From Anaerolineae bacterium (GTDB lineage: Bacteria; Chloroflexota; Anaerolineae; Aggregatilineales; Phototrophicaceae), in the NCBI GenBank assembly GCA_022822305.1, contig JAJEBY010000003.1, positions 248,001 to 312,000 on the forward strand: a stretch of DNA of 64,000 bases, given 5' to 3'. Each line of letters begins with the position of its first letter. The stretch's first letter is position 1. The position numbers and the translations under genes are program-made. The notes below the pieces were generated by a model. The model had not been told where the DNA came from. It ran no database searches and saw nothing but the letters and a program-made list of their open reading frames with translations. Of this stretch, positions 1 through 64,000 are shown piece by piece.

Positions 1-1137
1 GCGGCCGGATGCAGCGAATCCGCCGATAGCAATACTGAATCGGCCAGCAGCAGCGAGCAAGAAGTTGTCGTCGATAGCCAGGTGGCGTTCATCTATCCGG
101 AGAATGTCGAAGAATATAATTGGACCTACCTGCACGAGATCGGCCGGCAGTATCTGGACGAAAAGCTGCCGGACGTCGGTACCAAGTTTGTTGCCGAAGT
201 ATCCGCGGATGGCGCGGAAGAAGTCTTGCGGCAGCTCGCCGACGAAGGTCACAAACTGATCTTCGCGACCGCGCCTGAGTACAGCGATGCAGTCTTGCGC
301 GTCGCCAAGGATTTTCCTGATACCAAATTTGAAATCGCGCGCGGCATGGAGACCGCTGATAATGTCGGGACTTATGACGGCCTTATGTATCAGGCCTTTT
401 ATGTCGCCGGCGGCTACACCGGGGAGATGACCGTCAGCGGCATCATTGGCATGATTGCCCCCGAACCCACAATTGAGGTCATTCGTCATATCAACGCCAT
501 CGCGCAGTCTTCGCTTTTGGTGCGCACTTGTGAAGACGTTTCTCTGCACGTGCGCTGGACGGGTTCCTGGAACGATCCGGAGGCGGAACGGGCAGCCGCC
601 CTGGAATTGGTCGAACTCGGCGCCGATGTGCTCGTGCAGCATGTCTACAGTCCCGAAGTTCAGAAAGTAGCGGAAGAAAAGAACGTGCGCTCGGTCGGCT
701 TCGGCTTCGACATGCGCGAATTCGGTCCGACAGCCAATATGACCAGCATCGTCTGGCAATGGGGCTGGTATTACGTGCGCCAGGTCGAAGACTTGCTGGA
801 AGACAAGTGGAAGCCGAAAGCCTATCGCGGCAAGGTCTCGACCAAGAACTACGGCAGAGGCATCATCGACATGGCGCCTTATGACTACGACCAAATCCCG
901 CATATCATGGAAGCTCCGCCGATGAAATGGCGCGTGACCTGGAATGAAACGCGCAAAGACGCCATGGATGGCCCCATTTATTCGCAGGCCGGAGACCTGG
1001 TGCTGGCCAAGGGCGACAAATTCGAAGGCGACTATATCTATACCGATATGGATTGGTTCGTTAAAGGCATCGTGGGCGAGGCGCCGGGCGAACCTCCCGA
1101 GACGGTCGAAGGCGCCGGCGCCGACATCCGCTGCTGA
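1..1137 (+). CDS. BMP/PnrA-type ABC substrate-binding lipoprotein (5' end outside window)
   Basis: The reading frame is open from base 1, and its first codons read Ala-Ala-Gly-Cys. That is a lipobox, so the window starts inside the signal peptide and the Cys at codon 4 would be the lipidated residue. A Ser/Glu-rich tether follows and then a basic-membrane-protein (BMP) fold of about 350 residues. Proteins of this family are the extracytoplasmic receptors of ABC importers for nucleosides and related ligands. The GTG at 82 is only an internal candidate start and is not preferred. No permease or ATPase for it lies downstream within the window; partners may lie upstream. The family is clear, the ligand is inferred from the family only. 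The gene ends with the residues DIRC. Confidence 0.85.
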   Translation, partial: AAGCSESADSNTESASSSEQEVVVDSQVAFIYPENVEEYNWTYLHEIGRQYLDEKLPDVGTKFVAEVSADGAEEVLRQLADEGHKLIFATAPEYSDAVLRVAKDFPDTKFEIARGMETADNVGTYDGLMYQAFYVAGGYTGEMTVSGIIGMIAPEPTIEVIRHINAIAQSSLLVRTCEDVSLHVRWTGSWNDPEAERAAALELVELGADVLVQHVYSPEVQKVAEEKNVRSVGFGFDMREFGPTANMTSIVWQWGWYYVRQVEDLLEDKWKPKAYRGKVSTKNYGRGIIDMAPYDYDQIPHIMEAPPMKWRVTWNETRKDAMDGPIYSQAGDLVLAKGDKFEGDYIYTDMDWFVKGIVGEAPGEPPETVEGAGADIRC

Positions 1138-1445
1138 TGGTCCAGATAAACGCGGGGAGCGTGCCAGTCGACCGGCGCTAAGCCAGCAGTTGCGGAAGAA
1201 GATTCGCACTACCGACACATACTTAAGTGCAAGTAAGTAGTGAGAATCTGTACGGGCGGTTCGGCGAGTCGCCCTCTGCCCAATCACTTATGCACACTTG
1301 GGCGAGCCGCCGGCTCGCCCGTACAACATTAGTGATACTCTTGCATGACTAATTTGCGCTTACGTAAGATCAATGTCACTGCCGGGCTATTGGTGACTGC
1401 CCGTCCATATCTTGATCTCCGCAGATATTGCGAAAGGATAAATAC
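1138..1445. other. Intergenic region with family B hairpin repeat
   Basis: This 308-base gap between the lipoprotein and the serine hydrolase has no convincing gene. It contains a perfect hairpin at 1300-1320 (GGGCGAGCC, three-base loop, GGCTCGCCC) and a smaller palindrome at about 1263-1273, both GC-rich against an AT-richer background. The hairpin matches repeats found elsewhere in the window (21469-21488, 55643-55662 and near 57.4-57.9 kb). A weak promoter-like pair, TTGCAT at 1341 and TAAGAT at 1365 with an 18-base spacer, could serve the next gene. Confidence 0.6.
1300..1320. repeat. Family B hairpin repeat (GGGCGAGCC/GGCTCGCCC)
   Basis: Perfect 9-base inverted repeat with a three-base loop, followed by GTAC. 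The same arms recur at 21469-21488 and 55643-55662, and a variant with GGGCGACCT/AGGTCGCCC arms recurs between 57380 and 57890. Confidence 0.8.
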
Positions 1446-2798
1446 ATGCCGCACCCCCTGTTGACAGACCACCCGGACCTGAAGACGGCAATCGACATAT
1501 ACGATGACTGGATTCAACACACCATGCGCCGCAAGCATCAGCCCGGCCTGGCCGTCGGGCTGATTTACGACGGCGAACTGCTCTGGGGCAAGGGCTACGG
1601 TTATGGCGATGTCGCGGCGGGCACACAGGTAACGCTCGATACGCGCTTCCGAATCGCCAGCATTTCCAAGACTTTCACCGCCGTCGGCATCTTGCAGCTG
1701 CGCGACGCCGGGAAGCTCTGCCTGGACGATCCCGCTTCAAAGTATCTCGATTGGTTCGATTTGCGCTTTGAAGACGCGCCGCCAATCACCATTAGGAACT
1801 TGCTGACCCATAGCTCCGGTCTGCCGCGCGATTCCCACAACCCAATGTGGACGGACTGCGACGCGCCGGATTGGGATGAGTTTGTGGCGGAGCTGCAGAA
1901 ACGATCGGCGACGCGCGCGCCCAACGACAAATTTGCCTACAGCAATGTCGGGTATTCGCTGCTGGGCGGCATCATCGAATCCGTCTCCGTGCAATCCTGG
2001 GCTGACTATCTGGGGGAGAACATCCTCGACCGTTTGGGCATGTCTGAGACTTACCCCGTGCCGAAACCGGACGATCCGCTGCTGGCCAAGGGCTATTCGC
2101 GACTCAGCGACGATTATGAGCGCGAGGAGATGCCCTTCTTCCTGATGAACGGTTTCGAGGCGTCGGCCAATTTCGCCTCGTCGATCAACGACCTGGTCAA
2201 ATACGCCGCCTTTCACATGAGCGCGGATGACAATCCGGTGCTGTCCTCACATACGCTGCGCGATATGCACCGCATACACTGGCTGGAAGAAACCTGGCAA
2301 AGCGGATATGGCTTGGGCACGATGATCTATCGTCTGAACGATTGGGCGATCAGCGGTCACGGCGGGGGATATCCCGGTTATCTGACCGGATTCACCTTGT
2401 CCCGCGAACACAAACTCAGCGTCATCGTACTGACAAACGCGCTGGCGAGTTCGCCGCCCGAATACATCAATCAGGGTTACAAGACCATCCTGCCCGAGCT
2501 GATCAAGGCGACTAAAGCGCCCAAGCCGGATGCGGATCCCGCCTGGCGGCAATATCTTGGCGTGTACAAACATAGCTGGGGATTTGATAAAGTCGTCATC
2601 CGCAATGGTCAACTGCAGATGGTCGCCTTGGAGTGGATGGACGAGCCGCCGACGATCCTCGAACCGACCGACGACGAGCATGTCTTCATCATGCAGGAGC
2701 AAGGTCAATCGAACGAGACGGCGCGCTTTGAACTGGATGAGGATGGCAATGTCTTCAAACTGTGGATCCGCAACGAATATTTGTTGAAGAAGACCTGA
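1446..2798 (+). CDS. Serine hydrolase, class C beta-lactamase / penicillin-binding-protein-like family
   Basis: The 450-residue protein has the three active-site motifs of the class C beta-lactamase superfamily: SxxK as S72-I-S-K75, YxN as Y165-S-N167, and an HGG triad replacing KTG at 305-307. The C-terminal ~100 residues resemble the lipocalin-like extra domain often attached to such hydrolases. There is no signal peptide, so it is probably cytoplasmic. Relatives are esterases, D-aminopeptidases and peptidases as often as beta-lactamases, so the substrate is unknown. I chose the ATG at 1446 because GAAAGGA lies about eight bases upstream; a TTG six codons earlier is the alternative. It is followed 17 bases later by an S9 peptidase, which suggests co-transcription and a peptide-related role. 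Confidence 0.88.
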   Translation: MPHPLLTDHPDLKTAIDIYDDWIQHTMRRKHQPGLAVGLIYDGELLWGKGYGYGDVAAGTQVTLDTRFRIASISKTFTAVGILQLRDAGKLCLDDPASKYLDWFDLRFEDAPPITIRNLLTHSSGLPRDSHNPMWTDCDAPDWDEFVAELQKRSATRAPNDKFAYSNVGYSLLGGIIESVSVQSWADYLGENILDRLGMSETYPVPKPDDPLLAKGYSRLSDDYEREEMPFFLMNGFEASANFASSINDLVKYAAFHMSADDNPVLSSHTLRDMHRIHWLEETWQSGYGLGTMIYRLNDWAISGHGGGYPGYLTGFTLSREHKLSVIVLTNALASSPPEYINQGYKTILPELIKATKAPKPDADPAWRQYLGVYKHSWGFDKVVIRNGQLQMVALEWMDEPPTILEPTDDEHVFIMQEQGQSNETARFELDEDGNVFKLWIRNEYLLKKT

Positions 2799-2815
2799 AG
2801 CTTCGGGAGAACGAA

Positions 2816-4756
2816 ATGACAACTAGCGGCGAGCAGCGTAATTTCGCCATCGACGATGATCTGCGTTACGCGCGCATCGGCAGCGCGCGCTTGTCCCCGG
2901 ACGGCGCGCAAGTCGTCTGTGATGTCACGCAGCATGATCTCGAGAACAACGCCAGCTTCACTGCGCTTTGGCTGATCGACCTGGATAGCGGCGAGACGCG
3001 GCGGCTGACGCCCGGCGACGATCGCAATACTTCGCCTTCCTGGTCGCCGGACGGGGAGCGCATCGTCTTCCTGTCCGATCGCGGCGGCCAGCGGCAGGTG
3101 TATCTGCTGCCCGTCGGCGGCGGCGAAGCGATGCAATTCACGCATCTCGAACAAGGCGTCGATGGGCAGCCGGTTTGGTCGCCGGATGGCTCACAGATCG
3201 CCTTCACCGCCGGCGTGATGACAGAACCCCGGGATCCGATGGCGCCCTATCGCGTCACACGCACGGTCTATCGATTTGACGGCATCGGCTACCTCGATGA
3301 CGCGGTGCAGAATATCTATGTGCAAGCGCTTGACGGCGGCCCGGCCAAGCAACTGACCGACGACCCGCATCTGGATCGCATGCTGCGCTGGTCGCCCGCT
3401 GGAAATGAGCTGCTCTACCTGGCCTCACACGATCCGGAGCGCGGCGACCTGTTCTCCGCCAAGCTGCGCCGGGTCAATCTTGAGGGTGAGGGCGCCGAAA
3501 TCCTGGGCCTCGATTGGGGCTTCATCAAGAGCGCCGATTGGACCCTGGACGGGAAGCGCATCATCGTGGCGGCGGCAACCGGAGATCAGCCGATGGCGAC
3601 CAAGAACGATCTCTGGCTGACCGACCGCGATGGCAGCGAGGTCGAGAATCGCACCGCCGATTTGCTCTACGGCGTCGATGTCCAATGGTTCCCGGCCTTC
3701 AGCGCCGCCAAGATCATACAGACGGATTCTTCGGCCGTGGTCGGCGTTGTCGAACGCGGCGCCAAAGGGATCTACTCGGTGGCCTTGACCGGCGAGCCGA
3801 GCTGGCGACAGCTGCTGGGCGGCGAGCGCACTTTGGCGCTGCAAGACGCCGACGACTCGCGCATGCTCATGATTTCCAATGACCTGACCAACCCGGGCGA
3901 ATTGCATATCGCTGATCTCGATGGCGCCAACGAGTGCGCGATCACATCGTTCAACCGGTCGCATATCGCATCAATCGCTCTGCCCAAAGTTGAGAATTTA
4001 CTCTACGAAAGCGAAGACGGCGCGGAAATTCAAGGCTGGATGCTGATCCCAAATCAGGGTGAACCACCCTATCCGACCATCCTCTATATCCACGGCGGAC
4101 CGCATGGTTGGTACGGCCACAACTATGGTACCGACTTTCAGATGCTCGCCGGCGCCGGTTACGCTGTGCTCTTCACCAATCCGCGCGGCTCGGCCGGATA
4201 CGGCGATGATTTCGCCACAGCGCTCAGCGGTCACTGGGGCCTGCTCGATCACAAGGACCTGCTGGCCGGCGTCGATCATGTCGTCGACCGCGGACTCGCC
4301 GATCCCGATCGTCTGGGCATATTTGGCCTCTCTTACGGCGGATATATGACCTGCTTCACCATCGGCCAGACCGATCGCTTCAAAGCAGCCGTCGCCGAGA
4401 ATCCCATCACCGACCTGGTCAGCCGCTACGGCACCGCGGATATGGGTCCCTGGGGATCACTGAGCGAACTGGGCGGCAAACCGCACGAGATTCCCGATGT
4501 CTATCTCCGCAGCTCGCCCATCACTTACGCGCACAAAGTCACGACGCCAACCCTGCTGATTCAATGTCTCGACGACTTCCGCTGCCCCGCTGGGCAAGCC
4601 GAACAATTCTACGCTCATCTCAAAGCCAACGGCTGCATCGCGGAGATGATTCGCATTCCGGGCATGTCGCATGTCGCGTCGATCAGCGGACCCATCGCCG
4701 TGCAAAAAGTGCAGAATGAAGGACTCGTCGACTGGATGAATACCTACATCAGATGA
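2816..4756 (+). CDS. S9 family prolyl oligopeptidase-type peptidase, copy 1
   Basis: The 646-residue protein has an N-terminal beta-propeller of PD40/WD40-like repeats (several SWSPDG-type motifs in the first ~250 residues) and a C-terminal alpha/beta-hydrolase domain. The nucleophile is Ser506 in GLSYGGY, with probable catalytic Asp587 (DDFRCP) and His619 (GMSH). This is the architecture of acylaminoacyl-peptidases and dipeptidyl peptidases (S9C), which trim short peptides. There is no signal peptide. The start at 2816 is supported by GGGAGA upstream and by the identical length of the tandem paralogue at 4817. It lies 17 bases after the serine hydrolase, so the two are probably one transcript. 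Confidence 0.92.
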   Translation: MTTSGEQRNFAIDDDLRYARIGSARLSPDGAQVVCDVTQHDLENNASFTALWLIDLDSGETRRLTPGDDRNTSPSWSPDGERIVFLSDRGGQRQVYLLPVGGGEAMQFTHLEQGVDGQPVWSPDGSQIAFTAGVMTEPRDPMAPYRVTRTVYRFDGIGYLDDAVQNIYVQALDGGPAKQLTDDPHLDRMLRWSPAGNELLYLASHDPERGDLFSAKLRRVNLEGEGAEILGLDWGFIKSADWTLDGKRIIVAAATGDQPMATKNDLWLTDRDGSEVENRTADLLYGVDVQWFPAFSAAKIIQTDSSAVVGVVERGAKGIYSVALTGEPSWRQLLGGERTLALQDADDSRMLMISNDLTNPGELHIADLDGANECAITSFNRSHIASIALPKVENLLYESEDGAEIQGWMLIPNQGEPPYPTILYIHGGPHGWYGHNYGTDFQMLAGAGYAVLFTNPRGSAGYGDDFATALSGHWGLLDHKDLLAGVDHVVDRGLADPDRLGIFGLSYGGYMTCFTIGQTDRFKAAVAENPITDLVSRYGTADMGPWGSLSELGGKPHEIPDVYLRSSPITYAHKVTTPTLLIQCLDDFRCPAGQAEQFYAHLKANGCIAEMIRIPGMSHVASISGPIAVQKVQNEGLVDWMNTYIR

Positions 4757-4816
4757 CCGCCTGGTCGTCCATGTCTCTGACGCCATCGGGACTGCCAGAA
4801 TCTGGAGAAGATTAAG

Positions 4817-6757
4817 ATGACAGACTCTCACAACAAGCGCGATTTCGATCTCTTGGATGACTTGCGCTACGCCCGAATCGGCACGGCGCGCTTGTCCCCC
4901 GATGGCCAGTCCGCGGTCTGCGACGTGATCCAGCACGATCTCGAAAACGACCTCACATTTACTTCGCTCTGGCTGATCGATATCGCCAGCGCCGAGGCGC
5001 GGCAATTGACATTCGACAAGGGCAACAATTCCGCCCCCGCCTGGTCGCCGGATGGAGACTCGATCGCGTTTCTGTCGGATCGGGCGGGCAAACGGCAGAT
5101 TCACTTGCTGCCGGTCGCTGGCGGCGAAGCGCGGCAATTCACCCATCTCCCGCAAGGCGTGGACAGTCAACCGCAATGGTCTCCCGATGGCGCCACGATC
5201 GCTTTCACGGCCGGCATATTGACCGAAGCGCGCGATCCCGCGGCGCCCTACCGCGTCACGCGCACGATTTATCGCTTTGACGGCATCGGCTATCTCGATG
5301 ACGCCGTGCAAAATATCTACGTTCAGTCCATCGGCGGCGGCGAACCACAGCAACTCACCGACGATGGCCATCTTGATCGCGCGCTGCGCTGGTCGCCCGA
5401 TGGCCGCGAGCTGCTTTATCTGGCGGCTCATGATCCCGACCGCGCCGATCTGTTCTCGCCCAAAATCCGCGCCGTCAATCTCGATGGAAAAATTGACGAG
5501 ATACTGGGCCTCGACTGGGGATTCGTCAAAGCCGCCGACTGGACAGCCGACGGCGGGCGCGTCATCGTGATCGCATCGTCGGGTGATCAGCCGATGGCGA
5601 CCAAGGACAATCTCTGGCTGATGGACCGTGACGGAACGAACTTTGAAAACCGCACCGAGGACTTTCCCCTCGGCGTCGATATCCAGTGGTTCCCGGCCTT
5701 CAGCACCGGCAAGCTGCTGAAATCGGAGTCACAAGCTTGGGTCAATGTGGTCAATCGCGGCAGCAAAGAGACCTGGTCAATCGCGCTGAGCGGCGAGCCC
5801 GCCCGGCAAAAGCTGCTGAGCGGCGAGCGCTCGATGACGCTCTGCGACGCCGATGACAAGCAGTTGCTGTTCCTGAACTCGGATCTGACCAATCCCGGGG
5901 AGCTGCACACGGCCGCGCTGGACGGCTCGAATGAGCGCCCGATCACATCTTTCAACGCGGCGCTGATGGACGAGATCGCTTTCCCCAAAGTGGAGCATTT
6001 GCTTTACCAAACCGAAGACGGCGTCGATATCCAAGGTTGGCTGCTGGTCCCGAATAGCGGCGAGCCGCCCTATCCCACCGTTCTGTACATCCACGGCGGT
6101 CCGCACTGGTGGTACGGCAATACCTACGGCACCGACTTTCAGATGCTGGCCGGCGCCGGATACGCCGTGCTCTTCGTCAATCCGCGCGGCTCGACCGGCT
6201 ATGGCGACGATTTCGCGACCGTCCTGTCGGGCCAATGGGGCCTCCTCGATCACAAAGACATCCTTGCGGGAGTCGATCACGTTATCGAAAGCGGCTTCGC
6301 CGATCCGGATCGGCTGGGCGTCTTCGGGCTGTCTTATGGCGGCTATATGACCACGTTCTTGATCGGACATACGCATCGTTTCAAAGCGGCGGTGGCGGAG
6401 AATCCCGTCATCGATTTGGTCAGCGAATACGGCACCGCCGATATGTGCATTTGGGGCGCGCAGAGTCTCTTCGGCGGCAAACCTCACGAGGCGCCCGATG
6501 TCTACCATCGCAGTTCTCCCATCACTTACGCCCATCTGGTCAAGACGCCCACGCTGATGATTCAGTGCGAGGACGACTTTCGCTGTCCCATCGGCCAAGG
6601 CGAGCAATTCTATGCCCACTTGAAAGCGAATGGCTGCCATGTCGAGATGATTCGCATCCCGGGCATGTCGCACACGGGAACCATCGACGGACCGATTTAT
6701 GTGCAGAAGGCGCAGAATGAAGCGCTGGTTGAGTGGATGGACAGATACGTCAAATAG
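4817..6757 (+). CDS. S9 family prolyl oligopeptidase-type peptidase, copy 2
   Basis: A tandem paralogue of the preceding gene with exactly the same length (646 residues) and the nucleophile again at Ser506 (GLSYGGY). Asp (EDDFRCP) and His (GMSHTG) motifs are present at the corresponding places. The N-terminal propeller begins with a nearly identical segment (DDLRYARIG). GGAGA precedes the ATG by about seven bases. Sequence differences are spread along the whole protein rather than clustered, which points to an older duplication, perhaps with divergent peptide preference. No signal peptide is seen. Confidence 0.92.
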   Translation: MTDSHNKRDFDLLDDLRYARIGTARLSPDGQSAVCDVIQHDLENDLTFTSLWLIDIASAEARQLTFDKGNNSAPAWSPDGDSIAFLSDRAGKRQIHLLPVAGGEARQFTHLPQGVDSQPQWSPDGATIAFTAGILTEARDPAAPYRVTRTIYRFDGIGYLDDAVQNIYVQSIGGGEPQQLTDDGHLDRALRWSPDGRELLYLAAHDPDRADLFSPKIRAVNLDGKIDEILGLDWGFVKAADWTADGGRVIVIASSGDQPMATKDNLWLMDRDGTNFENRTEDFPLGVDIQWFPAFSTGKLLKSESQAWVNVVNRGSKETWSIALSGEPARQKLLSGERSMTLCDADDKQLLFLNSDLTNPGELHTAALDGSNERPITSFNAALMDEIAFPKVEHLLYQTEDGVDIQGWLLVPNSGEPPYPTVLYIHGGPHWWYGNTYGTDFQMLAGAGYAVLFVNPRGSTGYGDDFATVLSGQWGLLDHKDILAGVDHVIESGFADPDRLGVFGLSYGGYMTTFLIGHTHRFKAAVAENPVIDLVSEYGTADMCIWGAQSLFGGKPHEAPDVYHRSSPITYAHLVKTPTLMIQCEDDFRCPIGQGEQFYAHLKANGCHVEMIRIPGMSHTGTIDGPIYVQKAQNEALVEWMDRYVK

Positions 6758-6840
6758 CTGCGCAGGTATTGCGATCGCCCGCCGCCGAGCAATCACATTC
6801 GCTTCTGATGCGCCAAAAGGCTGCAAAAACCGGTGCTCGC

Positions 6841-6869
6841 TTGTAATTCTAAAACGGTTTCGATATAGT
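6841..6869 (+). promoter_or_regulatory. Predicted sigma-70-type promoter for the sugar ABC operon
   Basis: TTGTAA (6841-6846) and TATAGT (6864-6869) are separated by exactly 17 bases, in an AT-rich patch of the gap before the binding-protein gene. The predicted transcript start near 6876 leaves a leader of about 65 bases. Confidence 0.5.
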
Positions 6870-6941
6870 CTTTTGTACGGTGCGCACTCCAAACGTGGGC
6901 GCTGTAAGTGACGGACTTTGTCAAGGAAGAAAGGATTTACC

Positions 6942-8303
6942 ATGCGAGTATCATATCGATCTGCAGTTTTGCTCCTGGCGGTCGTGCTTATGGCGATTCC
7001 CATGGGCGCGGTCTTCGCTCAAGACGCCGATATCATGGACCCGGCTACCTTTGGCCTGCAAGAGGGCAAGCCCTATGACGGTACCCATCTTGACTTCTTA
7101 ATCTGCTGCAACACTGCGCCGCAATTTGCGTCGGGCGCCGTCAAGGGAGCGGAAGAATTCACCGCCATGACCGGCATCACTGTCTCCTGGGGCAATATAC
7201 CCTTCGGGGCCTACCAGGAAGCGCTCTATCTGGAAGCGTCCAATCCCAACACCGAATATGACATCGTTGCCTACGTTGACGCTTGGGGCACCAATATCTA
7301 TGACTACTTGCATCCGCTCAACGATTTCGTGGATGATGCCGGATTCGACTGGGACGATTATGGCCCGGCTTATCAAAGCGCATCGACCGGCAACAGCGAT
7401 ACCATTTATGGCTTGCCCTTCCGCGGTCATCCATTGCTGCTTCACTATCGCGCCGATGTCCTGGAAGCGGTCGGCGTCGATGTGCCGACGACCTGGCAGG
7501 AAGTATCCGAAGTCGCGCAAGCCATCGTGGATAGTGGCATGGATATCACTCCCATCGCCATGTATTACGGCCTGAATGTGGATCAGAATCTGTTCAACTG
7601 GTACAGCCACCTCTGGGGCGCCGGCACCGATATCTTTGACGAAAATTGGGAACCGGCCTTCAACAACGAGACCGGCGTCGCCGCCACCGAGCAGTACGTC
7701 AGCTACGTGCGCGATGGCTATTCGGCCGAAGCATCGGTCGCCTGGAACGAGCAGGAAGCGAACGAAGAACTGATTCAGGGGCGCGCCGCCATGTTTGTTG
7801 GCTGGTGGTGGATGGCTACCCGCATGGTCTATTCCGATGTGCCGGAAGTCGCCGACAACGCCGCATTCGCGCCGGCGCCGGGCTGGGAAGGTGGTGTCAC
7901 CACCTCTTACGGCTATCTGTGGCCGGTGGGCATCCTGGCGCAATCCGACGACCTGGAAGCATCGCTCGAGTACTTGAAGTGGCTCTTGCATCCGATCACC
8001 GAGCGCCGCATCGTGCTCGATGCCGAAGATCCGGCCTTGGATACCAATGTGGCAGTGCGTCTCTCGATCCTGGCGGACGAAGAGGTCAACGCGGCCCACA
8101 ACGGTTTGCAGGGCGTCGCATCCGAGGTATTGGCCACCGCCCGCACTATCCCGTTGATCCCGCAATATACCGAGGTCATTCCCTTCCTCGCTGAAGCCAT
8201 CAACGAAATCGCCGTTGACCCCAACGCCGATATCCAGTCTGTTTTGGATTTGGCCGCGGAAGATACGCGCTACACGATGGATTCGGCAGGGTACTACGAA
8301 TAA
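6942..8303 (+). CDS. ABC transporter family 1 (sugar) solute-binding protein
   Basis: The 453-residue protein begins with a cleavable signal peptide (Arg near the N-terminus, hydrophobic core about 9-22, likely cut at VFA-QD). The fold is that of a MalE-like extracellular solute-binding protein. It is followed by two MalF/MalG-type permeases, so it is the receptor of a sugar-type importer. The start at 6942 is preferred because AAGGAAGAAAGGA lies just upstream. There is no lipobox Cys, which is unusual if the cell has a single membrane. The ligand is not predictable from sequence. A hairpin repeat between this gene and the permeases may set the ratio of receptor to channel. Confidence 0.9.
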   Translation: MRVSYRSAVLLLAVVLMAIPMGAVFAQDADIMDPATFGLQEGKPYDGTHLDFLICCNTAPQFASGAVKGAEEFTAMTGITVSWGNIPFGAYQEALYLEASNPNTEYDIVAYVDAWGTNIYDYLHPLNDFVDDAGFDWDDYGPAYQSASTGNSDTIYGLPFRGHPLLLHYRADVLEAVGVDVPTTWQEVSEVAQAIVDSGMDITPIAMYYGLNVDQNLFNWYSHLWGAGTDIFDENWEPAFNNETGVAATEQYVSYVRDGYSAEASVAWNEQEANEELIQGRAAMFVGWWWMATRMVYSDVPEVADNAAFAPAPGWEGGVTTSYGYLWPVGILAQSDDLEASLEYLKWLLHPITERRIVLDAEDPALDTNVAVRLSILADEEVNAAHNGLQGVASEVLATARTIPLIPQYTEVIPFLAEAINEIAVDPNADIQSVLDLAAEDTRYTMDSAGYYE

Positions 8304-8308
8304 ATAAA

Positions 8309-8412
8309 CCCCCGTCCCCTTCCCAAAGACATGGGGAGGGGACCCAACAGCCGTCTCAGGCGCCTAATGCCCCTCCCGCTTTATGTAGGGAGGGGTATGG
8401 GAAGGGGGAAGG
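8309..8412. repeat. Family A hairpin repeat (CCCCTTCCC / GGGAAGGGG)
   Basis: Two facing copies of a C-rich/G-rich hairpin unit. The left end CCCCTTCCC (8315-8324 region) pairs with GGGAAGGGG near the right end, and each half is itself a stem. The whole block fills the gap between the binding protein and the first permease. Its right end supplies the GGAAGGAA that serves as ribosome binding site of the permease gene. Related copies lie at about 22080, 29616, 47128, 48731, 57444 and 57655. Confidence 0.75.
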
Positions 8413-8418
8413 AACATT

Positions 8419-9402
8419 ATGCGCAAAAAACGCTGGGTTCCCTGGGTATTGGTCGGGCCAGCCCTGATAGTAGTATTTGCCACAACGATCTATCCGCTGT
8501 TGGCAGCCTTCTATTACAGCTTCCAAAAATATGACTTGCGCAAGCCGCCGCAATTTGCCGTGCAATTGGCCAGCGAAGCGGGCGATCCGCTGATTTCCGT
8601 CGACTGGAGCCTGCTCTCGCTGAACAACTATGCGCGAGCCTTCAGCGATGCCCGCTTCATCAACAGCCTGAATGTCACTTTCTGGTTTACAGTCATTTCC
8701 GTCGTTTTGTCTGTTGTTATCGGACTCTTGATCGCCGTTGTCGTTCAGAAGAGCGGCCTTCTGCAGACCTTGACCAAGATACTCTTGATCTTCCCGTTCG
8801 CGGTCAGCCCCGCCCTGAAAGGTTATAGCTGGCGCTACATGCTCCACGAAGAATACGGCATCTATGACCTGCTGATCGACGTGCTAATCGTGAAGCCAAT
8901 CAATCTTGTAATTGAGCTGATCAACATACTTCCCTTCGTCGACATCACGCCCGTCAGCGAGTCCATCGTCTGGCTGGCCGACAAGTTTTGGGCGCTTTTC
9001 ATGCTGGCCATGAGCGAGACCTGGGGCTGGGCGCCGCTGATCGCGCTGATGTTCGTCGGCGCGCTCGGTTCGATCGATACGCAAATCTTCGAGGCGGCGC
9101 GCATCGACGGCGCCAACAACTGGCAGATCTTTTGGAGGGTCACGCTGCCGCTGCTGCGTCCGGTGATTCTGATCGTCACCATGCTCAAGACTATCTTTTC
9201 GCTGAAGATGTTCGACCAAGTTGTCACCATGACCGGCGGCGGACCCGTGCGCGCCACGCAGACCATCAACTACTATATTCATCAGGTCGGCTTCGTGCGC
9301 AATCTGGATATTGGCTATGCATCGGCGCTGTCTTATATCCTTGTGGTGATCCTGTCTGTCTTCGCAGTGCTTTACGTATCGAAGGTATTGAACCGCAACT
9401 GA
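8419..9402 (+). CDS. Sugar ABC transporter permease (MalF type)
   Basis: The 327-residue integral membrane protein has a first transmembrane helix at about 8-30, a long extracytoplasmic segment, and further helices to the C-terminus. The EAA loop that docks the ATPase is visible as EAARIDGANNWQ followed by LPLLRP. GGAAGGAA precedes the ATG and comes from the end of the upstream hairpin repeat. It forms the channel together with the next gene. No ATPase gene adjoins this operon; the only MsmK-type ATPase in the window is at 29737. Confidence 0.92.
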   Translation: MRKKRWVPWVLVGPALIVVFATTIYPLLAAFYYSFQKYDLRKPPQFAVQLASEAGDPLISVDWSLLSLNNYARAFSDARFINSLNVTFWFTVISVVLSVVIGLLIAVVVQKSGLLQTLTKILLIFPFAVSPALKGYSWRYMLHEEYGIYDLLIDVLIVKPINLVIELINILPFVDITPVSESIVWLADKFWALFMLAMSETWGWAPLIALMFVGALGSIDTQIFEAARIDGANNWQIFWRVTLPLLRPVILIVTMLKTIFSLKMFDQVVTMTGGGPVRATQTINYYIHQVGFVRNLDIGYASALSYILVVILSVFAVLYVSKVLNRN

Positions 9403-9417
9403 GAGCCAAGTGGGCCA

Positions 9418-10347
9418 ATGATGACGACCACTATCGCTGATCATCGCTCGAAAGACCTCCCTATGAGCAGAATCCGCCAAGACATTGGGCGCGTGGGGGA
9501 AACAGCGCTGCTTCTGCTCGTGATTGCATTCATCATGCTGCCCATCTATTGGCTGGCGATGACCTCTTTCAAGACGCCGGAGAAAGCCTACACCACCGAG
9601 ATCATCTTTCCGCCGACATTGAAGAACTACGAAATCATATTCTCTGATGGCTCCGTTGTCGTCAACGAAGGCACGGATAGGGAGCGCGGAGAAGTCGGCC
9701 GCAACATGGCGCCCAACGTTGTCAACAGCGTGGTGGTCTCCGGCGCGACTGTCTTGATTGCCATCCCCTTGGCAACCATCGCAGCCTACGCTTTCAGTCG
9801 CTACAACTTTTTCGGCAATCGCGCCCTGCTGATTTGGATTCTTACGACGCAATTCATTCCAGCGATCGTGGTGGCGATCCCCTTCTTCACGCTCTTTCGC
9901 ACCGTTCAATTCTTTGGCGAGCCGTTGCTGGGGACGCGTTGGGGGCTGATCATCGTCAATATGTCGATCGTCCTGCCCTACGCGATCTGGATGATCAAAG
10001 GCTTTGTCGATGCCTTGCCCGGTGAAATTGAACAAGCCGCCTATGTCGACGGCGCAAACGACTTCCAGGTGCTGTTCTTCGTGTCGCTTCCCCTCATTCG
10101 TCCTGGCATACTAGTCGCTTCTGTTTTCGCCTTCATCATGTCCTGGAACGAATTCCTCTTTGCTCTGATCATCGGCCGCGAGATGCGCACCATGCAAGTC
10201 GCCTTGATGACAACCAGCGGCATGCGCGGCGTCTTATGGGAGCAAATGGCCGCGGCGGGCATGGTGGTCATGGTGCCGATCTTCTTCCTGGCGCTGTTCA
10301 TTCGCAAGAACGTGGTCGAGGGTTTGACCATGGGCGCGGTCAAATAG
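9418..10347 (+). CDS. Sugar ABC transporter permease (MalG type)
   Basis: The protein of up to 309 residues has about six transmembrane helices and the cytoplasmic EAA motif (QAAYVDGANDFQ then LPLIRPG). The C-terminus GLTMGAVK is typical of MalG-type subunits. It starts 15 bases after the MalF-type gene and pairs with it. The start is uncertain: the ATGs at 9418 and 9421 have no clear ribosome binding site, and the ATG at 9463 (MSRIRQ) is an alternative that would still leave the first helix intact. An extracytoplasmic loop (about 75-100) is charged and longer than usual. Confidence 0.9.
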   Translation: MMTTTIADHRSKDLPMSRIRQDIGRVGETALLLLVIAFIMLPIYWLAMTSFKTPEKAYTTEIIFPPTLKNYEIIFSDGSVVVNEGTDRERGEVGRNMAPNVVNSVVVSGATVLIAIPLATIAAYAFSRYNFFGNRALLIWILTTQFIPAIVVAIPFFTLFRTVQFFGEPLLGTRWGLIIVNMSIVLPYAIWMIKGFVDALPGEIEQAAYVDGANDFQVLFFVSLPLIRPGILVASVFAFIMSWNEFLFALIIGREMRTMQVALMTTSGMRGVLWEQMAAAGMVVMVPIFFLALFIRKNVVEGLTMGAVK

Positions 10348-10439
10348 ACACGGGCGACAAGCTAGTATTCCTTACGCTATCCGCGTAGAGACGGACACGC
10401 GTACTCCGCGCAAACCCTCTGAATCTTGACCCGGTGAGT

Positions 10440-10631
10440 TCAGACTGACTTGGAGTTTTGCGAGGCAACGACGCGGTTGGCGCCGGTTGATTCAGGCTTG
10501 GTTTTGGCGCCGGATGGAGGCATTTGACCGGTAGACTTAAGATAGTCAGTGCGCATTTTTGCCAACTTCTCAAGCTCTTTCCGCACTTTAGCTTGCTGGT
10601 CGAGAATCTCCTCCGGATATTGGATACTCAT
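10440..10631 (-). CDS. Small charged hypothetical protein (63 aa)
   Basis: A 63-residue protein with a charged, probably coiled-coil N-terminal half (about residues 6-28) and a polar Pro/Ser/Lys-rich tail. I recognise no family. It is supported by AGGAGAG about seven bases before the ATG and by its position 11 bases after another small gene on the same strand, which suggests a two-gene unit. Confidence 0.5.
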   Translation of the reverse strand: MSIQYPEEILDQQAKVRKELEKLAKMRTDYLKSTGQMPPSGAKTKPESTGANRVVASQNSKSV

Positions 10632-10642
10632 GAGTATCTCTC

Positions 10643-10888
10643 CTACATTCGCTGAACACTCAATATCTGCAATTGGATGTCGTCTACTGGATTCAAACAG
10701 TCAACAACGACCAGAAATTGACGACCCTCATATTCAATCGTATGTGTTTGTATACTTCCTATTTCAAGACCTGTCCAAAAGGCGGGATCATTTAGCATCG
10801 CTGTGGCAATTGATGTCACTTGCGTATCATCAAGTTCAGATGCCTCTCGATCCCATTGAATCGTTCGTGTTTGGAAAACACTGAGCAT
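10643..10888 (-). CDS. Small hypothetical protein (81 aa)
   Basis: An 81-residue soluble acidic protein, not assigned to a family. The second half (EYEGRQFLVVVDCL) has alternating hydrophobic residues that suggest beta strands. No good ribosome binding site precedes the ATG at 10888. Its stop codon lies at the ribosome binding site of the following 63-residue gene, which argues for translational coupling of the pair. It is AT-richer than the neighbouring operons. Confidence 0.4.
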   Translation of the reverse strand: MLSVFQTRTIQWDREASELDDTQVTSIATAMLNDPAFWTGLEIGSIQTHTIEYEGRQFLVVVDCLNPVDDIQLQILSVQRM

Positions 10889-11050
10889 GCGCTAACGCCC
10901 GGCCAGCCATGGAAAAACCTGAGCAAGCAAATTGATTGCTCACCGCGCCTCGCATCGGATGCTAGCGCAGTTTTGCTTTGAAGTCAAATATTACAGGATT
11001 CAATATCTCGTTCGAAAATCCGGCTGGGAGCGACTCAATTGGCAGTGCAG

Positions 11051-12826
11051 CTAGCTATCGGGCGTCGCCAGCCAACTCTCCGGGATCATCACCGGCTGGG
11101 ATTCACCGGACACGGCGGCGAACCAGCGCAGCATTTTCACCGCGCGCTCTGTGATGGATTCTTCCGCCGGCGCCCGATCCAGACGCGCGTCAAAGAGCAG
11201 ACCGCCACGTCCCCCGCGCAGCTGCATATTCAAGCGCCGCTTGTCTCCGATGCGGATGCCGCGAGCAGTTTGCACGCGAATCTCGACGCTGCTGCCCGGC
11301 GGCGCCGGCAAATGCCAGACATCACCGACCGCGATCTCCCGATCAAGCGTCTTGCCATTGGACGACCTGATATGCAGCTTCAGCGCTGTCTTGCCGGGCG
11401 TCGCCCGTCCGCCGGCACGGATCAGACTGCCCACATGCTCGACCAAACCACCTTCCAGCAACTGCACCACTGCCATCGGCTCGGTCGCCGACAGCACACC
11501 CAATGCCGGCAATGCGCCGTGCCGATCGGCTTTGAAATTCACGACGCCCTGCAGATCCAGGGCATCCGCCAGCAGCAGCATATCCAGCGCGCCTTGGCCG
11601 CTGCCGGTGATAGTCGCGCCGGATGTTATCACCAGGCCCAAACGCGTCAGATCGACCGGTCGCGAACCTGCCAACTGATCCGCCCTCAATGCCTCCAGCA
11701 GATAGCCGATGCCCGCGCGCAGCAGAGCATAATCGATATAGCGCTCGCGCATATCAAGCGCCGCCGCTGCCGAGCGCAATCCCTTTTTCAGGGCATGCTG
11801 CGCCAGTTCATCGCGCCGCGCATGAAAGGGCAGCCACTGCTTCACGGCGCCCTCGCCGACCAATTCCAGAGTGCTGGCGGCGCTCTGCCCCATGCCGATA
11901 TCGGTCCGTACGACCGTGCGCAGCTCGCCCTTGGCCGCGAAAGAAAGCAGACTCTTCGAGCCGCCCAGATCAATCGTGAGCGTGTCAACGCCATGCGACC
12001 GCGCGAAGAATGCTGTCATGGTCTCATACCCGCGCGCCGTCGGCGTGATGCCGCTATCGCTCATTCCCGCGATATTCCGATAGGCGCCACCGCGCGTGAG
12101 ACTGAATTCGTGATAGTACTGGTCCAGCGCCGCCAGCAGCGGTTCAGGCGTCAAACGCCGTGATGTCGGGCGGATATTGGGCGCAACCATCACCTCGACC
12201 AACTGGCTGAGCAAGTCGCGCGCGCTTTGCGCAAGGCTGTTGTTGCCGGCATAAATGATGGTCGGTCGCAGTCCGGCCGGCATCGCCATCACCGCCTCGC
12301 GCAATAGATTCAACATCTGCAGCATCGCTGAACGAGCGCCGCCATCAGTGCCCCCGCTGACCAAGACCAGGTCCGGCCGGCTGTCCACGATGCGATTGAC
12401 GCGCGCGCGATCGTTCATGCCATCGTCAAGATGAATCTCGGCAACAACATTGAAATAAAAGGGCACACCCGCGCGCCCCGCCGGCTTGATGCTGATATCG
12501 GGCAACAAACCCAGCAGCGCCGTGCGGATCCCTGCTCCGGCGCTGGCGGTAGTGATGCAATAATCCACGCCCACCCGGTCTGATTGCTCCGGCTTGATCA
12601 GTTCGCCTCGCGGATCGAAAAAGCGGCGGCCGCTCGCAGAAGCGATTTCACCCAGGGCTTGACGCAATCCGACGGCCAAATCGTCCACGGGCGCGCCGGC
12701 AGTAGATTTGGTCTGTCGATTGGCGACCAGCCGATACTCGCCATCTACAATGTCAAACAGCAAGACGCGCGTGTGCACGCTGCCGAAATCGACCGCCAAA
12801 ATCGAATTTGTGCCCGCCTCGCCCAC
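11051..12826 (-). CDS. Glutamate mutase L (MutL/GlmL)-like ASKHA-fold protein
   Basis: The 591-residue protein has the nucleotide-binding signatures of the acetate kinase/Hsp70/actin fold: a phosphate-1 motif near the N-terminus (AVDFGSVHTR), an internal DLGGSKS motif and late glycine-rich segments (SGATITGSG). The closest family I recognise is the MutL/GlmL accessory protein associated with coenzyme B12-dependent glutamate mutase. No mutase S or E subunit is in the window. Instead the gene is the last of a six-gene operon of membrane proteins, so its partner is probably that complex. A GTG start with GGAG eight bases upstream fits, three bases after the preceding stop. The fold is a confident call, the function is not. 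Confidence 0.75.
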   Translation of the reverse strand: MGEAGTNSILAVDFGSVHTRVLLFDIVDGEYRLVANRQTKSTAGAPVDDLAVGLRQALGEIASASGRRFFDPRGELIKPEQSDRVGVDYCITTASAGAGIRTALLGLLPDISIKPAGRAGVPFYFNVVAEIHLDDGMNDRARVNRIVDSRPDLVLVSGGTDGGARSAMLQMLNLLREAVMAMPAGLRPTIIYAGNNSLAQSARDLLSQLVEVMVAPNIRPTSRRLTPEPLLAALDQYYHEFSLTRGGAYRNIAGMSDSGITPTARGYETMTAFFARSHGVDTLTIDLGGSKSLLSFAAKGELRTVVRTDIGMGQSAASTLELVGEGAVKQWLPFHARRDELAQHALKKGLRSAAAALDMRERYIDYALLRAGIGYLLEALRADQLAGSRPVDLTRLGLVITSGATITGSGQGALDMLLLADALDLQGVVNFKADRHGALPALGVLSATEPMAVVQLLEGGLVEHVGSLIRAGGRATPGKTALKLHIRSSNGKTLDREIAVGDVWHLPAPPGSSVEIRVQTARGIRIGDKRRLNMQLRGGRGGLLFDARLDRAPAEESITERAVKMLRWFAAVSGESQPVMIPESWLATPDS

Positions 12827-12829
12827 CGC

Positions 12830-13510
12830 TCAAACTCCGAATCGCATCAGGAAGCCCACGCGTTCGACGAATATCGTCAGCATGCTCAACATCGTCGTCG
12901 CGTAGATGGCGCCAAGCGTCGTCACCACGAAGATCTTGCCCAGTGAGCGCACGGCATAACCGACGCGGCTTCGTCCCGCCGAGTCGTCATCGCCCTGCCG
13001 CAGCTGAAATTGAAAGTAGAACAAACCGCTCATCGTGCCCAGGAAGATCAGCACAGTATTGACCAAGGCTGTGAAATCGGCGGTGATGTCTTCCGGCACA
13101 ACTGTAATCGCATGCAGCAGCGGGAACAGCGTGCCTGTCAGCGCGCCTACAACCGCCGTCGCCGCGCCAACCACAATCAATACAGCGAGAATGCTATTGG
13201 TCAGCCAGCTCAAGCTGGCTATCGGTTTCAGCAACAGCAGCAAGCCAAACAGCAGCGCCGTCACAAAGATCGTCACATCGGCTTGGTTGCCCAACGCGGT
13301 CCAGCTGGTATTGGCATCCTGGATATCGGCGAGATAGGGCAGAATGACGCCTTCGTAGGTGGCGACCAGCGTGAAGGCCGCGCTCATGCCAATGAAGATG
13401 TAGACCGCCGTCCGGTATAGGCTGCTGACCAGCGGCAGGTCCCCCAACAGATAGCTGAAGACCATCAGTGTCGCCACAAAGCTGATCAAGGTAATGGCGC
13501 TTTCGCTCAT
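12830..13510 (-). CDS. Polytopic membrane protein of the MutL-like operon
   Basis: A 226-residue protein with about six predicted transmembrane helices (first at 5-25, then about 32-52, 78-95, 103-125, 148-168 and 190-212) and a short charged cytoplasmic loop (RQGDDDSAGRSR). I do not recognise a family. It starts 13 bases after the SH3-containing membrane protein and ends three bases before the MutL-like gene, so it is translated from the same message. It probably acts with them in the cell envelope. Confidence 0.7.
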   Translation of the reverse strand: MSESAITLISFVATLMVFSYLLGDLPLVSSLYRTAVYIFIGMSAAFTLVATYEGVILPYLADIQDANTSWTALGNQADVTIFVTALLFGLLLLLKPIASLSWLTNSILAVLIVVGAATAVVGALTGTLFPLLHAITVVPEDITADFTALVNTVLIFLGTMSGLFYFQFQLRQGDDDSAGRSRVGYAVRSLGKIFVVTTLGAIYATTMLSMLTIFVERVGFLMRFGV

Positions 13511-13523
13511 GCGGCTGGCTCCG

Positions 13524-15575
13524 TCACTGTCCGTCAGGCCCGCGCCGGCGCTGCAGCAAACCGCGCATGGCGTAGAAGACGTTGCCGGTCACGATGATCA
13601 AAATGGCGGCGATGGCGCCCAATGTCATGGCATCCAACTGAGCGATTTCGTGCCGGCGATCCCGCAGCAGCACGATTTCCGGACGCTCCGGCGATCCCGG
13701 CGGATCGACCTGATACAGCCGCGGTCGGTTCTTTCCCAAACGCAGCGGGAATTCTACTCGCAGCACAGATTGCGCGCTGCCGACGCTGGCGCTTTCCACC
13801 GCCCTGAATTCGTCCAACGGCATTTGGTATTGATCGACCAGGAACTCGGCGATCCAGGCTGCAATGTCGTCGGCCATGAGAAAGTTGATCCAGCTGCCGT
13901 CATCCGTCCCGCCGATGACTTCGAAGACATCGCCCGCTTCGGCCACGCCCAGGATATCCGAGGTGGTATTCGGCTCGCGGCGAATGTTGACCAAGCCGCC
14001 TGCGGTCACCTCGATGACCTCAATCAGCGCCGTTGTGGCGGTGGCGGACGGGACGACGGCCGCTGGCGGGGCGGTCGCGGTCGCTGTTAACGTCGCTTCG
14101 ACAGTTGCGGGCGCCGCGGTCGCCGGTCCCGCGCCCAGAGGTAGCGCCTCGGGTTCAATCTCGGTCGCCGTGGGCGTAGGCGTTTCTGTGGGCGCGGGAG
14201 TCTCCGTCGCCGTTTCAGTCGGTGTCGCCGTTGCCGTCGGCGTCCGCGTCGCCGTCGGCTGCTCGACGACCCGGCCCGGATCTGGAGTATAATCCGCGTA
14301 AATCGCCCCTAACTTTTCCCCGTAGGTATAGACATCGCGGATGCCGACGATCAGACCGATGATTTCATCAGAGCCATCCACGTAAGGCTGTGACAGGGGC
14401 TGCGCGGCGTAGCCGGTGGCGGCAATCAGTTTGGTCTCGGTTTCCGGCGCGACTTGCTCCGCCCAGTTGCGAATCGCGTCCGCGCGCTCGGCAATGACCA
14501 CCATCAAGGTCAAGTCATTCAGCGACGTGAGCCCGAGGCCGGTGGCTTTGCCCGTGGACGAAAAGCGAATGATACTGTCAAAATTCTCGCTCAAATCGCG
14601 CAGACCCAGCGCCCCGCCGCTCAGATAACGCAGGAGATAGTAATCCCGACTTTCTTCAAAGCTGATGGCGGCCGGCGCCACCGAACGCTCAATCTTGGCG
14701 ATGACGTTGCGCGCGTGAGAAACCGCGATGGGATTGCTGCTGACGATGATCGGCGTCGAGCCTTGCGCCATAATGTGTCGCAAAATGATATCGGCCATCG
14801 GATCCAGCTCGCCGGCGGCCGTCGGTCCATATTCGAAAGCCACCAGCACAAAGTCGTCACGCGACAGATTGTCCAGTAAGCTGTAGGCCGTACTGACGCC
14901 GTGACGATCTTCATGGAACTCCGACGGCGGCAATTCCCCTTCGCGGAAATCGGACGAGACGAAGGGCAGCGCGATCGCCAGCAGCAGCAACATCGAGCCA
15001 ATCAACTGTGGCGCCGCGTCCAGGGAAAAGCCCGAACGCGGACGGAAAATGCGGCGTGACGACGGCTCGGCTTCGCCGGTTTGGGCGGAGCCGCCCACCA
15101 TGTCGCGCAAGAGCGCCACTTGTTCCTGTTGCGCCTTGGACAGCGCGACGGCGCTGATGACGCCGCCGGGCCGATGAATGATCTCCGGCGTGACCAAGAC
15201 ATCGTCGACATCGTATAGCGCCTGGCCGGTTGATTCGGCAGCGGAATCCGGATGCGCCGACGACCGCTGCCGCAAGGCTTGCAGGCGATCATCCAGATCT
15301 TCGATCGGGCGTTCGCCGCGTTGCAAGGCCAGATCGGCCGCGGAGACTTCCGAGCGCGCGCGCCTGAATCGACCTATAAACGCGGGTAAGGCGCCGAACA
15401 TGCGACGCAGGCGACCGGGCGAGGCTTCATCCGCAGGTGATTCTGCAGCGCTGGAATCACCGCGGCGCAAGAATCCAGGCGCCAGGCGCCGCAAGCCCGA
15501 CAAACGAGACGGCCGCTTCGCATCCGCAGCCGTGTCCTCGTCCTCGTAATCCAGCCAGCTGAAGTCGTCTGTCAT
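13524..15575 (-). CDS. Two-anchor membrane protein with extracytoplasmic SH3b domain and Thr/Pro linker
   Basis: The 683-residue protein has a disordered, basic and acidic cytoplasmic N-terminus (1-185), a transmembrane helix at about 188-206, an extracytoplasmic alpha/beta domain (about 215-435), a Thr/Pro/Ala-rich linker with TPT-type repeats (about 440-525), a bacterial SH3-like segment (VNIRREPNTTSDILG, about 530-590), and a C-terminal helix at about 650-670 ending in a basic tail. SH3b domains often bind cell-wall or peptide ligands. The alpha/beta domain is unassigned. It is the largest member of the operon and is the likely extracellular sensor or scaffold. Confidence 0.75.
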   Translation of the reverse strand: MTDDFSWLDYEDEDTAADAKRPSRLSGLRRLAPGFLRRGDSSAAESPADEASPGRLRRMFGALPAFIGRFRRARSEVSAADLALQRGERPIEDLDDRLQALRQRSSAHPDSAAESTGQALYDVDDVLVTPEIIHRPGGVISAVALSKAQQEQVALLRDMVGGSAQTGEAEPSSRRIFRPRSGFSLDAAPQLIGSMLLLLAIALPFVSSDFREGELPPSEFHEDRHGVSTAYSLLDNLSRDDFVLVAFEYGPTAAGELDPMADIILRHIMAQGSTPIIVSSNPIAVSHARNVIAKIERSVAPAAISFEESRDYYLLRYLSGGALGLRDLSENFDSIIRFSSTGKATGLGLTSLNDLTLMVVIAERADAIRNWAEQVAPETETKLIAATGYAAQPLSQPYVDGSDEIIGLIVGIRDVYTYGEKLGAIYADYTPDPGRVVEQPTATRTPTATATPTETATETPAPTETPTPTATEIEPEALPLGAGPATAAPATVEATLTATATAPPAAVVPSATATTALIEVIEVTAGGLVNIRREPNTTSDILGVAEAGDVFEVIGGTDDGSWINFLMADDIAAWIAEFLVDQYQMPLDEFRAVESASVGSAQSVLRVEFPLRLGKNRPRLYQVDPPGSPERPEIVLLRDRRHEIAQLDAMTLGAIAAILIIVTGNVFYAMRGLLQRRRGPDGQ

Positions 15576-15578
15576 GCC

Positions 15579-16220
15579 TCAACCCCGGTAGGAGCGATCC
15601 TGACCGAGCAAAATGCGCACGCCCGCCACCACGGTTCCCAGCGCGATGCCAAGCAGGATAGCGCGCGCGCCGGCGCCGACCGGGATGTCCATCAGCCAGT
15701 CGCTCCATTCGCGCAAGGGCGCCAGCGCCGGCAGGGGCAAGGTCCCCAGCAGCACGATGACCATCACCGTGACGAAGAGCAGCCCCCAAATATCGGCGCG
15801 CTTTTTCATCACACGCGCGCCGCCCTGCGCCATCGACAGAAAGAGCAACGCCGCCAGCGCCGATTCAATCGGTACCTGCACCGCCGCCAGCAGCGACGTA
15901 TCACCCTGACGGGTCAGATACCAGTACATAGTGAAGGCGAAACTCGCGATCATGACAATGCTATAGAATTGACGGCGCAGACCGCGGCCGGCGTGTACAT
16001 GCAGCAGATTGACAATGCCGATGACGATGGTGACGGCGACCGTCAGCGTTACCAGCCGCAGCAGCACCGCCGCCGGCAAGGCCAGCAAACCCGCCCAGAT
16101 CTCGGCGCCGGCCACGTTGCCATAAAGCTCGGGATGATCGCCCAGCAGCAGGCTGATCAGCGTCAGCACGCCGACCGCGAAGGCGACAGACGCCGAAAAC
16201 GCGATGCCCATCCGCCTCAT
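15579..16220 (-). CDS. Polytopic membrane protein of the MutL-like operon
   Basis: A 213-residue hydrophobic protein with about six transmembrane helices (first at 5-26, then about 40-70, 85-105, 110-130, 145-165 and 185-203). It is not assigned to a family. It lies three bases after the preceding gene and three bases before the SH3 protein, so the operon is very compact. Length and topology resemble the 226-residue member, and the two may be distant homologues or form a heteromer; this is inference. Confidence 0.7.
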   Translation of the reverse strand: MRRMGIAFSASVAFAVGVLTLISLLLGDHPELYGNVAGAEIWAGLLALPAAVLLRLVTLTVAVTIVIGIVNLLHVHAGRGLRRQFYSIVMIASFAFTMYWYLTRQGDTSLLAAVQVPIESALAALLFLSMAQGGARVMKKRADIWGLLFVTVMVIVLLGTLPLPALAPLREWSDWLMDIPVGAGARAILLGIALGTVVAGVRILLGQDRSYRG

Positions 16221-16223
16221 GCG

Positions 16224-17057
16224 TTAACTCCTGCGAAAGAGAAGCGCGCTGACCACCAGCAATCCCAGCGCCGCCGCCAGCACCAACGTCCCGCTGACGG
16301 ATGCCAGCTGCGCGCTTAAATTGATCAGCAGCAGAATCGACAGCCCGATGATCAGCAGGCCGCGCCAAACATCCGATACGCGCGCATCGGCCAGCGCCGT
16401 CGTATCCGTAGACAAGTGGGCGGCGGCGCTGAACATCTGCTCGCCGATCAAAACCTCGTCGGCCATGGCGAAGGCCACCGCCCCCCCATCGAGCTGATCG
16501 CTGACCGCCAGCGTGCCTTGCCCCAGCTGCTCCGCGCTATTGAGCATCAGCGCCAGCTCCGGACCGAAGCTGCCGGCCAGCACATGCCCGGCCGGTTCAT
16601 CGACGCCCATCATGGCGGATACGCCAGCGGCATAGGCGATTGAGCGATCCCCTTGCGGATACCACTGCGCCTGCTTCCATTGCGGATCGCCCTGCCAGGC
16701 GCGGCGGATGGTATCCTGAGCCAGCGGCACCGTGGCCGCCGAAGATGTGCTGATCAGCGGCGCGCTGTCGCTGGATTGGGTCGCCCGGATGATGTGATAG
16801 AAGAACTCGGCTTCGGCCGCGGCGATCGGCGTCTTTTCGCTGCCGATGGCGGCGCCCCCAAAGCCCAGATGCAGCGGACGCCCGGTCTCGATGCCTTGGC
16901 CAATCCAGCCCGGCATGCGCTCGAAACCGGCGGCGCCCTGCCCGGTCGAGCGCCGCGAACGACGCGCATGAAAAAAACGCGCCGTAAAAATTAATACCGC
17001 AGTAATCGCGACAAATATGATGCTGTAAACACGAACGGTTGTATCATCCAGCGGCAT
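16224..17057 (-). CDS. Membrane protein, possibly DUF6754-type
   Basis: The 277-residue protein has an N-terminal helix (about 8-26), a basic stop-transfer segment, a large soluble domain (about 40-225) and two C-terminal helices (about 228-245 and 252-272). The soluble part has a GRPLHLGFGG segment and Gly/Ala-rich stretches (GVSAMMGVDEP, VLAGSFGPE). It resembles uncharacterised Anaerolineae proteins that I remember as DUF6754, but that assignment needs a profile search. Its ATG overlaps the stop of the first gene in the operon (TGATG), so translation is coupled. Confidence 0.6.
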   Translation of the reverse strand: MPLDDTTVRVYSIIFVAITAVLIFTARFFHARRSRRSTGQGAAGFERMPGWIGQGIETGRPLHLGFGGAAIGSEKTPIAAAEAEFFYHIIRATQSSDSAPLISTSSAATVPLAQDTIRRAWQGDPQWKQAQWYPQGDRSIAYAAGVSAMMGVDEPAGHVLAGSFGPELALMLNSAEQLGQGTLAVSDQLDGGAVAFAMADEVLIGEQMFSAAAHLSTDTTALADARVSDVWRGLLIIGLSILLLINLSAQLASVSGTLVLAAALGLLVVSALLFRRS

Positions 17058-17308
17058 CAGGCCTCCTCGTCGTCGGCCAGCCGCCGCCGCAGGATATCAA
17101 TGCCGTCGGGCGCTTCCAGCAACTCCGCCAGCTCGCCCAGCGCATCGGCCCCCTGCCACAGCCCGGCCAGCGGCTGCGCGGCGTACAAGCCCTGCGCCAG
17201 CACCGGCGCGATCGGCGCTATCACATCAAGCATAATCGAGGCGAATGGCGCCCCGCCGAGGCGCTTGACTTTGTCGACCGGGTCGGGTTTCCGTGGCGTG
17301 ATATTCAT
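17057..17308 (-). CDS. Small first gene of the MutL-like operon
   Basis: An 83-residue protein with a basic N-terminus, a central hydrophobic Ala/Pro-rich segment (about 25-48) and an acidic C-terminus (LADDEEA). It is not assigned to a family. The ATG at 17308 is preferred over upstream codons because a TATACT box lies seven bases before it, leaving no room for a leader. This suggests a leaderless message. Its stop overlaps the next start by one base. Confidence 0.6.
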   Translation of the reverse strand: MNITPRKPDPVDKVKRLGGAPFASIMLDVIAPIAPVLAQGLYAAQPLAGLWQGADALGELAELLEAPDGIDILRRRLADDEEA

Positions 17309-17315
17309 ATCGGGC

Positions 17316-17321
17316 AGTATA
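17316..17321 (-). promoter_or_regulatory. Predicted -10 box giving a leaderless transcript
   Basis: TATACT on the minus strand ends seven bases before the first codon of the MutL-like operon. No convincing -35 is visible. If it is used, transcription starts at or beside the ATG. Confidence 0.4.
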
Positions 17322-17424
17322 GCATGGGGGCAGATTTCGGGATACGCGGCGGGGGCGGTATTTGGGTGTGGCGTGCGCGCTGCATGCGTGCGTGGTAGAA
17401 TGCCAGCGAACCTGAGGAGAGATA

Positions 17425-20400
17425 ATGAGCGCACCCGACCGAGTTTATCAATTGGTCGAGAAATTTGACCGCGAAAAACCTGGCAGCGAAACCGAAGTTC
17501 GCATTCAGTTTGTGGATCCGCTGTTCAAGGCGCTGGGCTGGAACTTGCGCGACAAGCGACAGGTGCGGCATGAACCGAGAGTCACCATTGAGGAAGCGGG
17601 CTTTGAACGATCCAAGCGGCCCGATTACAGCTTCCATATCGGCAACACGACGCACTTCTTCGTCGAAACCAAAATGCCGCATGTGAACCTGGAGCGGGAC
17701 CCCATCCCGGCATTTCAGTTGCGGCGTTACGGCTATTCGGGCAAAACATCCGTTAGCGTCCTGACCGATTTCCAAGAATTCTGCGTCTACGATTGCCGGG
17801 TACGACCAAATCAAAACGACCCGGCCCCCAAAGCCCGCCTCCGCTATTGGAATTACGAGAGTTTCATCGACAACTGGTATGAAATAGAATCGCGATTCAA
17901 CCGTGAAGCCGTTGCCCGAGGCTCGTTGCGCGAGTGGGTCGAAGGCGAGCGCGTCCGCGGTGCCTCCAGCGTCGACTACGACTTCCTGCGCGAGATGGAG
18001 AAGTGGCGCGACATGCTGGCCAAAGACATCGCCCTGCACAACCGCGACCTTAGCCAGCGCCAGCTCAATCTACTCGTCCAGCGGACCATCGATCGCATCG
18101 TCTTCCTGCGCATCGCCGAAGACCGCGATATCGAAGCCTATGGACGCCTGCGCAGCGCGGCCGGCGACGGCAAGCAAGTCTATGAAGAACTGAAAATCCT
18201 ATTTAACGAAGCCGACGACAAATACAATTCGGGCTTGTTCCACTTTGGCAAAGACGAGCGCGTCAGCGATCCCGACAAACTCTCAATGACCATCTACGTG
18301 CCTGACGAGCCGCTGCGCCACATCATCAAGAACGTCTATTTTCCCGAAAGCCCCTTCGAATTCTCCGTCATACCGCCGGAGATTCTGGGCCAGGTCTACG
18401 AGCGCTTCCTTGGCAAAGTCATCGAATTAAGCGCGGGCGGCGCGGTGCGCGTCGAAGAAAAACCCGAAGTCCGCAAAGCCGGTGGCGTCTATTACACGCC
18501 CACCTACATCGTCGAATACATCGTGGAGAACACCGTCGGCAAGCTGCTCGACGGCGCGACGCCCGAAGAGGCGGCGAAGCTGCGCATACTCGACCCGGCC
18601 TGTGGCAGCGGCTCCTTCCTCACCGGCGCCTATCAATACCTGCTCGACTGGCATCTGGAATACTACTCCGAGCATACCGGCCGCTACCGCAATCGCGTCC
18701 GCGAAATCGCCGGCGAAGGCATCATCCTGACCACCGCCGAAAAACGACGCATCCTGCAGAACAACATCTACGGCGTCGACCTCGACCAGAACGCCGTCGA
18801 GGTCAGCAAGCTCTCCCTGCTTCTGAAAATGCTGGAGAACGAAAACGATGCCACCGGCCGGCAGACCATCATGTTCAGCGCCGGCGGACGCATCCTGCCC
18901 GACCTCAGCGGCAACATCAAATGGGGCAATTCCCTCATCGGCAGCGACTACTATAGCGGCGAGCAGTTGACGCTCTTTGACCAAGAAGCGCTGTACAAGG
19001 TCAAGCCCTTCGATTGGGATAGCGCGGACGGCTTCGGCGACATCATGCGGTCCGGCGGCTTCGACGCCGTGATTGGCAATCCGCCTTATATTCGCATTCA
19101 GACGATGAAAGAGACCGACCCCGAAACCGTGCCTCACTACAAGACAAATTACGTTTCGGCCTCAAAGGGCAATTACGATATTTATGTCGTCTTCGTCGAG
19201 AAAGGCTTGCAACTTTTGAATAAACGAGGCTTGCTGGGCTTCATCCTACCGCATAAGTTCTTCAATGCGATGTATGGCGAGCCGTTGAGAGGGCTTATTT
19301 CAAGCGGGAATCATCTCAGAAAGATTGTCCATTTTGGCGCAAGTCAAGTATTCGCAGGAGCAACAACTTATACGTGTCTGCTTTTTCTACATAAAACAGG
19401 TCAATCTGAATTTGAATTCGTTAAATCGCACGATTTAGAGGATTGGATAGCAACCAAGGCTGGTGTCACAGGAATGGTTTCTTCTATCCGGACGTCAAGC
19501 GACGAATGGAATTTCATAGTTGGGAGCGGTTCAAACCTGTTCTACATGCTCGCTGACAATTATCCCAAACTTGGAGATTTGACAGATATATTTGTCGGCT
19601 TACAAACGAGTGCGGATAAAGTCTACATAATGGATCTAGTAGAGGAAACAGACGAACAATATTTGTTGCGCTCGCAATCATTAAAGACTATATGCAGATT
19701 TGAGAAAGATCTGCTTCGACCTATCGTAAGTGGTACGGACGTAAATAGATTTACTTTGTCAAAAGCACGACAATACATCTTGTTTCCTTACTCGGTGGAA
19801 AATGAGAAGGCAACGCTGATCCCATTCAACAGTTTGGAAGAGCAATATCCTCTGACGGCAGACTATCTGTTACACAATCGAGAAACCCTTGAACAGCGCG
19901 AAAGAGGGAAATTCAGAGATGAAAACTGGCATAGGTTTGGCCGAAGTCAGAATTTAGGAATTCAAGAAAGAATCAAGCTTTGTATCCCACGACTTGTAGA
20001 AAATCTGTACATGAGTTTTGACGAGTACGGTGAATATTACCTTGACAACGTGGATGTCTGCGGCGTCAACATCAAGTCTCAATTTGTCCGCTATGACAAT
20101 CGCTACTTTCTAGGTTTGCTCAACTCTAAGGTTTTGCGCTGGTATTTCCCATTCGTGAGTGCCCCTTTTCGTGGCAATTGGCTATCCGCCAACAGACAAT
20201 TCTTGTCACAACTCCCAATCCGCACAATCGACTTTGACGACCCCGCCGATGTCGCCCGGCACGACAAGATGGTCGAACTCGTCGATAGAATGCTGGACTG
20301 GCACAAGCAGCTGCCTGACTTGACCGGCGAGGCGCTGCGGATTGTGAACGCGCGGATTGCGGCGACGGATCGCGAAATTGACGCCCTCGTCTACAAACTC

Positions 20401-20445
20401 TACGACTTGACGCCGCACGAAGTCGCCATCATCGAGGGCAAATAG
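17425..20445 (+). CDS. Single-polypeptide restriction-modification enzyme (type IIG-like)
   Basis: The 1006-residue protein joins three parts. The N-terminus has a PD-(D/E)xK nuclease core (Glu24, D67 in RPDYS, E81-T-K83) like the HsdR N-terminal domain. The middle has an Eco57I-type N6-adenine methyltransferase with motif I (DPACGSGSF) and motif IV (GNPPY). The C-terminus is a TaqI-like target-recognition region. Such enzymes cut and methylate with one chain. A GAGGAGA lies just upstream of the ATG. Base composition is mosaic: about 19130-20215, the specificity part, is clearly AT-richer than the flanking parts of the same gene. No separate specificity or restriction gene adjoins it. Confidence 0.88.
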   Translation: MSAPDRVYQLVEKFDREKPGSETEVRIQFVDPLFKALGWNLRDKRQVRHEPRVTIEEAGFERSKRPDYSFHIGNTTHFFVETKMPHVNLERDPIPAFQLRRYGYSGKTSVSVLTDFQEFCVYDCRVRPNQNDPAPKARLRYWNYESFIDNWYEIESRFNREAVARGSLREWVEGERVRGASSVDYDFLREMEKWRDMLAKDIALHNRDLSQRQLNLLVQRTIDRIVFLRIAEDRDIEAYGRLRSAAGDGKQVYEELKILFNEADDKYNSGLFHFGKDERVSDPDKLSMTIYVPDEPLRHIIKNVYFPESPFEFSVIPPEILGQVYERFLGKVIELSAGGAVRVEEKPEVRKAGGVYYTPTYIVEYIVENTVGKLLDGATPEEAAKLRILDPACGSGSFLTGAYQYLLDWHLEYYSEHTGRYRNRVREIAGEGIILTTAEKRRILQNNIYGVDLDQNAVEVSKLSLLLKMLENENDATGRQTIMFSAGGRILPDLSGNIKWGNSLIGSDYYSGEQLTLFDQEALYKVKPFDWDSADGFGDIMRSGGFDAVIGNPPYIRIQTMKETDPETVPHYKTNYVSASKGNYDIYVVFVEKGLQLLNKRGLLGFILPHKFFNAMYGEPLRGLISSGNHLRKIVHFGASQVFAGATTYTCLLFLHKTGQSEFEFVKSHDLEDWIATKAGVTGMVSSIRTSSDEWNFIVGSGSNLFYMLADNYPKLGDLTDIFVGLQTSADKVYIMDLVEETDEQYLLRSQSLKTICRFEKDLLRPIVSGTDVNRFTLSKARQYILFPYSVENEKATLIPFNSLEEQYPLTADYLLHNRETLEQRERGKFRDENWHRFGRSQNLGIQERIKLCIPRLVENLYMSFDEYGEYYLDNVDVCGVNIKSQFVRYDNRYFLGLLNSKVLRWYFPFVSAPFRGNWLSANRQFLSQLPIRTIDFDDPADVARHDKMVELVDRMLDWHKQLPDLTGEALRIVNARIAATDREIDALVYKLYDLTPHEVAIIEGK

Positions 20446-20448
20446 CTT

Positions 20449-20484
20449 TCTCTGTGCCCTCTGCCCCTCCGCAGTGATATCCCC
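20449..20484. repeat. Short direct repeat, copy 1 (CTCTGTGCCCTCTGCCCCTC)
   Basis: A ~36-base segment that recurs at 20838-20874 in the same orientation with a few differences (CTCTGCGCCCTCTGCGCCTC). The copies flank the small coiled-coil gene. Confidence 0.65.
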
Positions 20485-20489
20485 CGCGC

Positions 20490-20765
20490 TCACTCCTTGA
20501 CGAAACCCGCCGGCGGCTTGGGCGGCACGTCCAGGTGCGCCATGAGCCTGTCCAGCTTACTTTCAATGCTGTCCAGCCGTCCCTCGACGCTTTCCATTCG
20601 CTGCTCCAGCGCGGTAATCCGCTCGCCGTTTTGACTGACGGCTTCCGTCAATCCCAGCACCGCGGCTTCATAGCCGTCCATGCGGTCCATCCGGGTATGC
20701 ACGGCAGTGCGCATACCGCTGTATTCATGCTGAATCAATTCCAAACGAATGTCTTGGGTCGCCAT
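20490..20765 (-). CDS. Small coiled-coil hypothetical protein (91 aa)
   Basis: A soluble 91-residue protein with heptad-like spacing through about residues 25-75 (repeats such as ALEQRMESVEGRLDSIESKL) and a Pro/Lys tail. Such proteins are usually short trimeric coiled coils of unknown role. The ATG at 20765 is chosen over an upstream start because the earlier codons encode an unstructured basic run; its ribosome binding site (AAGG) is weak. The gene is flanked by two copies of a 36-base direct repeat, so it may be an inserted cassette. Confidence 0.5.
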   Translation of the reverse strand: MATQDIRLELIQHEYSGMRTAVHTRMDRMDGYEAAVLGLTEAVSQNGERITALEQRMESVEGRLDSIESKLDRLMAHLDVPPKPPAGFVKE

Positions 20766-20837
20766 GCGCCGCCGCCTTGAATCCTCGCTCAGTATAACTT
20801 TGCCGCGAATTAGTGTCAAAATCGGGCGTTGAAAAAA

Positions 20838-20874
20838 TCCTCTGCGCCCTCTGCGCCTCCGTGGTTCAATCCCC
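20838..20874. repeat. Short direct repeat, copy 2
   Basis: Second copy of the repeat at 20449-20484, in the same orientation, about 40 bases before mscL. Confidence 0.65.
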
Positions 20875-20914
20875 TGCTACAATCAAACCAGTTGCAAATC
20901 ACGGAGACCAGAAC

Positions 20915-21433
20915 ATGAGCGGGATAATCGAAGAATTCAAAAAGTTCGTCATGCGCGGCAACGTGGTCGATCTGGCCGTCGGCATCATCATCGGCACCGC
21001 CTTCAAAGGCATCACCACCTCGCTGGTCAAGGATGTCATCATGCCGCCCGTCGGTCAGCTCACCGGCGGCCTGGATTTCTCCGATTGGGTCATTCCCCTC
21101 AACTGGCTGAACTTCGGCCGCGAATCCGCGGAAATCGCCACCCTCAACGCCGGCAACTTCGTCAATGTCGTGATCGACTTTCTAATCACCGCCATCGCCA
21201 TCTTCCTGCTAATCAAGGTCGTCAACAAGCTGGACGAAGCGGTGGACGACATCGGCGACATGCTTGATGGCGATGAAGACGAACCCGCGCCCGAACCGGA
21301 ACCCGAACCCGAACCGGAACCCGAACCGGAGCCAGAACCCGAACCCGAGCCGACCACCGAGGAGAAGATTCTCGCAGTGCTGGAACGCATCTCCGCCCAG
21401 TTGGACAAAGCCGAGCAACCGCCTAAGCCCTAG
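20915..21433 (+). CDS. mscL: Large-conductance mechanosensitive channel MscL
   Basis: A 172-residue protein with the MscL N-terminal amphipathic helix (EEFKKFVMRG), the pore-lining first helix (NVVDLAVGIIIGTAF) and a second helix at about 88-108. It opens under membrane tension to release solutes in osmotic downshock. The cytoplasmic bundle is longer than the usual 130-150-residue proteins: ten consecutive Glu-Pro dipeptides (about 125-148) separate the channel from a C-terminal helix (TTEEKILAVLERI). The ATG at 20915 follows CGGAGA; earlier codons fall in the upstream repeat. Confidence 0.95.
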   Translation: MSGIIEEFKKFVMRGNVVDLAVGIIIGTAFKGITTSLVKDVIMPPVGQLTGGLDFSDWVIPLNWLNFGRESAEIATLNAGNFVNVVIDFLITAIAIFLLIKVVNKLDEAVDDIGDMLDGDEDEPAPEPEPEPEPEPEPEPEPEPEPTTEEKILAVLERISAQLDKAEQPPKP

Positions 21434-21468
21434 GCCGGTTCGCCCGCCACTCATGTCAAACCGTGTAG

Positions 21469-21488
21469 GGGCGAGCCTTGGCTCGCCC
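21469..21488. repeat. Family B hairpin repeat
   Basis: Perfect 9-base arms GGGCGAGCC/GGCTCGCCC with a TT loop, between mscL and the flavin reductase gene. It could also act as a factor-independent stem after mscL, but no T-run follows. Confidence 0.75.
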
Positions 21489-21566
21489 GCCGGACAAGGC
21501 ATGACAGCCCCGCCCGATTGCGTTATAGTGAATCCGTATACCGTGACTGACCAGGAGAAACCGAAC

Positions 21567-22058
21567 ATGTCAGACGACACCATCAAAGACGCCCTGAAGA
21601 TGATGCCCTACGGCTTCTACGCCTTCACCACCAAGAACGGCGACGATGTCAACGCCATGGTGGTCAATTGGGTCTCGCAGATGTCCTACGCGCCGCGCCT
21701 GCTGGCGGTCGGCATCCAGAAATCCTGCTATTCGCACGGCCTGGTTTCGGCCGGGCAGGTTTTCGGCTTGAACCTCTTCCTGCAAGCCGATTCCGATGCC
21801 ATCATGAGCGTCACCAGCGGCCGCGCCAAGAAGCCGGAGAAGATGGATAACGCCTCATTCAGCGCCGCGCCCCAGACCGGCGTGCCCGTGCTCGATGGCG
21901 CCGCCGCCTACATCGAATGCAAAGTCACGCAGATCGTCGATGTCGGCGGCGATCACGATATCGTGGTCGGCGAAGCCATCAATGCCGAAGTCATGAAAGC
22001 GGCGGCGCCGCCCGAAGTGCTGTCGCTGACCGAGCTCGGCTGGAGTTACGCCGGCTAA
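21567..22058 (+). CDS. Flavin reductase-like (DIM6/NTAB, FMN-binding split-barrel) protein
   Basis: A 163-residue protein with the pattern of the flavin reductase domain family: N-terminal AMVVNWVSQMSYAP followed by a conserved hydrophobic strand, and a central AYIECKVTQIV strand. Members bind FMN and reduce flavin or act as flavin-dependent oxidoreductases. AGGAGA lies ten bases before the ATG. The stop overlaps the convergent glycosyltransferase stop by four bases. The substrate is not predictable. Confidence 0.8.
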   Translation: MSDDTIKDALKMMPYGFYAFTTKNGDDVNAMVVNWVSQMSYAPRLLAVGIQKSCYSHGLVSAGQVFGLNLFLQADSDAIMSVTSGRAKKPEKMDNASFSAAPQTGVPVLDGAAAYIECKVTQIVDVGGDHDIVVGEAINAEVMKAAAPPEVLSLTELGWSYAG

Positions 22059-23182
22059 AGCCTATAGTCTGTCGTCCTGCTCCCCTTCCCTCCTTGTGGG
22101 GGAAGGGGCCGGGGGATGGGGGCTGGCAACTCACCCGTCCGCAAAACCGCCAGCAGCCGCTCGATCAAGCGTGTCAGGCTGTGTTCGCGCTGCACGCCCG
22201 CGCGCAGCGTTCGGCCGATGCGCGCGCGCTCGGTAGCGGGCAATGCCAGCAAGCGCTCCAGCCGATCGCGCAAGCCTTCCACATCGTCCGGACCGTCAAT
22301 CAGCAGCAGCTCGCAATAGTCACCCAGCAGCGGCGCGAAAGCCGGATTGCAGACCACCGTCGGCAGGCCGCAGGCCATGTTCTCCAGCGCGGATTTGTCG
22401 AAGAGGCCGACCGGGCTGGTGTTGACGGCAATCGTCGCGCGCCGATTCCAGTCGCGTACGGCGCCCGGCGGCAGATCGCCCGTGAATGCGCAGCGATCTT
22501 CGATGCCGAGCGCCGCGCTCAGGTCCTGCAATTCACGCTGATAGGCGGCCGGATAGCCCGCTTGCACGCCCCCGACAAAGGACACCCGCGCATCCGTGCG
22601 CGCGACAGCTTTGATCGTGGTCGCCTGATGCTTAACCGCCGCCAGCCGCGCGACCTGCAGCGCCAAAGGACGTCCCTTCGCGCTCGCCGGCGCTGCTGCG
22701 GGCGCATAGAATTCGGTGTCGATGCCCTGCCCGATGACGCGCAGTTTGTCCGTTTCCAGCGGGAAGCTCGTGCGCACCGACGTGACCGCGCGCCAAGACA
22801 TCGCCAGGCCCACGCGCAGTTGCACTGTCGGCTGTCGATGCGCGTACCACAAGACAATCGGCACGCCGCGCAATCGCAGCAGCGGTCCGCCCAGCGCGGC
22901 GAAGAGCGGCATCATGTGAGCGAAACAGGCATCGTAGCGCCGCCTCGCCAGCAGCCGCGTCAAGTGACGATAGAACTGCGCCAGCCGCCGCGCCTTGCCC
23001 CAGCCTCGCTCGCGCCCGGCCGAATAGACGCGCACGTTCGCGGGCAAGTCGATGTCGCCGCGATACATGGTGAGCACATCAATGGATTCGCAACGCCGCG
23101 CCAGCTCGCGAATCCAGACACAAGCGAACGCCAGCACGGGATCAGCGGGGTCGGTCACCAGATTGAAGAGCAGCAGGTGCAA
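22055..23182 (-). CDS. Glycosyltransferase (GT-B fold, group 1/GT4-like), C-terminus formed by a repeat
   Basis: The 375-residue protein has a GT-B organisation: an N-terminal Rossmann domain (first strand at 1-8), a linker with VIGQGIDTEFY at about 155-165, and a donor-binding domain with the group 1 motif region (SPVGLFDKSALENMACGLP, about 275-295, containing the conserved ExxACG). It probably transfers a sugar from a nucleotide donor to a lipid or polysaccharide. The TTG start follows CGGAGG by five to six bases. The last ~20 residues (from PIPRPLPPQ) are encoded by a family A hairpin repeat at 22080-22122, so the natural C-terminus was probably lost or extended. Confidence 0.85.
   Translation of the reverse strand: MHLLLFNLVTDPADPVLAFACVWIRELARRCESIDVLTMYRGDIDLPANVRVYSAGRERGWGKARRLAQFYRHLTRLLARRRYDACFAHMMPLFAALGGPLLRLRGVPIVLWYAHRQPTVQLRVGLAMSWRAVTSVRTSFPLETDKLRVIGQGIDTEFYAPAAAPASAKGRPLALQVARLAAVKHQATTIKAVARTDARVSFVGGVQAGYPAAYQRELQDLSAALGIEDRCAFTGDLPPGAVRDWNRRATIAVNTSPVGLFDKSALENMACGLPTVVCNPAFAPLLGDYCELLLIDGPDDVEGLRDRLERLLALPATERARIGRTLRAGVQREHSLTRLIERLLAVLRTGELPAPIPRPLPPQGGKGSRTTDYRL
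22080..22122. repeat. Family A hairpin repeat inside the 3' end of a coding sequence
   Basis: CCCCTTCCC, a short loop, then GGGGGAAGGGG followed by GGGGGATGGGGG. Read on the minus strand it encodes the terminal PIPRPLPPQGGKG-type tail of the glycosyltransferase. Confidence 0.75.
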
Positions 23183-23252
23183 TTTGACCTCCGCAGCCTC
23201 TCTCGGCGCCGGTCCCGCGCAAGCCGCTCAGGAGGCTGATGAACTGATGCGA

Positions 23253-23549
23253 TCAGGACTTGGGATAGCCGAGGGCGTCAATGGCGGCGGCGGCGGCGAA
23301 ATCCTTGGACGAGAGCTGGTTGCCGGCGTCATGCGTGGTGAAAGAGACGGCGACGCGGCGCCAGCCGATGCTCAAATCGGGATGATGATTGAGGCCCTCG
23401 CTGATCACGCCCACCGTCGAGGCAAAGGCGACGCCCGCCAGATAACTATCGAATTGGAAGGTCTTGACCAGCGCATCGCCATCGCGCGTCCAGTCGTTCA
23501 GGTCATTCAGTCTCTCGCTGATCTCGGATTCAGACAATGCGCGCGCCAT
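23253..23549 (-). CDS. phhB: Pterin-4a-carbinolamine dehydratase
   Basis: A 98-residue protein of typical family length, with the active-site pattern EGLNHHPD followed by a Trp and THD. The two adjacent His are the catalytic pair. The enzyme dehydrates 4a-hydroxytetrahydrobiopterin formed by aromatic amino acid hydroxylases; in bacteria without hydroxylase the role is often uncertain. No hydroxylase is in the window. AAGGAG lies ten bases before the ATG. Confidence 0.92.
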   Translation of the reverse strand: MARALSESEISERLNDLNDWTRDGDALVKTFQFDSYLAGVAFASTVGVISEGLNHHPDLSIGWRRVAVSFTTHDAGNQLSSKDFAAAAAIDALGYPKS

Positions 23550-23612
23550 TTGTAGCTCTCCTTGGTATAATCTGCCTGCGAAAAAAATCGCTGTCTCTCA
23601 TCATGCGCCAAA

Positions 23613-24458
23613 TCACAGCGTAGCCGCACAAGCGCAACAGCCACAGCCACAAGCTTCGGCGCGCGCCACCGGCACAAATCCCTCGATGCCGTATTGCAGA
23701 CCCGCGCGATCGGCCAGGTCTTTCAAATTCGCGATCAATTGTCGGCCCGGGCATTCCGTACCGGCGTTGAACTGCTGATGCCCGGCCAGGTGGGTCGGCG
23801 CCAGCCTTTCGACCAGCCAGCGAATCAGCGCGCGAGCGGCAGCCATTTGCGCGGCTGTTGGACCCCGCGTGCGGAAATCGCCCATCAGACAGATGCCGGC
23901 GCTGCCGGTATTATAGCCCGCGGTATGCGCGCCACGAACGCTGAGATCGCGCCCGGCGTAGGTCGTGCCGCGCTGGTCGATCAGGAAATGGTAACCGATA
24001 TCCGCCCAGCCGCGCTCGTCGCGATGCAGGCGCTGGATCTCCAGCAAAGTGTCTAATCCGCCCGCCTTGTAGAAGGCGCTGTGATGAATGATCAGGGTCT
24101 GATAACTCCGGCGCAGGTCGTCTGAATATACATACCAGCCCTCGGGATTGCTGCCTTTCCGGTAGTGGCCGTATTCGTTTCGGGCGCTGTGATCGACGGG
24201 CAGCGCGCCCCAGCGTTGGCGGCTGACGACAACGGGATCGTTTGCCGGTGGCGTTGACTGCGGCAGCTGCGCGCCATTTGGCAGCACGACGACTTGTGGC
24301 TGCTCCGCCAATTTTCTTTTGCCAAACATGGCCGCCCCGACACCAAGAGACGCCGCGGCCGCGCCAAAAAACGCCACCCCCGCGCCAATTCCCGCCGAAC
24401 CGCGCAAGAACTGACGACGGGATGTTCGGCGGCGGGACACATGCCGCGGTTTCGCCAT
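23613..24458 (-). CDS. Tat-exported N-acetylmuramoyl-L-alanine amidase / PGRP-like protein with Cys-rich tail
   Basis: The 281-residue protein begins with a twin-arginine signal (SRRQFLRG at about 14-21, then an Ala/Gly-rich hydrophobic stretch). The mature part is an amidase_2/PGRP domain: zinc-ligand candidates in IIHHSA, in the central GAHTAGYN segment and near GHQQFNAG-TECPG. It should cleave the lactyl amide of peptidoglycan or bind it. The last 14 residues are unusual: EACGCGCCACAATL contains five Cys within nine residues. The ribosome binding site is weak (GAG). Confidence 0.85.
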   Translation of the reverse strand: MAKPRHVSRRRTSRRQFLRGSAGIGAGVAFFGAAAASLGVGAAMFGKRKLAEQPQVVVLPNGAQLPQSTPPANDPVVVSRQRWGALPVDHSARNEYGHYRKGSNPEGWYVYSDDLRRSYQTLIIHHSAFYKAGGLDTLLEIQRLHRDERGWADIGYHFLIDQRGTTYAGRDLSVRGAHTAGYNTGSAGICLMGDFRTRGPTAAQMAAARALIRWLVERLAPTHLAGHQQFNAGTECPGRQLIANLKDLADRAGLQYGIEGFVPVARAEACGCGCCACAATL

Positions 24459-24575
24459 ATCTCGATGTCGCCTCGTCTATTCGTCGCCGGCTGGATGCAA
24501 TCGTCAGTATATCCGAGCTTGCCTCAAGCTGCAGTCTGAATCCAAATTCGCGGGCCGTGATCGAGCGCAGTACGC

Positions 24576-24604
24576 TTGTCATGTGCGAGGACGACCGCTA
24601 TCCT
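24576..24604 (+). promoter_or_regulatory. Predicted promoter for the thymidylate kinase gene
   Basis: TTGTCA (24576-24581) and TATCCT (24599-24604) with a 17-base spacer, in the gap between the divergent amidase and kinase genes. Confidence 0.4.
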
Positions 24605-24639
24605 AGCTGAGCCAATTTGGAGCGACGACGGAATTGACG

Positions 24640-25296
24640 ATGGCTGGCGACAGCTTCTTCCTGGTGATAGAAGGCTTGGATGGCGCGGGCAAATCCTGCA
24701 TCGCCCGCCACTTGTCCGATGCGCTAACGCCGGCGCATTCAAGCAACGTTTCCTTGACATACGAACCGCACGATCCCTCAGCTGCGGGCCAGCATATCCG
24801 CGACGTCTTGGCAAAAAGGGTGAGGGTGAGCGCTCGCTCGCTCGCCTACGCGTTCGCGCATAATCGCATCGATCATCTCGACAGCGTCATCATCCCGCAT
24901 CTCGATGCCGGAGGCAAGCGAATCGTCATCTGTGATCGTTATCTGCTGTCGTCGCTGGTGTACCAGTCTGCTGATGGCTTGAGCATGGATGATATCTACG
25001 ACTTAAATCGATGGGCGCGCCAACCGGACCTGACCATCTATCTCAATGTCAGCCCCTATAATTGTTATGCGCGCATGCGCAATCGTCCGACCGACCGCGA
25101 ACTCTTCGAAAGCAATATCGCGGAACGCGCCGAGAAGTATCAAGCCGGGATACTGCTACTGCGGTCAAAGGGTGAGCGGATCATCGAGGTGGATGCCAAT
25201 CCATCGATTCGGGAAGTCTTCGACAAGGTGTTGAGCATACTCAAGGAACACGGTCCCGACTGGCTGCGTTTTCAACCGCCGCTAATGTTCGATTAA
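24640..25296 (+). CDS. tmk: Thymidylate kinase
   Basis: A 218-residue P-loop kinase with Walker A GLDGAGKS at about 11-18, the DRY motif of thymidylate kinases (CDRYLLSSLVYQ) and a lid-region arginine/aspartate segment (RPTDRELFES). It would phosphorylate dTMP to dTDP. The ATG at 24640 is chosen; a TTG two codons earlier is the alternative and no strong ribosome binding site separates them. It stands alone, away from replication genes, with a divergent amidase. Other deoxynucleoside-monophosphate kinases share these motifs. Confidence 0.85.
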   Translation: MAGDSFFLVIEGLDGAGKSCIARHLSDALTPAHSSNVSLTYEPHDPSAAGQHIRDVLAKRVRVSARSLAYAFAHNRIDHLDSVIIPHLDAGGKRIVICDRYLLSSLVYQSADGLSMDDIYDLNRWARQPDLTIYLNVSPYNCYARMRNRPTDRELFESNIAERAEKYQAGILLLRSKGERIIEVDANPSIREVFDKVLSILKEHGPDWLRFQPPLMFD

Positions 25297-25363
25297 TCCG
25301 GATTCCATTCATCGGCGAAATCCCAAGACTAGCTCACTTCCGCGAATTTAATCGACTCCGCGC

Positions 25364-25392
25364 TTGACATTAACACAAATGTTCTATATCAT
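25364..25392 (+). promoter_or_regulatory. Strong promoter with a leaderless start and an overlapping inverted repeat
   Basis: A consensus -35 TTGACA (25364-25369), 17-base spacer and TATCAT (25387-25392) end six bases before the ATG at 25399, so transcription should begin at the start codon itself. ACATT (25367-25371) and AATGT (25378-25382) form an inverted repeat with a six-base centre in the spacer, a possible operator. Confidence 0.6.
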
Positions 25393-25398
25393 TGACGT

Positions 25399-26562
25399 AT
25401 GGCTGGACGACTGGTATCGGAAACGCTGACCAAACTCTCGCAGATGGGCGATGTCACGCTGCATGAACCGGCCGGTGACAGCCCGCAAGCCGAGCGCATC
25501 CGCCGCACTCGCAAGCAGGAGTTCAACTTCAGCGATTGCATCGCCAGCTTGCAGACCCCTCGCGGACCCAAACCCGTACTCAAAACCATGATGACCACCG
25601 CTTGCGAGCGCAATTGCCATTACTGCGTATTCCGGGCCGGGCGCGCCAAGACCAAGCGCGTAACCTTCTCGCCCGACGAGATGGCGGGCGCCTTCGACAC
25701 CTTGCAAAGCGCCGGCAAGGTCGACGGCCTGTTTCTATCGTCCGGCATCATCAAGGGCTCGGTGACCACGCAAGACAAAATCATTGATACCGCCGATATC
25801 ATCCGCAACAAGCAGCGCTACCGTGGCTACATCCATCTCAAGATCATGCCCGGCATCGAATACGATCAGCTCTATCGCTCGATGCAATTGGCCGATCGCA
25901 TCTCGGTCAATCTGGAAGCCCCAACCAGCGAACGGCTGCACAAATTGGCGCCCAAAAAAGTCTTCGTCGAAGAATTGGTGCAGATGCTGCAATGGGCGCA
26001 GCAGATCCGCGCCGACAACCGGCATCAGAAACTTGCCAGCAGCGTCACTCAGTTTGTCGTGGGCGCGGTCGGCGATACCGACCTGGAATTGCTTTCCATG
26101 AGCGACAAGCTCTACAGCCAGGCCAAGCTGGCGCGAGTCTACTATTCGGCGTTTTCACCGGCGCCGGGCACGCCTTTCGAGGGGTTGCCGCCGACCGAAG
26201 CCATCCGCGAATTCCGGCTGTATCAATCCAGCTTCTTGCTGCGCGATTATCGTTGGGATGTGGAAGAACTGCCTTTTCTGCAAAGCGGCAACCTGCGAAC
26301 AGATGTCGATCCCAAGCAAGCCTGGGCCGATGAGCACTTGCTGCATCAGCCGATCGAAATCATGCAGGCCGAGCGCGAGCAGCTCTTGCGTATTCCTGGC
26401 GTTGGACCGGTCGGCGCTGACGCCATCATGCGCGCGCGGCGGCGCGGTCGCCTGTCCGAGCTGATCCACCTCAAGCAGATTGGCATCCGAGCGCCAAGAA
26501 AAGTCGCCAACTACGTATTGCTTGATGGCAAGCGGCCGGCAAGACAGCTCAAGCTTTTTTGA
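25399..26562 (+). CDS. Radical SAM protein with C-terminal helix-hairpin-helix, putative DNA modification/repair family
   Basis: A 387-residue protein with the iron-sulfur motif C69-x3-C73-x2-C76 near the N-terminus and a C-terminal helix-hairpin-helix (RIPGVGPVGADAIMRARRRG) that would bind DNA. This matches a family described as putative DNA modification/repair radical SAM proteins. Its usual partner, a uracil-DNA-glycosylase-like gene, is not adjacent here. The promoter and ATG are so close that the message appears leaderless, and no ribosome binding site exists. The operator-like inverted repeat fits damage-linked control, which is inference. Confidence 0.88.
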   Translation: MAGRLVSETLTKLSQMGDVTLHEPAGDSPQAERIRRTRKQEFNFSDCIASLQTPRGPKPVLKTMMTTACERNCHYCVFRAGRAKTKRVTFSPDEMAGAFDTLQSAGKVDGLFLSSGIIKGSVTTQDKIIDTADIIRNKQRYRGYIHLKIMPGIEYDQLYRSMQLADRISVNLEAPTSERLHKLAPKKVFVEELVQMLQWAQQIRADNRHQKLASSVTQFVVGAVGDTDLELLSMSDKLYSQAKLARVYYSAFSPAPGTPFEGLPPTEAIREFRLYQSSFLLRDYRWDVEELPFLQSGNLRTDVDPKQAWADEHLLHQPIEIMQAEREQLLRIPGVGPVGADAIMRARRRGRLSELIHLKQIGIRAPRKVANYVLLDGKRPARQLKLF

Positions 26563-26785
26563 CATCCGCGGGTTGCATGCTCCCGTGTTTCTAGCGCCGT
26601 AAACGAAAGCTCAATCCCGGACAGACTGCGCGGCAGACACGAGTTTCCAGAGCATCCCGTCCGGCGCGGCAAACCACGGCATGGTACAACTGTCAAATCG
26701 CTGCATCCGTTGCTTGTCGCATTCGCGCTAATCGTTGACAAGACTTCGTCTCTCAATTGGATATCGATATTCTGCGATGCTCGAA

Positions 26786-26815
26786 TTGACCACTTCTTAC
26801 CGGTTCCGCTAACAT
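26786..26815 (+). promoter_or_regulatory. Possible promoter for the first binding-protein gene
   Basis: TTGACC (26786-26791) and TAACAT (26810-26815), with an 18-base spacer. A second TTGACA at 26735 has no good -10. Confidence 0.35.
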
Positions 26816-26844
26816 GAAATGTACATAGAAAAAGGATGTTTGCC

Positions 26845-28179
26845 ATGAAAGTCTTGTCAGGTCTTTTGATTTTCTTGATTCTGTTGGCGCCGGCAACTCT
26901 GAATGGAGAAGCGCAAGGGCGCTTCCCCGATGGCACTGCCATCAGCCTCTTGCAATGGCATCACTTTGTGCCGCGCTATGACGAATGGTTCGATGACTGG
27001 GCGCTGGCATGGGGTGAAGCGAACAATGTCGCAGTCACAGTCGATCACGTCAACCTCGCCGAAATGCCGTCGTCGCTGGCTACCGGCATTGGCGCTAACG
27101 CCGGCTACAGCATCTATGAAATGCCGACTCCCGCCGCAGCATTTGTCGACGGTCTGCGTGACTTGGGTGAACTCAACCAGCGGGCGCGGGAGATGGTCGG
27201 CGTACAGCTTCCATACTGTCGCGCGAGCGCCTATCTGCCCGCGAATGACAAGTGGTACGGCTTCGTCGCTACCCAAGTGGTCAATCATGGCAACTATGAT
27301 ATTGACTTATGGACGGAAGCCGGTTTCACCGACGGACCGCAGAGCTGGAACGACCTGCTGGAAACGGGCGCCCTCATTTATCAGAATACGGGTATTCCCG
27401 TCGGCATCGGCTTAAGCCCGGAACCTGACAGCGAGATGGCGGTACGCTCGGTGATCTGGAGTTTCGGCGGGAGCGTGCAAGACGACGACGAAAACGTCGT
27501 ACTTAATAGCGAGGCGACAATCGCCGCAGTGGAATACCTGGCGGAGTTGCATCAGCGCGCGATGACGGACGAGGTCTTCGGTTGGGGACCTCCTAGCAAC
27601 AATCAGGCGCTAATCGCCGGTGAAGCCAGCTTCATCTTAAATCCCAGCTCAGCCTACCGGAGCCTACAAAATGTCGATCAAGCGGCGGCCGCCGGCATCG
27701 GTCTAAGCGGGGCGTTGGCCGGACCAGCCGGGGCATTCGTCGGCGCCAATGTCTTGACCCACGTCATCCCCGCATATGTCGATGGCGCGGAATGGGAAGC
27801 GGCTCAGCAATTCTTGCTTGATTATCTCGCCAACTTCGACGAAATTGTCTGGCAAAGTGAACTCTATAATCTGCCTTGCTATCCGGGCAGTGTTACAGAG
27901 CTTGATACCTGGCTGGCGAACGACCCCTTTGGTTCGCAGCCGGCGGACAAATTCCGCTTCTTGGAAACGGTGAGCGAATGGTCGGCGCAGCTTGGATATC
28001 CCGCTGCCGCCAATCCGGCCATCAGTCAGGTTTATGCCGAAAACATTCTGCCGAAGATGGTCGCCAAAGTCGCCCTGGGCGAACTCAGCGCGGAAGAGTC
28101 CGTGTTGCGAACTCATGAACAGATTGAAGCCATATTCGCCGAATGGCGCGCGCGCGGCCTTGTCGCTGGCGCTCGTTGA
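26845..28179 (+). CDS. ABC family 1 solute-binding protein, tandem copy 1
   Basis: The 444-residue protein has a cleavable signal peptide (hydrophobic core about 5-18) and a MalE-like fold. The mature N-terminus ISLLQWHHFVPRYDEWF is shared almost exactly with the next gene, and similarity continues to the C-terminus. The ATG at 26845 follows AAAGG by nine bases; an in-frame ATG three codons earlier is less likely. It is the first gene of an importer cluster. Because it has its own copy next door, the two may bind different ligands for one set of permeases. The ligand is unknown. Confidence 0.9.
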   Translation: MKVLSGLLIFLILLAPATLNGEAQGRFPDGTAISLLQWHHFVPRYDEWFDDWALAWGEANNVAVTVDHVNLAEMPSSLATGIGANAGYSIYEMPTPAAAFVDGLRDLGELNQRAREMVGVQLPYCRASAYLPANDKWYGFVATQVVNHGNYDIDLWTEAGFTDGPQSWNDLLETGALIYQNTGIPVGIGLSPEPDSEMAVRSVIWSFGGSVQDDDENVVLNSEATIAAVEYLAELHQRAMTDEVFGWGPPSNNQALIAGEASFILNPSSAYRSLQNVDQAAAAGIGLSGALAGPAGAFVGANVLTHVIPAYVDGAEWEAAQQFLLDYLANFDEIVWQSELYNLPCYPGSVTELDTWLANDPFGSQPADKFRFLETVSEWSAQLGYPAAANPAISQVYAENILPKMVAKVALGELSAEESVLRTHEQIEAIFAEWRARGLVAGAR

Positions 28180-28273
28180 TTGTTGCGAAAACTGGGCGCA
28201 ATCGCTAGAATTATGCGCGCAACGGAGCCGTAAGGTTATGAAGGAAATTCCTAGCTTTTAAGGAGCAGATTTC

Positions 28274-29614
28274 ATGAAACGCGCAATAAGATTCCTACTT
28301 GTACTAAGTGTTCTCTTGGCGCTTGTCATGGGCGCAGCGGGGCAAGATTCCTACGCCGAAGGCACCGAAATCAGCCTGCTGCAGTGGAGCCATTTTGTGC
28401 CGCGCTACGACGAGTGGTTCGATGCTTACGCGGCGGATTGGGGTGAAGCCAACGGCGTCGGCGTCACGGTGGACCACGTCAACTTCACGGAGCTGTTTTC
28501 CACGTTGGCTGCGGAGATAGACGCCGGCGAAGGGCATACCATCGTCGAGGTCTTGTTCTCCCCCGCTTCCTTCATCGAGGGCCTGCACGACCTGCGCGAC
28601 ATCAACGAAGCCGCGGCGGCCGCGCATGGCGAACGGGCCGCCACCTGTCAAGCGGCCTCGTATCTGCCGGTCTCGGATACCTACTATGCCTACGCGCATG
28701 GTTATGTGCCCGATCCGGGCGATTATGATATTCAGCTGTGGACGGACGCCGGCTATCCCAATGGTCCGGCAACCTACGACGACTTGCTGGCAGGCGGCCG
28801 CGCCATTTTCGAGGCGACCGGCATCCCGGTAGGCATCGGCATGAGTCCCGAATTGGACAGCCGCATGGCCAACCGAGCCGCGATCTGGAGCTATGGCGGC
28901 AGCGTCCAGGATGAGGACGAAAATGTCGTGCTCAACAGCGCGGAGACCATCGCCGCGGTCAAGTATCTGGCGCAGCTGCAAAACGAAGCCATGACCGACG
29001 AAGTCTTCGGTTGGACGGCGGCCAGCAACAACCAGGCGCTGATCGCGGGCGAGGTCAGCTACATCCTGAACTCCAACTCGGCTTATCGCAGTTTGCAGAA
29101 GATTGACGAGGCGGCAGCCGCCAATATCGGCTTCACACCGGCGCTGGCCGGTCCTGCAGGCGCTTACGCGTCATCGCATGTTTGGCAGATCTATGTGATT
29201 CCCAATTATGTCGATGGCGATGAGCTGGCAGCCGCCAAGCAGTTCATTCTCGATCACACCGAGAATTACAGCGAAGCCACCTATTACAGCGAGCTTTACA
29301 ACTTCCCCTGCCACCCGAGCACGGTGGCCGAGCTCGATGGCTGGCTGGAAGAAGATCCCTGGGGTTCGCAGCCGCCCAACAAGTTTGAAGTCCTGAAGAC
29401 GGTCAACGACTGGTCTGTGCATCTTGGCTTCCCGGGTGTCACTAATCCGGCCGTCAGCCAGGTCTTCGCCGAGAGCATCATTCCCAACATGGTGGCGAAA
29501 GTCGCGCTTGGTGAGCAATCCGCCGAAGACGCAGTCGCGGAAGCGCACGAACGCGTGGAAGAGATCTTCAACGAATGGCGCGCCAAGGGTCTGGTCGGCG
29601 GCGGCGATATGTAG
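28274..29614 (+). CDS. ABC family 1 solute-binding protein, tandem copy 2
   Basis: A 446-residue paralogue of the preceding gene, with a signal peptide ending near MGAAGQ and the same YDEWF N-terminus. It is more GC-rich in codon choice than copy 1, which suggests that copy 1 diverged or was acquired separately. AAGGAG lies nine bases before the ATG. It is separated from the ATPase gene by a double family A repeat (29616-29727), so its message may be partly uncoupled from the permease genes and be made in excess. Confidence 0.92.
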   Translation: MKRAIRFLLVLSVLLALVMGAAGQDSYAEGTEISLLQWSHFVPRYDEWFDAYAADWGEANGVGVTVDHVNFTELFSTLAAEIDAGEGHTIVEVLFSPASFIEGLHDLRDINEAAAAAHGERAATCQAASYLPVSDTYYAYAHGYVPDPGDYDIQLWTDAGYPNGPATYDDLLAGGRAIFEATGIPVGIGMSPELDSRMANRAAIWSYGGSVQDEDENVVLNSAETIAAVKYLAQLQNEAMTDEVFGWTAASNNQALIAGEVSYILNSNSAYRSLQKIDEAAAANIGFTPALAGPAGAYASSHVWQIYVIPNYVDGDELAAAKQFILDHTENYSEATYYSELYNFPCHPSTVAELDGWLEEDPWGSQPPNKFEVLKTVNDWSVHLGFPGVTNPAVSQVFAESIIPNMVAKVALGEQSAEDAVAEAHERVEEIFNEWRAKGLVGGGDM

Positions 29615-29615
29615 G

Positions 29616-29727
29616 CCACCCCCACCCCCTGCCCCTCCCCCATAAAGAGGGAGGGGAGGAAAATGTCACAAATGCCGGATACTCATTCCCCTTCCCTCCC
29701 TGTGGGGGAAGGGGTTAGGGGATGGGG
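29616..29727. repeat. Family A hairpin repeats, two units
   Basis: Two C-rich/G-rich hairpins, CCCCTCCC with GGGAGGGG at about 29633-29656 and CCCCTTCCC with GGGGGAAGGGG at about 29690-29714, separated by an AT-richer spacer. The block lies between the binding protein and the ATPase and includes the only purine-rich stretch before the ATPase start. Confidence 0.75.
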
Positions 29728-29736
29728 GCAATATTC

Positions 29737-30789
29737 ATGAGCCTGGTGGAGTTGCGCGGCATCAAGAAGTATTTTGACAAGGTCCGCGCAGTCGACGGCG
29801 TCGATCTGGAGATTGATGAGGGCGAGTTCCTGGTCATTCTGGGGCCCTCCGGCTGTGGCAAGACGACCTTGATGCGCATGATCGCCGGCCTGGAAAATCC
29901 GACTGCCGGTCAGGTTTTCATCGGCGGCGCGGATGTGACGGCGCTGCCGCCGCGCAAACGGGGCGTTTCCATGGTCTTCCAGAGCTACGCGCTCTACCCG
30001 CACATGAACGTCTTCAACAACATCGCGTTTCCGCTGAAAGCGCAGCGCCGCGAGAAAAAGTTTGATAGACGCGCCATCCGCGGCAAGGTGGTGGATACAG
30101 CGCGCCTGTTGGAAATCGATATGCTGCTCGATCGGCGACCGCGGCAGTTATCCGGCGGGCAGCGGCAGCGCGTGGCGATCGCCCGCGCCATGGTCACGCA
30201 GCCGGCGGTAATCTTGCTGGATGAACCGCTTTCCAATCTCGATGCCAAGCTGCGCGCCAACGCCCGTGACGAGCTAAAGGAATTCCAGCGATCGTCGAAT
30301 ATCACCGCGGTCTTCGTCACGCACGACCAGATCGAAGCGATGGGCTTGGGCGACCGCATCGTGGTCATGTCCGATGGCAAGATACAGCAGGTGGGCACGC
30401 CGCAACTGATTTATGATGATCCGGCCAACGAATTCGTCGCGACGTTTTTAGGCTCTCCCAGCATGAACATCCTGCGCGCGGACGCCTGGTCGTTTGGCTT
30501 TCGACCGGAGAACTTCTTGCCCAAGACGCTGGCCGACAATCCTGAGAATTCGCGCATATTCGACTACTATGTCAAGCGGGTGGAGTACCTGGGTTCGGAT
30601 CGGCTGGTTTATGGATACATCCGCGGCCGTGACAGCGAGTTGACGCTGGCCAAAGTGCCGTCGAATGTGCGCGTCTCGCTTGATGTGGACAGCGATTATG
30701 AATTCGCCGTGCACAACAGCGATATCAAGTTCTTCGACAGAGTTTCCGGCCAGCGCATTGAACACCAAGATCTGGGCGGAGTGGTCTGA
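29737..30789 (+). CDS. Sugar ABC transporter ATPase (MalK/UgpC/MsmK type)
   Basis: A 350-residue ATPase with Walker A (GPSGCGKTT, about residue 38), Q-loop, signature LSGGQRQRV, Walker B VILLDEP, D-loop and switch His (VTHDQIEA). The C-terminal regulatory domain (about 240-350) is of the MalK type. The ATG at 29737 is preferred; the one at 29722 lies inside the repeat. It energises the permeases at 30789 and 31727 and, by family precedent, may also serve the ATPase-less importer at 6942-10347. Its stop overlaps the next start (TGATG). Confidence 0.95.
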
Positions 30790-31727
30790 TGGCAAGCGTC
30801 ACGGGGCTGAGCAATCCCCGCGCGTATTTGCTGGATAACCGCCGGTTTGTCGGCATCATGTTTCTGCTGCCGGCGCTGGTGTATATCTTGCTGCTGGTGG
30901 GCTTCCCCTTCTTGCTGGCGATCGCGTTCGGCTTCTCCGATGTGACGGTAGGCAATACTGATCTGAGCTTTGTCGGTTTCCGCAACTACGAAGCGGTTTG
31001 GGAAAACAACATCTTCCGCCAGGTCTTTGGCAACACCGTGATGTTCACGCTGGTATCACAGTTCTTCATTTTGATCTTCGCCAACATCCTGGCGATCATT
31101 TTCACGCAGGAATTCACCGGCAAATGGTTCGCGCGCTTCATCTTCATCTTGCCTTGGGCGACGCCGGTTTCGCTGGCGGCCATCGGCTGGCTTTATATGT
31201 TCGATACCAAACTCAGTCCGGTTGACTATCTGCTGCTGCAGACGGGTTTCCTGGGCCCAGACGGCGTCTGGGGTCCCGGGCGCAATCTGCTGTGGTTGGC
31301 GCGTCCGGCATTGTCGCAAGTCAGTGTCATTTTCGTGCAAGTTTGGCGCATGACCCCGCTGGCAACCGTGATCCTGATGGCGGGCTTGTCGTCTATCCCG
31401 ACCGATATTCTCGATCAAGCCGAGGTCGATGGTTCGCGTTTCATGCGCACCTTGCTGCAAATCAAGCTGCCGCTAATTCTGCCGATCATGGTCATCGCCC
31501 TGCTCTTCAGCATGATCACGATGTTCGGCGATATGACCGTGGTCTACCTATTGACGCGCGGCGGCCCGATCGATTACACGCGCATTCTCGGTTTGTATTC
31601 ATTTCAGATCGGCATTGAAGGCGGCAACCTGGCGCAGGGCGCGGCGATGGCCTTGTTCGCATTTCCGCTGCTGCTGGCGCTGGCAATCGTCATGCTGCGG
31701 GTGGCCAGCCGGGCCGAGGTGCGCTGA
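30789..31727 (+). CDS. Sugar ABC transporter permease (MalF type)
   Basis: A 312-residue membrane protein with about six helices (first at 20-45) and an EAA-type motif (DQAEVDGSRFMRT then LPLILP). One-base overlaps with the ATPase before it and the second permease after it show a tightly coupled operon. It pairs with the 31727 gene to form the channel. Confidence 0.93.
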   Translation: MASVTGLSNPRAYLLDNRRFVGIMFLLPALVYILLLVGFPFLLAIAFGFSDVTVGNTDLSFVGFRNYEAVWENNIFRQVFGNTVMFTLVSQFFILIFANILAIIFTQEFTGKWFARFIFILPWATPVSLAAIGWLYMFDTKLSPVDYLLLQTGFLGPDGVWGPGRNLLWLARPALSQVSVIFVQVWRMTPLATVILMAGLSSIPTDILDQAEVDGSRFMRTLLQIKLPLILPIMVIALLFSMITMFGDMTVVYLLTRGGPIDYTRILGLYSFQIGIEGGNLAQGAAMALFAFPLLLALAIVMLRVASRAEVR

Positions 31728-32680
31728 TGGGCATTTTGGTGTGGATATTGCAGCATTTCTGGACGCTGCTCGTCGTCGGCTTTGTGGCTTTGGTCGCGCT
31801 GCGCATCGCCTGGCGCTTTCGCAAATACGGCGCCACTCGAGCCGAGCTGTCCTACGTCATACGGCGTTCGCCTTTCTATTTGGTGGTGTTGGTATTCTGC
31901 TTGTTTGCGGCCGCGCCGTTTTTGATCATGTTCATGCACAGTTTCAAAACTGACGGCGATCTGTATCGGCGTCCGCAGCCCTTTGTTTACCGTCAGGAGC
32001 CCACGCTGGATCATATCGAGGCCTTGTTCAACAACACGGCTTATCTTGATTTCATTCGCAATTCGGTCGTGGTCGGCGTGGCTGTGGTCATCATCACGCT
32101 GATCTTGTCGCTGCCCGCGGCCTACGCTTTGGCGCGGCTGACTGGACGTTGGGGAGAACGCGCGGGCATCTTGATGTTTCTCGTATATCTGGTGCCGCCT
32201 ACGCTGCTCTTCATCCCGATGTTTCGCATAGTCGTCATGCTGGGTCTCAAGGATTCGCCCTGGGCGCTGATCGTGGTTTATCCGTCATTCACCGTGCCTT
32301 TCAGCATGTGGCTGCTGCAGGGATTCTTCAAGGCGGTGCCACCGGAATTGGAGGAGGCCGCGCTGGTCGATGGCTACAATCGCGTCGAAGCCTTCTTGCG
32401 CGTGGTGCTGCCCTTGTCGCTGCCGGGCATTGTCTCCACCATCGTTTTCACCTTCACCTTGACGCTGCACGAATTCATCTATGCGCTGGTATTCATCGCC
32501 GATACGCGACAGCGGACGCTGAGCGTCGGCGTACCCACGGAGCTCATCCTGGGCGACGTGTACTTTTGGCAGCCGCTGCTGGCCGCCGCCTTGATCATCG
32601 CCATCCCGGTCGGTCTCGCCTACAACCTCTTCCTGGACAGCCTGGTGCAAGGCTTCACCATGGGCGCGGTCAAGGGTTGA
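31727..32680 (+). CDS. Sugar ABC transporter permease (MalG type) with an extra N-terminal helix
   Basis: A 317-residue permease with the EAA motif EEAALVDGYNRVEA then LPLSLPG and the typical C-terminus GFTMGAVKG. Unlike most MalG subunits it begins with an additional hydrophobic segment (about residues 5-23) and a basic loop before the usual first helix (about 50-70), giving seven predicted helices. It overlaps the previous gene by one base. Confidence 0.92.
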   Translation: MGILVWILQHFWTLLVVGFVALVALRIAWRFRKYGATRAELSYVIRRSPFYLVVLVFCLFAAAPFLIMFMHSFKTDGDLYRRPQPFVYRQEPTLDHIEALFNNTAYLDFIRNSVVVGVAVVIITLILSLPAAYALARLTGRWGERAGILMFLVYLVPPTLLFIPMFRIVVMLGLKDSPWALIVVYPSFTVPFSMWLLQGFFKAVPPELEEAALVDGYNRVEAFLRVVLPLSLPGIVSTIVFTFTLTLHEFIYALVFIADTRQRTLSVGVPTELILGDVYFWQPLLAAALIIAIPVGLAYNLFLDSLVQGFTMGAVKG

Positions 32681-32739
32681 TTCGCCCAAGGGATGATGCA
32701 GTGCCGACTGGCTGAGTCGCCCGCTGAGAAAGGTTTCCC

Positions 32740-33138
32740 ATGCCAACTGTAACCGTGAATCTCAAACAAGTTGACGATGCCACCACAGCCGCGCGGATTC
32801 GACAGCACGCTGTTGATATCGACCGACCCGCAGCCAAGGGCGGGCACGACAAAGGCGCCATGGGCGGCGAGCTGCTGCTGGCGTCGCTGGGCGGCTGCTT
32901 CAATAGCAATCTGCTGGCGGCCATCCGCGCCCGCGAACTAGATATTGAAGACATTGCTATCGAGGTGAGCGGCGAATTGGCGGAGGCGCCCGCGCGCTTT
33001 TCTGCAATCCATATGGTGGTTCGGTCAGGATATGCCGATCGCGCCGCGCTGGAGAAATTGGTTGTGATGTCGGAGCGCGCCTGCATCGTCGCCAACACGC
33101 TCAAGGGATCTGTGGATCTCAAAGTCACAGTTGCCTAG
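32740..33138 (+). CDS. OsmC/Ohr family peroxiredoxin-like protein
   Basis: A 132-residue protein with the two redox Cys of the OsmC family, Cys53 in LGGCFNS and Cys115 in ERACIVAN. Members reduce organic hydroperoxides with thiol cofactors; some are of unknown substrate. A GAAAGG lies about seven bases before the ATG. It stands alone after the ABC operon, with no nearby OhrR-type regulator. Confidence 0.88.
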   Translation: MPTVTVNLKQVDDATTAARIRQHAVDIDRPAAKGGHDKGAMGGELLLASLGGCFNSNLLAAIRARELDIEDIAIEVSGELAEAPARFSAIHMVVRSGYADRAALEKLVVMSERACIVANTLKGSVDLKVTVA

Positions 33139-33364
33139 GCGACCACGCGTCCTCAATATCAGATGCCGATTTCTGAAGCATCAAGAAAATGCGGGCGAGA
33201 GTCAATTCGGTTGAATCGCTTCATACGAGCGGCATTCAATTGAGTGGTGGACTTGCTGGACCTGGTTGAATCGAATGCGATTACCGGCCTGTGCAGACCA
33301 TTGTTAAAATATCATATTCAAGGCACGATCATGTCGGCCCATGCAGGGTCTCGCGAGGTTGATC

Positions 33365-33730
33365 ATGAGCAAACAGAACGATCAAGTACCGGCGGACAAG
33401 TTGGCGCTCTACAAAGACCTTATAGATGCTCATCCGGAGATAGAGTTGAAAGGCGGGCTAAAGCTGCCATACACCTCTTTCCAAGGCAATATGTTCAGCC
33501 AGTTGACCAAAGCCGGTACGGTCGGGCTGCGCATGGGAAAAGCCGAGCGTGATGCCTTCATCGCGGAATACGACAGCGACTTGCTGGTCACGTATGGCAC
33601 CATCATGAAAGAATATGTAGCGGTTCCGGATCAACTGCTGGCGAACACCGAAGCCTTGCTGCCTTATCTCGAGCAGAGCTACGCCTACGCGCAGACGCTG
33701 AAAGCCAAGCCGACCAAAAGAAAAAAGTAA
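33365..33730 (+). CDS. TfoX N-terminal-domain-like small protein
   Basis: A 121-residue protein whose centre (GNMFSQLTKAGTVGLRMGKA) resembles the TfoX N-terminal domain, found in competence regulators and in many uncharacterised proteins. The C-terminus is a helix followed by a basic tail (KAKPTKRKK). A GAGG lies about seven bases before the ATG at 33365. Function is unknown; no competence genes are near. Confidence 0.6.
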   Translation: MSKQNDQVPADKLALYKDLIDAHPEIELKGGLKLPYTSFQGNMFSQLTKAGTVGLRMGKAERDAFIAEYDSDLLVTYGTIMKEYVAVPDQLLANTEALLPYLEQSYAYAQTLKAKPTKRKK

Positions 33731-33786
33731 CTGGATGCCGTCGCCTCAACATGTAAATCTACTCTCCTGGAATGAGGACATAACAA

Positions 33787-34683
33787 ATGCCAACAATCGA
33801 GCTTGATGCGCAAAACGACGGCTTGAACGAGATTTTCGCGGCCGATGCCGAGCTGGAAACGATCGCGGCCGGATTCCGGTTCCTGGAAGGACCGGCTTGG
33901 CACCCCGTGGAAAAGCACTTGCGTTTCAGCGATATCATGGGCAATGCGACCCTGCAATGGTCCGAGCAGGCCGGTCTAAGCGTTTACCGCGCGAACAGCC
34001 ATCTGGCGAATGGCAATACCTACGATCATCAGGGGCGTCTGCTGAGCTGCCATCATGGCGGCAGCCGCGTCACGCGCATGGAGGATGACGAGACCATGAC
34101 GGTGATCGCCTCGCACTATCAGGGGAAAGAACTGAACAGTCCCAACGACATCGTTGTCAAAAGCGATGGCAGCATCTATTTCACTGATCCGCCGTTTGGA
34201 CGCAACGATACCCATGGCATTCCGCGTCCGCTGCAGCTTGATTTCAATGGCGTGTATCGCTATGTGCCCGCCGACGGATCGCTGACCTTGCTGACGGCGG
34301 CGCTCAACCGACCCAACGGTTTGTGCTTCTCGCTCGACGAATCGCTGCTGTACATCGACGACAGTCCAGAATACAAGATCTTCGTTTTCGATGTGGAGGC
34401 GGATGGCGCAATTTCGGGCGGTCGATTGTTCGCCGAAACGCGCGGCGATGGACCCGGCGTGCCCGATGGCATGCGAATCGATAGCGCGGGCAATCTCTAT
34501 TGCTGCGCGCAAGGCGGCGTACATGTTTTCAAACCCGATGGCAGCTTCCTCGGTCGCTTGCGCACGCCGATGCAGGTCACCAATTGCGCCTTCGGCGATG
34601 ACGATTTGCGCAGCCTGTATTTGACCGGCGCCACCACATTGTATCGCGTGCGCGGGGAGATTCCCGGCCTGCCCTTGTTCTAG
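33787..34683 (+). CDS. SMP-30/gluconolactonase family protein
   Basis: A 298-residue beta-propeller protein with the family patterns FLEGPAW at the N-terminus, the central SPNDIVVKSDGSIYFTDPP and a later IDDSPEYKI segment. The Glu of EGP, the Asn of SPND and a late Asp are the expected metal ligands. Known members hydrolyse sugar lactones. GGA is visible about 15 bases before the ATG. It has no signal peptide. It is not in an operon with a sugar dehydrogenase, so the lactone is unknown. Confidence 0.88.
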   Translation: MPTIELDAQNDGLNEIFAADAELETIAAGFRFLEGPAWHPVEKHLRFSDIMGNATLQWSEQAGLSVYRANSHLANGNTYDHQGRLLSCHHGGSRVTRMEDDETMTVIASHYQGKELNSPNDIVVKSDGSIYFTDPPFGRNDTHGIPRPLQLDFNGVYRYVPADGSLTLLTAALNRPNGLCFSLDESLLYIDDSPEYKIFVFDVEADGAISGGRLFAETRGDGPGVPDGMRIDSAGNLYCCAQGGVHVFKPDGSFLGRLRTPMQVTNCAFGDDDLRSLYLTGATTLYRVRGEIPGLPLF

Positions 34684-34779
34684 GGGCGAGCGGAGACGGC
34701 TGTGCGGCGCGCGGCAAGTCCCATTGTTCATGCGCGACCCTGAAGCATGTCTGGCGGCGACCGCCATTTCAATTCGGTA

Positions 34780-34807
34780 TTGTTAATGGTTTGCGCGCTG
34801 TTATAGT
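34780..34807 (+). promoter_or_regulatory. Predicted promoter for the YCII-like gene
   Basis: TTGTTA (34780-34785) and TATAGT (34802-34807) with a 16-base spacer, about 70 bases before the start codon. Confidence 0.5.
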
Positions 34808-34883
34808 GTCGTGAGTTCTTTCATGCGCATCGGCGCCAGCGCTGATGTCCGAGTTTGATAGCGAAATCTGAGGAGTGAATATC

Positions 34884-35204
34884 GTGGCGCGTTACGGTCT
34901 TTTGTATGTGGGAGAGCCGCCGGTCGGTGACGATCCGGAGGCGGCGCAGGCGGGACAGCAACGGTGGTTCGAATGGATAAGCGGACTGGGAGAAGCGGTG
35001 GTGACGCCGGGCATGCCAATGAGTCCAGCAACACGAGTCTCGATTGAGGGCGTCGCTCCCGCGCCAACTGAAGGTCGTTTGACCGGCATGACCATTGTCG
35101 AGGCCGACAGCATGGACGCGGCAGTTGAGATGGCCAAAACCAGCCCTTATGTCGAATTTGCCCATACCGCTATCGATGTAGTTGAACTATTCGAGATGGG
35201 TTAG
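34884..35204 (+). CDS. YCII-related (DGPF-type) small protein
   Basis: A 106-residue protein of the dimeric alpha/beta-barrel YCII-like family: Gly-Leu-Leu start, a WFEWISGLGEAVVTPGMP loop, and a closing VVELFEMG strand. Family members are found near extracytoplasmic-function sigma factors and in catabolic clusters, but no sigma factor is here. The GTG at 34884 is chosen because AGGAG lies eight bases upstream; the GTG at 34875 overlaps that site. Confidence 0.8.
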   Translation: MARYGLLYVGEPPVGDDPEAAQAGQQRWFEWISGLGEAVVTPGMPMSPATRVSIEGVAPAPTEGRLTGMTIVEADSMDAAVEMAKTSPYVEFAHTAIDVVELFEMG

Positions 35205-35351
35205 TTCTCTCCGCAGGCAGGCTGTCGGTCCACTGGGCGCCCCGTGATCGACAGTCTCTCCGTTTTCGGTCTCCACATCCGCAGGCGATCAGCAAGCAAA
35301 AATCCAGCCAACTGACGAACCGCAACTACAATTGGTAGGCAGACTGAAACC

Positions 35352-35380
35352 TTGTGACGCTTGCGTTTCATCGTTAAACT
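35352..35380 (+). promoter_or_regulatory. Predicted promoter for the acetyltransferase gene
   Basis: TTGTGA (35352-35357) and TAAACT (35375-35380) with a 17-base spacer, ending 34 bases before the ATG at 35415. Confidence 0.35.
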
Positions 35381-35414
35381 GTGCGCTTATGTCACTGTTG
35401 CGGAATCTAACGCG

Positions 35415-36056
35415 ATGAGCCTGATCCTGCGATACATGCGGCTGGATGATATACGCCCCGTGTGCGCCATTGATGAGCTTTGCTTTAGGCCGCCCTGGTC
35501 CAAAGATTCATACGCTTTCGAAATCAACGAATCGCGAATCAGCCACATGGTTGTGCTCGAATCGCGGCATGAGGCGGCGCCAGCGTTGGAGGCGTACGAG
35601 GACGGATGGCTGCAGCGCGTGAGCGGTTGGCTGCGCCAGGAAGCCCCGGTCGCCCTCGCCACCGCCGGCACGGTCGTCGGTTATGGCGGGCTGTGGAAGA
35701 TCGATGGCGAAGCTCATATCAGCACCATCGCCACTCATCCCGCTCATCGCGGTTACGGTTACGGCGAGCTGCTGCTGGCGGGCATGTTTCGCAAGGCGCT
35801 GCGCCTGCGTGCGGATTATCTCGTGCTGGAAGTGCGCGTCAGCAACGCCGTGGCTCAGAACCTCTATGCGAAATACGGCTTCAGTCGTTATGGTCGCAAG
35901 CGCAATTATTATCGCGCGGACAATGAGGATGCCTACGATATGCGCGCGCGGCTTGACAAGCAATCACGCTGGCAATTGGATCGGCTGTATGGCGAATTGC
36001 GCGTGCGGATCCCTTTCCGCGATGACTTCAGCGGCGTGAAGCGTCCGCGGGGGTGA
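35415..36056 (+). CDS. rimI: GNAT acetyltransferase, RimI-like
   Basis: A 213-residue GNAT protein with the acetyl-CoA-binding motif ATHPAHRGYGYGELL and the RimI-type motifs LEVRVSNAVAQNLYAKYGF and RKRNYYRADNEDAYDM. RimI acetylates the N-terminus of ribosomal protein S18. The protein is longer than the usual 150-160 residues because of a 35-residue insertion before motif A and a basic C-terminal tail. The ATG at 35415 has a weak GCGGA site; an upstream start at 35361 would overlap the promoter. Confidence 0.8.
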   Translation: MSLILRYMRLDDIRPVCAIDELCFRPPWSKDSYAFEINESRISHMVVLESRHEAAPALEAYEDGWLQRVSGWLRQEAPVALATAGTVVGYGGLWKIDGEAHISTIATHPAHRGYGYGELLLAGMFRKALRLRADYLVLEVRVSNAVAQNLYAKYGFSRYGRKRNYYRADNEDAYDMRARLDKQSRWQLDRLYGELRVRIPFRDDFSGVKRPRG

Positions 36057-36142
36057 GGCAAAAAATCTCATTTTGAATGTGTTTCCTTGAGGCAGCTTCC
36101 TAGATGAAGTAATGTACTGAAGGAATAGGCTTGAGGCAAAGC

Positions 36143-37516
36143 ATGGATAGATTAAAGAGCGTAGTAGGCACTCCGTTTGAATACTATGAAAGTATAGAAG
36201 TGCATTTGTCGAATTTACACAACCGCGTGTTGGAGATGCGAAAGGTCGGTGGTCTTAGTAATCGTACACTGGAACACATCCATAATTTTTTCAAAACAAA
36301 AGGGATTTACCACTCGAATGCGATAGAGGGAAATGCGCTCACCATTGGAGAAACGCATTTGGTTGTCGAGATGGGAATGACAATCACTGGCAAAACACTG
36401 CGTGATCAGGCAGAGGCGAAGAACTTGTCCCAAGCGCTCGATTTTATGAAGGATATAGCTGTGAATCGGGATCGACCGATCACGATTAGCGACATCAAAC
36501 AAATTCACAAACTTATTCTAGCTGATATTGATGAGGCGCATGCTGGCAGGTATCGCGAACGGAAAGTGCAAATATCCGGCTCTGATTTTGAACCTCCGGC
36601 ATCATACTTAGTCCCACAGCAAATGGACGATTTGGGCAAGTATATTGTAAACGTCACGGAGCCTGAAGCTCAAAACCAGAATTATCCGATTGTTTGTGCT
36701 GCCGGGGCTCATGCTTGGCTGGCGCAAATCCATCCTTTTGTGGATGGCAACGGTCGAACTGCCCGCCTTTTGATGAACTTGATTTTGATGCGCTTGCGCT
36801 ACACAATTTGTATCATCACTCGTGAAGACAGGCTGCGCTATTATGACTCACTAGAAGAATCGCAAGCAGGTGATCTGACTCCGCTCATCCTATTGATGTA
36901 TGAAAATGTCGAAGAAAGCTTAAAGGAGTGGGAGAAGGCCGCCGAAGCGGAACGAATGAGGCAGCAGTTGATTCAGTCGGTCAGCTACAGTTTAGAGGGT
37001 CCTGAGCTTAACCGCGTTACAAACGAATACACGGTGTGGGTCAGTAGCATGGAGCTATTTAAGAATTACTTCAAACAGATCGTAGATGACTTGAATGAAC
37101 AGATAACATTAGGTAGCGTAAAAGTCCATTTCAAGGAATATGACACGCTAGACTTTGACAAGTATCGAAGTCTGCGAAATGAAGTGCCAGCCAAACGAAC
37201 CTGGTTCTTCCGAATTATTTTCGTAAGGGGAGATAAGAGTATTAGATATCTTTTCTTCTTTGGTTATCCAAATCACCGATTGCGACCTCGTACACCTGTA
37301 GCGCTTATTCTCGCGAAAGGTATCAATTTCGATTGGGAGTACATACCATTAGAAGAAATCACTCAATCCAACATTCCAGACATGTATCAAGTTGGTTACG
37401 ATATGAAAGAGGAAGAATTCGTCGCGTTGACCGTCGGGGGTGTTGAAGAAGGAAAAGTTGAGTCAATCGCCACGAAATTCTTTCAACAAGCAGCACAACG
37501 CGACTTCGGCAGCTAG
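36143..37516 (+). CDS. Fic-domain AMP transferase with N-terminal inhibitory motif
   Basis: A 457-residue protein with the Fic catalytic motif HPFVDGNGR at 197-205 and an intact class II inhibitory helix, S58-NAI-E62-G63, matching (S/T)xxxE(G/N). Such enzymes add AMP to Ser/Thr/Tyr side chains of proteins and are held off by the inhibitory Glu. The C-terminal ~180 residues form an extra domain of unassigned fold. The gene is AT-rich compared with both neighbours, so it was probably acquired. A GAGG lies about six bases before the ATG. No antitoxin gene adjoins it, as expected when inhibition is built in. Confidence 0.9.
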   Translation: MDRLKSVVGTPFEYYESIEVHLSNLHNRVLEMRKVGGLSNRTLEHIHNFFKTKGIYHSNAIEGNALTIGETHLVVEMGMTITGKTLRDQAEAKNLSQALDFMKDIAVNRDRPITISDIKQIHKLILADIDEAHAGRYRERKVQISGSDFEPPASYLVPQQMDDLGKYIVNVTEPEAQNQNYPIVCAAGAHAWLAQIHPFVDGNGRTARLLMNLILMRLRYTICIITREDRLRYYDSLEESQAGDLTPLILLMYENVEESLKEWEKAAEAERMRQQLIQSVSYSLEGPELNRVTNEYTVWVSSMELFKNYFKQIVDDLNEQITLGSVKVHFKEYDTLDFDKYRSLRNEVPAKRTWFFRIIFVRGDKSIRYLFFFGYPNHRLRPRTPVALILAKGINFDWEYIPLEEITQSNIPDMYQVGYDMKEEEFVALTVGGVEEGKVESIATKFFQQAAQRDFGS

Positions 37517-37798
37517 CTACTCCCGCAGGGCGCGCATGCCGTTGAGCGTCACCGCGAGGGCCATGCCCATATCGGCGAAGACGGCAGCTAGCACGGTCTC
37601 AATCAGATCATCGATCTCGACAACGCTCACATCATCGAGCCGCAGCCCGGCAGTCTCGATGTCGCGGGCGCGGCCGGCACAAGCCATGTTGCCAATTGCA
37701 AACTTGCGCAGCGCATCGGGCGGGGAGATTGTCTTGCCGAGCGACTTGACGCGCCCTCTCAAGTCTTCATAGGGAACGTCGCCTGCTATGCGCATCAT
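37517..37798 (-). pseudogene. Remnant carrying the C-terminus of a heavy-metal P-type ATPase
   Basis: The final ~23 codons read AAVFADMGMALAVTLNGMRAL, the characteristic last helix of CadA/ZntA-like P-type ATPases. The preceding ~70 residues do not look like a P-type ATPase and contain no catalytic DKTG motif. There is no ribosome binding site before the ATG pair at 37796. The stop abuts the Fic stop codon from the opposite strand. I read it as a truncated or rearranged fragment rather than a functional gene. Confidence 0.55.
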
Positions 37799-37985
37799 AC
37801 TGTTAGCAAAGTCTAAGACAGCTAATGCGCCGCCGGTCGCCGGTTGACGCCGGCCTCTAGCTCACGAGCACAGCCCGGACAATCCACAGCGCCAATCTAG
37901 TATGACCAATGACTCACCAAACACCCGCCCAAATGAGACTTCGTATCATTAACGCATCACTTACAATTCTATCACACTCAGTTTG

Positions 37986-38013
37986 TTGCCAATCACACTT
38001 TTCCGATTACACT
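37986..38013 (+). promoter_or_regulatory. Possible promoter for the cyclase gene
   Basis: TTGCCA (37986-37991) and TACACT (38008-38013) with a 16-base spacer, in an AT-rich gap ahead of a strong AGGAGG site. Confidence 0.4.
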
Positions 38014-38066
38014 AATGTTAGTACACGCCATTGTACTGAGATTCTTAGCATTACAGGAGGAAGACT

Positions 38067-38903
38067 ATGTGCAATCAACATGTCATGCAAACGGTACGAG
38101 ATCGCGTCAATCATGAGGGGCTGCCGGATGTGAGCCGCCGCAGTTTTCTCAAGATGGGGGGCGTACTGGCCGCGGGCGCCGCGCTGGCGCCGCAGGTCGC
38201 GCGCGCCGACATGCACTCGGGTGGCGTCGTAGATCTCAGCCACACGCTCTCGCCAAGTTTTCCAGCTTTCCCTGGCGTCGTCACGCCTGGCGAACGCAGC
38301 ACCGTAGTCACGGTCGAGGAAAATGGATTCTATATGCAGCGCTGGTCATTTGATGAACATCAAGGTACGCACATGGACTTTCCCGCGCACTTCATCGCGG
38401 ATGGTTTGCGCGTCGACGCCATCCCGGCCGGCGCCTTGGTCGGACCGGCAGTCGTGATCGATATCGCCGCGCGAGCCGAAGAGGATCCGGATGCCATGGT
38501 CATGGTAGATGACTTGCAGGCATGGGAAATGGAAAACGGAGAGATTCCCGAAGGCGCATTCGTGATGATGTACGCCGGTTGGGATGAGCTATTGGGCACG
38601 CCCGCTTTCCTCGGTGACGACAGCGGCTTGCACTTCCCGGGATTCAGCGGCGAAGCATCGGAGTGGTTGGTTAACGAGCGTTCCATTCACGGCGTCGGCG
38701 TCGACACCATCAGCATTGACCATGGCATCTCGTCCACCTTCGACACGCATTACACAATTCTCGGCGCCGGCCTACTCGGCATTGAAGGCGTGGCCAATCT
38801 GGGTTCAATCAAGGATACCCAGGCGACGATCGTGTGCGGCATTCCCAAGTACGAAGAGGGATCGGGCGGGCCCGCGCGCATTCAAGCGCTCACCGGCATG
38901 TAA
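38067..38903 (+). CDS. Tat-exported cyclase / arylformamidase-family hydrolase
   Basis: A 278-residue protein with a twin-arginine signal (SRRSFLKMGG, about 23-32, then an Ala-rich core) and the metal-binding motif HxGTHxDxPxH seen as HQGTHMDFPAH. This is the kynurenine formamidase-like cyclase fold. The enzyme would hydrolyse an amide or ester outside the cytoplasm. AGGAGG lies seven bases before the ATG. It is monocistronic. The export signal is notable because the well-studied family members are cytoplasmic. Confidence 0.9.
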   Translation: MCNQHVMQTVRDRVNHEGLPDVSRRSFLKMGGVLAAGAALAPQVARADMHSGGVVDLSHTLSPSFPAFPGVVTPGERSTVVTVEENGFYMQRWSFDEHQGTHMDFPAHFIADGLRVDAIPAGALVGPAVVIDIAARAEEDPDAMVMVDDLQAWEMENGEIPEGAFVMMYAGWDELLGTPAFLGDDSGLHFPGFSGEASEWLVNERSIHGVGVDTISIDHGISSTFDTHYTILGAGLLGIEGVANLGSIKDTQATIVCGIPKYEEGSGGPARIQALTGM

Positions 38904-38904
38904 C

Positions 38905-39610
38905 CTAGCGTCGACGCCGGTCAAAAGCGCTAATAGTCAACGCTGCGCCGATGATCAGCGCGACAAGCAGCGGATGAAGTTGGGACAGTCCCAAGGCGGC
39001 GGTGATGAAGTCGATGCCAAACCAAAGCAGCAGCAGCACCGTCGCCAGGACGATGCATCGCAGCAGCGCGTCGTTGACCCGCCGCGCGTGATGAAAAAGC
39101 AGTACCCAGCCGCACAAGCCGGTCAGGAAGACGCCGTAGAAGGCGGCGACTAAGGCGAGCCCGTGGGCTAACGATACGTCCAGAGCCGACAGCAGCAGCG
39201 GTCCGGTCACCCCCGCCCAGAACAGGTACGGTCCCGGGCTGAGGAAATTCATTGTGACGCCGGTCAAGAGCACGCGTCGATCGCTCTGGCTCGGCGCGTT
39301 TGGCGACGCCGCGCTGCCGCGCAAGTCCGGCGTCGATCGATATTGAGCGTGCGCCCCAGGCAATGCTGAGCAGCAACGCCCCGCCGCCCAGCTGCAAGAG
39401 TTTCTGAGCCTCGCCCGGCAGTTGACCCAGCAAAAAGGTCATGAGGATGATTATCGGCAAATCCGAGATTAGCGGCGCCAGGACGACCAGGAGGCCCTTG
39501 CGCCAACTTTGGGTCAGGGTTGTATTGACGACGTAGGCGATAAGCGGACCCGGAATCACCGCCGCGCTCAGGCCAAAGCTGACGGCCGGGGGGATGAAGT
39601 CAAGAATCAT
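38905..39610 (-). pseudogene. LysE-family amino-acid exporter, frameshifted
   Basis: Two overlapping frames together give one LysE-type protein. The N-terminal part (from 39610; SFGLSAAVIPGPLIAYV, first three helices and GGALLLSIAWGA) is in one frame. The C-terminal part (NFLSPGPYLFWAGV to the last helices, ending at 38905) is in another. The switch lies at about 39290-39360. LysE members export lysine, threonine or small solutes. It is either a genuine inactivating indel, a sequence error, or a programmed shift; no slippery run is obvious. Read depth or re-sequencing would decide. Confidence 0.75.
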
Positions 39611-39641
39611 GCTTCATTTGCGCGCAAGCGATTGAGTCGGG

Positions 39642-40253
39642 CTAGTCGAATTCGGTTGGCAATTCGGGATGCCGCCAATGCTCAAACCAACGGTGTATCT
39701 GCTCCGCGGTCACGCGGCCAATGGAGAGCGGCGGCAGGTCGTCGGGCGCGAACCAGCCCACGTCCAGACTTTCGTTGCTGGTCTTGGCGACGCCGCCAAT
39801 CAACTCGCAGTGGAAGAAGAGCTTGTATACATCGAAGGGTGACGGCGGATGGCGCAGTTTGCGATCCATCACGGCCATGAGCTTGGTCGCTTTCGCTTCG
39901 TAGCCGCTTTCTTCGCGGATTTCGCGCTCGACGGCCTGCGAGGGAGAATCGCCAACATCAGCCCAGCCGCCGGGCAAAGACCAGAGTCCGTCGGCCGCTT
40001 CTCGCACCAGCAACACCTGCCCGTCGCGGAAGAGGGCGCCGCGCACATCGACCTTGGGTGTGATATAGCCGTCATCGCGCGACAAGGCGCATTTGAAATC
40101 CGTCGCGTCTCCGCCACTGACATGCGCCAGCATCTCCGCGGAGATATCCACTAGCCTCTGATACCTGTCCGCATCAAAGGGATCCTCAGCGTAATACAAG
40201 CCGGTATTGGCGATGGCGGCAATTTGCTTCGCCCATTCCACTTGTTTGTTCAT
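39642..40253 (-). CDS. Nudix hydrolase with N-terminal helical domain
   Basis: A 203-residue protein with a full Nudix box (GWADVGDSPSQAVEREIREESGYE, with the GX5EX7REXXEEXG pattern). About 60 N-terminal residues form a helical domain seen in bacterial ADP-sugar and related hydrolases. It would hydrolyse a nucleoside diphosphate linked to another moiety. The start at 40253 gives MNKQVEWA. It is divergent from the TPR gene at 40383. Confidence 0.9.
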   Translation of the reverse strand: MNKQVEWAKQIAAIANTGLYYAEDPFDADRYQRLVDISAEMLAHVSGGDATDFKCALSRDDGYITPKVDVRGALFRDGQVLLVREAADGLWSLPGGWADVGDSPSQAVEREIREESGYEAKATKLMAVMDRKLRHPPSPFDVYKLFFHCELIGGVAKTSNESLDVGWFAPDDLPPLSIGRVTAEQIHRWFEHWRHPELPTEFD

Positions 40254-40333
40254 GCCGCTCCTTCGCTGTCGATCGCGTCCGCGTCATTATACACGCTGGA
40301 GGCGCGCCATGAGCAAATCGCGCTCGGCTCGGA

Positions 40334-40339
40334 TATAAT
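40334..40339 (+). promoter_or_regulatory. Predicted -10 box for the TPR gene
   Basis: A perfect TATAAT, about 44 bases before the ATG at 40383; no clear -35 is seen. It supports the downstream start over 40224. Confidence 0.45.
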
Positions 40340-40382
40340 GGCAAGATGGGGGTTACTCCGTTGGCGAGCTTGCGGAAGCCTA

Positions 40383-41636
40383 ATGAGACCCAATCGGCGA
40401 ATCGTACGCGATCATCAAAAGCCTTTCTTCAGCAATAAACGCCGCGGCTTAAGCGGGCTGCCGCTGTTTTTCTTCGTGATCATGACGCTGGGAACCAGCC
40501 TGCTCTTGGTCCTGGTGACGGCTACCCGCTACGACGAGCTGCGCTATATGGCGGAGGATGCTTTGGGTATTGCGCCCACGTATACGCCGCGCGCGGTTGA
40601 GCATGCCCAGCGCGGAATCGCTTTGTACGGCGAGGGCAAAGCCAGCGCGGCGTTGGATGCCTTTGGCATGGCGCTCACCCCGCAGCCCGATAATATCGCT
40701 TATCTCTACGAATACGGTCGGATTTTGATCGAGCTTGATCAATACGACGGGGCCGCGCCCATCGGCGATCGCATGATCGCGCTGGCGCCTGGCGATGCGC
40801 GCGGTTATGCCTTGAAGGCGCGCGCATTGATGTGGAGCGACCCAGGCAGCGCCATCCCGGTGGCCGTTTCCGGTCTGGATATCGATTCGGATTTCGCGCC
40901 CTTGCACGCCGCGCTCGCGATCGCATATACGAACAGCGGTCGATTTGCTGAAGCGCTGCAACGCGGCAGCCGCGCCATCGAGCTGGATCCGCTGGATTCT
41001 TTCGCGCATCGCGCCTATTCCATCCCGCTGATCTTCACCGGGCGCTATTCGCAGGCGATTGAGGCTTTGGAACAGGCGGTGGCGATCAATCCAAATTTGA
41101 CGGGACCGTACTTCGAGCTGGCCGCCCAATATCGCAAGATCGACTTTCAGGAGATGGCAGTCGGGATATATCGGCGGGTGCTGGAGCTGGAGCCGAATAA
41201 CGCCAAGGCTTATCTGCGCATTTGCGAAACCTATGCGCAAGTGGGCCAATTTCAGGCAGGCACGCCCTTCTGCGAACAAGCGCTGGAGATCAATCCGCAA
41301 TACGCATCGGCCTGGCGCATGCTGGGTCAGCTTCAATATTCGCGGCGCAATTATGAGAGCGCGATTGATTCCTTCGAGAACTGCGTGAGGTTTGGCTCGG
41401 TCGAGGTCGAGTGCTACTACATCCGCGGCTGGGCATATTACATTCTGGGCAACTGCGACCAAGCCTGGGATGTCTTGCAGGAAGCGCTCAATTACACGGC
41501 GGCGGACGAAATCGTAGACAGCATCAATATCGGATTGTCCAATGTACGCATCAATTGCCCGGGATTTGAAAACGTCACCTTGCCCACGGCCATACCTCCG
41601 ACGCCTATCCCGCCGACGCCCATCGGAGGCATCTAG
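40383..41636 (+). CDS. Membrane-anchored TPR protein, copy 1
   Basis: A 417-residue protein with a basic N-terminus, one transmembrane helix (about 23-43), then extracytoplasmic or cytoplasmic tetratricopeptide repeats through about 60-390, and a Pro-rich tail (PTAIPPTPIPPTPIGGI). TPR arrays mediate protein-protein contact. The ATG at 40383 is chosen for its position after a TATAAT and a GCGGAAG site. It is followed three bases later by a paralogue. No catalytic domain is seen. Confidence 0.8.
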   Translation: MRPNRRIVRDHQKPFFSNKRRGLSGLPLFFFVIMTLGTSLLLVLVTATRYDELRYMAEDALGIAPTYTPRAVEHAQRGIALYGEGKASAALDAFGMALTPQPDNIAYLYEYGRILIELDQYDGAAPIGDRMIALAPGDARGYALKARALMWSDPGSAIPVAVSGLDIDSDFAPLHAALAIAYTNSGRFAEALQRGSRAIELDPLDSFAHRAYSIPLIFTGRYSQAIEALEQAVAINPNLTGPYFELAAQYRKIDFQEMAVGIYRRVLELEPNNAKAYLRICETYAQVGQFQAGTPFCEQALEINPQYASAWRMLGQLQYSRRNYESAIDSFENCVRFGSVEVECYYIRGWAYYILGNCDQAWDVLQEALNYTAADEIVDSINIGLSNVRINCPGFENVTLPTAIPPTPIPPTPIGGI

Positions 41637-41639
41637 GGG

Positions 41640-42854
41640 ATGCAAATCAAGCGCGATTATTCGCATCCCTTCTTTCGCGAACCCAAGCGACATCGCCTGC
41701 GCAACTCGCTGATAGCTGCGCTGCTGGGATTGCTGTTGGGGCTGGCAGTGGTGTCGCGATGGACCGAGGTCGAGCAGGTGTTGGGAAACTTGAGCGGGGT
41801 TCCGATGACGCCGACGCCGCAGCCCAGCGCCCTGGCGAGGCGCGGCGCGGCGCTGGCGCACAATGGCGATTTCGAAGCGGCGGAGCTGCTGCTGGCCGCG
41901 GCCGTCGAGGAGCGTCCGGACAACAGCGCCTATCTCTATGAGCTGGGAAAAGTGCAGATCGAGCTGGGCGATTATCAAGGCGCGTTGATGAACGCCGAGG
42001 CGATCACCGATCGGGATGCGAATGATGCGCGCGGATTCGCGCTGCGGGCTGCTGCCCTCACCTGGCAGGGCAATGCCAAGGAGGCCATCCCCGTTGGTCT
42101 GTCGGCGCTGGAGTTGGATCCGAGTTTCATATCGCTTTACGCGACGCTCAGCCGCGCATACATCGATGAACAGCGCTGGGGAGAGGGGCTGGATATCGCC
42201 GAGCGGGGCATGTCGCTGGACGGCGACAATGCCGAACTGGTACGCGCTTACGCCTATGCGCTGCAATCGGTGGGCGCCTATGACGAGGCGGCGGCGCACC
42301 TGGAGCGCGCCATTGGACTGCGGCCGGGGCATTTGCCACCACAATTTGAGCTGGCTGCGCTGTATCTGGCGCGCGATAACGCTCAACGCGCGATTGACTT
42401 ATACGATCGCATTCTGTCGCTGGATACGCGCAACGCCCGCGCTATGCTACGGCAGTGCCTGGCGTATCTGCAGGTGGGGCAAGCCGAGCGCGCGCTGGGT
42501 TTCTGTGAGGATGCCGTGACCAACGCGCCCGAGGATGCCGAATCGCTGTTTCATCTCGCCTTGCTCTATTACAGCGAGAGCCGCTTCGCCGAATCGCTGG
42601 ACCTGTTCCAACGCTGTCTGGAAAATGACGAGGGCAGATTTGATCTCTCCTGCCGTTTTCGCCTGGGGTTGTCTCACTATTACACGGGCGATTGCGCCAG
42701 CGGATGGGCGCTGCTGCAGGAATCGATGGCGATTGCGACTGCGGGCAGCGGATATGAGGCGACAATAGACAATATCCAGCAGGGTCTGGATGCGATTTTG
42801 AGTGATCCCGCCTGCATCGAATCGGCGGCGGCCACGGTATCCTTTCAGGATTGA
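41640..42854 (+). CDS. Membrane-anchored TPR protein, copy 2
   Basis: A 404-residue paralogue of the preceding gene: basic N-terminus, one helix (about 22-42), a short TPTPQPS linker, then TPR units with the same phase (ARRGAALAHNGDFEAAELLL and following). It starts three bases after the first gene's stop, so the two are one transcript. The pair probably forms a heteromeric or redundant scaffold; a link to the FkbM methyltransferase downstream is possible. Confidence 0.8.
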   Translation: MQIKRDYSHPFFREPKRHRLRNSLIAALLGLLLGLAVVSRWTEVEQVLGNLSGVPMTPTPQPSALARRGAALAHNGDFEAAELLLAAAVEERPDNSAYLYELGKVQIELGDYQGALMNAEAITDRDANDARGFALRAAALTWQGNAKEAIPVGLSALELDPSFISLYATLSRAYIDEQRWGEGLDIAERGMSLDGDNAELVRAYAYALQSVGAYDEAAAHLERAIGLRPGHLPPQFELAALYLARDNAQRAIDLYDRILSLDTRNARAMLRQCLAYLQVGQAERALGFCEDAVTNAPEDAESLFHLALLYYSESRFAESLDLFQRCLENDEGRFDLSCRFRLGLSHYYTGDCASGWALLQESMAIATAGSGYEATIDNIQQGLDAILSDPACIESAAATVSFQD

Positions 42855-42903
42855 CCTGGCGTCGGGGCTGGGCTAGGCTGATGGCACTCCACCCGACGCT
42901 CCG

Positions 42904-43827
42904 ATGAAAATGCGCTTTCTCGATTCCAGCCTGTGGCTCTATCGCAAGACGTTGAAGCGGATACGGCCAGCGCATGTTGCCATGCACCGGCTGATGGATC
43001 GCGCGCTGATTCCCTGGCTGGAACGCCGCCATAATTTTCAAACCATCGCCGAAGATCCCTTCTGGTTTCGGCTGGAGCTTTTGACCGGCCGCCACGAAAT
43101 GGAAACGGCGCGTCAGCTGCGGCAGCTGGTGAGACCGGGCATGATCGCGCTGGATGTCGGCGCGCATATCGGCTATTACAGTCGGCTGCTTTCGCGCTTG
43201 ACCGGCGCGGGCGGACGGGTGATCGCCTTCGAGCCGCATCCGCGCACGCACCAGGCGCTGCTGCAGAACCTGCGCGAGTTCCGCAACGTGACCGCGCTGC
43301 AGCTGGCGGTGGCCGAGCGCGAGGGCAGCGGCGAGCTTCATGACTATTTGATGATGTCGGCCAGCGGCTCGCTGCATTATGACGCCTCGCTGGCGGATCT
43401 GCAGCGGGCGCAGATGAGCGCGGGGGATGTGGCGCCGCGGGGAGGGGCCGATTTCGAGCCGCAGCGATACCAGGTGCGCACGGTGGCCATTGATGACTGT
43501 CTGGGTCAATTGGGCGTCGAGCGGGTTGATCTTGTCAAGATGGATATTGAAGGCGCCGAGCTGGCGGCCCTACGCGGGATGCGGCGGACGATCGAGGCAT
43601 CTGCGGGACTGCAGCTGGTGATGGAATATAATCCGAGCGCGCTGGCGGCCTTTGGGCACGAGCCGACGGCGGCGCTGCGCGAGGCGCTGGAGATGGGATT
43701 CAGCCAAGTGGCGGCGATTGAAGCGGACGGCTCGCTGCGAGATTGGACGGATGACGCGGGTCTGGTTGAGCGGGAGACGGCGCGAATGCTGGGCGCGATG
43801 GGTGTGGTGAATTTGCTGTTCAAATGA
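42904..43827 (+). CDS. FkbM-family SAM-dependent methyltransferase
   Basis: A 307-residue protein with motif I (IALDVGAHIGYYSRLL), a following acidic residue and motif IV-like VDLVKMDIEGAE, the FkbM pattern. It is expected to O-methylate a small molecule or sugar. It has no signal peptide. It lies 49 bases after the TPR pair and is probably co-transcribed. The ribosome binding site is not evident. Confidence 0.85.
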   Translation: MKMRFLDSSLWLYRKTLKRIRPAHVAMHRLMDRALIPWLERRHNFQTIAEDPFWFRLELLTGRHEMETARQLRQLVRPGMIALDVGAHIGYYSRLLSRLTGAGGRVIAFEPHPRTHQALLQNLREFRNVTALQLAVAEREGSGELHDYLMMSASGSLHYDASLADLQRAQMSAGDVAPRGGADFEPQRYQVRTVAIDDCLGQLGVERVDLVKMDIEGAELAALRGMRRTIEASAGLQLVMEYNPSALAAFGHEPTAALREALEMGFSQVAAIEADGSLRDWTDDAGLVERETARMLGAMGVVNLLFK

Positions 43828-43891
43828 CGTAGAGTACTTTCTACAGATGTACTGAGGAAATCTATTGGACGGGCAAATGTGGTAATATTGT

Positions 43892-44923
43892 GTGAAAATG
43901 GTCATTCACATGAATTCTCCGCCTGTCAATTTTGCGATGAACAACTATCCCGAGGTAGATTTGGAATCGTATTTGCCATTTGCGGTACGGCGGCTCGAAA
44001 ATCCTCAGACCGATATTCCACGTGTCGCAAAGGATACACAGCTTACGCGCGCTATAGAGAAGTCTGTTCAAAGTATCCCAACTAGTCACATGCTGTTGCT
44101 AGGCGATGCACGACGCGTAACGTCTGTAATGGACAATAGTATCCACTTGATAGTGACTTCACCGCCGTACTGGAATCTCAAGGAATATCCCGAGGTTGCG
44201 GGTCAACTCGGGAATATGTCCCAGTATGAAATGTTTTTGAATGAATTAGATCATGTGTGGCGTGAGTGTTTTCGCGTCTTGGTTCCTGGTGGGCGTCTCA
44301 TCTGTATCGTAGGGGATGTCTGTTTATCCCGACGTCAGAACCGAGGACGACACACCGTAGTGCCTCTCCATGCCGCCATTCAAGAACGCTGCCGGACAAT
44401 TGGATTCGACAATTTAGCTCCGATCATATGGCATAAGATCGCGAATGCGTCTTATGAAGTGGAAAATGGATCCGGATTCCTTGGCAAACCTTACGAGCCA
44501 AATGCAGTAATAAAGAACGACATTGAGTTCATACTGATGGAACGCAAACCTGGAGGTTACCGTTCTCCAAGTGTTGCAGCCCGTGTACTCAGTGTGATAT
44601 CGTCCGACAACCACGCTAAGTGGTTTCAGCAGATTTGGACGGGATTGACAGGGGCTTCAACACGAGATCATCCTGCTCCTTATCCTCTGGAGCTTGCGGA
44701 GAGGTTGATTCGGATGTTCAGTTTTGTAGGTGACATCGTCTTAGATCCGTTTCTGGGCACAGGTACAACATCTGTAGCCGCTGCAAATTGGGGTAGAAAC
44801 AGTATCGGCTTCGAAATTGATAAAGACTTTCATGAATACGCGCGAAAACGGCTTACTAAAGCGACGCTTCCTCCATTCGGAGGTGTAACAATTCATGCCG
44901 GACGGTGTGCTAACACGATATGA
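43892..44923 (+). CDS. DNA methyltransferase of a type II restriction-modification system (SPPY class)
   Basis: A 343-residue methyltransferase with motif IV TSPPYWNL at 89-96 preceding motif I DPFLGTGTT at 285-293. This circular order is the beta class, and the SPPY form is typical of N4-cytosine enzymes, although some N6-adenine enzymes share it. It protects sites cut by the next gene. Starts at GTG 43892, ATG 43898 or ATG 43910 are all possible. The AT-rich composition differs from the neighbours and suggests acquisition. Its stop overlaps the endonuclease start (ATGA). Confidence 0.88.
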   Translation: MKMVIHMNSPPVNFAMNNYPEVDLESYLPFAVRRLENPQTDIPRVAKDTQLTRAIEKSVQSIPTSHMLLLGDARRVTSVMDNSIHLIVTSPPYWNLKEYPEVAGQLGNMSQYEMFLNELDHVWRECFRVLVPGGRLICIVGDVCLSRRQNRGRHTVVPLHAAIQERCRTIGFDNLAPIIWHKIANASYEVENGSGFLGKPYEPNAVIKNDIEFILMERKPGGYRSPSVAARVLSVISSDNHAKWFQQIWTGLTGASTRDHPAPYPLELAERLIRMFSFVGDIVLDPFLGTGTTSVAAANWGRNSIGFEIDKDFHEYARKRLTKATLPPFGGVTIHAGRCANTI

Positions 44924-45654
44924 GTCACTCTCTCGAAGACATAGATTTAGCAACCCGCAGAGCCGTCAAGACCTTTTGGACTATACGCACGAAGCAAGCT
45001 CGTTCTCAAGGTTCCGCTGCAGGTATTAGAGACACTGGCGCCCGCGCAGCCGTCACCGGTGGTGCGCAAATGGATGGGTTCGCTGAGCTCGTCAAGACGG
45101 CATTGCTAAGCGCCGGGGTTGGCGAGGAACAGATTTTCCACAAGACGAAAATGGAGTTACCTGGCTGGTACAGAGCCGAGAAAAAATGGGACCTACTTGT
45201 AGTCGCGGAGGGGAAGCTCGCAGCAGGAATAGAATTGAAGTCTCAAGTGGGACCCTCATTTGGCAACAATTTCAATAACCGTACGGAAGAAGCCATCGGA
45301 AGTGCAACAGATATGTGGGCGGCCTATCGGGAGGGTGCATTCGCGCCATCGCCTCGCCCCTGGCTAGGTTATCTCTTGCTTCTTGAGGATTCTCCGAAAT
45401 CGTTAAGCCCCGTTAAGGTCACTCAACCCCATTTCGAGGTCTTCCCAGAATTCAATGGTGCATCATACGCCAGGCGCTACGAGCTTATGTTGACAAAGTT
45501 GGTCCGCGATCGATTATACGATTCGGCGTGTTTTATCCTATCGAGTCGGGACAGTAGGATAAGCGGCGATTATCTAGAGCCGTCGGACGAACTAAAACTG
45601 CGCAATTGGTTAGGCTCGCTAGTTTCTCATGTTGGAAAATTCACCGCTGCTTGA
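44920..45654 (+). CDS. XhoI/PaeR7I-like type II restriction endonuclease
   Basis: A 244-residue protein with a PD-(D/E)xK core (D91 in KKWDLL, E105-L-K107) followed by QVGPSFGNNFNNRTEEAIG, a segment I remember as characteristic of XhoI and PaeR7I. Those enzymes cut CTCGAG. Recognition of CTCGAG is therefore likely but unproven here. The start overlaps the methyltransferase stop by four bases, giving translational coupling with the protecting enzyme first. AT-rich like its partner. Confidence 0.85.
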   Translation: MSHSLEDIDLATRRAVKTFWTIRTKQARSQGSAAGIRDTGARAAVTGGAQMDGFAELVKTALLSAGVGEEQIFHKTKMELPGWYRAEKKWDLLVVAEGKLAAGIELKSQVGPSFGNNFNNRTEEAIGSATDMWAAYREGAFAPSPRPWLGYLLLLEDSPKSLSPVKVTQPHFEVFPEFNGASYARRYELMLTKLVRDRLYDSACFILSSRDSRISGDYLEPSDELKLRNWLGSLVSHVGKFTAA

Positions 45655-45745
45655 ATACATTGCCCAGTCCATTAGGCTTTACAAAACACGATATCACCGT
45701 CTTTGGATGCGCGGGCGAGCTTTAGCGGCGCACGAATGACAGGCG

Positions 45746-47041
45746 CTAGGCTAAGTCGCCATTTTGCGACAAGACATTGGTTTGTCTGACGACTTGTCCG
45801 GCTTTTAGCACGAGCGCGATGTTGTCGTTGTCTTGCAGGACGCGAATGTCACGCAGCGGATCGGCATTGACGACGATGATATCGGCTTCTTTGCCGGATT
45901 CGACCGTTCCCAGTTTGTCCTCCAAGCCCATGACCTTGGCGGCGACGCGGGTAGCGGCTTCGATGGCCTCCATCTCAGTCATGCCATAGCTCACGAATAC
46001 CTCCAACTCGGTGGCGTTCTTGCCGTGCGTGACAAAGGGCGCGCCGCAATCAGTGCCGATTGCCGTGAGGACGCCGGCTTTCAAGGCTTTTTCGAATCCC
46101 CGGCGCCAAAGGTCGATCAACTCCAGTTCGCGCTTCAACCAGTATTCGGGAACCGTCGACTTCAGACCCTGGGCGGCTTTGGCTTCGGCGTCCCATTTTT
46201 TAGCCAGGCTGACCCAGAGGGTGGGCACCCAGCCGACCTCACGATCAACCATCATCTGGATGACCTCGTCAGATTGCGCGATATGCGTGCCGTGCTCGAT
46301 GCAGTCGACGCCGGCCAGGATGGCGTTCTTCATGCCGTTGGCGCCGCAGGCGTTGCAGGTGACGCGCAATCCGAAGTTGTGGGCGGTCTTGGCGGCCGCT
46401 TCCATTTCTTCGATGGTGAGCAGCTCAACTTCGGGTCCATACATGCCGGCGCCGGCGCCGGTCGCGTTCAGGTGGATCCAGTCGGCGCCGAGCCCGACTT
46501 TCTCTCTGACGGCGCGCACGGCCTCGACTGGACCGGTGATATTGCCGCCGACCACGCCGTGGACCTGCTTCTTGCCTGCTGGGAAGGTCATGTCGATGGT
46601 GGCGCAGTAAAAGATGCGCGGCGCGGTGAGGATGCCGTCGCGTTCGGCTCTGACGATATCGATGGTGATATCGCGCGGGGAGCCGGTATCACGGATGGTG
46701 GTGAAGCCCGCGGCCAGGGCCTTGCGCGCGTTCTCCGCATGGAGCACCGCTTGGTAAGCGTCTCGGTCTTCGATGAGGTGTACCGACTCGCCGAAGCGGT
46801 CATGAACGGCGCCGTCGGGAATGCCGCTGGCGTCGCCGTGGAGATGGTCGTGAAGGTCCATCATGCCGGGCATGACGGTCATGCCGGAAACGTCAATCGT
46901 CTGATAGCCGTTCGGCGGAATTTCAACCTGGGCGGTCTCGCCGACAGCGCTGATGATCGCGCCGTCGATCAGGACCGTTGTGTCTGGAGTGACCTTGCCG
47001 GTCCCGTCGATCAAAGTCCCGCCTTGCAATACTATACCCAT
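45746..47041 (-). CDS. Amidohydrolase (imidazolonepropionase/Xaa-Pro-dipeptidase-like), copy 1
   Basis: A 431-residue TIM-barrel amidohydrolase. The N-terminal HxH (H64, H66 in DLHDHLHG), a late His (H250 in EHGTH) and the final Asp (D331 in GTD) are present. Two ligand positions differ from the related metal-dependent hydrolase family: the carboxylated Lys (usually ADxIK) is His190 in ADWIHLNATG, and the next His (usually HAHG) is Asn230 in CNACG. The following paralogue shares both changes, so they are not random decay. AGGAG lies close to the ATG. The substrate may be a cyclic amide or dipeptide, given the HyuA/HyuB and peptide-transport genes upstream on the same strand. Confidence 0.9.
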   Translation of the reverse strand: MGIVLQGGTLIDGTGKVTPDTTVLIDGAIISAVGETAQVEIPPNGYQTIDVSGMTVMPGMMDLHDHLHGDASGIPDGAVHDRFGESVHLIEDRDAYQAVLHAENARKALAAGFTTIRDTGSPRDITIDIVRAERDGILTAPRIFYCATIDMTFPAGKKQVHGVVGGNITGPVEAVRAVREKVGLGADWIHLNATGAGAGMYGPEVELLTIEEMEAAAKTAHNFGLRVTCNACGANGMKNAILAGVDCIEHGTHIAQSDEVIQMMVDREVGWVPTLWVSLAKKWDAEAKAAQGLKSTVPEYWLKRELELIDLWRRGFEKALKAGVLTAIGTDCGAPFVTHGKNATELEVFVSYGMTEMEAIEAATRVAAKVMGLEDKLGTVESGKEADIIVVNADPLRDIRVLQDNDNIALVLKAGQVVRQTNVLSQNGDLA

Positions 47042-47127
47042 CTTTGGTCTCCTTCAGTTTTATGAAGAGCTGTCTTAACCACGGTCTATAAGGCTTATCC
47101 GATAATTGGCGATGTCAGCGCGTTTTT

Positions 47128-47174
47128 CTACCCCATCCCCCGGCCCCTTCCCCAGCAAGCTAGGGAAGGGGAGC
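47128..47174. repeat. Family A hairpin repeat
   Basis: CCCCATCCCCCGGCCCCTTCCCC, loop, then GGGAAGGGGAGC, in the gap between the two amidohydrolase genes. An almost identical copy lies at 48731-48776. Confidence 0.75.
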
Positions 47175-47292
47175 TAACTTAGGCGGAATCGGTAAATAAT
47201 CCGTCATTCTCGAGCTGAGCGAGTCTGTTTCTGTTGCCTTTCGCAGGTAGATTGAAGCAAATTGCGCGCGTCTCTGCATTATCGGACAAAGT

Positions 47293-48588
47293 CTATAGAT
47301 GCAGCGGACCCCAGGGTCCGTTGCGGCGATCAACGACGATTTGCCCGGCTTTCAGGACGAGCGCGATGTTGTCGTTGTCTTGCAAGACGCGAATGTCGGT
47401 CAAGGGATCGGCGCTGACGACGATGATATCGGCTTCCTTGCCGGGTTCGACTGTGCCCAGCTGGTCTTCCTTGCCCATAACCTGTGCGGCGACGCGAGTG
47501 GCGGCTTCGATGGCTTGCATCTCGGTCATGCCATAGCGCACGAATATTTCCAACTCTTTGGCGTTTTGGCCGTGCGCGACGAAGGGCGCTCCTGAATCAG
47601 TCCCGATGGCCGTCAGCACGCCGGCTTTCAGGGCTTTTTCGAAGCCGTCGCGCCAGAGATCGATCAGCTCCATTTCCCGCTTGAGCCAATAATCAGGCAC
47701 GGAGGACTTCAGCCCCTGGGCGGCTTTGGCTTCGGCGTCTTCTTTCTTGGCCAGGCTGACCCAAAGGGTGGGCACCCAGCCGATGCCGCCATCGACCATC
47801 ATCTGGATGACCTCGTCATCGACGCCGATATGCGTGCCGTGTTCGATGCAATCGACGCCGGCCAGGATGGCGTTCTTCATGCCGTTGGCGCCGCAGGCGT
47901 TGCAGGTGACGCGCAATCCAAAGTTGTGCGCGGTCTTGGCGGCCGCTTCCATCTCCTCGAAGGTCATGAGCTCGGTGTTGGCGTCGAATTGTCCGGCGGC
48001 CGCTCCCGTGGCGCGCAAGTGGATCCAGTCGGCGCCGAGGCCGACTTTCTCTCTGACGGCGCGGACGGCTTCAACCGTGCCGGTGACATTGCCGCCGGCC
48101 ACGCCGTGGACTTGTTTTTTGCCGGGCGGATGGGTCATATCGAGGGTCGCGCAATAGAAGATGCGCGGCGCGGTGAGGATGCCGTCGCGTTCGGCTCTGA
48201 CGATATCGATGGTGATATCGCGCGGGGAGCCGGTATCGCGGATAGTGGTGAATCCGGCCAACAGCGCCTTGCGAGCGTTTTCGGCGTGGACCACGGCTTG
48301 ATAGGCGTCGCGGTCTTCAATCAAGTGAACGGCCTCGCCGAAGCGATCGTGAACGGCGCCATCCAGGGTACCGCTGGCGTCGCCGTGGAGATGATCGTGC
48401 AGATCCATCATGCCGGGCATGACGGTCATGCCGGAGACATCAATGATCTCGTGTTCGCCGGGCGGGAGCTCGATCCGGGCAGACGGGCCGGCAGCGCTGA
48501 TTGTGGCGCCGTCGATGAGCACGGTGGCATCGGGCAGGACCTGGCCGGTTCCATCAATGAGGTTGCCGTGTTGCAAAACGATTGACAT
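47293..48588 (-). CDS. Amidohydrolase, copy 2
   Basis: A 431-residue tandem paralogue of the downstream gene, with the same altered ligand positions (ADWIHLRATG and CNACG) and the same HxH, EHGTH and GTD motifs. The start at 48588 (MSIVLQHG) follows AGGAG by six bases; an upstream ATG in the track is not needed. The equal length and conserved substitutions point to a subfamily with a modified metal site. The two differ mostly in surface residues and the C-terminal strand. Confidence 0.9.
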   Translation of the reverse strand: MSIVLQHGNLIDGTGQVLPDATVLIDGATISAAGPSARIELPPGEHEIIDVSGMTVMPGMMDLHDHLHGDASGTLDGAVHDRFGEAVHLIEDRDAYQAVVHAENARKALLAGFTTIRDTGSPRDITIDIVRAERDGILTAPRIFYCATLDMTHPPGKKQVHGVAGGNVTGTVEAVRAVREKVGLGADWIHLRATGAAAGQFDANTELMTFEEMEAAAKTAHNFGLRVTCNACGANGMKNAILAGVDCIEHGTHIGVDDEVIQMMVDGGIGWVPTLWVSLAKKEDAEAKAAQGLKSSVPDYWLKREMELIDLWRDGFEKALKAGVLTAIGTDSGAPFVAHGQNAKELEIFVRYGMTEMQAIEAATRVAAQVMGKEDQLGTVEPGKEADIIVVSADPLTDIRVLQDNDNIALVLKAGQIVVDRRNGPWGPLHL

Positions 48589-49028
48589 GTTTGACTCCTG
48601 GTATTTTGAGTTGGCGCGCTTGTCCAAGTTGGTCAAGCGAAAAAGCAGGTGTAGTGATTGGCGATTGTGGGAGAGCCAAGTCTCGCCCGTACAAGGCTTG
48701 ATTGGTATTAGAACATATCCGCCGAAATTCTACCCCATCCCCCGGCCCCTTCCCCAGCAAGCTTGGGAAGGGGAACCAGATGCGCGCGAACACGCTGTCT
48801 AGACCTGAGAAACGCCGGACTGACTGGGCTTGACAGGTGCACTTGGGCACAGATTGAGCGCGTTACGACAAATACCCTTCAAGCCGCACAGTGAATGGCG
48901 GCTGCGGGCGACTCACAGAGACGCCCCTACGTTGTTTTCGATTCTTTTGCGCGTTGCTTTTTGCGGCCATGTTTTCGGAACAGTTAAGTGGGAATACTGA
49001 GATATACGGTCGCTAATTGACGCTATTG
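48589..49028. other. Gene-free region filled by composite repeat
   Basis: These 440 bases between the amidohydrolase and the D-glutamate-cyclase gene hold no gene. They contain a degenerate family B hairpin (48669-48690), a family A hairpin (48731-48776), a middle module (about 48777-48890, beginning ATGCGCGCGAACACGCTG) and another family B hairpin (48906-48930). The A-middle-B order matches the copies at 57444-57616 and 57655-57840. The remainder (to 49028) is AT-rich and featureless. Confidence 0.65.
48731..48930. repeat. Composite repeat A-middle-B
   Basis: Family A hairpin, a ~110-base middle module with a GGGCTTGACAGGTGCA motif, and a family B hairpin in fixed order. Two further copies lie in tandem near 57444-57840. 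Confidence 0.6.
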
Positions 49029-50054
49029 CTAGAAGTCGCGCTTCCAGCCCGAAGCCGTGTTTTTGCGCACGATCACGCGCAGCATATCAACGATGTGGCT
49101 GTGCACGGGTCCTGGGATGCCATCGACGGAAACGGTGTACATGCCGGTCGCGCCATCAGCGGCGCCGGCGCGTGCGCAAGCGTCGATCATGCGGATCTCG
49201 GTCGCGCCGTCGTGAATCAGGTTTGGCTTCCCGAGCGCGGCAGCCAGACCCGCCGAAAGCCCATACGCCCCCCAATTGGAGACGGCAGCGGTGATGAGAA
49301 TGTCGCAGGCGTTGACGGTAGCGATGCCGCCGCCGCAAGGACAGCGACACTCGCGGCCGTATGGCTTGATGCTGCGCACATCTTCGACTATTAGTCCGAA
49401 GCCGATCTCGTTGCCGTTGTCGCCGATGCCAATGGTGAGGATATCCGCATCTCTGGCGGCTGAAATGAGGTGCTCGAAGCGCGCGCGCCCCTCCATGGCC
49501 GGCATACCGGTCGAGCTATGGGCCACGCCTTCGCCATTCACGCCTAGAGCTTCCACCGAGATGATGGCCTTGGGTTGCATAGCGGCCAGGATCTCACGCG
49601 AGCGAACGCCCGCCGTCTCATCAATCGGAAATGGCTCGACGGCGGCCGCGAAGGGAATTTTGCGAGCGATTTCCAGCGGGCGCACGGCGAGGCCGATCGC
49701 CTCACAAGATGCGACGATGGGTTCAGCACAGGATTCCCCACTGAGGATAACGGGTATGGCGCCGAGCCCCAAGCTAAGCGCGTGCGCCAGGGAGGCCGCT
49801 CCTGTGGGACCGTCGGTCTCGCCTTTCGGCAGGTAATGCGGCACATAAGCGCCGGTAGTGATGAGCACCACGTCGCCCTTGCCTACCGCGCTGATTAAGC
49901 CCCTGATCGCCAATTCGGTAGGGAAACTCGCCTGAGCTTTGAGCCCGGCCTCGTACAAGCGTCGAATGACGTTGTAGCTCGGTCCCGGTTCGCGCATTTC
50001 GATCGTTACCAATGTTTCGATACTTCTGGCCAGGTTTGAAAGATCAACATCCAT
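49029..50054 (-). CDS. D-glutamate cyclase-like protein (DUF4392)
   Basis: The 341-residue protein matches the glutamate cyclase domain: N-terminal helical part (1-45), then alternating strands and helices with Gly-rich turns (ITTGAYVPHYLPKGETDGP, GIGDNGNEIGFG and a Cys-rich ECRCPCGGG). The mammalian relative converts D-glutamate to 5-oxo-D-proline. Upstream on the same strand are HyuA/HyuB-type subunits, a family that includes ATP-dependent 5-oxoprolinase. AGGGAGA precedes the ATG. The cyclase call rests on family resemblance, not on known residues. Confidence 0.72.
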   Translation of the reverse strand: MDVDLSNLARSIETLVTIEMREPGPSYNVIRRLYEAGLKAQASFPTELAIRGLISAVGKGDVVLITTGAYVPHYLPKGETDGPTGAASLAHALSLGLGAIPVILSGESCAEPIVASCEAIGLAVRPLEIARKIPFAAAVEPFPIDETAGVRSREILAAMQPKAIISVEALGVNGEGVAHSSTGMPAMEGRARFEHLISAARDADILTIGIGDNGNEIGFGLIVEDVRSIKPYGRECRCPCGGGIATVNACDILITAAVSNWGAYGLSAGLAAALGKPNLIHDGATEIRMIDACARAGAADGATGMYTVSVDGIPGPVHSHIVDMLRVIVRKNTASGWKRDF

Positions 50055-50130
50055 GTTTCGTTCTCCCTATTTTTGATATGTTCGGCGATTTCTATATCCA
50101 GAAACTAGGCCTACTCGAGCTATGAGATTG

Positions 50131-51570
50131 CTAAATCGGTATGCCTTTGGCCTTCCCGACTTGCGACGGCCGCAGCGGCGACTTTGGCGAAACGCGCCAC
50201 GCAATAATTACAGCCGCAATCGCGAAGGCGCCCAATAACCAAAACGTATCACGATACGCCATAACCGCGGCAGCTGCACCCTCGGCGACCGCTGATAAAA
50301 TACCGAGGCGCAGTTCGAGGACGGCAGTCGCGACCGCCGCGCCCATGATGGTTCCCGTGCGTCTGATCAGGTTGAAGGCGCCGGAGGCGGCGCTAAGATC
50401 GTGAGCCGCAAACAGTTTTGTGATGGCGGTTGAGAGCGGAGCGAAGCACAGGCCAGTGGCGAAGCCGACGGCTGTGAATGCGGCGGCGATGAGTGGCATG
50501 CCATCGGATGTCAGAGTTCCCATGGCGAGCATCGATAGACCGAGGGCGCCCAAGCCGACGACGGCGGGCAAGCGCGACTGCCAGCGATCGGTCGCGAACC
50601 CGCCGGCCAGCGCGCCAAGGAAGAGCCCGGTTCCGTTAATGAAGAGAATGACACCGGTCTGGGACGTGTTCAGTTGTTCGACGGCGCTCAGATAAAGCGG
50701 CAAAACGAGCGTCGCGCCCGTCAGCGTGAAGACCGCGGCGGCGGCCGCCAGCGACACAAACCAGAAGGCGCGGCTTGAGAGCACGCGGTAGTCCAGGAAG
50801 GGCTGCTTGGCCCTGCCCCGCATCTTGGGCGTCAGGACGACGGCAAGCGCTCCCGCTAGCAGACAAAGCAGGAATGGCGGTGAAGCCCAACCCCAGATGT
50901 TGCTATTGGTGAAAGCGGTGACGATCAGCAACAGACCAGCCGTAAATGTGAGCGCGCCGCGCCAATCGACGGCGTCCAAGCGGCCACTGCGCGGAAATGT
51001 TGGCAGGTGTCGATGGACTAGCGCGAGCGCGATTATGATTACGAGCGCGCAGACCAGAAAGATGGATCGCCAGCCCAAGGCGTCGACGAGCGGACCGCCG
51101 ATCAGCGCCGCGCTGGCCGCGATGCTGCCGGCCGTGCCCCAGATGCCCAAGGCTCGTCCGCGCCGTTCAGCCGCGATCAGATCGCCGATAATGGATATCG
51201 CCAGCGGCTCATTGGCGGAATTGCCAAGCCCCTGGATGATGCGACCGATGATCAGCCACGAGAACGACAGAGCGGTCAGGGCGACAATTGAGCCGATGGT
51301 ATAGAGGGCCAAGCTGGCCAGGAAAACGCGCCGGCGCCCCAATACATCTCCCAGCCGCGCCCAAAGCGGCATCAGCGCGACAAAGGGCAAAAAATAAGCA
51401 GTCAACAGAATGCCGCCGCTAGTCAGCGGCTCGTCGAAAGCCGACAAGATGGCGGGCGTGCTGAGAATCACCAAGATGCTTACCAGCGCCTCCAGCATAT
51501 TGGCAACCAGGAGCGTGAGCAGGAGTCGACGCTCTTTGACGTCTGTCTCAACGCCGGGCGAGAATCTCAT
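50131..51570 (-). CDS. MFS transporter, DHA2/EmrB-QacA type
   Basis: A 479-residue protein with about 14 predicted helices and the MFS loop motif GDVLGRRRVF between helices 2 and 3. DHA2 members are drug:proton antiporters, but some move amino-acid derivatives. It overlaps the end of the OppF-type gene by 23 bases, and an AGGG precedes its ATG. In this island it may export a product or toxic intermediate; the direction is inferred. Confidence 0.88.
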   Translation of the reverse strand: MRFSPGVETDVKERRLLLTLLVANMLEALVSILVILSTPAILSAFDEPLTSGGILLTAYFLPFVALMPLWARLGDVLGRRRVFLASLALYTIGSIVALTALSFSWLIIGRIIQGLGNSANEPLAISIIGDLIAAERRGRALGIWGTAGSIAASAALIGGPLVDALGWRSIFLVCALVIIIALALVHRHLPTFPRSGRLDAVDWRGALTFTAGLLLIVTAFTNSNIWGWASPPFLLCLLAGALAVVLTPKMRGRAKQPFLDYRVLSSRAFWFVSLAAAAAVFTLTGATLVLPLYLSAVEQLNTSQTGVILFINGTGLFLGALAGGFATDRWQSRLPAVVGLGALGLSMLAMGTLTSDGMPLIAAAFTAVGFATGLCFAPLSTAITKLFAAHDLSAASGAFNLIRRTGTIMGAAVATAVLELRLGILSAVAEGAAAAVMAYRDTFWLLGAFAIAAVIIAWRVSPKSPLRPSQVGKAKGIPI

Positions 51571-52609
51571 CGGATTTCCCTAGAGGCGAAAAGTCTTCAT
51601 GGCCGGGCTCGTGATAGAGGTGACAGGAGACGGCAGTCGTCTGATTGACGGGCAGAAGCTGCGGTGGTTTGCGCTCGCAGATCTCGCCGATTTTCTGCGG
51701 GCAGCGCGGCCAAAAGGGACAACCTGCCGGGATATTTGAAGGATCGCCAATTTCTCCTTTAAGCTGGACGAGCTTGTCCAGTCGATTGCCGGGATCGGGA
51801 GTCGGCATAGCCGCCAAGAGCGCCTGTGTGTAGGGATGACGGGGGTTCGAGAAGACGTCTTCAATCGGGCCATACTCGACGATCTTGCCGAGATACATGA
51901 CAGCCACATCATCGGCCATCAGCTGGATGACGCGCATATCATGCGAAATGAAGAGGAAGGTCAATTGCATCTCGCGCTGCAATTGCAGCAGCAGTTTGAG
52001 CAGCTTGGCCTGGATCGAGACATCCAGCGCGGAGGTCGGCTCATCGAGGACCAGCAGCTGCGGCTGCAGGATAAGCGCGCGCGCGATGCCGATGCGCTGA
52101 CGCTGACCGCCCGAGAACATGTGCGGGTATTTGCCCAGGTCATTTTCGTGCAAGCCGACGCGCTTAACCAAGTCGACAACGCGATGCCGGATTTCCTTGG
52201 CGCTCAGCTGATGTCCGTAATGTATGTTGAGCGGTTCGGCGATGATGTCAAACACCTTCATCCTGGGATTCAATGATGAATAGGGATCCTGGTAAATCAT
52301 CTGAATCCGCGCTCGTAATGCCCGCAATTGCGCGGCGTCGAAATCGAGAACATGGGCGCCATCGAACATGACCTCGCCAGAATCGGGTTCGATCAAGCGC
52401 AGGATCAGCTTGGCCACGGTCGTCTTGCCGCAGCCGGATTCCCCGATCAGGCCCAAGGTTTTGGCGCCATTGATCTCGAATGAGATATCGTCCACTGCGC
52501 GCACATAATTGACAATGCGGTTGAAGAAACCGCCCTGAACCGGAAACGATCGCGTCAGATTGCGTACGCGGAGCAATGGCTGATCGACCATTTCAGACCC
52601 ACTCGCCAT
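51548..52609 (-). CDS. Oligopeptide ABC transporter ATPase (OppF/DppF type)
   Basis: A 353-residue ATPase with Walker A GESGCGKTT, signature FSGGQRQRI, Walker B LLVLDEP, switch His (ISHDMRV) and the C-terminal oligopeptide-transporter segment with CPFWPRCP and further Cys. It energises import with the OppD-type partner. The start is ambiguous: ATG 52609 overlaps the OppD gene, and ATG 52591 (MVDQPLL) follows its stop by one base. It is an ordinary member of the family. Confidence 0.92.
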   Translation of the reverse strand: MASGSEMVDQPLLRVRNLTRSFPVQGGFFNRIVNYVRAVDDISFEINGAKTLGLIGESGCGKTTVAKLILRLIEPDSGEVMFDGAHVLDFDAAQLRALRARIQMIYQDPYSSLNPRMKVFDIIAEPLNIHYGHQLSAKEIRHRVVDLVKRVGLHENDLGKYPHMFSGGQRQRIGIARALILQPQLLVLDEPTSALDVSIQAKLLKLLLQLQREMQLTFLFISHDMRVIQLMADDVAVMYLGKIVEYGPIEDVFSNPRHPYTQALLAAMPTPDPGNRLDKLVQLKGEIGDPSNIPAGCPFWPRCPQKIGEICERKPPQLLPVNQTTAVSCHLYHEPGHEDFSPLGKSDEILARR

Positions 52610-53636
52610 GGATTACAGCGCATTTGGATTTGTGATTCGGTCCGACCACGGCCAGCAGCGGTGTGTCGCTGGCGCAGCGTTCGATCATCATCGGGCAGCG
52701 TGGCCAGAAGTGGCAGCCGCTGGGCAGCGCCAGCATATTGGGCACCTCACCGGGAATTTCAACCAGATCGTCTTCCGATGCCATGGTTGTCGCGCGGATC
52801 AAGGCTTCCGTGTAAGGATGCCGGGGATTCTCAAATATTTCACGGACGTCGGCTTCTTCGACGATTTCACCGGCGTACATGACAGCGACGCGGTCACAAA
52901 GCTGCGCGACCACGCCTAGATCGTGCGAGATGTAAAGGATGCTCGCTCCGCGCGTCTTCACGAGGTCTTGCAGCAGCATCAGGATTTGCGCCTGGATGGT
53001 GACATCGAGTGCGGTCGTGGGTTCGTCGGCGATAATCAGATCGGGCTGGCCGGCCCAGGCCAGGGCGGTCAGGACGCGCTGCCTCATGCCGCCGCTTAGC
53101 TGGTGAGGGTAGTTTTTCACCTGTTGATGGGGGGCGGGCAATTCCACCTGACGCAGGTCTTCCACCGCTTGGGCGCTAGCCCGACGGAAACGCCGGCGTC
53201 CGGCGCGCGTGAAGCGATCGATGAGATTCCAGGAAGACGGTTCGGATGTGGAGTCCTGGACGATTTCGGACCAGAGCAGCGCGTCTCGCAATTGTTCGCC
53301 GACGGTGAAGACCGGGTTCAATGACGACATCGGGTCTTGCGATACCATGGCGATGCTTTGACCGCGTATCTTTGACATCTCCCTGGGAGACAGATCCAGC
53401 AGGTTTCGCTCGCGATACCAGATCTCGCCCGCGGTGATGCCGGGAGGCGTTGAGAGCACGTTCAGAATAGACTTGGCCGTCACGGACTTGCCGGAGCCGC
53501 TTTCGCCGATCAAGCCGACGATTTGACCGGGATAGATAGTCAGATCGACGCCGTTGACGGCCTGCAGTTCTCCGCGAAGCGTTTCGAAGCGCACCTGGAG
53601 GTTCCTGACGGCGAGCAGTGGCGAATCGGTGACCAT
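52593..53636 (-). CDS. Oligopeptide ABC transporter ATPase (OppD/DppD type)
   Basis: A 347-residue ATPase with GESGSGKS, signature [16 protein letters not shown] and ISHDLGV. The C-terminal Cys segment (CHFWPRCP then ERC and KSKC) is the conserved oligopeptide/dipeptide C-terminal region. A ~20-residue insertion (about 125-145, [14 protein letters not shown]) precedes the signature and is longer than usual. It lies five bases after the permease gene. Confidence 0.93.
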
Positions 53637-53641
53637 AGCGG

Positions 53642-54556
53642 TTAGCGCCCCCTGATTTCCGGATCCATGGCATCGCGGATGCCGTCACCCAGCAGATTGA
53701 AACCCAGCACCACGCTGAATATGGCCAGGCCTGGAAAGACGGATATCCACCAGAACTCGGGCATGAAGCGCCGGCCGAGGCTGACGGCGAGTCCCCATTC
53801 CGGGCTGGGAGCTTGCGCGCCCATGCCGATGAAACCCAGGCCGGCCATGGTCAACACGGCAAATCCCAGGTCCAGCGAGCCGCGCACGAAGATGGACGAA
53901 GCCATATTGGGCAGGAGATGGCGGATGATGATGGCGCGGTGGCTGGCGCCCAATCCGATGGCGGCTTCCACGAAGACGCGTTTGGAGAGGGAGAGCGCTT
54001 GACTATGGATGAGGCGCGTATACCAGGGCCACCAGACGACCGAGACGGCGATCATGGCGTTGACCAGGGAGGGACCCAGCGCCGCTGTGACAGCGATAGC
54101 GAGTATGAGCGCCGGCACCGACAGGAAGATATCGGCTGTGCGCATGATCAACGTCTCCACGCGGCCGCCGAAATAGCCGGCGATCGCGCCGGTGGGGACG
54201 CCGATGACAATGGCGATGGCGATGGGAATAACGCCAATCAGCAGCGTGATCGATGTGCCGTGCAAGAGTCGACTGAGCACATCGCGTCCCAGCCAGTCTG
54301 TACCCAGGGGATGGGCGGCGCTGGGCGGGCTGAGTTTGTGCACGAAGTCCATTTGCTGGGGTGGAAATGGGGCCAAGGCGGGCCCGATGAATGCGAAGAC
54401 GATCCAGAAAACGACGATGCCCAAGCCCAATACGGACAGGCGATTGCGCAGGAAGATGCGGAGAATGTCGCGTTGATCCTGCGTGAGAAAACCGTTTCTC
54501 GATCGCTCAGCGTCGCCGCTTAAATCAGACTGGATCATCGGAGATTGAGATTCCAC
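53642..54556 (-). CDS. Oligopeptide ABC transporter permease (OppC/DppC type)
   Basis: A 304-residue permease with an N-terminal helix (about 35-55), a periplasmic segment with the Opp signature HPLGTDWLGRDVLSRL, about six helices in all, and the EAA-type loop (EAAIGLGASHRAII then LP). The GTG at 54556 or ATG at 54538 could be the start; neither has a strong ribosome binding site. It partners the next permease. Confidence 0.93.
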   Translation of the reverse strand: MESQSPMIQSDLSGDAERSRNGFLTQDQRDILRIFLRNRLSVLGLGIVVFWIVFAFIGPALAPFPPQQMDFVHKLSPPSAAHPLGTDWLGRDVLSRLLHGTSITLLIGVIPIAIAIVIGVPTGAIAGYFGGRVETLIMRTADIFLSVPALILAIAVTAALGPSLVNAMIAVSVVWWPWYTRLIHSQALSLSKRVFVEAAIGLGASHRAIIIRHLLPNMASSIFVRGSLDLGFAVLTMAGLGFIGMGAQAPSPEWGLAVSLGRRFMPEFWWISVFPGLAIFSVVLGFNLLGDGIRDAMDPEIRGR

Positions 54557-54565
54557 TTCAGATCG

Positions 54566-55579
54566 TTATACCTCGATACGCGGGTCAAGAATGCGATAGG
54601 TCAAGTCCGTGAGAATATTGATGATGACAAACATGAATCCGGTGACGATGGTTGTGCCGACGATGGGCTGGATATCCTGATTGATGGCCGCGGTCACTGT
54701 ATAGAGGCCGAGGCCGGGCCAATCGAAGACCGTTTCCACCAGAACCGAGCCGTTCAATAGAGCGCCGAAACCCAGTCCAATTTGGGATACGGTGGCAATC
54801 AAGGCGTTTTTGAGCGCGTACTTGTAAATGGCGATGCGTTCCGGCAAGCCGGCGGCGGCGCGCGCGTTCATGACGTAATCTTGACTGAGGACATCGAGCA
54901 TGCCGGATCGCGTCAAGCGGGCTGTCAAGGCCAGAATGGGGATCGAAAGCGTAAAGGCCGGTAAGATCAAGTGGTGCGCGGCGCTGCGCAAGGCGGCCAG
55001 ATTGCCGGTGAGCAGGCTGTCCAGCAGGTAGAGCCCGGTGACGGCCGATGGCGGATCGACTTCGAAACTGATGCGTCCGGTGATTGGGAATAGCGCCAGG
55101 GCGCTTCCCAAGATCAACTGGGCGAGCAGGCTGAGGAAGAATGCCGGGATGGATACGCCGGAAATCGCCGCGACTCTGGAGGCGTGATCGATCAATTTGT
55201 CGCGATGCACGGCGGATAACACGCCTAGCGCCAGCCCGAGCGCGACGCCGATGAACATGCCGACGATCGCCAACTCGACCGAGGCTGGAATGCGCCGCTG
55301 CAAATCGTCCACGACCGGTCGACGCGTGACCAGGGATCGTCCCAGATCGCCGCGCAGCATGCGCTCGTAGTAGAGGATGTACTGCTCCCAGACGGGTCGA
55401 TCCAAGCCGAATTGGCGGCGGACGCGTTCTTCGGTTTCCATGGACGCCTGGGGTCCGATTGCCAGGCGGACCGGATTGCTGGGTATCACGTTCATCAGGA
55501 CGAAGGTGATCGTGATCAAGCCGATCATGATGGGAATCAGGTAGAGGAGTCGCTTGATGAGAAAGCGCAAGATTCTCAA
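54566..55579 (-). CDS. Oligopeptide ABC transporter permease (OppB/DppB type)
   Basis: A 337-residue permease with the first helix at about 8-30 (LLYLIPIMIGLITITF), the characteristic N-terminal periplasmic part, and the permease loop with RAAAGLPERIA. A TTG start follows CGGAGA. It lies directly downstream of the HyuB copy 2 gene with a family B hairpin (55643-55662) in between. Confidence 0.92.
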   Translation of the reverse strand: MRILRFLIKRLLYLIPIMIGLITITFVLMNVIPSNPVRLAIGPQASMETEERVRRQFGLDRPVWEQYILYYERMLRGDLGRSLVTRRPVVDDLQRRIPASVELAIVGMFIGVALGLALGVLSAVHRDKLIDHASRVAAISGVSIPAFFLSLLAQLILGSALALFPITGRISFEVDPPSAVTGLYLLDSLLTGNLAALRSAAHHLILPAFTLSIPILALTARLTRSGMLDVLSQDYVMNARAAAGLPERIAIYKYALKNALIATVSQIGLGFGALLNGSVLVETVFDWPGLGLYTVTAAINQDIQPIVGTTIVTGFMFVIINILTDLTYRILDPRIEV

Positions 55580-55642
55580 CGGTCAATCTCCGAGATATCA
55601 GTCGCCGCTTGCCACGGTCTGATTGTTCAAAAGCGCGCTGGC

Positions 55643-55662
55643 GGGCGAGCCAAGGCTCGCCC
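55643..55662. repeat. Family B hairpin repeat
   Basis: Perfect arms GGGCGAGCC/GGCTCGCCC with an AA loop, between the OppB-type and HyuB copy 2 genes. Confidence 0.75.
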
Positions 55663-55676
55663 TTACGATTTTCGCC

Positions 55677-57350
55677 TTAGCCATTGCCGCTGGCAGCGAC
55701 TCCATAGTCGGCAAGCGCGCGGCCTTGAGAGATCAGCCCTCGCCTGAGGTCGCGCCGCACGCTTTGGGAATCTCTTTCGCGCGGTTCTCCATAGCCGCCG
55801 CCACCGCCGGTCTGAAAGCTGATGATCTCGCCCGCCGCCACCGGATAGTCGGTCACCTTGGAGGGCAAGAGCTGCTCGCTGCCGTCAGTTTTCTTGATCA
55901 CCATGCGATTGCTGAGCGCCACGCCTCCGCCCAGGATGCCCTGCGGCGGACAGACTTGGCGATCGAAGCCGCCGTTGAGTTGGGCATCGGTGAGGCATTC
56001 ATAATCTTTCACCACGCCCAGGCCGCCCTGAAAGCGGCCGACGCCGCCGGAATCCTGCCGCAGGATGTATTGCCGCAAGCGCACGGGATAACGCATCTCC
56101 ATGATTTCGATGGGGATGATGCGCACCTCGCCAAAGAGCATGGCGTGTTCGCCGTCATCGAGGTGATTGGCGCCCCAGCCGCCGCCTTCGGTATCGGCCA
56201 GGATACGGTACTGGCCGTCGGGGGCGATGAACTTGATATGCGCGGGGGTGCAGCGGCCGTAGTCGTCGGCATTGACGCGATCCGGCATGGCGGAAGACAG
56301 CGCGCGCTTGACGACATCTTCGAGCGTTTCCAGCGCGAAGAAACCGGGCAATGTGGCTTTGGGCTTCTGGGCATTGAATATCGATTTCTCCGGGATGATC
56401 ACATCGACCATGCGGAAGTGACCTTCGTTGGCGGGCTCGGTCGGCGTTGTCATCATCTTGAAAATGAGGCGACACATCGAGCGCGTGGTGTTTTTGTTGC
56501 TATAGCTCGGTCCCAGACACTCTTCCGCCGAGCCGGTCAAATCTATGGTCAGTTGGTCGTCGGTTTTGATGACGCTGGCTTTGATGCGGAGCGGCGTATC
56601 GAGATCAATGCCGTCGTTATCGACGCAGCTTTCGGCCGAATAGACGCCGTTGGGCACAGCTTTCAAGGCATCCAGCGCCTGACGTTCGCCGTCGATCAAA
56701 ATCTGATCGGCGCAAGCCCGATATGTCTCCGGGCCGAAGCGCTCAATGACCGTTTGCAGGCGCAGCGCGCCGACATTGCAGCAGCCGACCTGGGCGCGCA
56801 GATCGCCGACGACGGCATCGGGCAAGCGCGTATTCTCGCGGATGACGCGCATGACGTCTTCGTTCAGAACACCGCGCCGGTAGAGCCCGATTGAACGCAG
56901 GATGATCCCTTCCTGGAAGACTTCGGTGGCGGTCAGGCTGCCGGCCGCGGATGCCCCGCCGATATCGTGCCAATGCGCGCGGGCGCAGGTGAAACCCACC
57001 AGATCGCCTTCAAAAAACACCGGTTTGATGGCGTTGACATCGTGGACGTGAAAGGTGTTGGCGTAGGGGTCGTTGGTCAGGTAGATATCGCCGTCATGGA
57101 ACTTGTCGAATCCCCCGATATCGTCGGCGACGGAATGAATGGCGCTGGGAATATCGCAGACAAATTCGGGCAAGCCGGGCGCTTGGGCGAGCGTCTCCGC
57201 GCGCTCGTTGAAGATGCCGACGCTGAAGTCGTTCATTTCGTTGATGATGGGATTGTAGGAGGTGCGGCGCAGATCGATTTTCATTTCGTTGGCGCAAGAC
57301 AGAATTGCGTTGCGCACGATCTCAACAGTGATTGGGTCTGGTTTCGTCAA
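55677..57350 (-). CDS. hyuB: Hydantoinase B / 5-oxoprolinase beta-type subunit, copy 2
   Basis: A 557-residue HyuB-family protein with the conserved N-terminal segment (FSVGIFNERAETLAQAPG), the DPYANTFHVHDVN histidine-rich region (about 95-110) and the central WHDIGGASAAGS. HyuA/HyuB pairs open hydantoins, oxoproline or carboxylate ketones with ATP. The start is a TTG at 57350: AAGGAG lies eight bases before it, and the upstream in-frame codons fall in a repeat. The other copy at 57909 is more divergent than a recent duplicate. No HyuA follows it directly. Confidence 0.9.
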   Translation of the reverse strand: MTKPDPITVEIVRNAILSCANEMKIDLRRTSYNPIINEMNDFSVGIFNERAETLAQAPGLPEFVCDIPSAIHSVADDIGGFDKFHDGDIYLTNDPYANTFHVHDVNAIKPVFFEGDLVGFTCARAHWHDIGGASAAGSLTATEVFQEGIILRSIGLYRRGVLNEDVMRVIRENTRLPDAVVGDLRAQVGCCNVGALRLQTVIERFGPETYRACADQILIDGERQALDALKAVPNGVYSAESCVDNDGIDLDTPLRIKASVIKTDDQLTIDLTGSAEECLGPSYSNKNTTRSMCRLIFKMMTTPTEPANEGHFRMVDVIIPEKSIFNAQKPKATLPGFFALETLEDVVKRALSSAMPDRVNADDYGRCTPAHIKFIAPDGQYRILADTEGGGWGANHLDDGEHAMLFGEVRIIPIEIMEMRYPVRLRQYILRQDSGGVGRFQGGLGVVKDYECLTDAQLNGGFDRQVCPPQGILGGGVALSNRMVIKKTDGSEQLLPSKVTDYPVAAGEIISFQTGGGGGYGEPRERDSQSVRRDLRRGLISQGRALADYGVAASGNG

Positions 57351-57908
57351 AACGTTATCTCCTTCTTTTGCGCGCAGGCGGGCGACCTGATAGGTCGCGC
57401 CTACGAAGCCTGAACGGTATAACGACATATGCGCCGTAATTCACTCCCCCATCCCCCGGCCCCTTCCCCCGTAAAGGGGGAAGGGGAGCCAAATGCGCGC
57501 GAACGCGCTGTCAGGGCTTGAAAGGTGCATTTGGGTACCGGTTGGGCGTTTTACGGCCAATGCTGATCAATCCTTTGTCTCCTCTGCGCGCTGGCGGGCG
57601 ACTTGACAGGTCGCCCCTACGAAGCCTGAACGGTATAACGACAAATGCGCCGTATTACCCCTCCCCAGAGCAATGGAGAGAGGGAGCTAGGTGCGCGTGA
57701 ACACGCTGTCAAGGTCCAGAGCAGCGCTAGGCTGTCAGGGCTTGGCAGGCGCATTTCGGTACCGGTTGAGCGCTTTACGGCCAATGCTGATCAATCCTTT
57801 GTCTCCTCTGCGCGCTGGCGGGCGACCTGATAGGTCGCCCCTACATTCCTTTGCGCGCTGGCGGGCGATGTGATGGGTCGCGCCTACGTTTTTGCCACGC
57901 CGTCTCCA
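57351..57908. other. Gene-free repeat cluster between the two HyuB genes
   Basis: This 558-base gap holds no gene. It contains family B hairpins at 57380-57400, 57596-57616, 57820-57840 and about 57863-57883, family A hairpins at 57444-57489 and 57655-57688, and two tandem copies of the composite element offset by about 224 bases (the shared motif GGTACCGGTTG is at 57534 and 57758). Confidence 0.75.
57444..57840. repeat. Two tandem composite repeat units
   Basis: Each unit runs family A hairpin, a GTGCGCGTGAACACGC/ATGCGCGCGAACGCGC module, a GGGCTTGACAGG-type and GGTACCGGTTG module, a conserved stretch CAATGCTGATCAATCCTTTG, then a family B hairpin. The copies differ by several substitutions and insertions, so they are not recent. 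A third copy, more diverged, is at 48731-48930. Confidence 0.65.
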
Positions 57909-59687
57909 TTATTTGCATGGCGGCGAGCTTGGTGATGGCGCGCCGTTTTGCTTGGCGAGCAGCGATTCGCGCAGGCGCGAAGAGGCTGCCATGGCAACTG
58001 CGCCGGTCGTTTCGTCCAAGATTACGCCATAGGCCGATTGCGCCTGGGTTGTAGAGACCAAACCGAGGCGCAGATCGTCGGCGACTCGATCGAGCTCACG
58101 CCGCAAGGGATCGCCGTATCCGCCGCCGCCGGCCGTCTGGAAACTGATCGTTTGGCCGGGCGCCAGGGGATAATCCGTAACTTTGGAGGGGAGCACGGTT
58201 TCCGCGCCATCAGCGTCTATGATGACGATGCGATTGCCGACAGAGCTGTGCCCGCCCAGCACGCCTTGGGGCGGACAGACCTGGCGATCGAGACCGGCGT
58301 TGAGCGTCATGCCGCTGGCGAGGCAGAGATAGTCTTTGAATACGCCCAAGCCGCCCCGCCAACGTCCCGGGCCGCCCGAATCCGGCCGCAGGCGATACTG
58401 CGTTAATCTGACGGGATACTTGCTTTCCAGCAGCTCGACCGGCGTGATGCGCACGTCGCCAAAGAGCATGGCGTTCTCGCCATCTTCGAATGGCTTGCCG
58501 CCCCAACCGCCGCCTTCGGTATCGGCCAGGAAGAAAATGGAGCCGTCCGGATAACTGCCTTTGATATGCGCGGGCGTGCACTTGCCATAGTCATCGGCAT
58601 TCACGCGGTCGGGAATGGCTTCGGCCAAGGAGCGCTTGACCACATCAATCAGCGCTTCCAGGGCGAAGAATCCGGGCCAGGTCCCTTGCGGGCGTTTGGC
58701 GTTGAATATGGATTCGTCGGGTATGGCGACCGAGACCATACGGAAGTGACCTTCGTTGGCCGGTTCCATGGGTGTGGTCAGCATCTTGAATACCATGCGG
58801 CAGATTGATGCTGTAGTATTTTTGTTGGCGCGCATGGGTCCGCGGCAGCCCTTGGCCGAGCCGCCGACGTCAATGGTGATGCGTTCGTCTTCGACGGTGA
58901 CAAGCACTTTGACCGGCAGCGGACGATCGAGATCAATCCCGTCATTGTCCAAGCAGGATTCCGCCCGGTATGTGCCATTTGGAATAAGCGCCAAGGCCTC
59001 TCTGGCTTGCTGCTCGCCGTTCAACAGGATTTGTTGGCAGGCGGACTGGAAGCGCTCGATTCCAAAACGCGCGCAGATCTCGAGGTAGCGCCCCTCGCCG
59101 ATTCTGCAGGCGCCGATCTGGGCGCGGATATCGCCGAGCACGCCGTCGGGCAATCGCGTATTTTCACGAATGATGCGCAGGATATCTACGTTAAGTTCAC
59201 CAGCCCGGTAGAGTCTGACGGAGCGCAGGATTACACCTTCCTGGAAGACTTCAGTCGCCTGCAGGCTGCCGGCGCCGGATGCGCCGCCCAGGTCGTGCCA
59301 ATGGGCGCGGGCGCAAGAGAAACCGATCAGCGCCTCATTCAGGAAAATCGGCTTGATGGCGTTGACGTCATGCACGTGGAAGGTATTGGCGTAAGGATCG
59401 TTGGTCAGGTAGATGTCGCCATCCTGGAAGCGCTCGATGCCGCCGATATCGTCGATGATGGAGTGGATGGCGCTGGGAATATCGCAGACGAACTCGGGCA
59501 GTCCCGGCGCTTGCGCCAAGGTTTCGCCCTGCGCGTTGAAGAGACCGACGCTGAAATCCTGCCCCTCGTTGATGATGTAGTTGTAGGCCGTTCGCTTGAG
59601 GACGATGCTCATTTCTTTGGCGGCGGAAATCAGCGCGTTGCGAACGATCTCGATCGAAACGGGATCGAGCGTCTCGGTCTCGGTCAT
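57909..59687 (-). CDS. hyuB: Hydantoinase B / 5-oxoprolinase beta-type subunit, copy 1
   Basis: A 592-residue HyuB-family protein with the same motifs as copy 2 (FSVGLFNAQGETLAQAPG, DPYANTFHVHDVN, WHDLGGASGAGS). Its ATG overlaps the HyuA stop (ATGA), so it is translationally coupled to HyuA and is the primary partner. It extends about 35 residues beyond copy 2 at the C-terminus, ending in a Pro/Ser-rich tail. Ribosome binding is provided by the coupling. Confidence 0.92.
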   Translation of the reverse strand: MTETETLDPVSIEIVRNALISAAKEMSIVLKRTAYNYIINEGQDFSVGLFNAQGETLAQAPGLPEFVCDIPSAIHSIIDDIGGIERFQDGDIYLTNDPYANTFHVHDVNAIKPIFLNEALIGFSCARAHWHDLGGASGAGSLQATEVFQEGVILRSVRLYRAGELNVDILRIIRENTRLPDGVLGDIRAQIGACRIGEGRYLEICARFGIERFQSACQQILLNGEQQAREALALIPNGTYRAESCLDNDGIDLDRPLPVKVLVTVEDERITIDVGGSAKGCRGPMRANKNTTASICRMVFKMLTTPMEPANEGHFRMVSVAIPDESIFNAKRPQGTWPGFFALEALIDVVKRSLAEAIPDRVNADDYGKCTPAHIKGSYPDGSIFFLADTEGGGWGGKPFEDGENAMLFGDVRITPVELLESKYPVRLTQYRLRPDSGGPGRWRGGLGVFKDYLCLASGMTLNAGLDRQVCPPQGVLGGHSSVGNRIVIIDADGAETVLPSKVTDYPLAPGQTISFQTAGGGGYGDPLRRELDRVADDLRLGLVSTTQAQSAYGVILDETTGAVAMAASSRLRESLLAKQNGAPSPSSPPCK

Positions 59688-61747
59688 GCGGATGCGGCCT
59701 CCGGCACGTCAATGATCAAGTTGCCGTATTCATCGACGGTCAAAGCAAACGCGGGTGGAACCAGCGTTGTCGAGCCCTCTTCGGTGACGATGGCGGGACC
59801 GTCTATTCTTGTGCCCGGCGCCAGCTGATCGCGCTGGTAAATGGCCGTTGGCAGGTCGCCTTCCTTGAATGTCACGATTCGGGTTTCGGATGCGGCATCG
59901 GCGCCGTTGGTGGGCACGACCCGGGGTTTGTACAAACCCGGCTTATCCAGGCGCCCGACGGCCTCGACGCGGATGTTGACGAATTCGACGGGTTCGTCGG
60001 GGCTGGCGTGCGCGTATTTGCGATCGTGCATTTGGTTGAATCGGGCGCTCAAGTCGGTCAAGGTGGCATCGTTGATGGGGCCTTCCGCCACGGGGATGGT
60101 CAAGGTGTGTTCCTGACCCTTGTAGCGCATGTCGATCGCGCGATTGGTTATCAAGCTGGCCGCAGCGACGCCTTGTTCGATCAAAGCGGCTCTGCCTTGT
60201 GACTCCAAGCGAGCGAACATATCCGCCAAATCCAATTGCTCAAGCTGGCGCCCGCCATAATCGACCACCTGCACGACATCGTGCCGCAGGTCGGTGTTGA
60301 GCATGCCCCATCCGCACAGGGTTCCGGGCGACCAGGGAACGATGACCTGGCGAATCCCGACCATGGAGGCGATGAAGGGCGTGTGCATCGGTCCGGCGCC
60401 GCCGAAGGAGATCAAGGTGAATTCTCTCGGATCCAATCCCTGTTCAATGGTCACCTCGCGGATGGCGTAGGCCATTTTCACGCAAGCGATCTCGACGATG
60501 CCCAGGGCGGCATCTTTGACGCTCAAGTCCAGTTTGTCGGCGACATGCGATTTGATGGCGGTCGCGGCCAGGTCAATATCGAGGTCGATGCCGCCGGCCA
60601 GCGCGCCTTGCGGATCGAGGCGTCCCAGGATCAGGTTGGCGTCAGTGACGGTTGGCAGGTCGCCGCCCTGGCCGTAGCAGGCTGGTCCCGGATCGGCGCC
60701 CGCGCTTTCCGGCCCGACGCGCAGCGAGCGTTCGCCGATGATCTGGGCGATGGAGCCGCCGCCGGCGCCGAGATAATTGATCCGGACCATGGGCACCATG
60801 ATGGGATAACCCTCGACTTGGGATTCAAAGGCCGCTTCGGGCTCGCCATCCAGGATGACCGAGATATCGCAGCTGGTGCCGCCCATGTCGAAGGTGATGA
60901 CATTTTGTCGTTCAGTGGCGGCGCTGAGCGCCTTGCCGGCGATGCTTCCGGCGACCGGACCTGACAGCAGCGTATGCGCGGGCGTTCTGGACGCGGTCAA
61001 GACTTCCATGACGCCGCCATTGGATTTCATGATGAAGACGGCGCCATCGAATCCGCGGGCATGCAGCTCGCCCCGCAGGTGTTCGAAGTAGGCTTGGGCG
61101 GGAGGCGCGATATAGGCGTTCAAGACCGCTGTGCTGGTCCGTTCGAATTCGCGCCGTTGGTTGCTGATCTCGTGCGAGACGGATACATTGAGATCGGGAA
61201 AGTCTTCCTTGAGGATGCGCGCGATCTCGTTCTCGTTTTCCGGATTGGCGTAAGCGTGGAGGGTGGCGACCGCCACGGATACGATGCCATCGTCGACCAA
61301 TTTCCGCACCTGAGATCGGACATCGTCGGCGTCGACGGCGGTCAGCACTTCTCCTTCGTAGGTCATGCGTTCGGCAAGGCCGAGACGGTGTTCTCTGGAG
61401 ACCAGGGGCGGCGGCTTGCGATAGAAGAGATTGTACATTTCGGGTTTACTCATCGTTCCGATTTCCAGGACATCTTCGAAACCGGCCGTGGTGAGCAAAC
61501 CCGTCTTCGCGCCATTGCCTTGAATGATGGTGTTCACACCCATGGTCGTCCCGTGTACGACGAGCTGAACGGAATCCAGATCCAGATCCAGAGCGATGAT
61601 GCCGTTGATGACGCCTTCGACGAGGTTTCCGGGCGTAGACGGCGTCTTCGCCATACGCATGTCTTTGGTCGATTCATCGAAGACGACCAGGTCAGTGTAG
61701 GTCCCGCCTACATCTATGCCCAGCCGTTTAGATTTCTGTTCGGTCAT
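59684..61747 (-). CDS. hyuA: Hydantoinase A / 5-oxoprolinase alpha-type subunit
   Basis: A 687-residue protein with an ATP-binding ASKHA start (RLGIDVGGTYTDLVVFDES), a central TFDMGGTSCDISVI phosphate loop and the HyuA C-terminal domain. The two-domain HyuA and HyuB complex uses ATP to hydrolyse cyclic imides or oxoproline. The ATG at 61747 (MTEQKSK) is preferred over 61759 because it leaves GGATGAG about seven bases before it. It lies downstream of a strong hairpin at 61834-61894. Confidence 0.93.
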   Translation of the reverse strand: MTEQKSKRLGIDVGGTYTDLVVFDESTKDMRMAKTPSTPGNLVEGVINGIIALDLDLDSVQLVVHGTTMGVNTIIQGNGAKTGLLTTAGFEDVLEIGTMSKPEMYNLFYRKPPPLVSREHRLGLAERMTYEGEVLTAVDADDVRSQVRKLVDDGIVSVAVATLHAYANPENENEIARILKEDFPDLNVSVSHEISNQRREFERTSTAVLNAYIAPPAQAYFEHLRGELHARGFDGAVFIMKSNGGVMEVLTASRTPAHTLLSGPVAGSIAGKALSAATERQNVITFDMGGTSCDISVILDGEPEAAFESQVEGYPIMVPMVRINYLGAGGGSIAQIIGERSLRVGPESAGADPGPACYGQGGDLPTVTDANLILGRLDPQGALAGGIDLDIDLAATAIKSHVADKLDLSVKDAALGIVEIACVKMAYAIREVTIEQGLDPREFTLISFGGAGPMHTPFIASMVGIRQVIVPWSPGTLCGWGMLNTDLRHDVVQVVDYGGRQLEQLDLADMFARLESQGRAALIEQGVAAASLITNRAIDMRYKGQEHTLTIPVAEGPINDATLTDLSARFNQMHDRKYAHASPDEPVEFVNIRVEAVGRLDKPGLYKPRVVPTNGADAASETRIVTFKEGDLPTAIYQRDQLAPGTRIDGPAIVTEEGSTTLVPPAFALTVDEYGNLIIDVPEAASA

Positions 61748-61833
61748 GGCAAGTCTCATCCGTATGATTTGCGCGACTTTAGAAAGGCGAGAGGACGCGT
61801 TGCACGCAGCAATTGCGATGAGATGGCGGTGTG

Positions 61834-61894
61834 CCTAAGACGCCGAATGGGTTTTCGTTTACGGTAATGGCGCCGAGTCATTCGGCGTCTTAGG
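61834..61894 (-). terminator. Perfect 16-base hairpin between the peptide-binding-protein and HyuA genes
   Basis: CCTAAGACGCCGAATG (61834-61849) and its exact complement at 61879-61894 flank a 29-base loop. No T-run follows in the direction of transcription, so it is not a classical terminator. It may stabilise the binding-protein message or partly terminate it, giving more receptor than enzyme. Confidence 0.6.
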
Positions 61895-61941
61895 CTGGTT
61901 TGCCGCGTTCCGCAGCCAATATCGGCAATGGGCGCCCGGGT

Positions 61942-63609
61942 TTACTGCAGCAGGACCATGGGATAGAAGTAGGACGAATCCATCCCGGCCGGCTGATAAT
62001 TGAAGCCCTGAACGTTGCTGTTGATGGCCATCAGGAAATGACGCGCGTAGACCCAGATATCGGCCGCGTCGTCAACCAGAATCTGCTGGAGTTCTTTGTA
62101 CATTTCGATGCGCGCGTCTACGTCCACGGTCACACGCGCCAGATCGATGAGCTCGTCCGCCCGCTCGTTTTTGTAGAAGGTGCAGCTATACCAAGCGCCC
62201 CAATTGCTGGAGTGATACTGCGGGTAGAAAATGATCTCGGCATCCGGGTAATCGGAGGCGGCCCAGATCCAGTTGAAGTGCGCGGCCGTATCCGGCGCGT
62301 TCAAGCGCCCGATGTATTCGCCGGCCGTGAGCCCTTCCACGTTCACGCTGATGCCCAGATGCTGGAGGCTGTTTTGCAGCACAAGACCGAAGTCTTGCTG
62401 GATGGGCGCGCCGCCAACGTAGTTGAAGACCAGTTCGAGGCTGGCGGGATCGTAGCCCGACATTTCCAAATTTTCGCGGGCGAGATCGAGATTGGTATCG
62501 TAGGGGCTGATATCGATTTGACCGGGGAAGCCCTTGGGCACGGGGCTGGTCAAGCGGGTGCCGTTTCCATTGAGCACACCCTGAATGGCGGCTTCGTAAT
62601 CAAAGGCGTAGCTCATGGCTCGGCGGAAATGGACGTTGCTGGTCGGCTCCTTCTGATTGTTCATCTTGACCATGCCCGGCGACAGCGTGACTTGTTCGAT
62701 GACATCGATATTGGGCGATGCCGCGACCAGTTCGTAGTCGATTTGGGTGAGCCGGTCGGTCATGTGCACCTGTCCGTTTTCCAGGAGTTGGCGCAGCGTG
62801 GCCGGTTCGCGATGAATCTCGTATACCCAGCCGGTGAGATGCTCGGCGGGCCAGCCTTTGAAGTAGTCCTCGAACCAGCGATGAACGATGCGCACGGCGG
62901 GATCAAATTCTTCGATGTAGAAGGGTCCCGAGCCGGCGTCATTGTCGCGCATCCAGGCCCGGCCCCAATCGCCGTCTACCTCATTGGCGCGGACGAGATC
63001 TTCGTTGACGATGTAGAGCCAGGGCAAGGTGAACAAGAAGGGACCGAACTGCTTCTTCAGCGTCAGCTTGACGGTCACATCATCGACGACTTCGATTTGC
63101 TCGGGATCAACGGTATCCGCCCAGAGGAAGGAGGGCGAATCTCCCATGGCCAGCATACGTTCAAAGGTGTATTTGACATCGGAAGCTGTCAGCGTGGACC
63201 CATCGTGGAATTTGACATTTTCTTCGAGATGGAAGGTCCATTCCAAGCCGTCGTCGGAGACGTCGTAGCCTTTGGCCAGATGATTGACGACTTGCGGGGG
63301 CACGCCTTCAAATCTGAACAGGGCGTCATAGACGTTGTCATCGACATAGCGGGACCAAAGCGTATAGCCGACGGCGGGATCGATGGATTCCATTTCGTGA
63401 GTGGCGCCGTAGACAACGACCGCGTCGGCCATATCATCCTGGGCGAGCAGAGACGAAGCCGGCATCAATAAGGATGAGCTGGCCGCAACGCCGGCGCCCA
63501 ACATGCCCGTGTACTTCAGAAAGTCTCGCCGCGACAGCATACGGAGGTCGCTGGGATCCACGGTTGAATGCTCTGGTTGGTAACGTATCACTCGTTTTTC
63601 TTCACTCAT
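61942..63609 (-). CDS. Peptide ABC transporter family 5 substrate-binding protein, Tat-exported
   Basis: The 555-residue protein has a twin-arginine signal (SRRDFLKYTG, about 26-35, then a Gly/Ala/Ser-rich core) and a family 5 binding-protein fold with the VKFHDGSTLTASDV segment. Receptors of this family bind oligopeptides, nickel or opines. The start at 63609 (MSEEKRV) follows AAAGGAG; the ATG at 63642 is less likely. It feeds the Opp-type permease genes of the same island. Secretion by Tat implies folding before export or anchoring at the membrane. Confidence 0.9.
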   Translation of the reverse strand: MSEEKRVIRYQPEHSTVDPSDLRMLSRRDFLKYTGMLGAGVAASSSLLMPASSLLAQDDMADAVVVYGATHEMESIDPAVGYTLWSRYVDDNVYDALFRFEGVPPQVVNHLAKGYDVSDDGLEWTFHLEENVKFHDGSTLTASDVKYTFERMLAMGDSPSFLWADTVDPEQIEVVDDVTVKLTLKKQFGPFLFTLPWLYIVNEDLVRANEVDGDWGRAWMRDNDAGSGPFYIEEFDPAVRIVHRWFEDYFKGWPAEHLTGWVYEIHREPATLRQLLENGQVHMTDRLTQIDYELVAASPNIDVIEQVTLSPGMVKMNNQKEPTSNVHFRRAMSYAFDYEAAIQGVLNGNGTRLTSPVPKGFPGQIDISPYDTNLDLARENLEMSGYDPASLELVFNYVGGAPIQQDFGLVLQNSLQHLGISVNVEGLTAGEYIGRLNAPDTAAHFNWIWAASDYPDAEIIFYPQYHSSNWGAWYSCTFYKNERADELIDLARVTVDVDARIEMYKELQQILVDDAADIWVYARHFLMAINSNVQGFNYQPAGMDSSYFYPMVLLQ

Positions 63610-63731
63610 GTTGGCAACTCCTTTTGGCAGAAAACTATTCAATGCTTACGATCTCTTAAGCCACTTCTACTTATGCCATAGACGCGCCACCTCCGTTTGC
63701 TATCCGCAACCCACATACAATTGGCGATCGA

Positions 63732-64000
63732 TTATTTCAGACGTTTGACTACCTCCTTCGAATCTTGCAGGTGTTGCAGCATGGCCTCGGCGGCCGCTCG
63801 CGAATCGCGCCGTTCCAGCGCCTCGACCACCGTACAGTGCTGCTGCCAGGATATGTAAATGCGATCCGGCTGTCGAAAGAAGGCATAGCGCGCATCCAGC
63901 AGCGCGTGACTGATACTGTCGCTCAGTTCGATCAGAAAGTTGTTTTGCGACATCTCGCTGACGAGCTGGTGAAATTCGATATCGGCTTCAATGGCGCCGT
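63732..64000 (-). CDS. GntR-family regulator, FCD domain (5' end outside window)
   Basis: The frame is open to the window edge and reads through IEADIEFHQLVSEMSQNNFLI, the metal-binding FCD core (D, FH and later H positions). The DNA-binding half lies outside. FCD regulators sense carboxylic acids or sugars and usually repress adjoining catabolic operons. It heads the island, so it is the likely regulator of the peptide and Hyu genes. The gene ends at 63732 with KEVVKRLK. Confidence 0.88.
   Translation of the reverse strand, partial: GAIEADIEFHQLVSEMSQNNFLIELSDSISHALLDARYAFFRQPDRIYISWQQHCTVVEALERRDSRAAAEAMLQHLQDSKEVVKRLK

Follow-up and report, generated by a model that had tools for sequence, protein, structure and literature searches.

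The window analysed here is the whole stretch of 64,000 nt from an Anaerolineae bacterium of the phylum Chloroflexota. Six co-oriented open reading frames, here called g1 to g6, were read on its minus strand between positions 17308 and 11051. The first two genes overlap by one base (TGATG), and the junctions that follow are gaps of 3, 3, 13 and 3 bases, which confirmed the tightly spaced six-gene layout described in an earlier sequence-only reading of this DNA. The features of the locus were as follows.

17316..17321, minus strand: -10-like hexamer TATACT, predicted leaderless transcript start (sequence and position conserved in g1 orthologues)
17057..17308, minus strand: g1, 83 aa, soluble, first gene of the operon (open reading frame; family in relatives)
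16224..17057, minus strand: g2, 277 aa, DUF6754 membrane protein (PF20539, AlphaFold2, fold comparison)
15579..16220, minus strand: g3, 213 aa, polytopic, about 6 transmembrane (TM) segments (hydropathy; conservation in relatives)
13524..15575, minus strand: g4, 683 aa, bitopic (homology, TM segments, AlphaFold2, Pfam)
14298..14909, minus strand: Rossmann-like alpha/beta domain of g4, residues 223-426, predicted to be extracytoplasmic (pLDDT, PDB neighbours)
13881..13991, minus strand: SH3b domain of g4, residues 529-565, an addition of the window's family (SH3_3, 26.3 bits)
12830..13510, minus strand: g5, 226 aa, polytopic, about 6-7 TM segments (hydropathy; conservation in relatives)
11051..12826, minus strand: g6, 591 aa, GTG start, MutL-like ASKHA ATPase (PF13941, motifs, tree)
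11102..11452, minus strand: C-terminal domain of g6, approximately residues 459-575 (alignments; signature GLIIDARGRPL..LP in relatives)

The g1-to-g6 order on one strand is shared by the window and an operon found elsewhere in Chloroflexota. Profile searches of a phylum sample of 400 genomes detected the MutL family in 200 genomes and DUF6754 in 87. By hand count, about 70 of these 87 genomes encoded DUF6754 and MutL on one contig and one strand at a distance of approximately 3-7 kb, and most of the others look like cases of contig breaks or ends. Sixty loci were read, and the whole g2-g3-g4-g5-g6 block was found within the class as well as in more distantly related families. A scan of named-species genomes gave 435 relatives that share the signature G[VLA][VI]IDARGR; the best 80 of the 435 were kept, and their loci all came from Chloroflexota or probably Chloroflexota records. 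Among these best 80, the order g1-g2-g3-g4-g5-g6-d1-d2 was present on one strand in 56 of the 58 loci with complete flanks, and the g1, g3 and g5 families were each present in 57 of the 58. The block also spans a wide MutL tree that includes Chloroflexia-like families. With order and strand identical in 56 of the 58 complete loci and DUF6754 paired with MutL in about 70 of 87 genomes, the arrangement goes beyond chance, and these genes form a strongly conserved unit. Conservation of the order in Anaerolineae, which the earlier reading had proposed to test, was found in most of the sampled Anaerolineae-type genomes. Its description of a six-gene operon that ends in MutL holds for the window but not for most relatives, where the conserved unit has eight genes and d1 and d2 come after MutL. 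Cultured strains with the operon include Longilinea, Levilinea, Ornatilinea and Thermanaerothrix.

The hexamer TATACT is located 7 nt before the ATG of g1 in the window. A TATAAT-like hexamer (at least 5 of 6 positions) preceded an ATG near the start by 5-8 nt in 40 of 67 g1 orthologues, compared to 1.9 after shuffling, and the same test on the other operon genes gave 0-6. Shine-Dalgarno-like stretches were present in 2 of 67 g1 genes and in 27 of 67 g2 genes. The hexamer spacing and the scarcity of Shine-Dalgarno stretches suggest that g1 marks the start of the transcript. The leaderless start suspected for the small first gene thereby gained comparative support (40 of 67 orthologues against 1.9 expected), and the sequence pattern supports the view that g1 is the predicted leaderless start of the operon transcript.

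The g6 protein matched the Pfam MutL family (PF13941) over profile positions 1-447 of 450 with 164.1 bits (cut-off 27, E=6e-48). It scored far below the cut-offs of the NCBIfam equivalogs for GlmL (NF040745, 80 bits compared to 475) and for OR-4, a GlmL-related ornithine degradation protein (NF040744, 68 bits compared to 600). The MutL/GlmL-like identity that had been assigned to g6 was thus upheld at the level of Pfam MutL, without reaching the GlmL cut-off. The likeness to MutL/GlmL lies in the ASKHA core, which covers the whole Pfam model, and alignments showed that g6-type MutL keeps the phosphate-1 (DFGS), phosphate-2 (IDLGG) and adenosine (SGA) motifs. In contrast to GlmL, operon-type MutL has an extra C-terminal domain of approximately 120 residues with the signature DARGRPL, at which all three aligned GlmL sequences have gaps; it is encoded in an operon of membrane proteins and has no adjacent mutase. 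In the tree, the three GlmL sequences formed one clade with 100/100 support and a branch of 1.64, apart from operon-type MutL, and the g6 of the window grouped with its family relative. OR-4 belongs to the same wider family, but g6 differs by its score and by the lack of the aminomutase PF09043 in its own genome. This genome is 94% complete and holds one MutL and one DUF6754. No Pfam match to FtsA, MreB or PilM was obtained for g6, and with E up to 1 the one match apart from MutL was to YAcAr, below threshold. When plasmids were searched for relatives outside the phylum, nothing but GlmL-type matches came up.

MutL/GlmL has been described as a chaperone that reactivates glutamate mutase (PMC4682846). 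Neither glutamate mutase E (PF06368) nor lysine/ornithine aminomutase (PF09043) was found in the genome of the window. Across the phylum sample, PF06368 scored above the cut-off in 5 of 400 genomes, a fragment in one of 30 genomes was the only match to PF09043, and nearly all genomes with the conserved MutL operon are without glutamate mutase. No glutamate mutase subunits adjoined the operon in the relative loci, and the idea that the mutase lies just outside the operon was rejected. One genome, G176, serves as a natural control: it has GlmL adjacent to GlmE at C1:1242388-1245214 and an operon-type MutL together with g2, g3, g4 and d1 at C1:757628, and because it holds both proteins, 486 kb apart, GlmL and operon-type MutL are paralogues. 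The sequence-only reading had noted a MutL-like protein with no mutase, and it was correct in this respect: the order recurs in other genomes and no glutamate mutase subunit flanks the operon of relatives. These results support that MutL is independent of glutamate mutase here.

The second gene, previously called a possible DUF6754 protein, is a member of that family (PF20539, 57.5 bits, cut-off 27), for which a literature search found no paper. A Rossmann-like domain at approximately residues 40-217 of g2 is placed between TM segments (AlphaFold2, mean pLDDT 86), and positive charges next to the TM segments, with RRSRR after TM1, predict that it is cytosolic. The window's g4 consists of a cytosolic tail, TM1, a Rossmann-like ectodomain, a Thr/Pro linker, SH3b and TM2. 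Residues 223-426 were modelled as a Rossmann-like fold with pLDDT mostly above 90 (AlphaFold2), and by the same charge rule this domain would lie outside the membrane. The profiles of the g2 and g4 domains did not match each other, which left a common origin of the two without support. Foldseek gave nothing at E <0.001 for either domain, and the best structural Z scores of 10-11 were to generic Rossmann folds, among them MT0777 and the epsilon subunit of CODH. A specific PDB family was rejected for both domains, and this lack of any but generic neighbours counts against the membrane complex proposed below. There was no consistent Pfam or NCBIfam match for the conserved domain of g4 across 68 members, and no credible Pfam match for g1, g3 or g5.

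The g4 proteins of relatives are built differently and have a zinc ribbon, a long motif-bearing tail, TM1, the conserved domain and TM2. The ribbon is present at the start of g4 in 60 of 73 relatives. The motif P[DSEN]W[LMI] (LPDWL) occurred in 448 copies in the g4 of relatives compared to 4.2 expected by shuffling, and was nearly absent from the other operon genes. A typical g4 has from several to about 60 copies, and about 60 were reached in Chloroflexia-like genomes. The g4 of the window has neither the zinc ribbon nor PxW[LMI] repeats; it has lost both and gained the Thr/Pro linker and SH3b. The SH3_3 score of this SH3b is just below the cut-off of 27, and SH3_3 matched 1 of 68 aligned g4 members, namely that of the window; the g4 of the family relative L063 likewise shows SH3-like and Thr/Pro stretches. 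The weight that had been placed on an SH3b/Thr-Pro protein was therefore not supported, since these parts were seen in the window's family only.

The two further genes of the relatives, d1 and d2, are missing from the window. In relatives, d1 encodes approximately 350 aa with a KOW domain, as in Spt5, NusG and L24, and a stretch weakly resembling RnfC_N, and d2 encodes approximately 200 aa with 2 TM segments. The d1 gene was undetected in the window's own genome (G000) and in the family relative G240, where a diverged copy is possible, and was found in 18 of 18 other genomes. With a g4 that has no repeats or ribbon and a genome with no detectable d1, the window lacks part of the typical machine, which counts against the proposed complex. 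A link between the loss of d1 and the loss of the LPDWL repeats was set aside, as some families have d1 but few copies of the motif. Families with large genomes, such as f30 and f48, have MutL, a TM-free g4-like protein with ribbon and repeats, and d1, and are without g2, g3 and g5; MutL can thus do without the membrane part, a further point against the complex. This gene content points to a possible core made up of the repeat protein, MutL and d1, to which g2, g3 and g5 would add a membrane part.

This ordered block with four membrane proteins, nearly always in genomes without glutamate mutase, probably encodes an undescribed ATP-driven membrane complex. We consider it rather probable that the products of the six genes assemble into one membrane complex, with the cytosolic MutL-type ASKHA ATPase g6 driving it. 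In favour of this are the kept gene order, the rarity of glutamate mutase, the paralogy and separate clade of GlmL, the intact ATP-site motifs with the extra C-terminal domain, and the confinement of the LPDWL motif to g4. The g6 protein would be a cytosolic ATPase that has departed from the glutamate-mutase context. The g2 protein would place a Rossmann-like domain at the cytosolic side of the membrane and g4 another on the outer face, with a cytosolic tail that in relatives has the zinc ribbon and the LPDWL repeats; g3 and g5 would be subunits embedded in the membrane, and g1 would be small and soluble. In most lineages the multivalent g4 tail would recruit g6 to the membrane. By binding and hydrolysing ATP, g6 would close and open its ASKHA clamp, and transmission of this movement to the membrane subunits would let the complex assemble, gate or remodel something at the envelope. 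The physical complex, its topology, the hydrolysis of ATP and the direction of coupling are what we infer, and envelope assembly or sensing, the role that had been suggested from the sequence, is a plausible guess at its task. The earlier interpretation is supported in part. A cytosolic ASKHA protein is paired with membrane partners in the PilM-PilN-PilO, FtsA and GspL systems, and the working principle would be alike, but the gene set is different, and g2 to g6 have no sequence match to those families (Pfam). More tentatively, this may be an undescribed Chloroflexota machine in which a MutL-type ASKHA ATPase, recruited by the LPDWL tail, couples ATP hydrolysis to the Rossmann-like domain on the outer face.

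The same genes could be read in other ways. An unlikely one is a signalling device, in which the g4 domain on the outer face would sense the state of the envelope and g6 and d1 would relay it to regulators. In Chloroflexia-like genomes d1 lies outside the operon, and in most loci read the genes after it encode a hybrid histidine kinase and a receiver protein, then F-type ATP synthase; a PspC gene adjoins d1 in one such locus, and the KOW domain of d1 is like that of Spt5, NusG and L24. However, the operon contains no regulator, the kinase neighbours come from one lineage only, and d1 was undetected in the window's family. It is quite unlikely that g6 is a membrane-bound cytoskeletal protein like FtsA, MreB or PilM that polymerises or clusters beneath the membrane via the repeats of the g4 tail. 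The ASKHA fold of its family and up to about 60 LPDWL repeats per chain, which would permit multivalent clustering, are in line with such a role, but g6 has no Pfam match to any of the three, and FtsA and MreB models match in 80 of 80 genomes, with and without the operon. The operon as a replacement for FtsA or MreB was rejected on the same count.

We find it very unlikely that g6 still reactivates a B12-dependent mutase or chaperones its assembly, as GlmL is believed to do, with the membrane genes doing no more than sharing its operon. Its membership of the Pfam MutL family would agree with this, as would the chaperone role described for MutL/GlmL and an acyl-CoA mutase that the own genome has elsewhere than in the operon. 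The strongest hint comes from about 18 loci in which genes for the GTPase MeaB and a B12-binding subunit of the acyl-CoA mutase type lie upstream of g1, but they are divergently oriented and confined to a single lineage. Acyl-CoA mutase (PF01642) was present in 326 of 400 genomes, irrespective of the presence of the operon. The near-complete operon genomes G072, G382 and G176 are without PF01642, and acyl-CoA mutase was therefore rejected as a requirement of the operon; G072 and G382 also gave no match to the two other B12-enzyme models used, PF06368 and PF09043. The low GlmL score of g6 and its extra C-terminal domain also argue against this reading.

As for the membrane complex proposed above, a literature search on the MutL-like system gave no match beyond a general statement on MutL, and the system is real, conserved and, within the literature searched, undescribed. 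MutL-like proteins are commonly read as helpers of glutamate mutase. Half of the 400 Chloroflexota genomes match MutL, most of them without glutamate mutase E, and many of these proteins are encoded in the membrane operon, where annotation is likely to misread them. The operon offers a clear and testable target in a phylum whose cell biology is little known.

Genes of the window at 2762-10347, and on the divergent side of the operon, included the following.

2762-6757, plus strand: tandem pair of S9 prolyl-oligopeptidase-like proteins
6918-10347: ABC sugar-type transporter, after the S9 pair
17425-20445, plus strand: Eco57I-type restriction-modification methylase (1006 aa), divergent neighbour of the operon
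20813-21433, plus strand: MscL mechanosensitive channel

The position of the methylase beside the operon was not kept in relatives. The MscL protein carried a run of Pro-Glu repeats at its C-terminal end.

In the Chloroflexia-like genomes (loci L205-L210), d1, the KOW-domain gene that follows MutL in most relatives, preceded a gene for a hybrid histidine kinase/receiver protein in the majority of loci read, and F-type ATP synthase genes came after that; in L206, a PspC gene adjoined d1 in divergent orientation. A MutL match on a very long tree branch was contained in a 1264-aa frame of locus L083 (G184:C45), where the remaining operon genes were absent.

Upstream of the operon and divergent from it, a gene for a MeaB-type GTPase and one for a B12-binding mutase subunit were present in about 18 loci of one Anaerolineales lineage, including the following two.

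L144, 2123-3600: MeaB-type GTPase/B12-binding mutase subunit, divergent from the operon
L066, 2391-3964: the same genes, also divergent

Downstream of the operon, 30 of the 80 loci (the best 80 of 435 relatives) encoded a DUF389 membrane protein that includes an SH3b domain, as exemplified by one locus.

L126, 13520-14758, minus strand: DUF389 membrane protein with SH3b domain

A phosphoglucomutase-like gene, the neighbour of the DUF389 protein gene, was counted in 44 loci.
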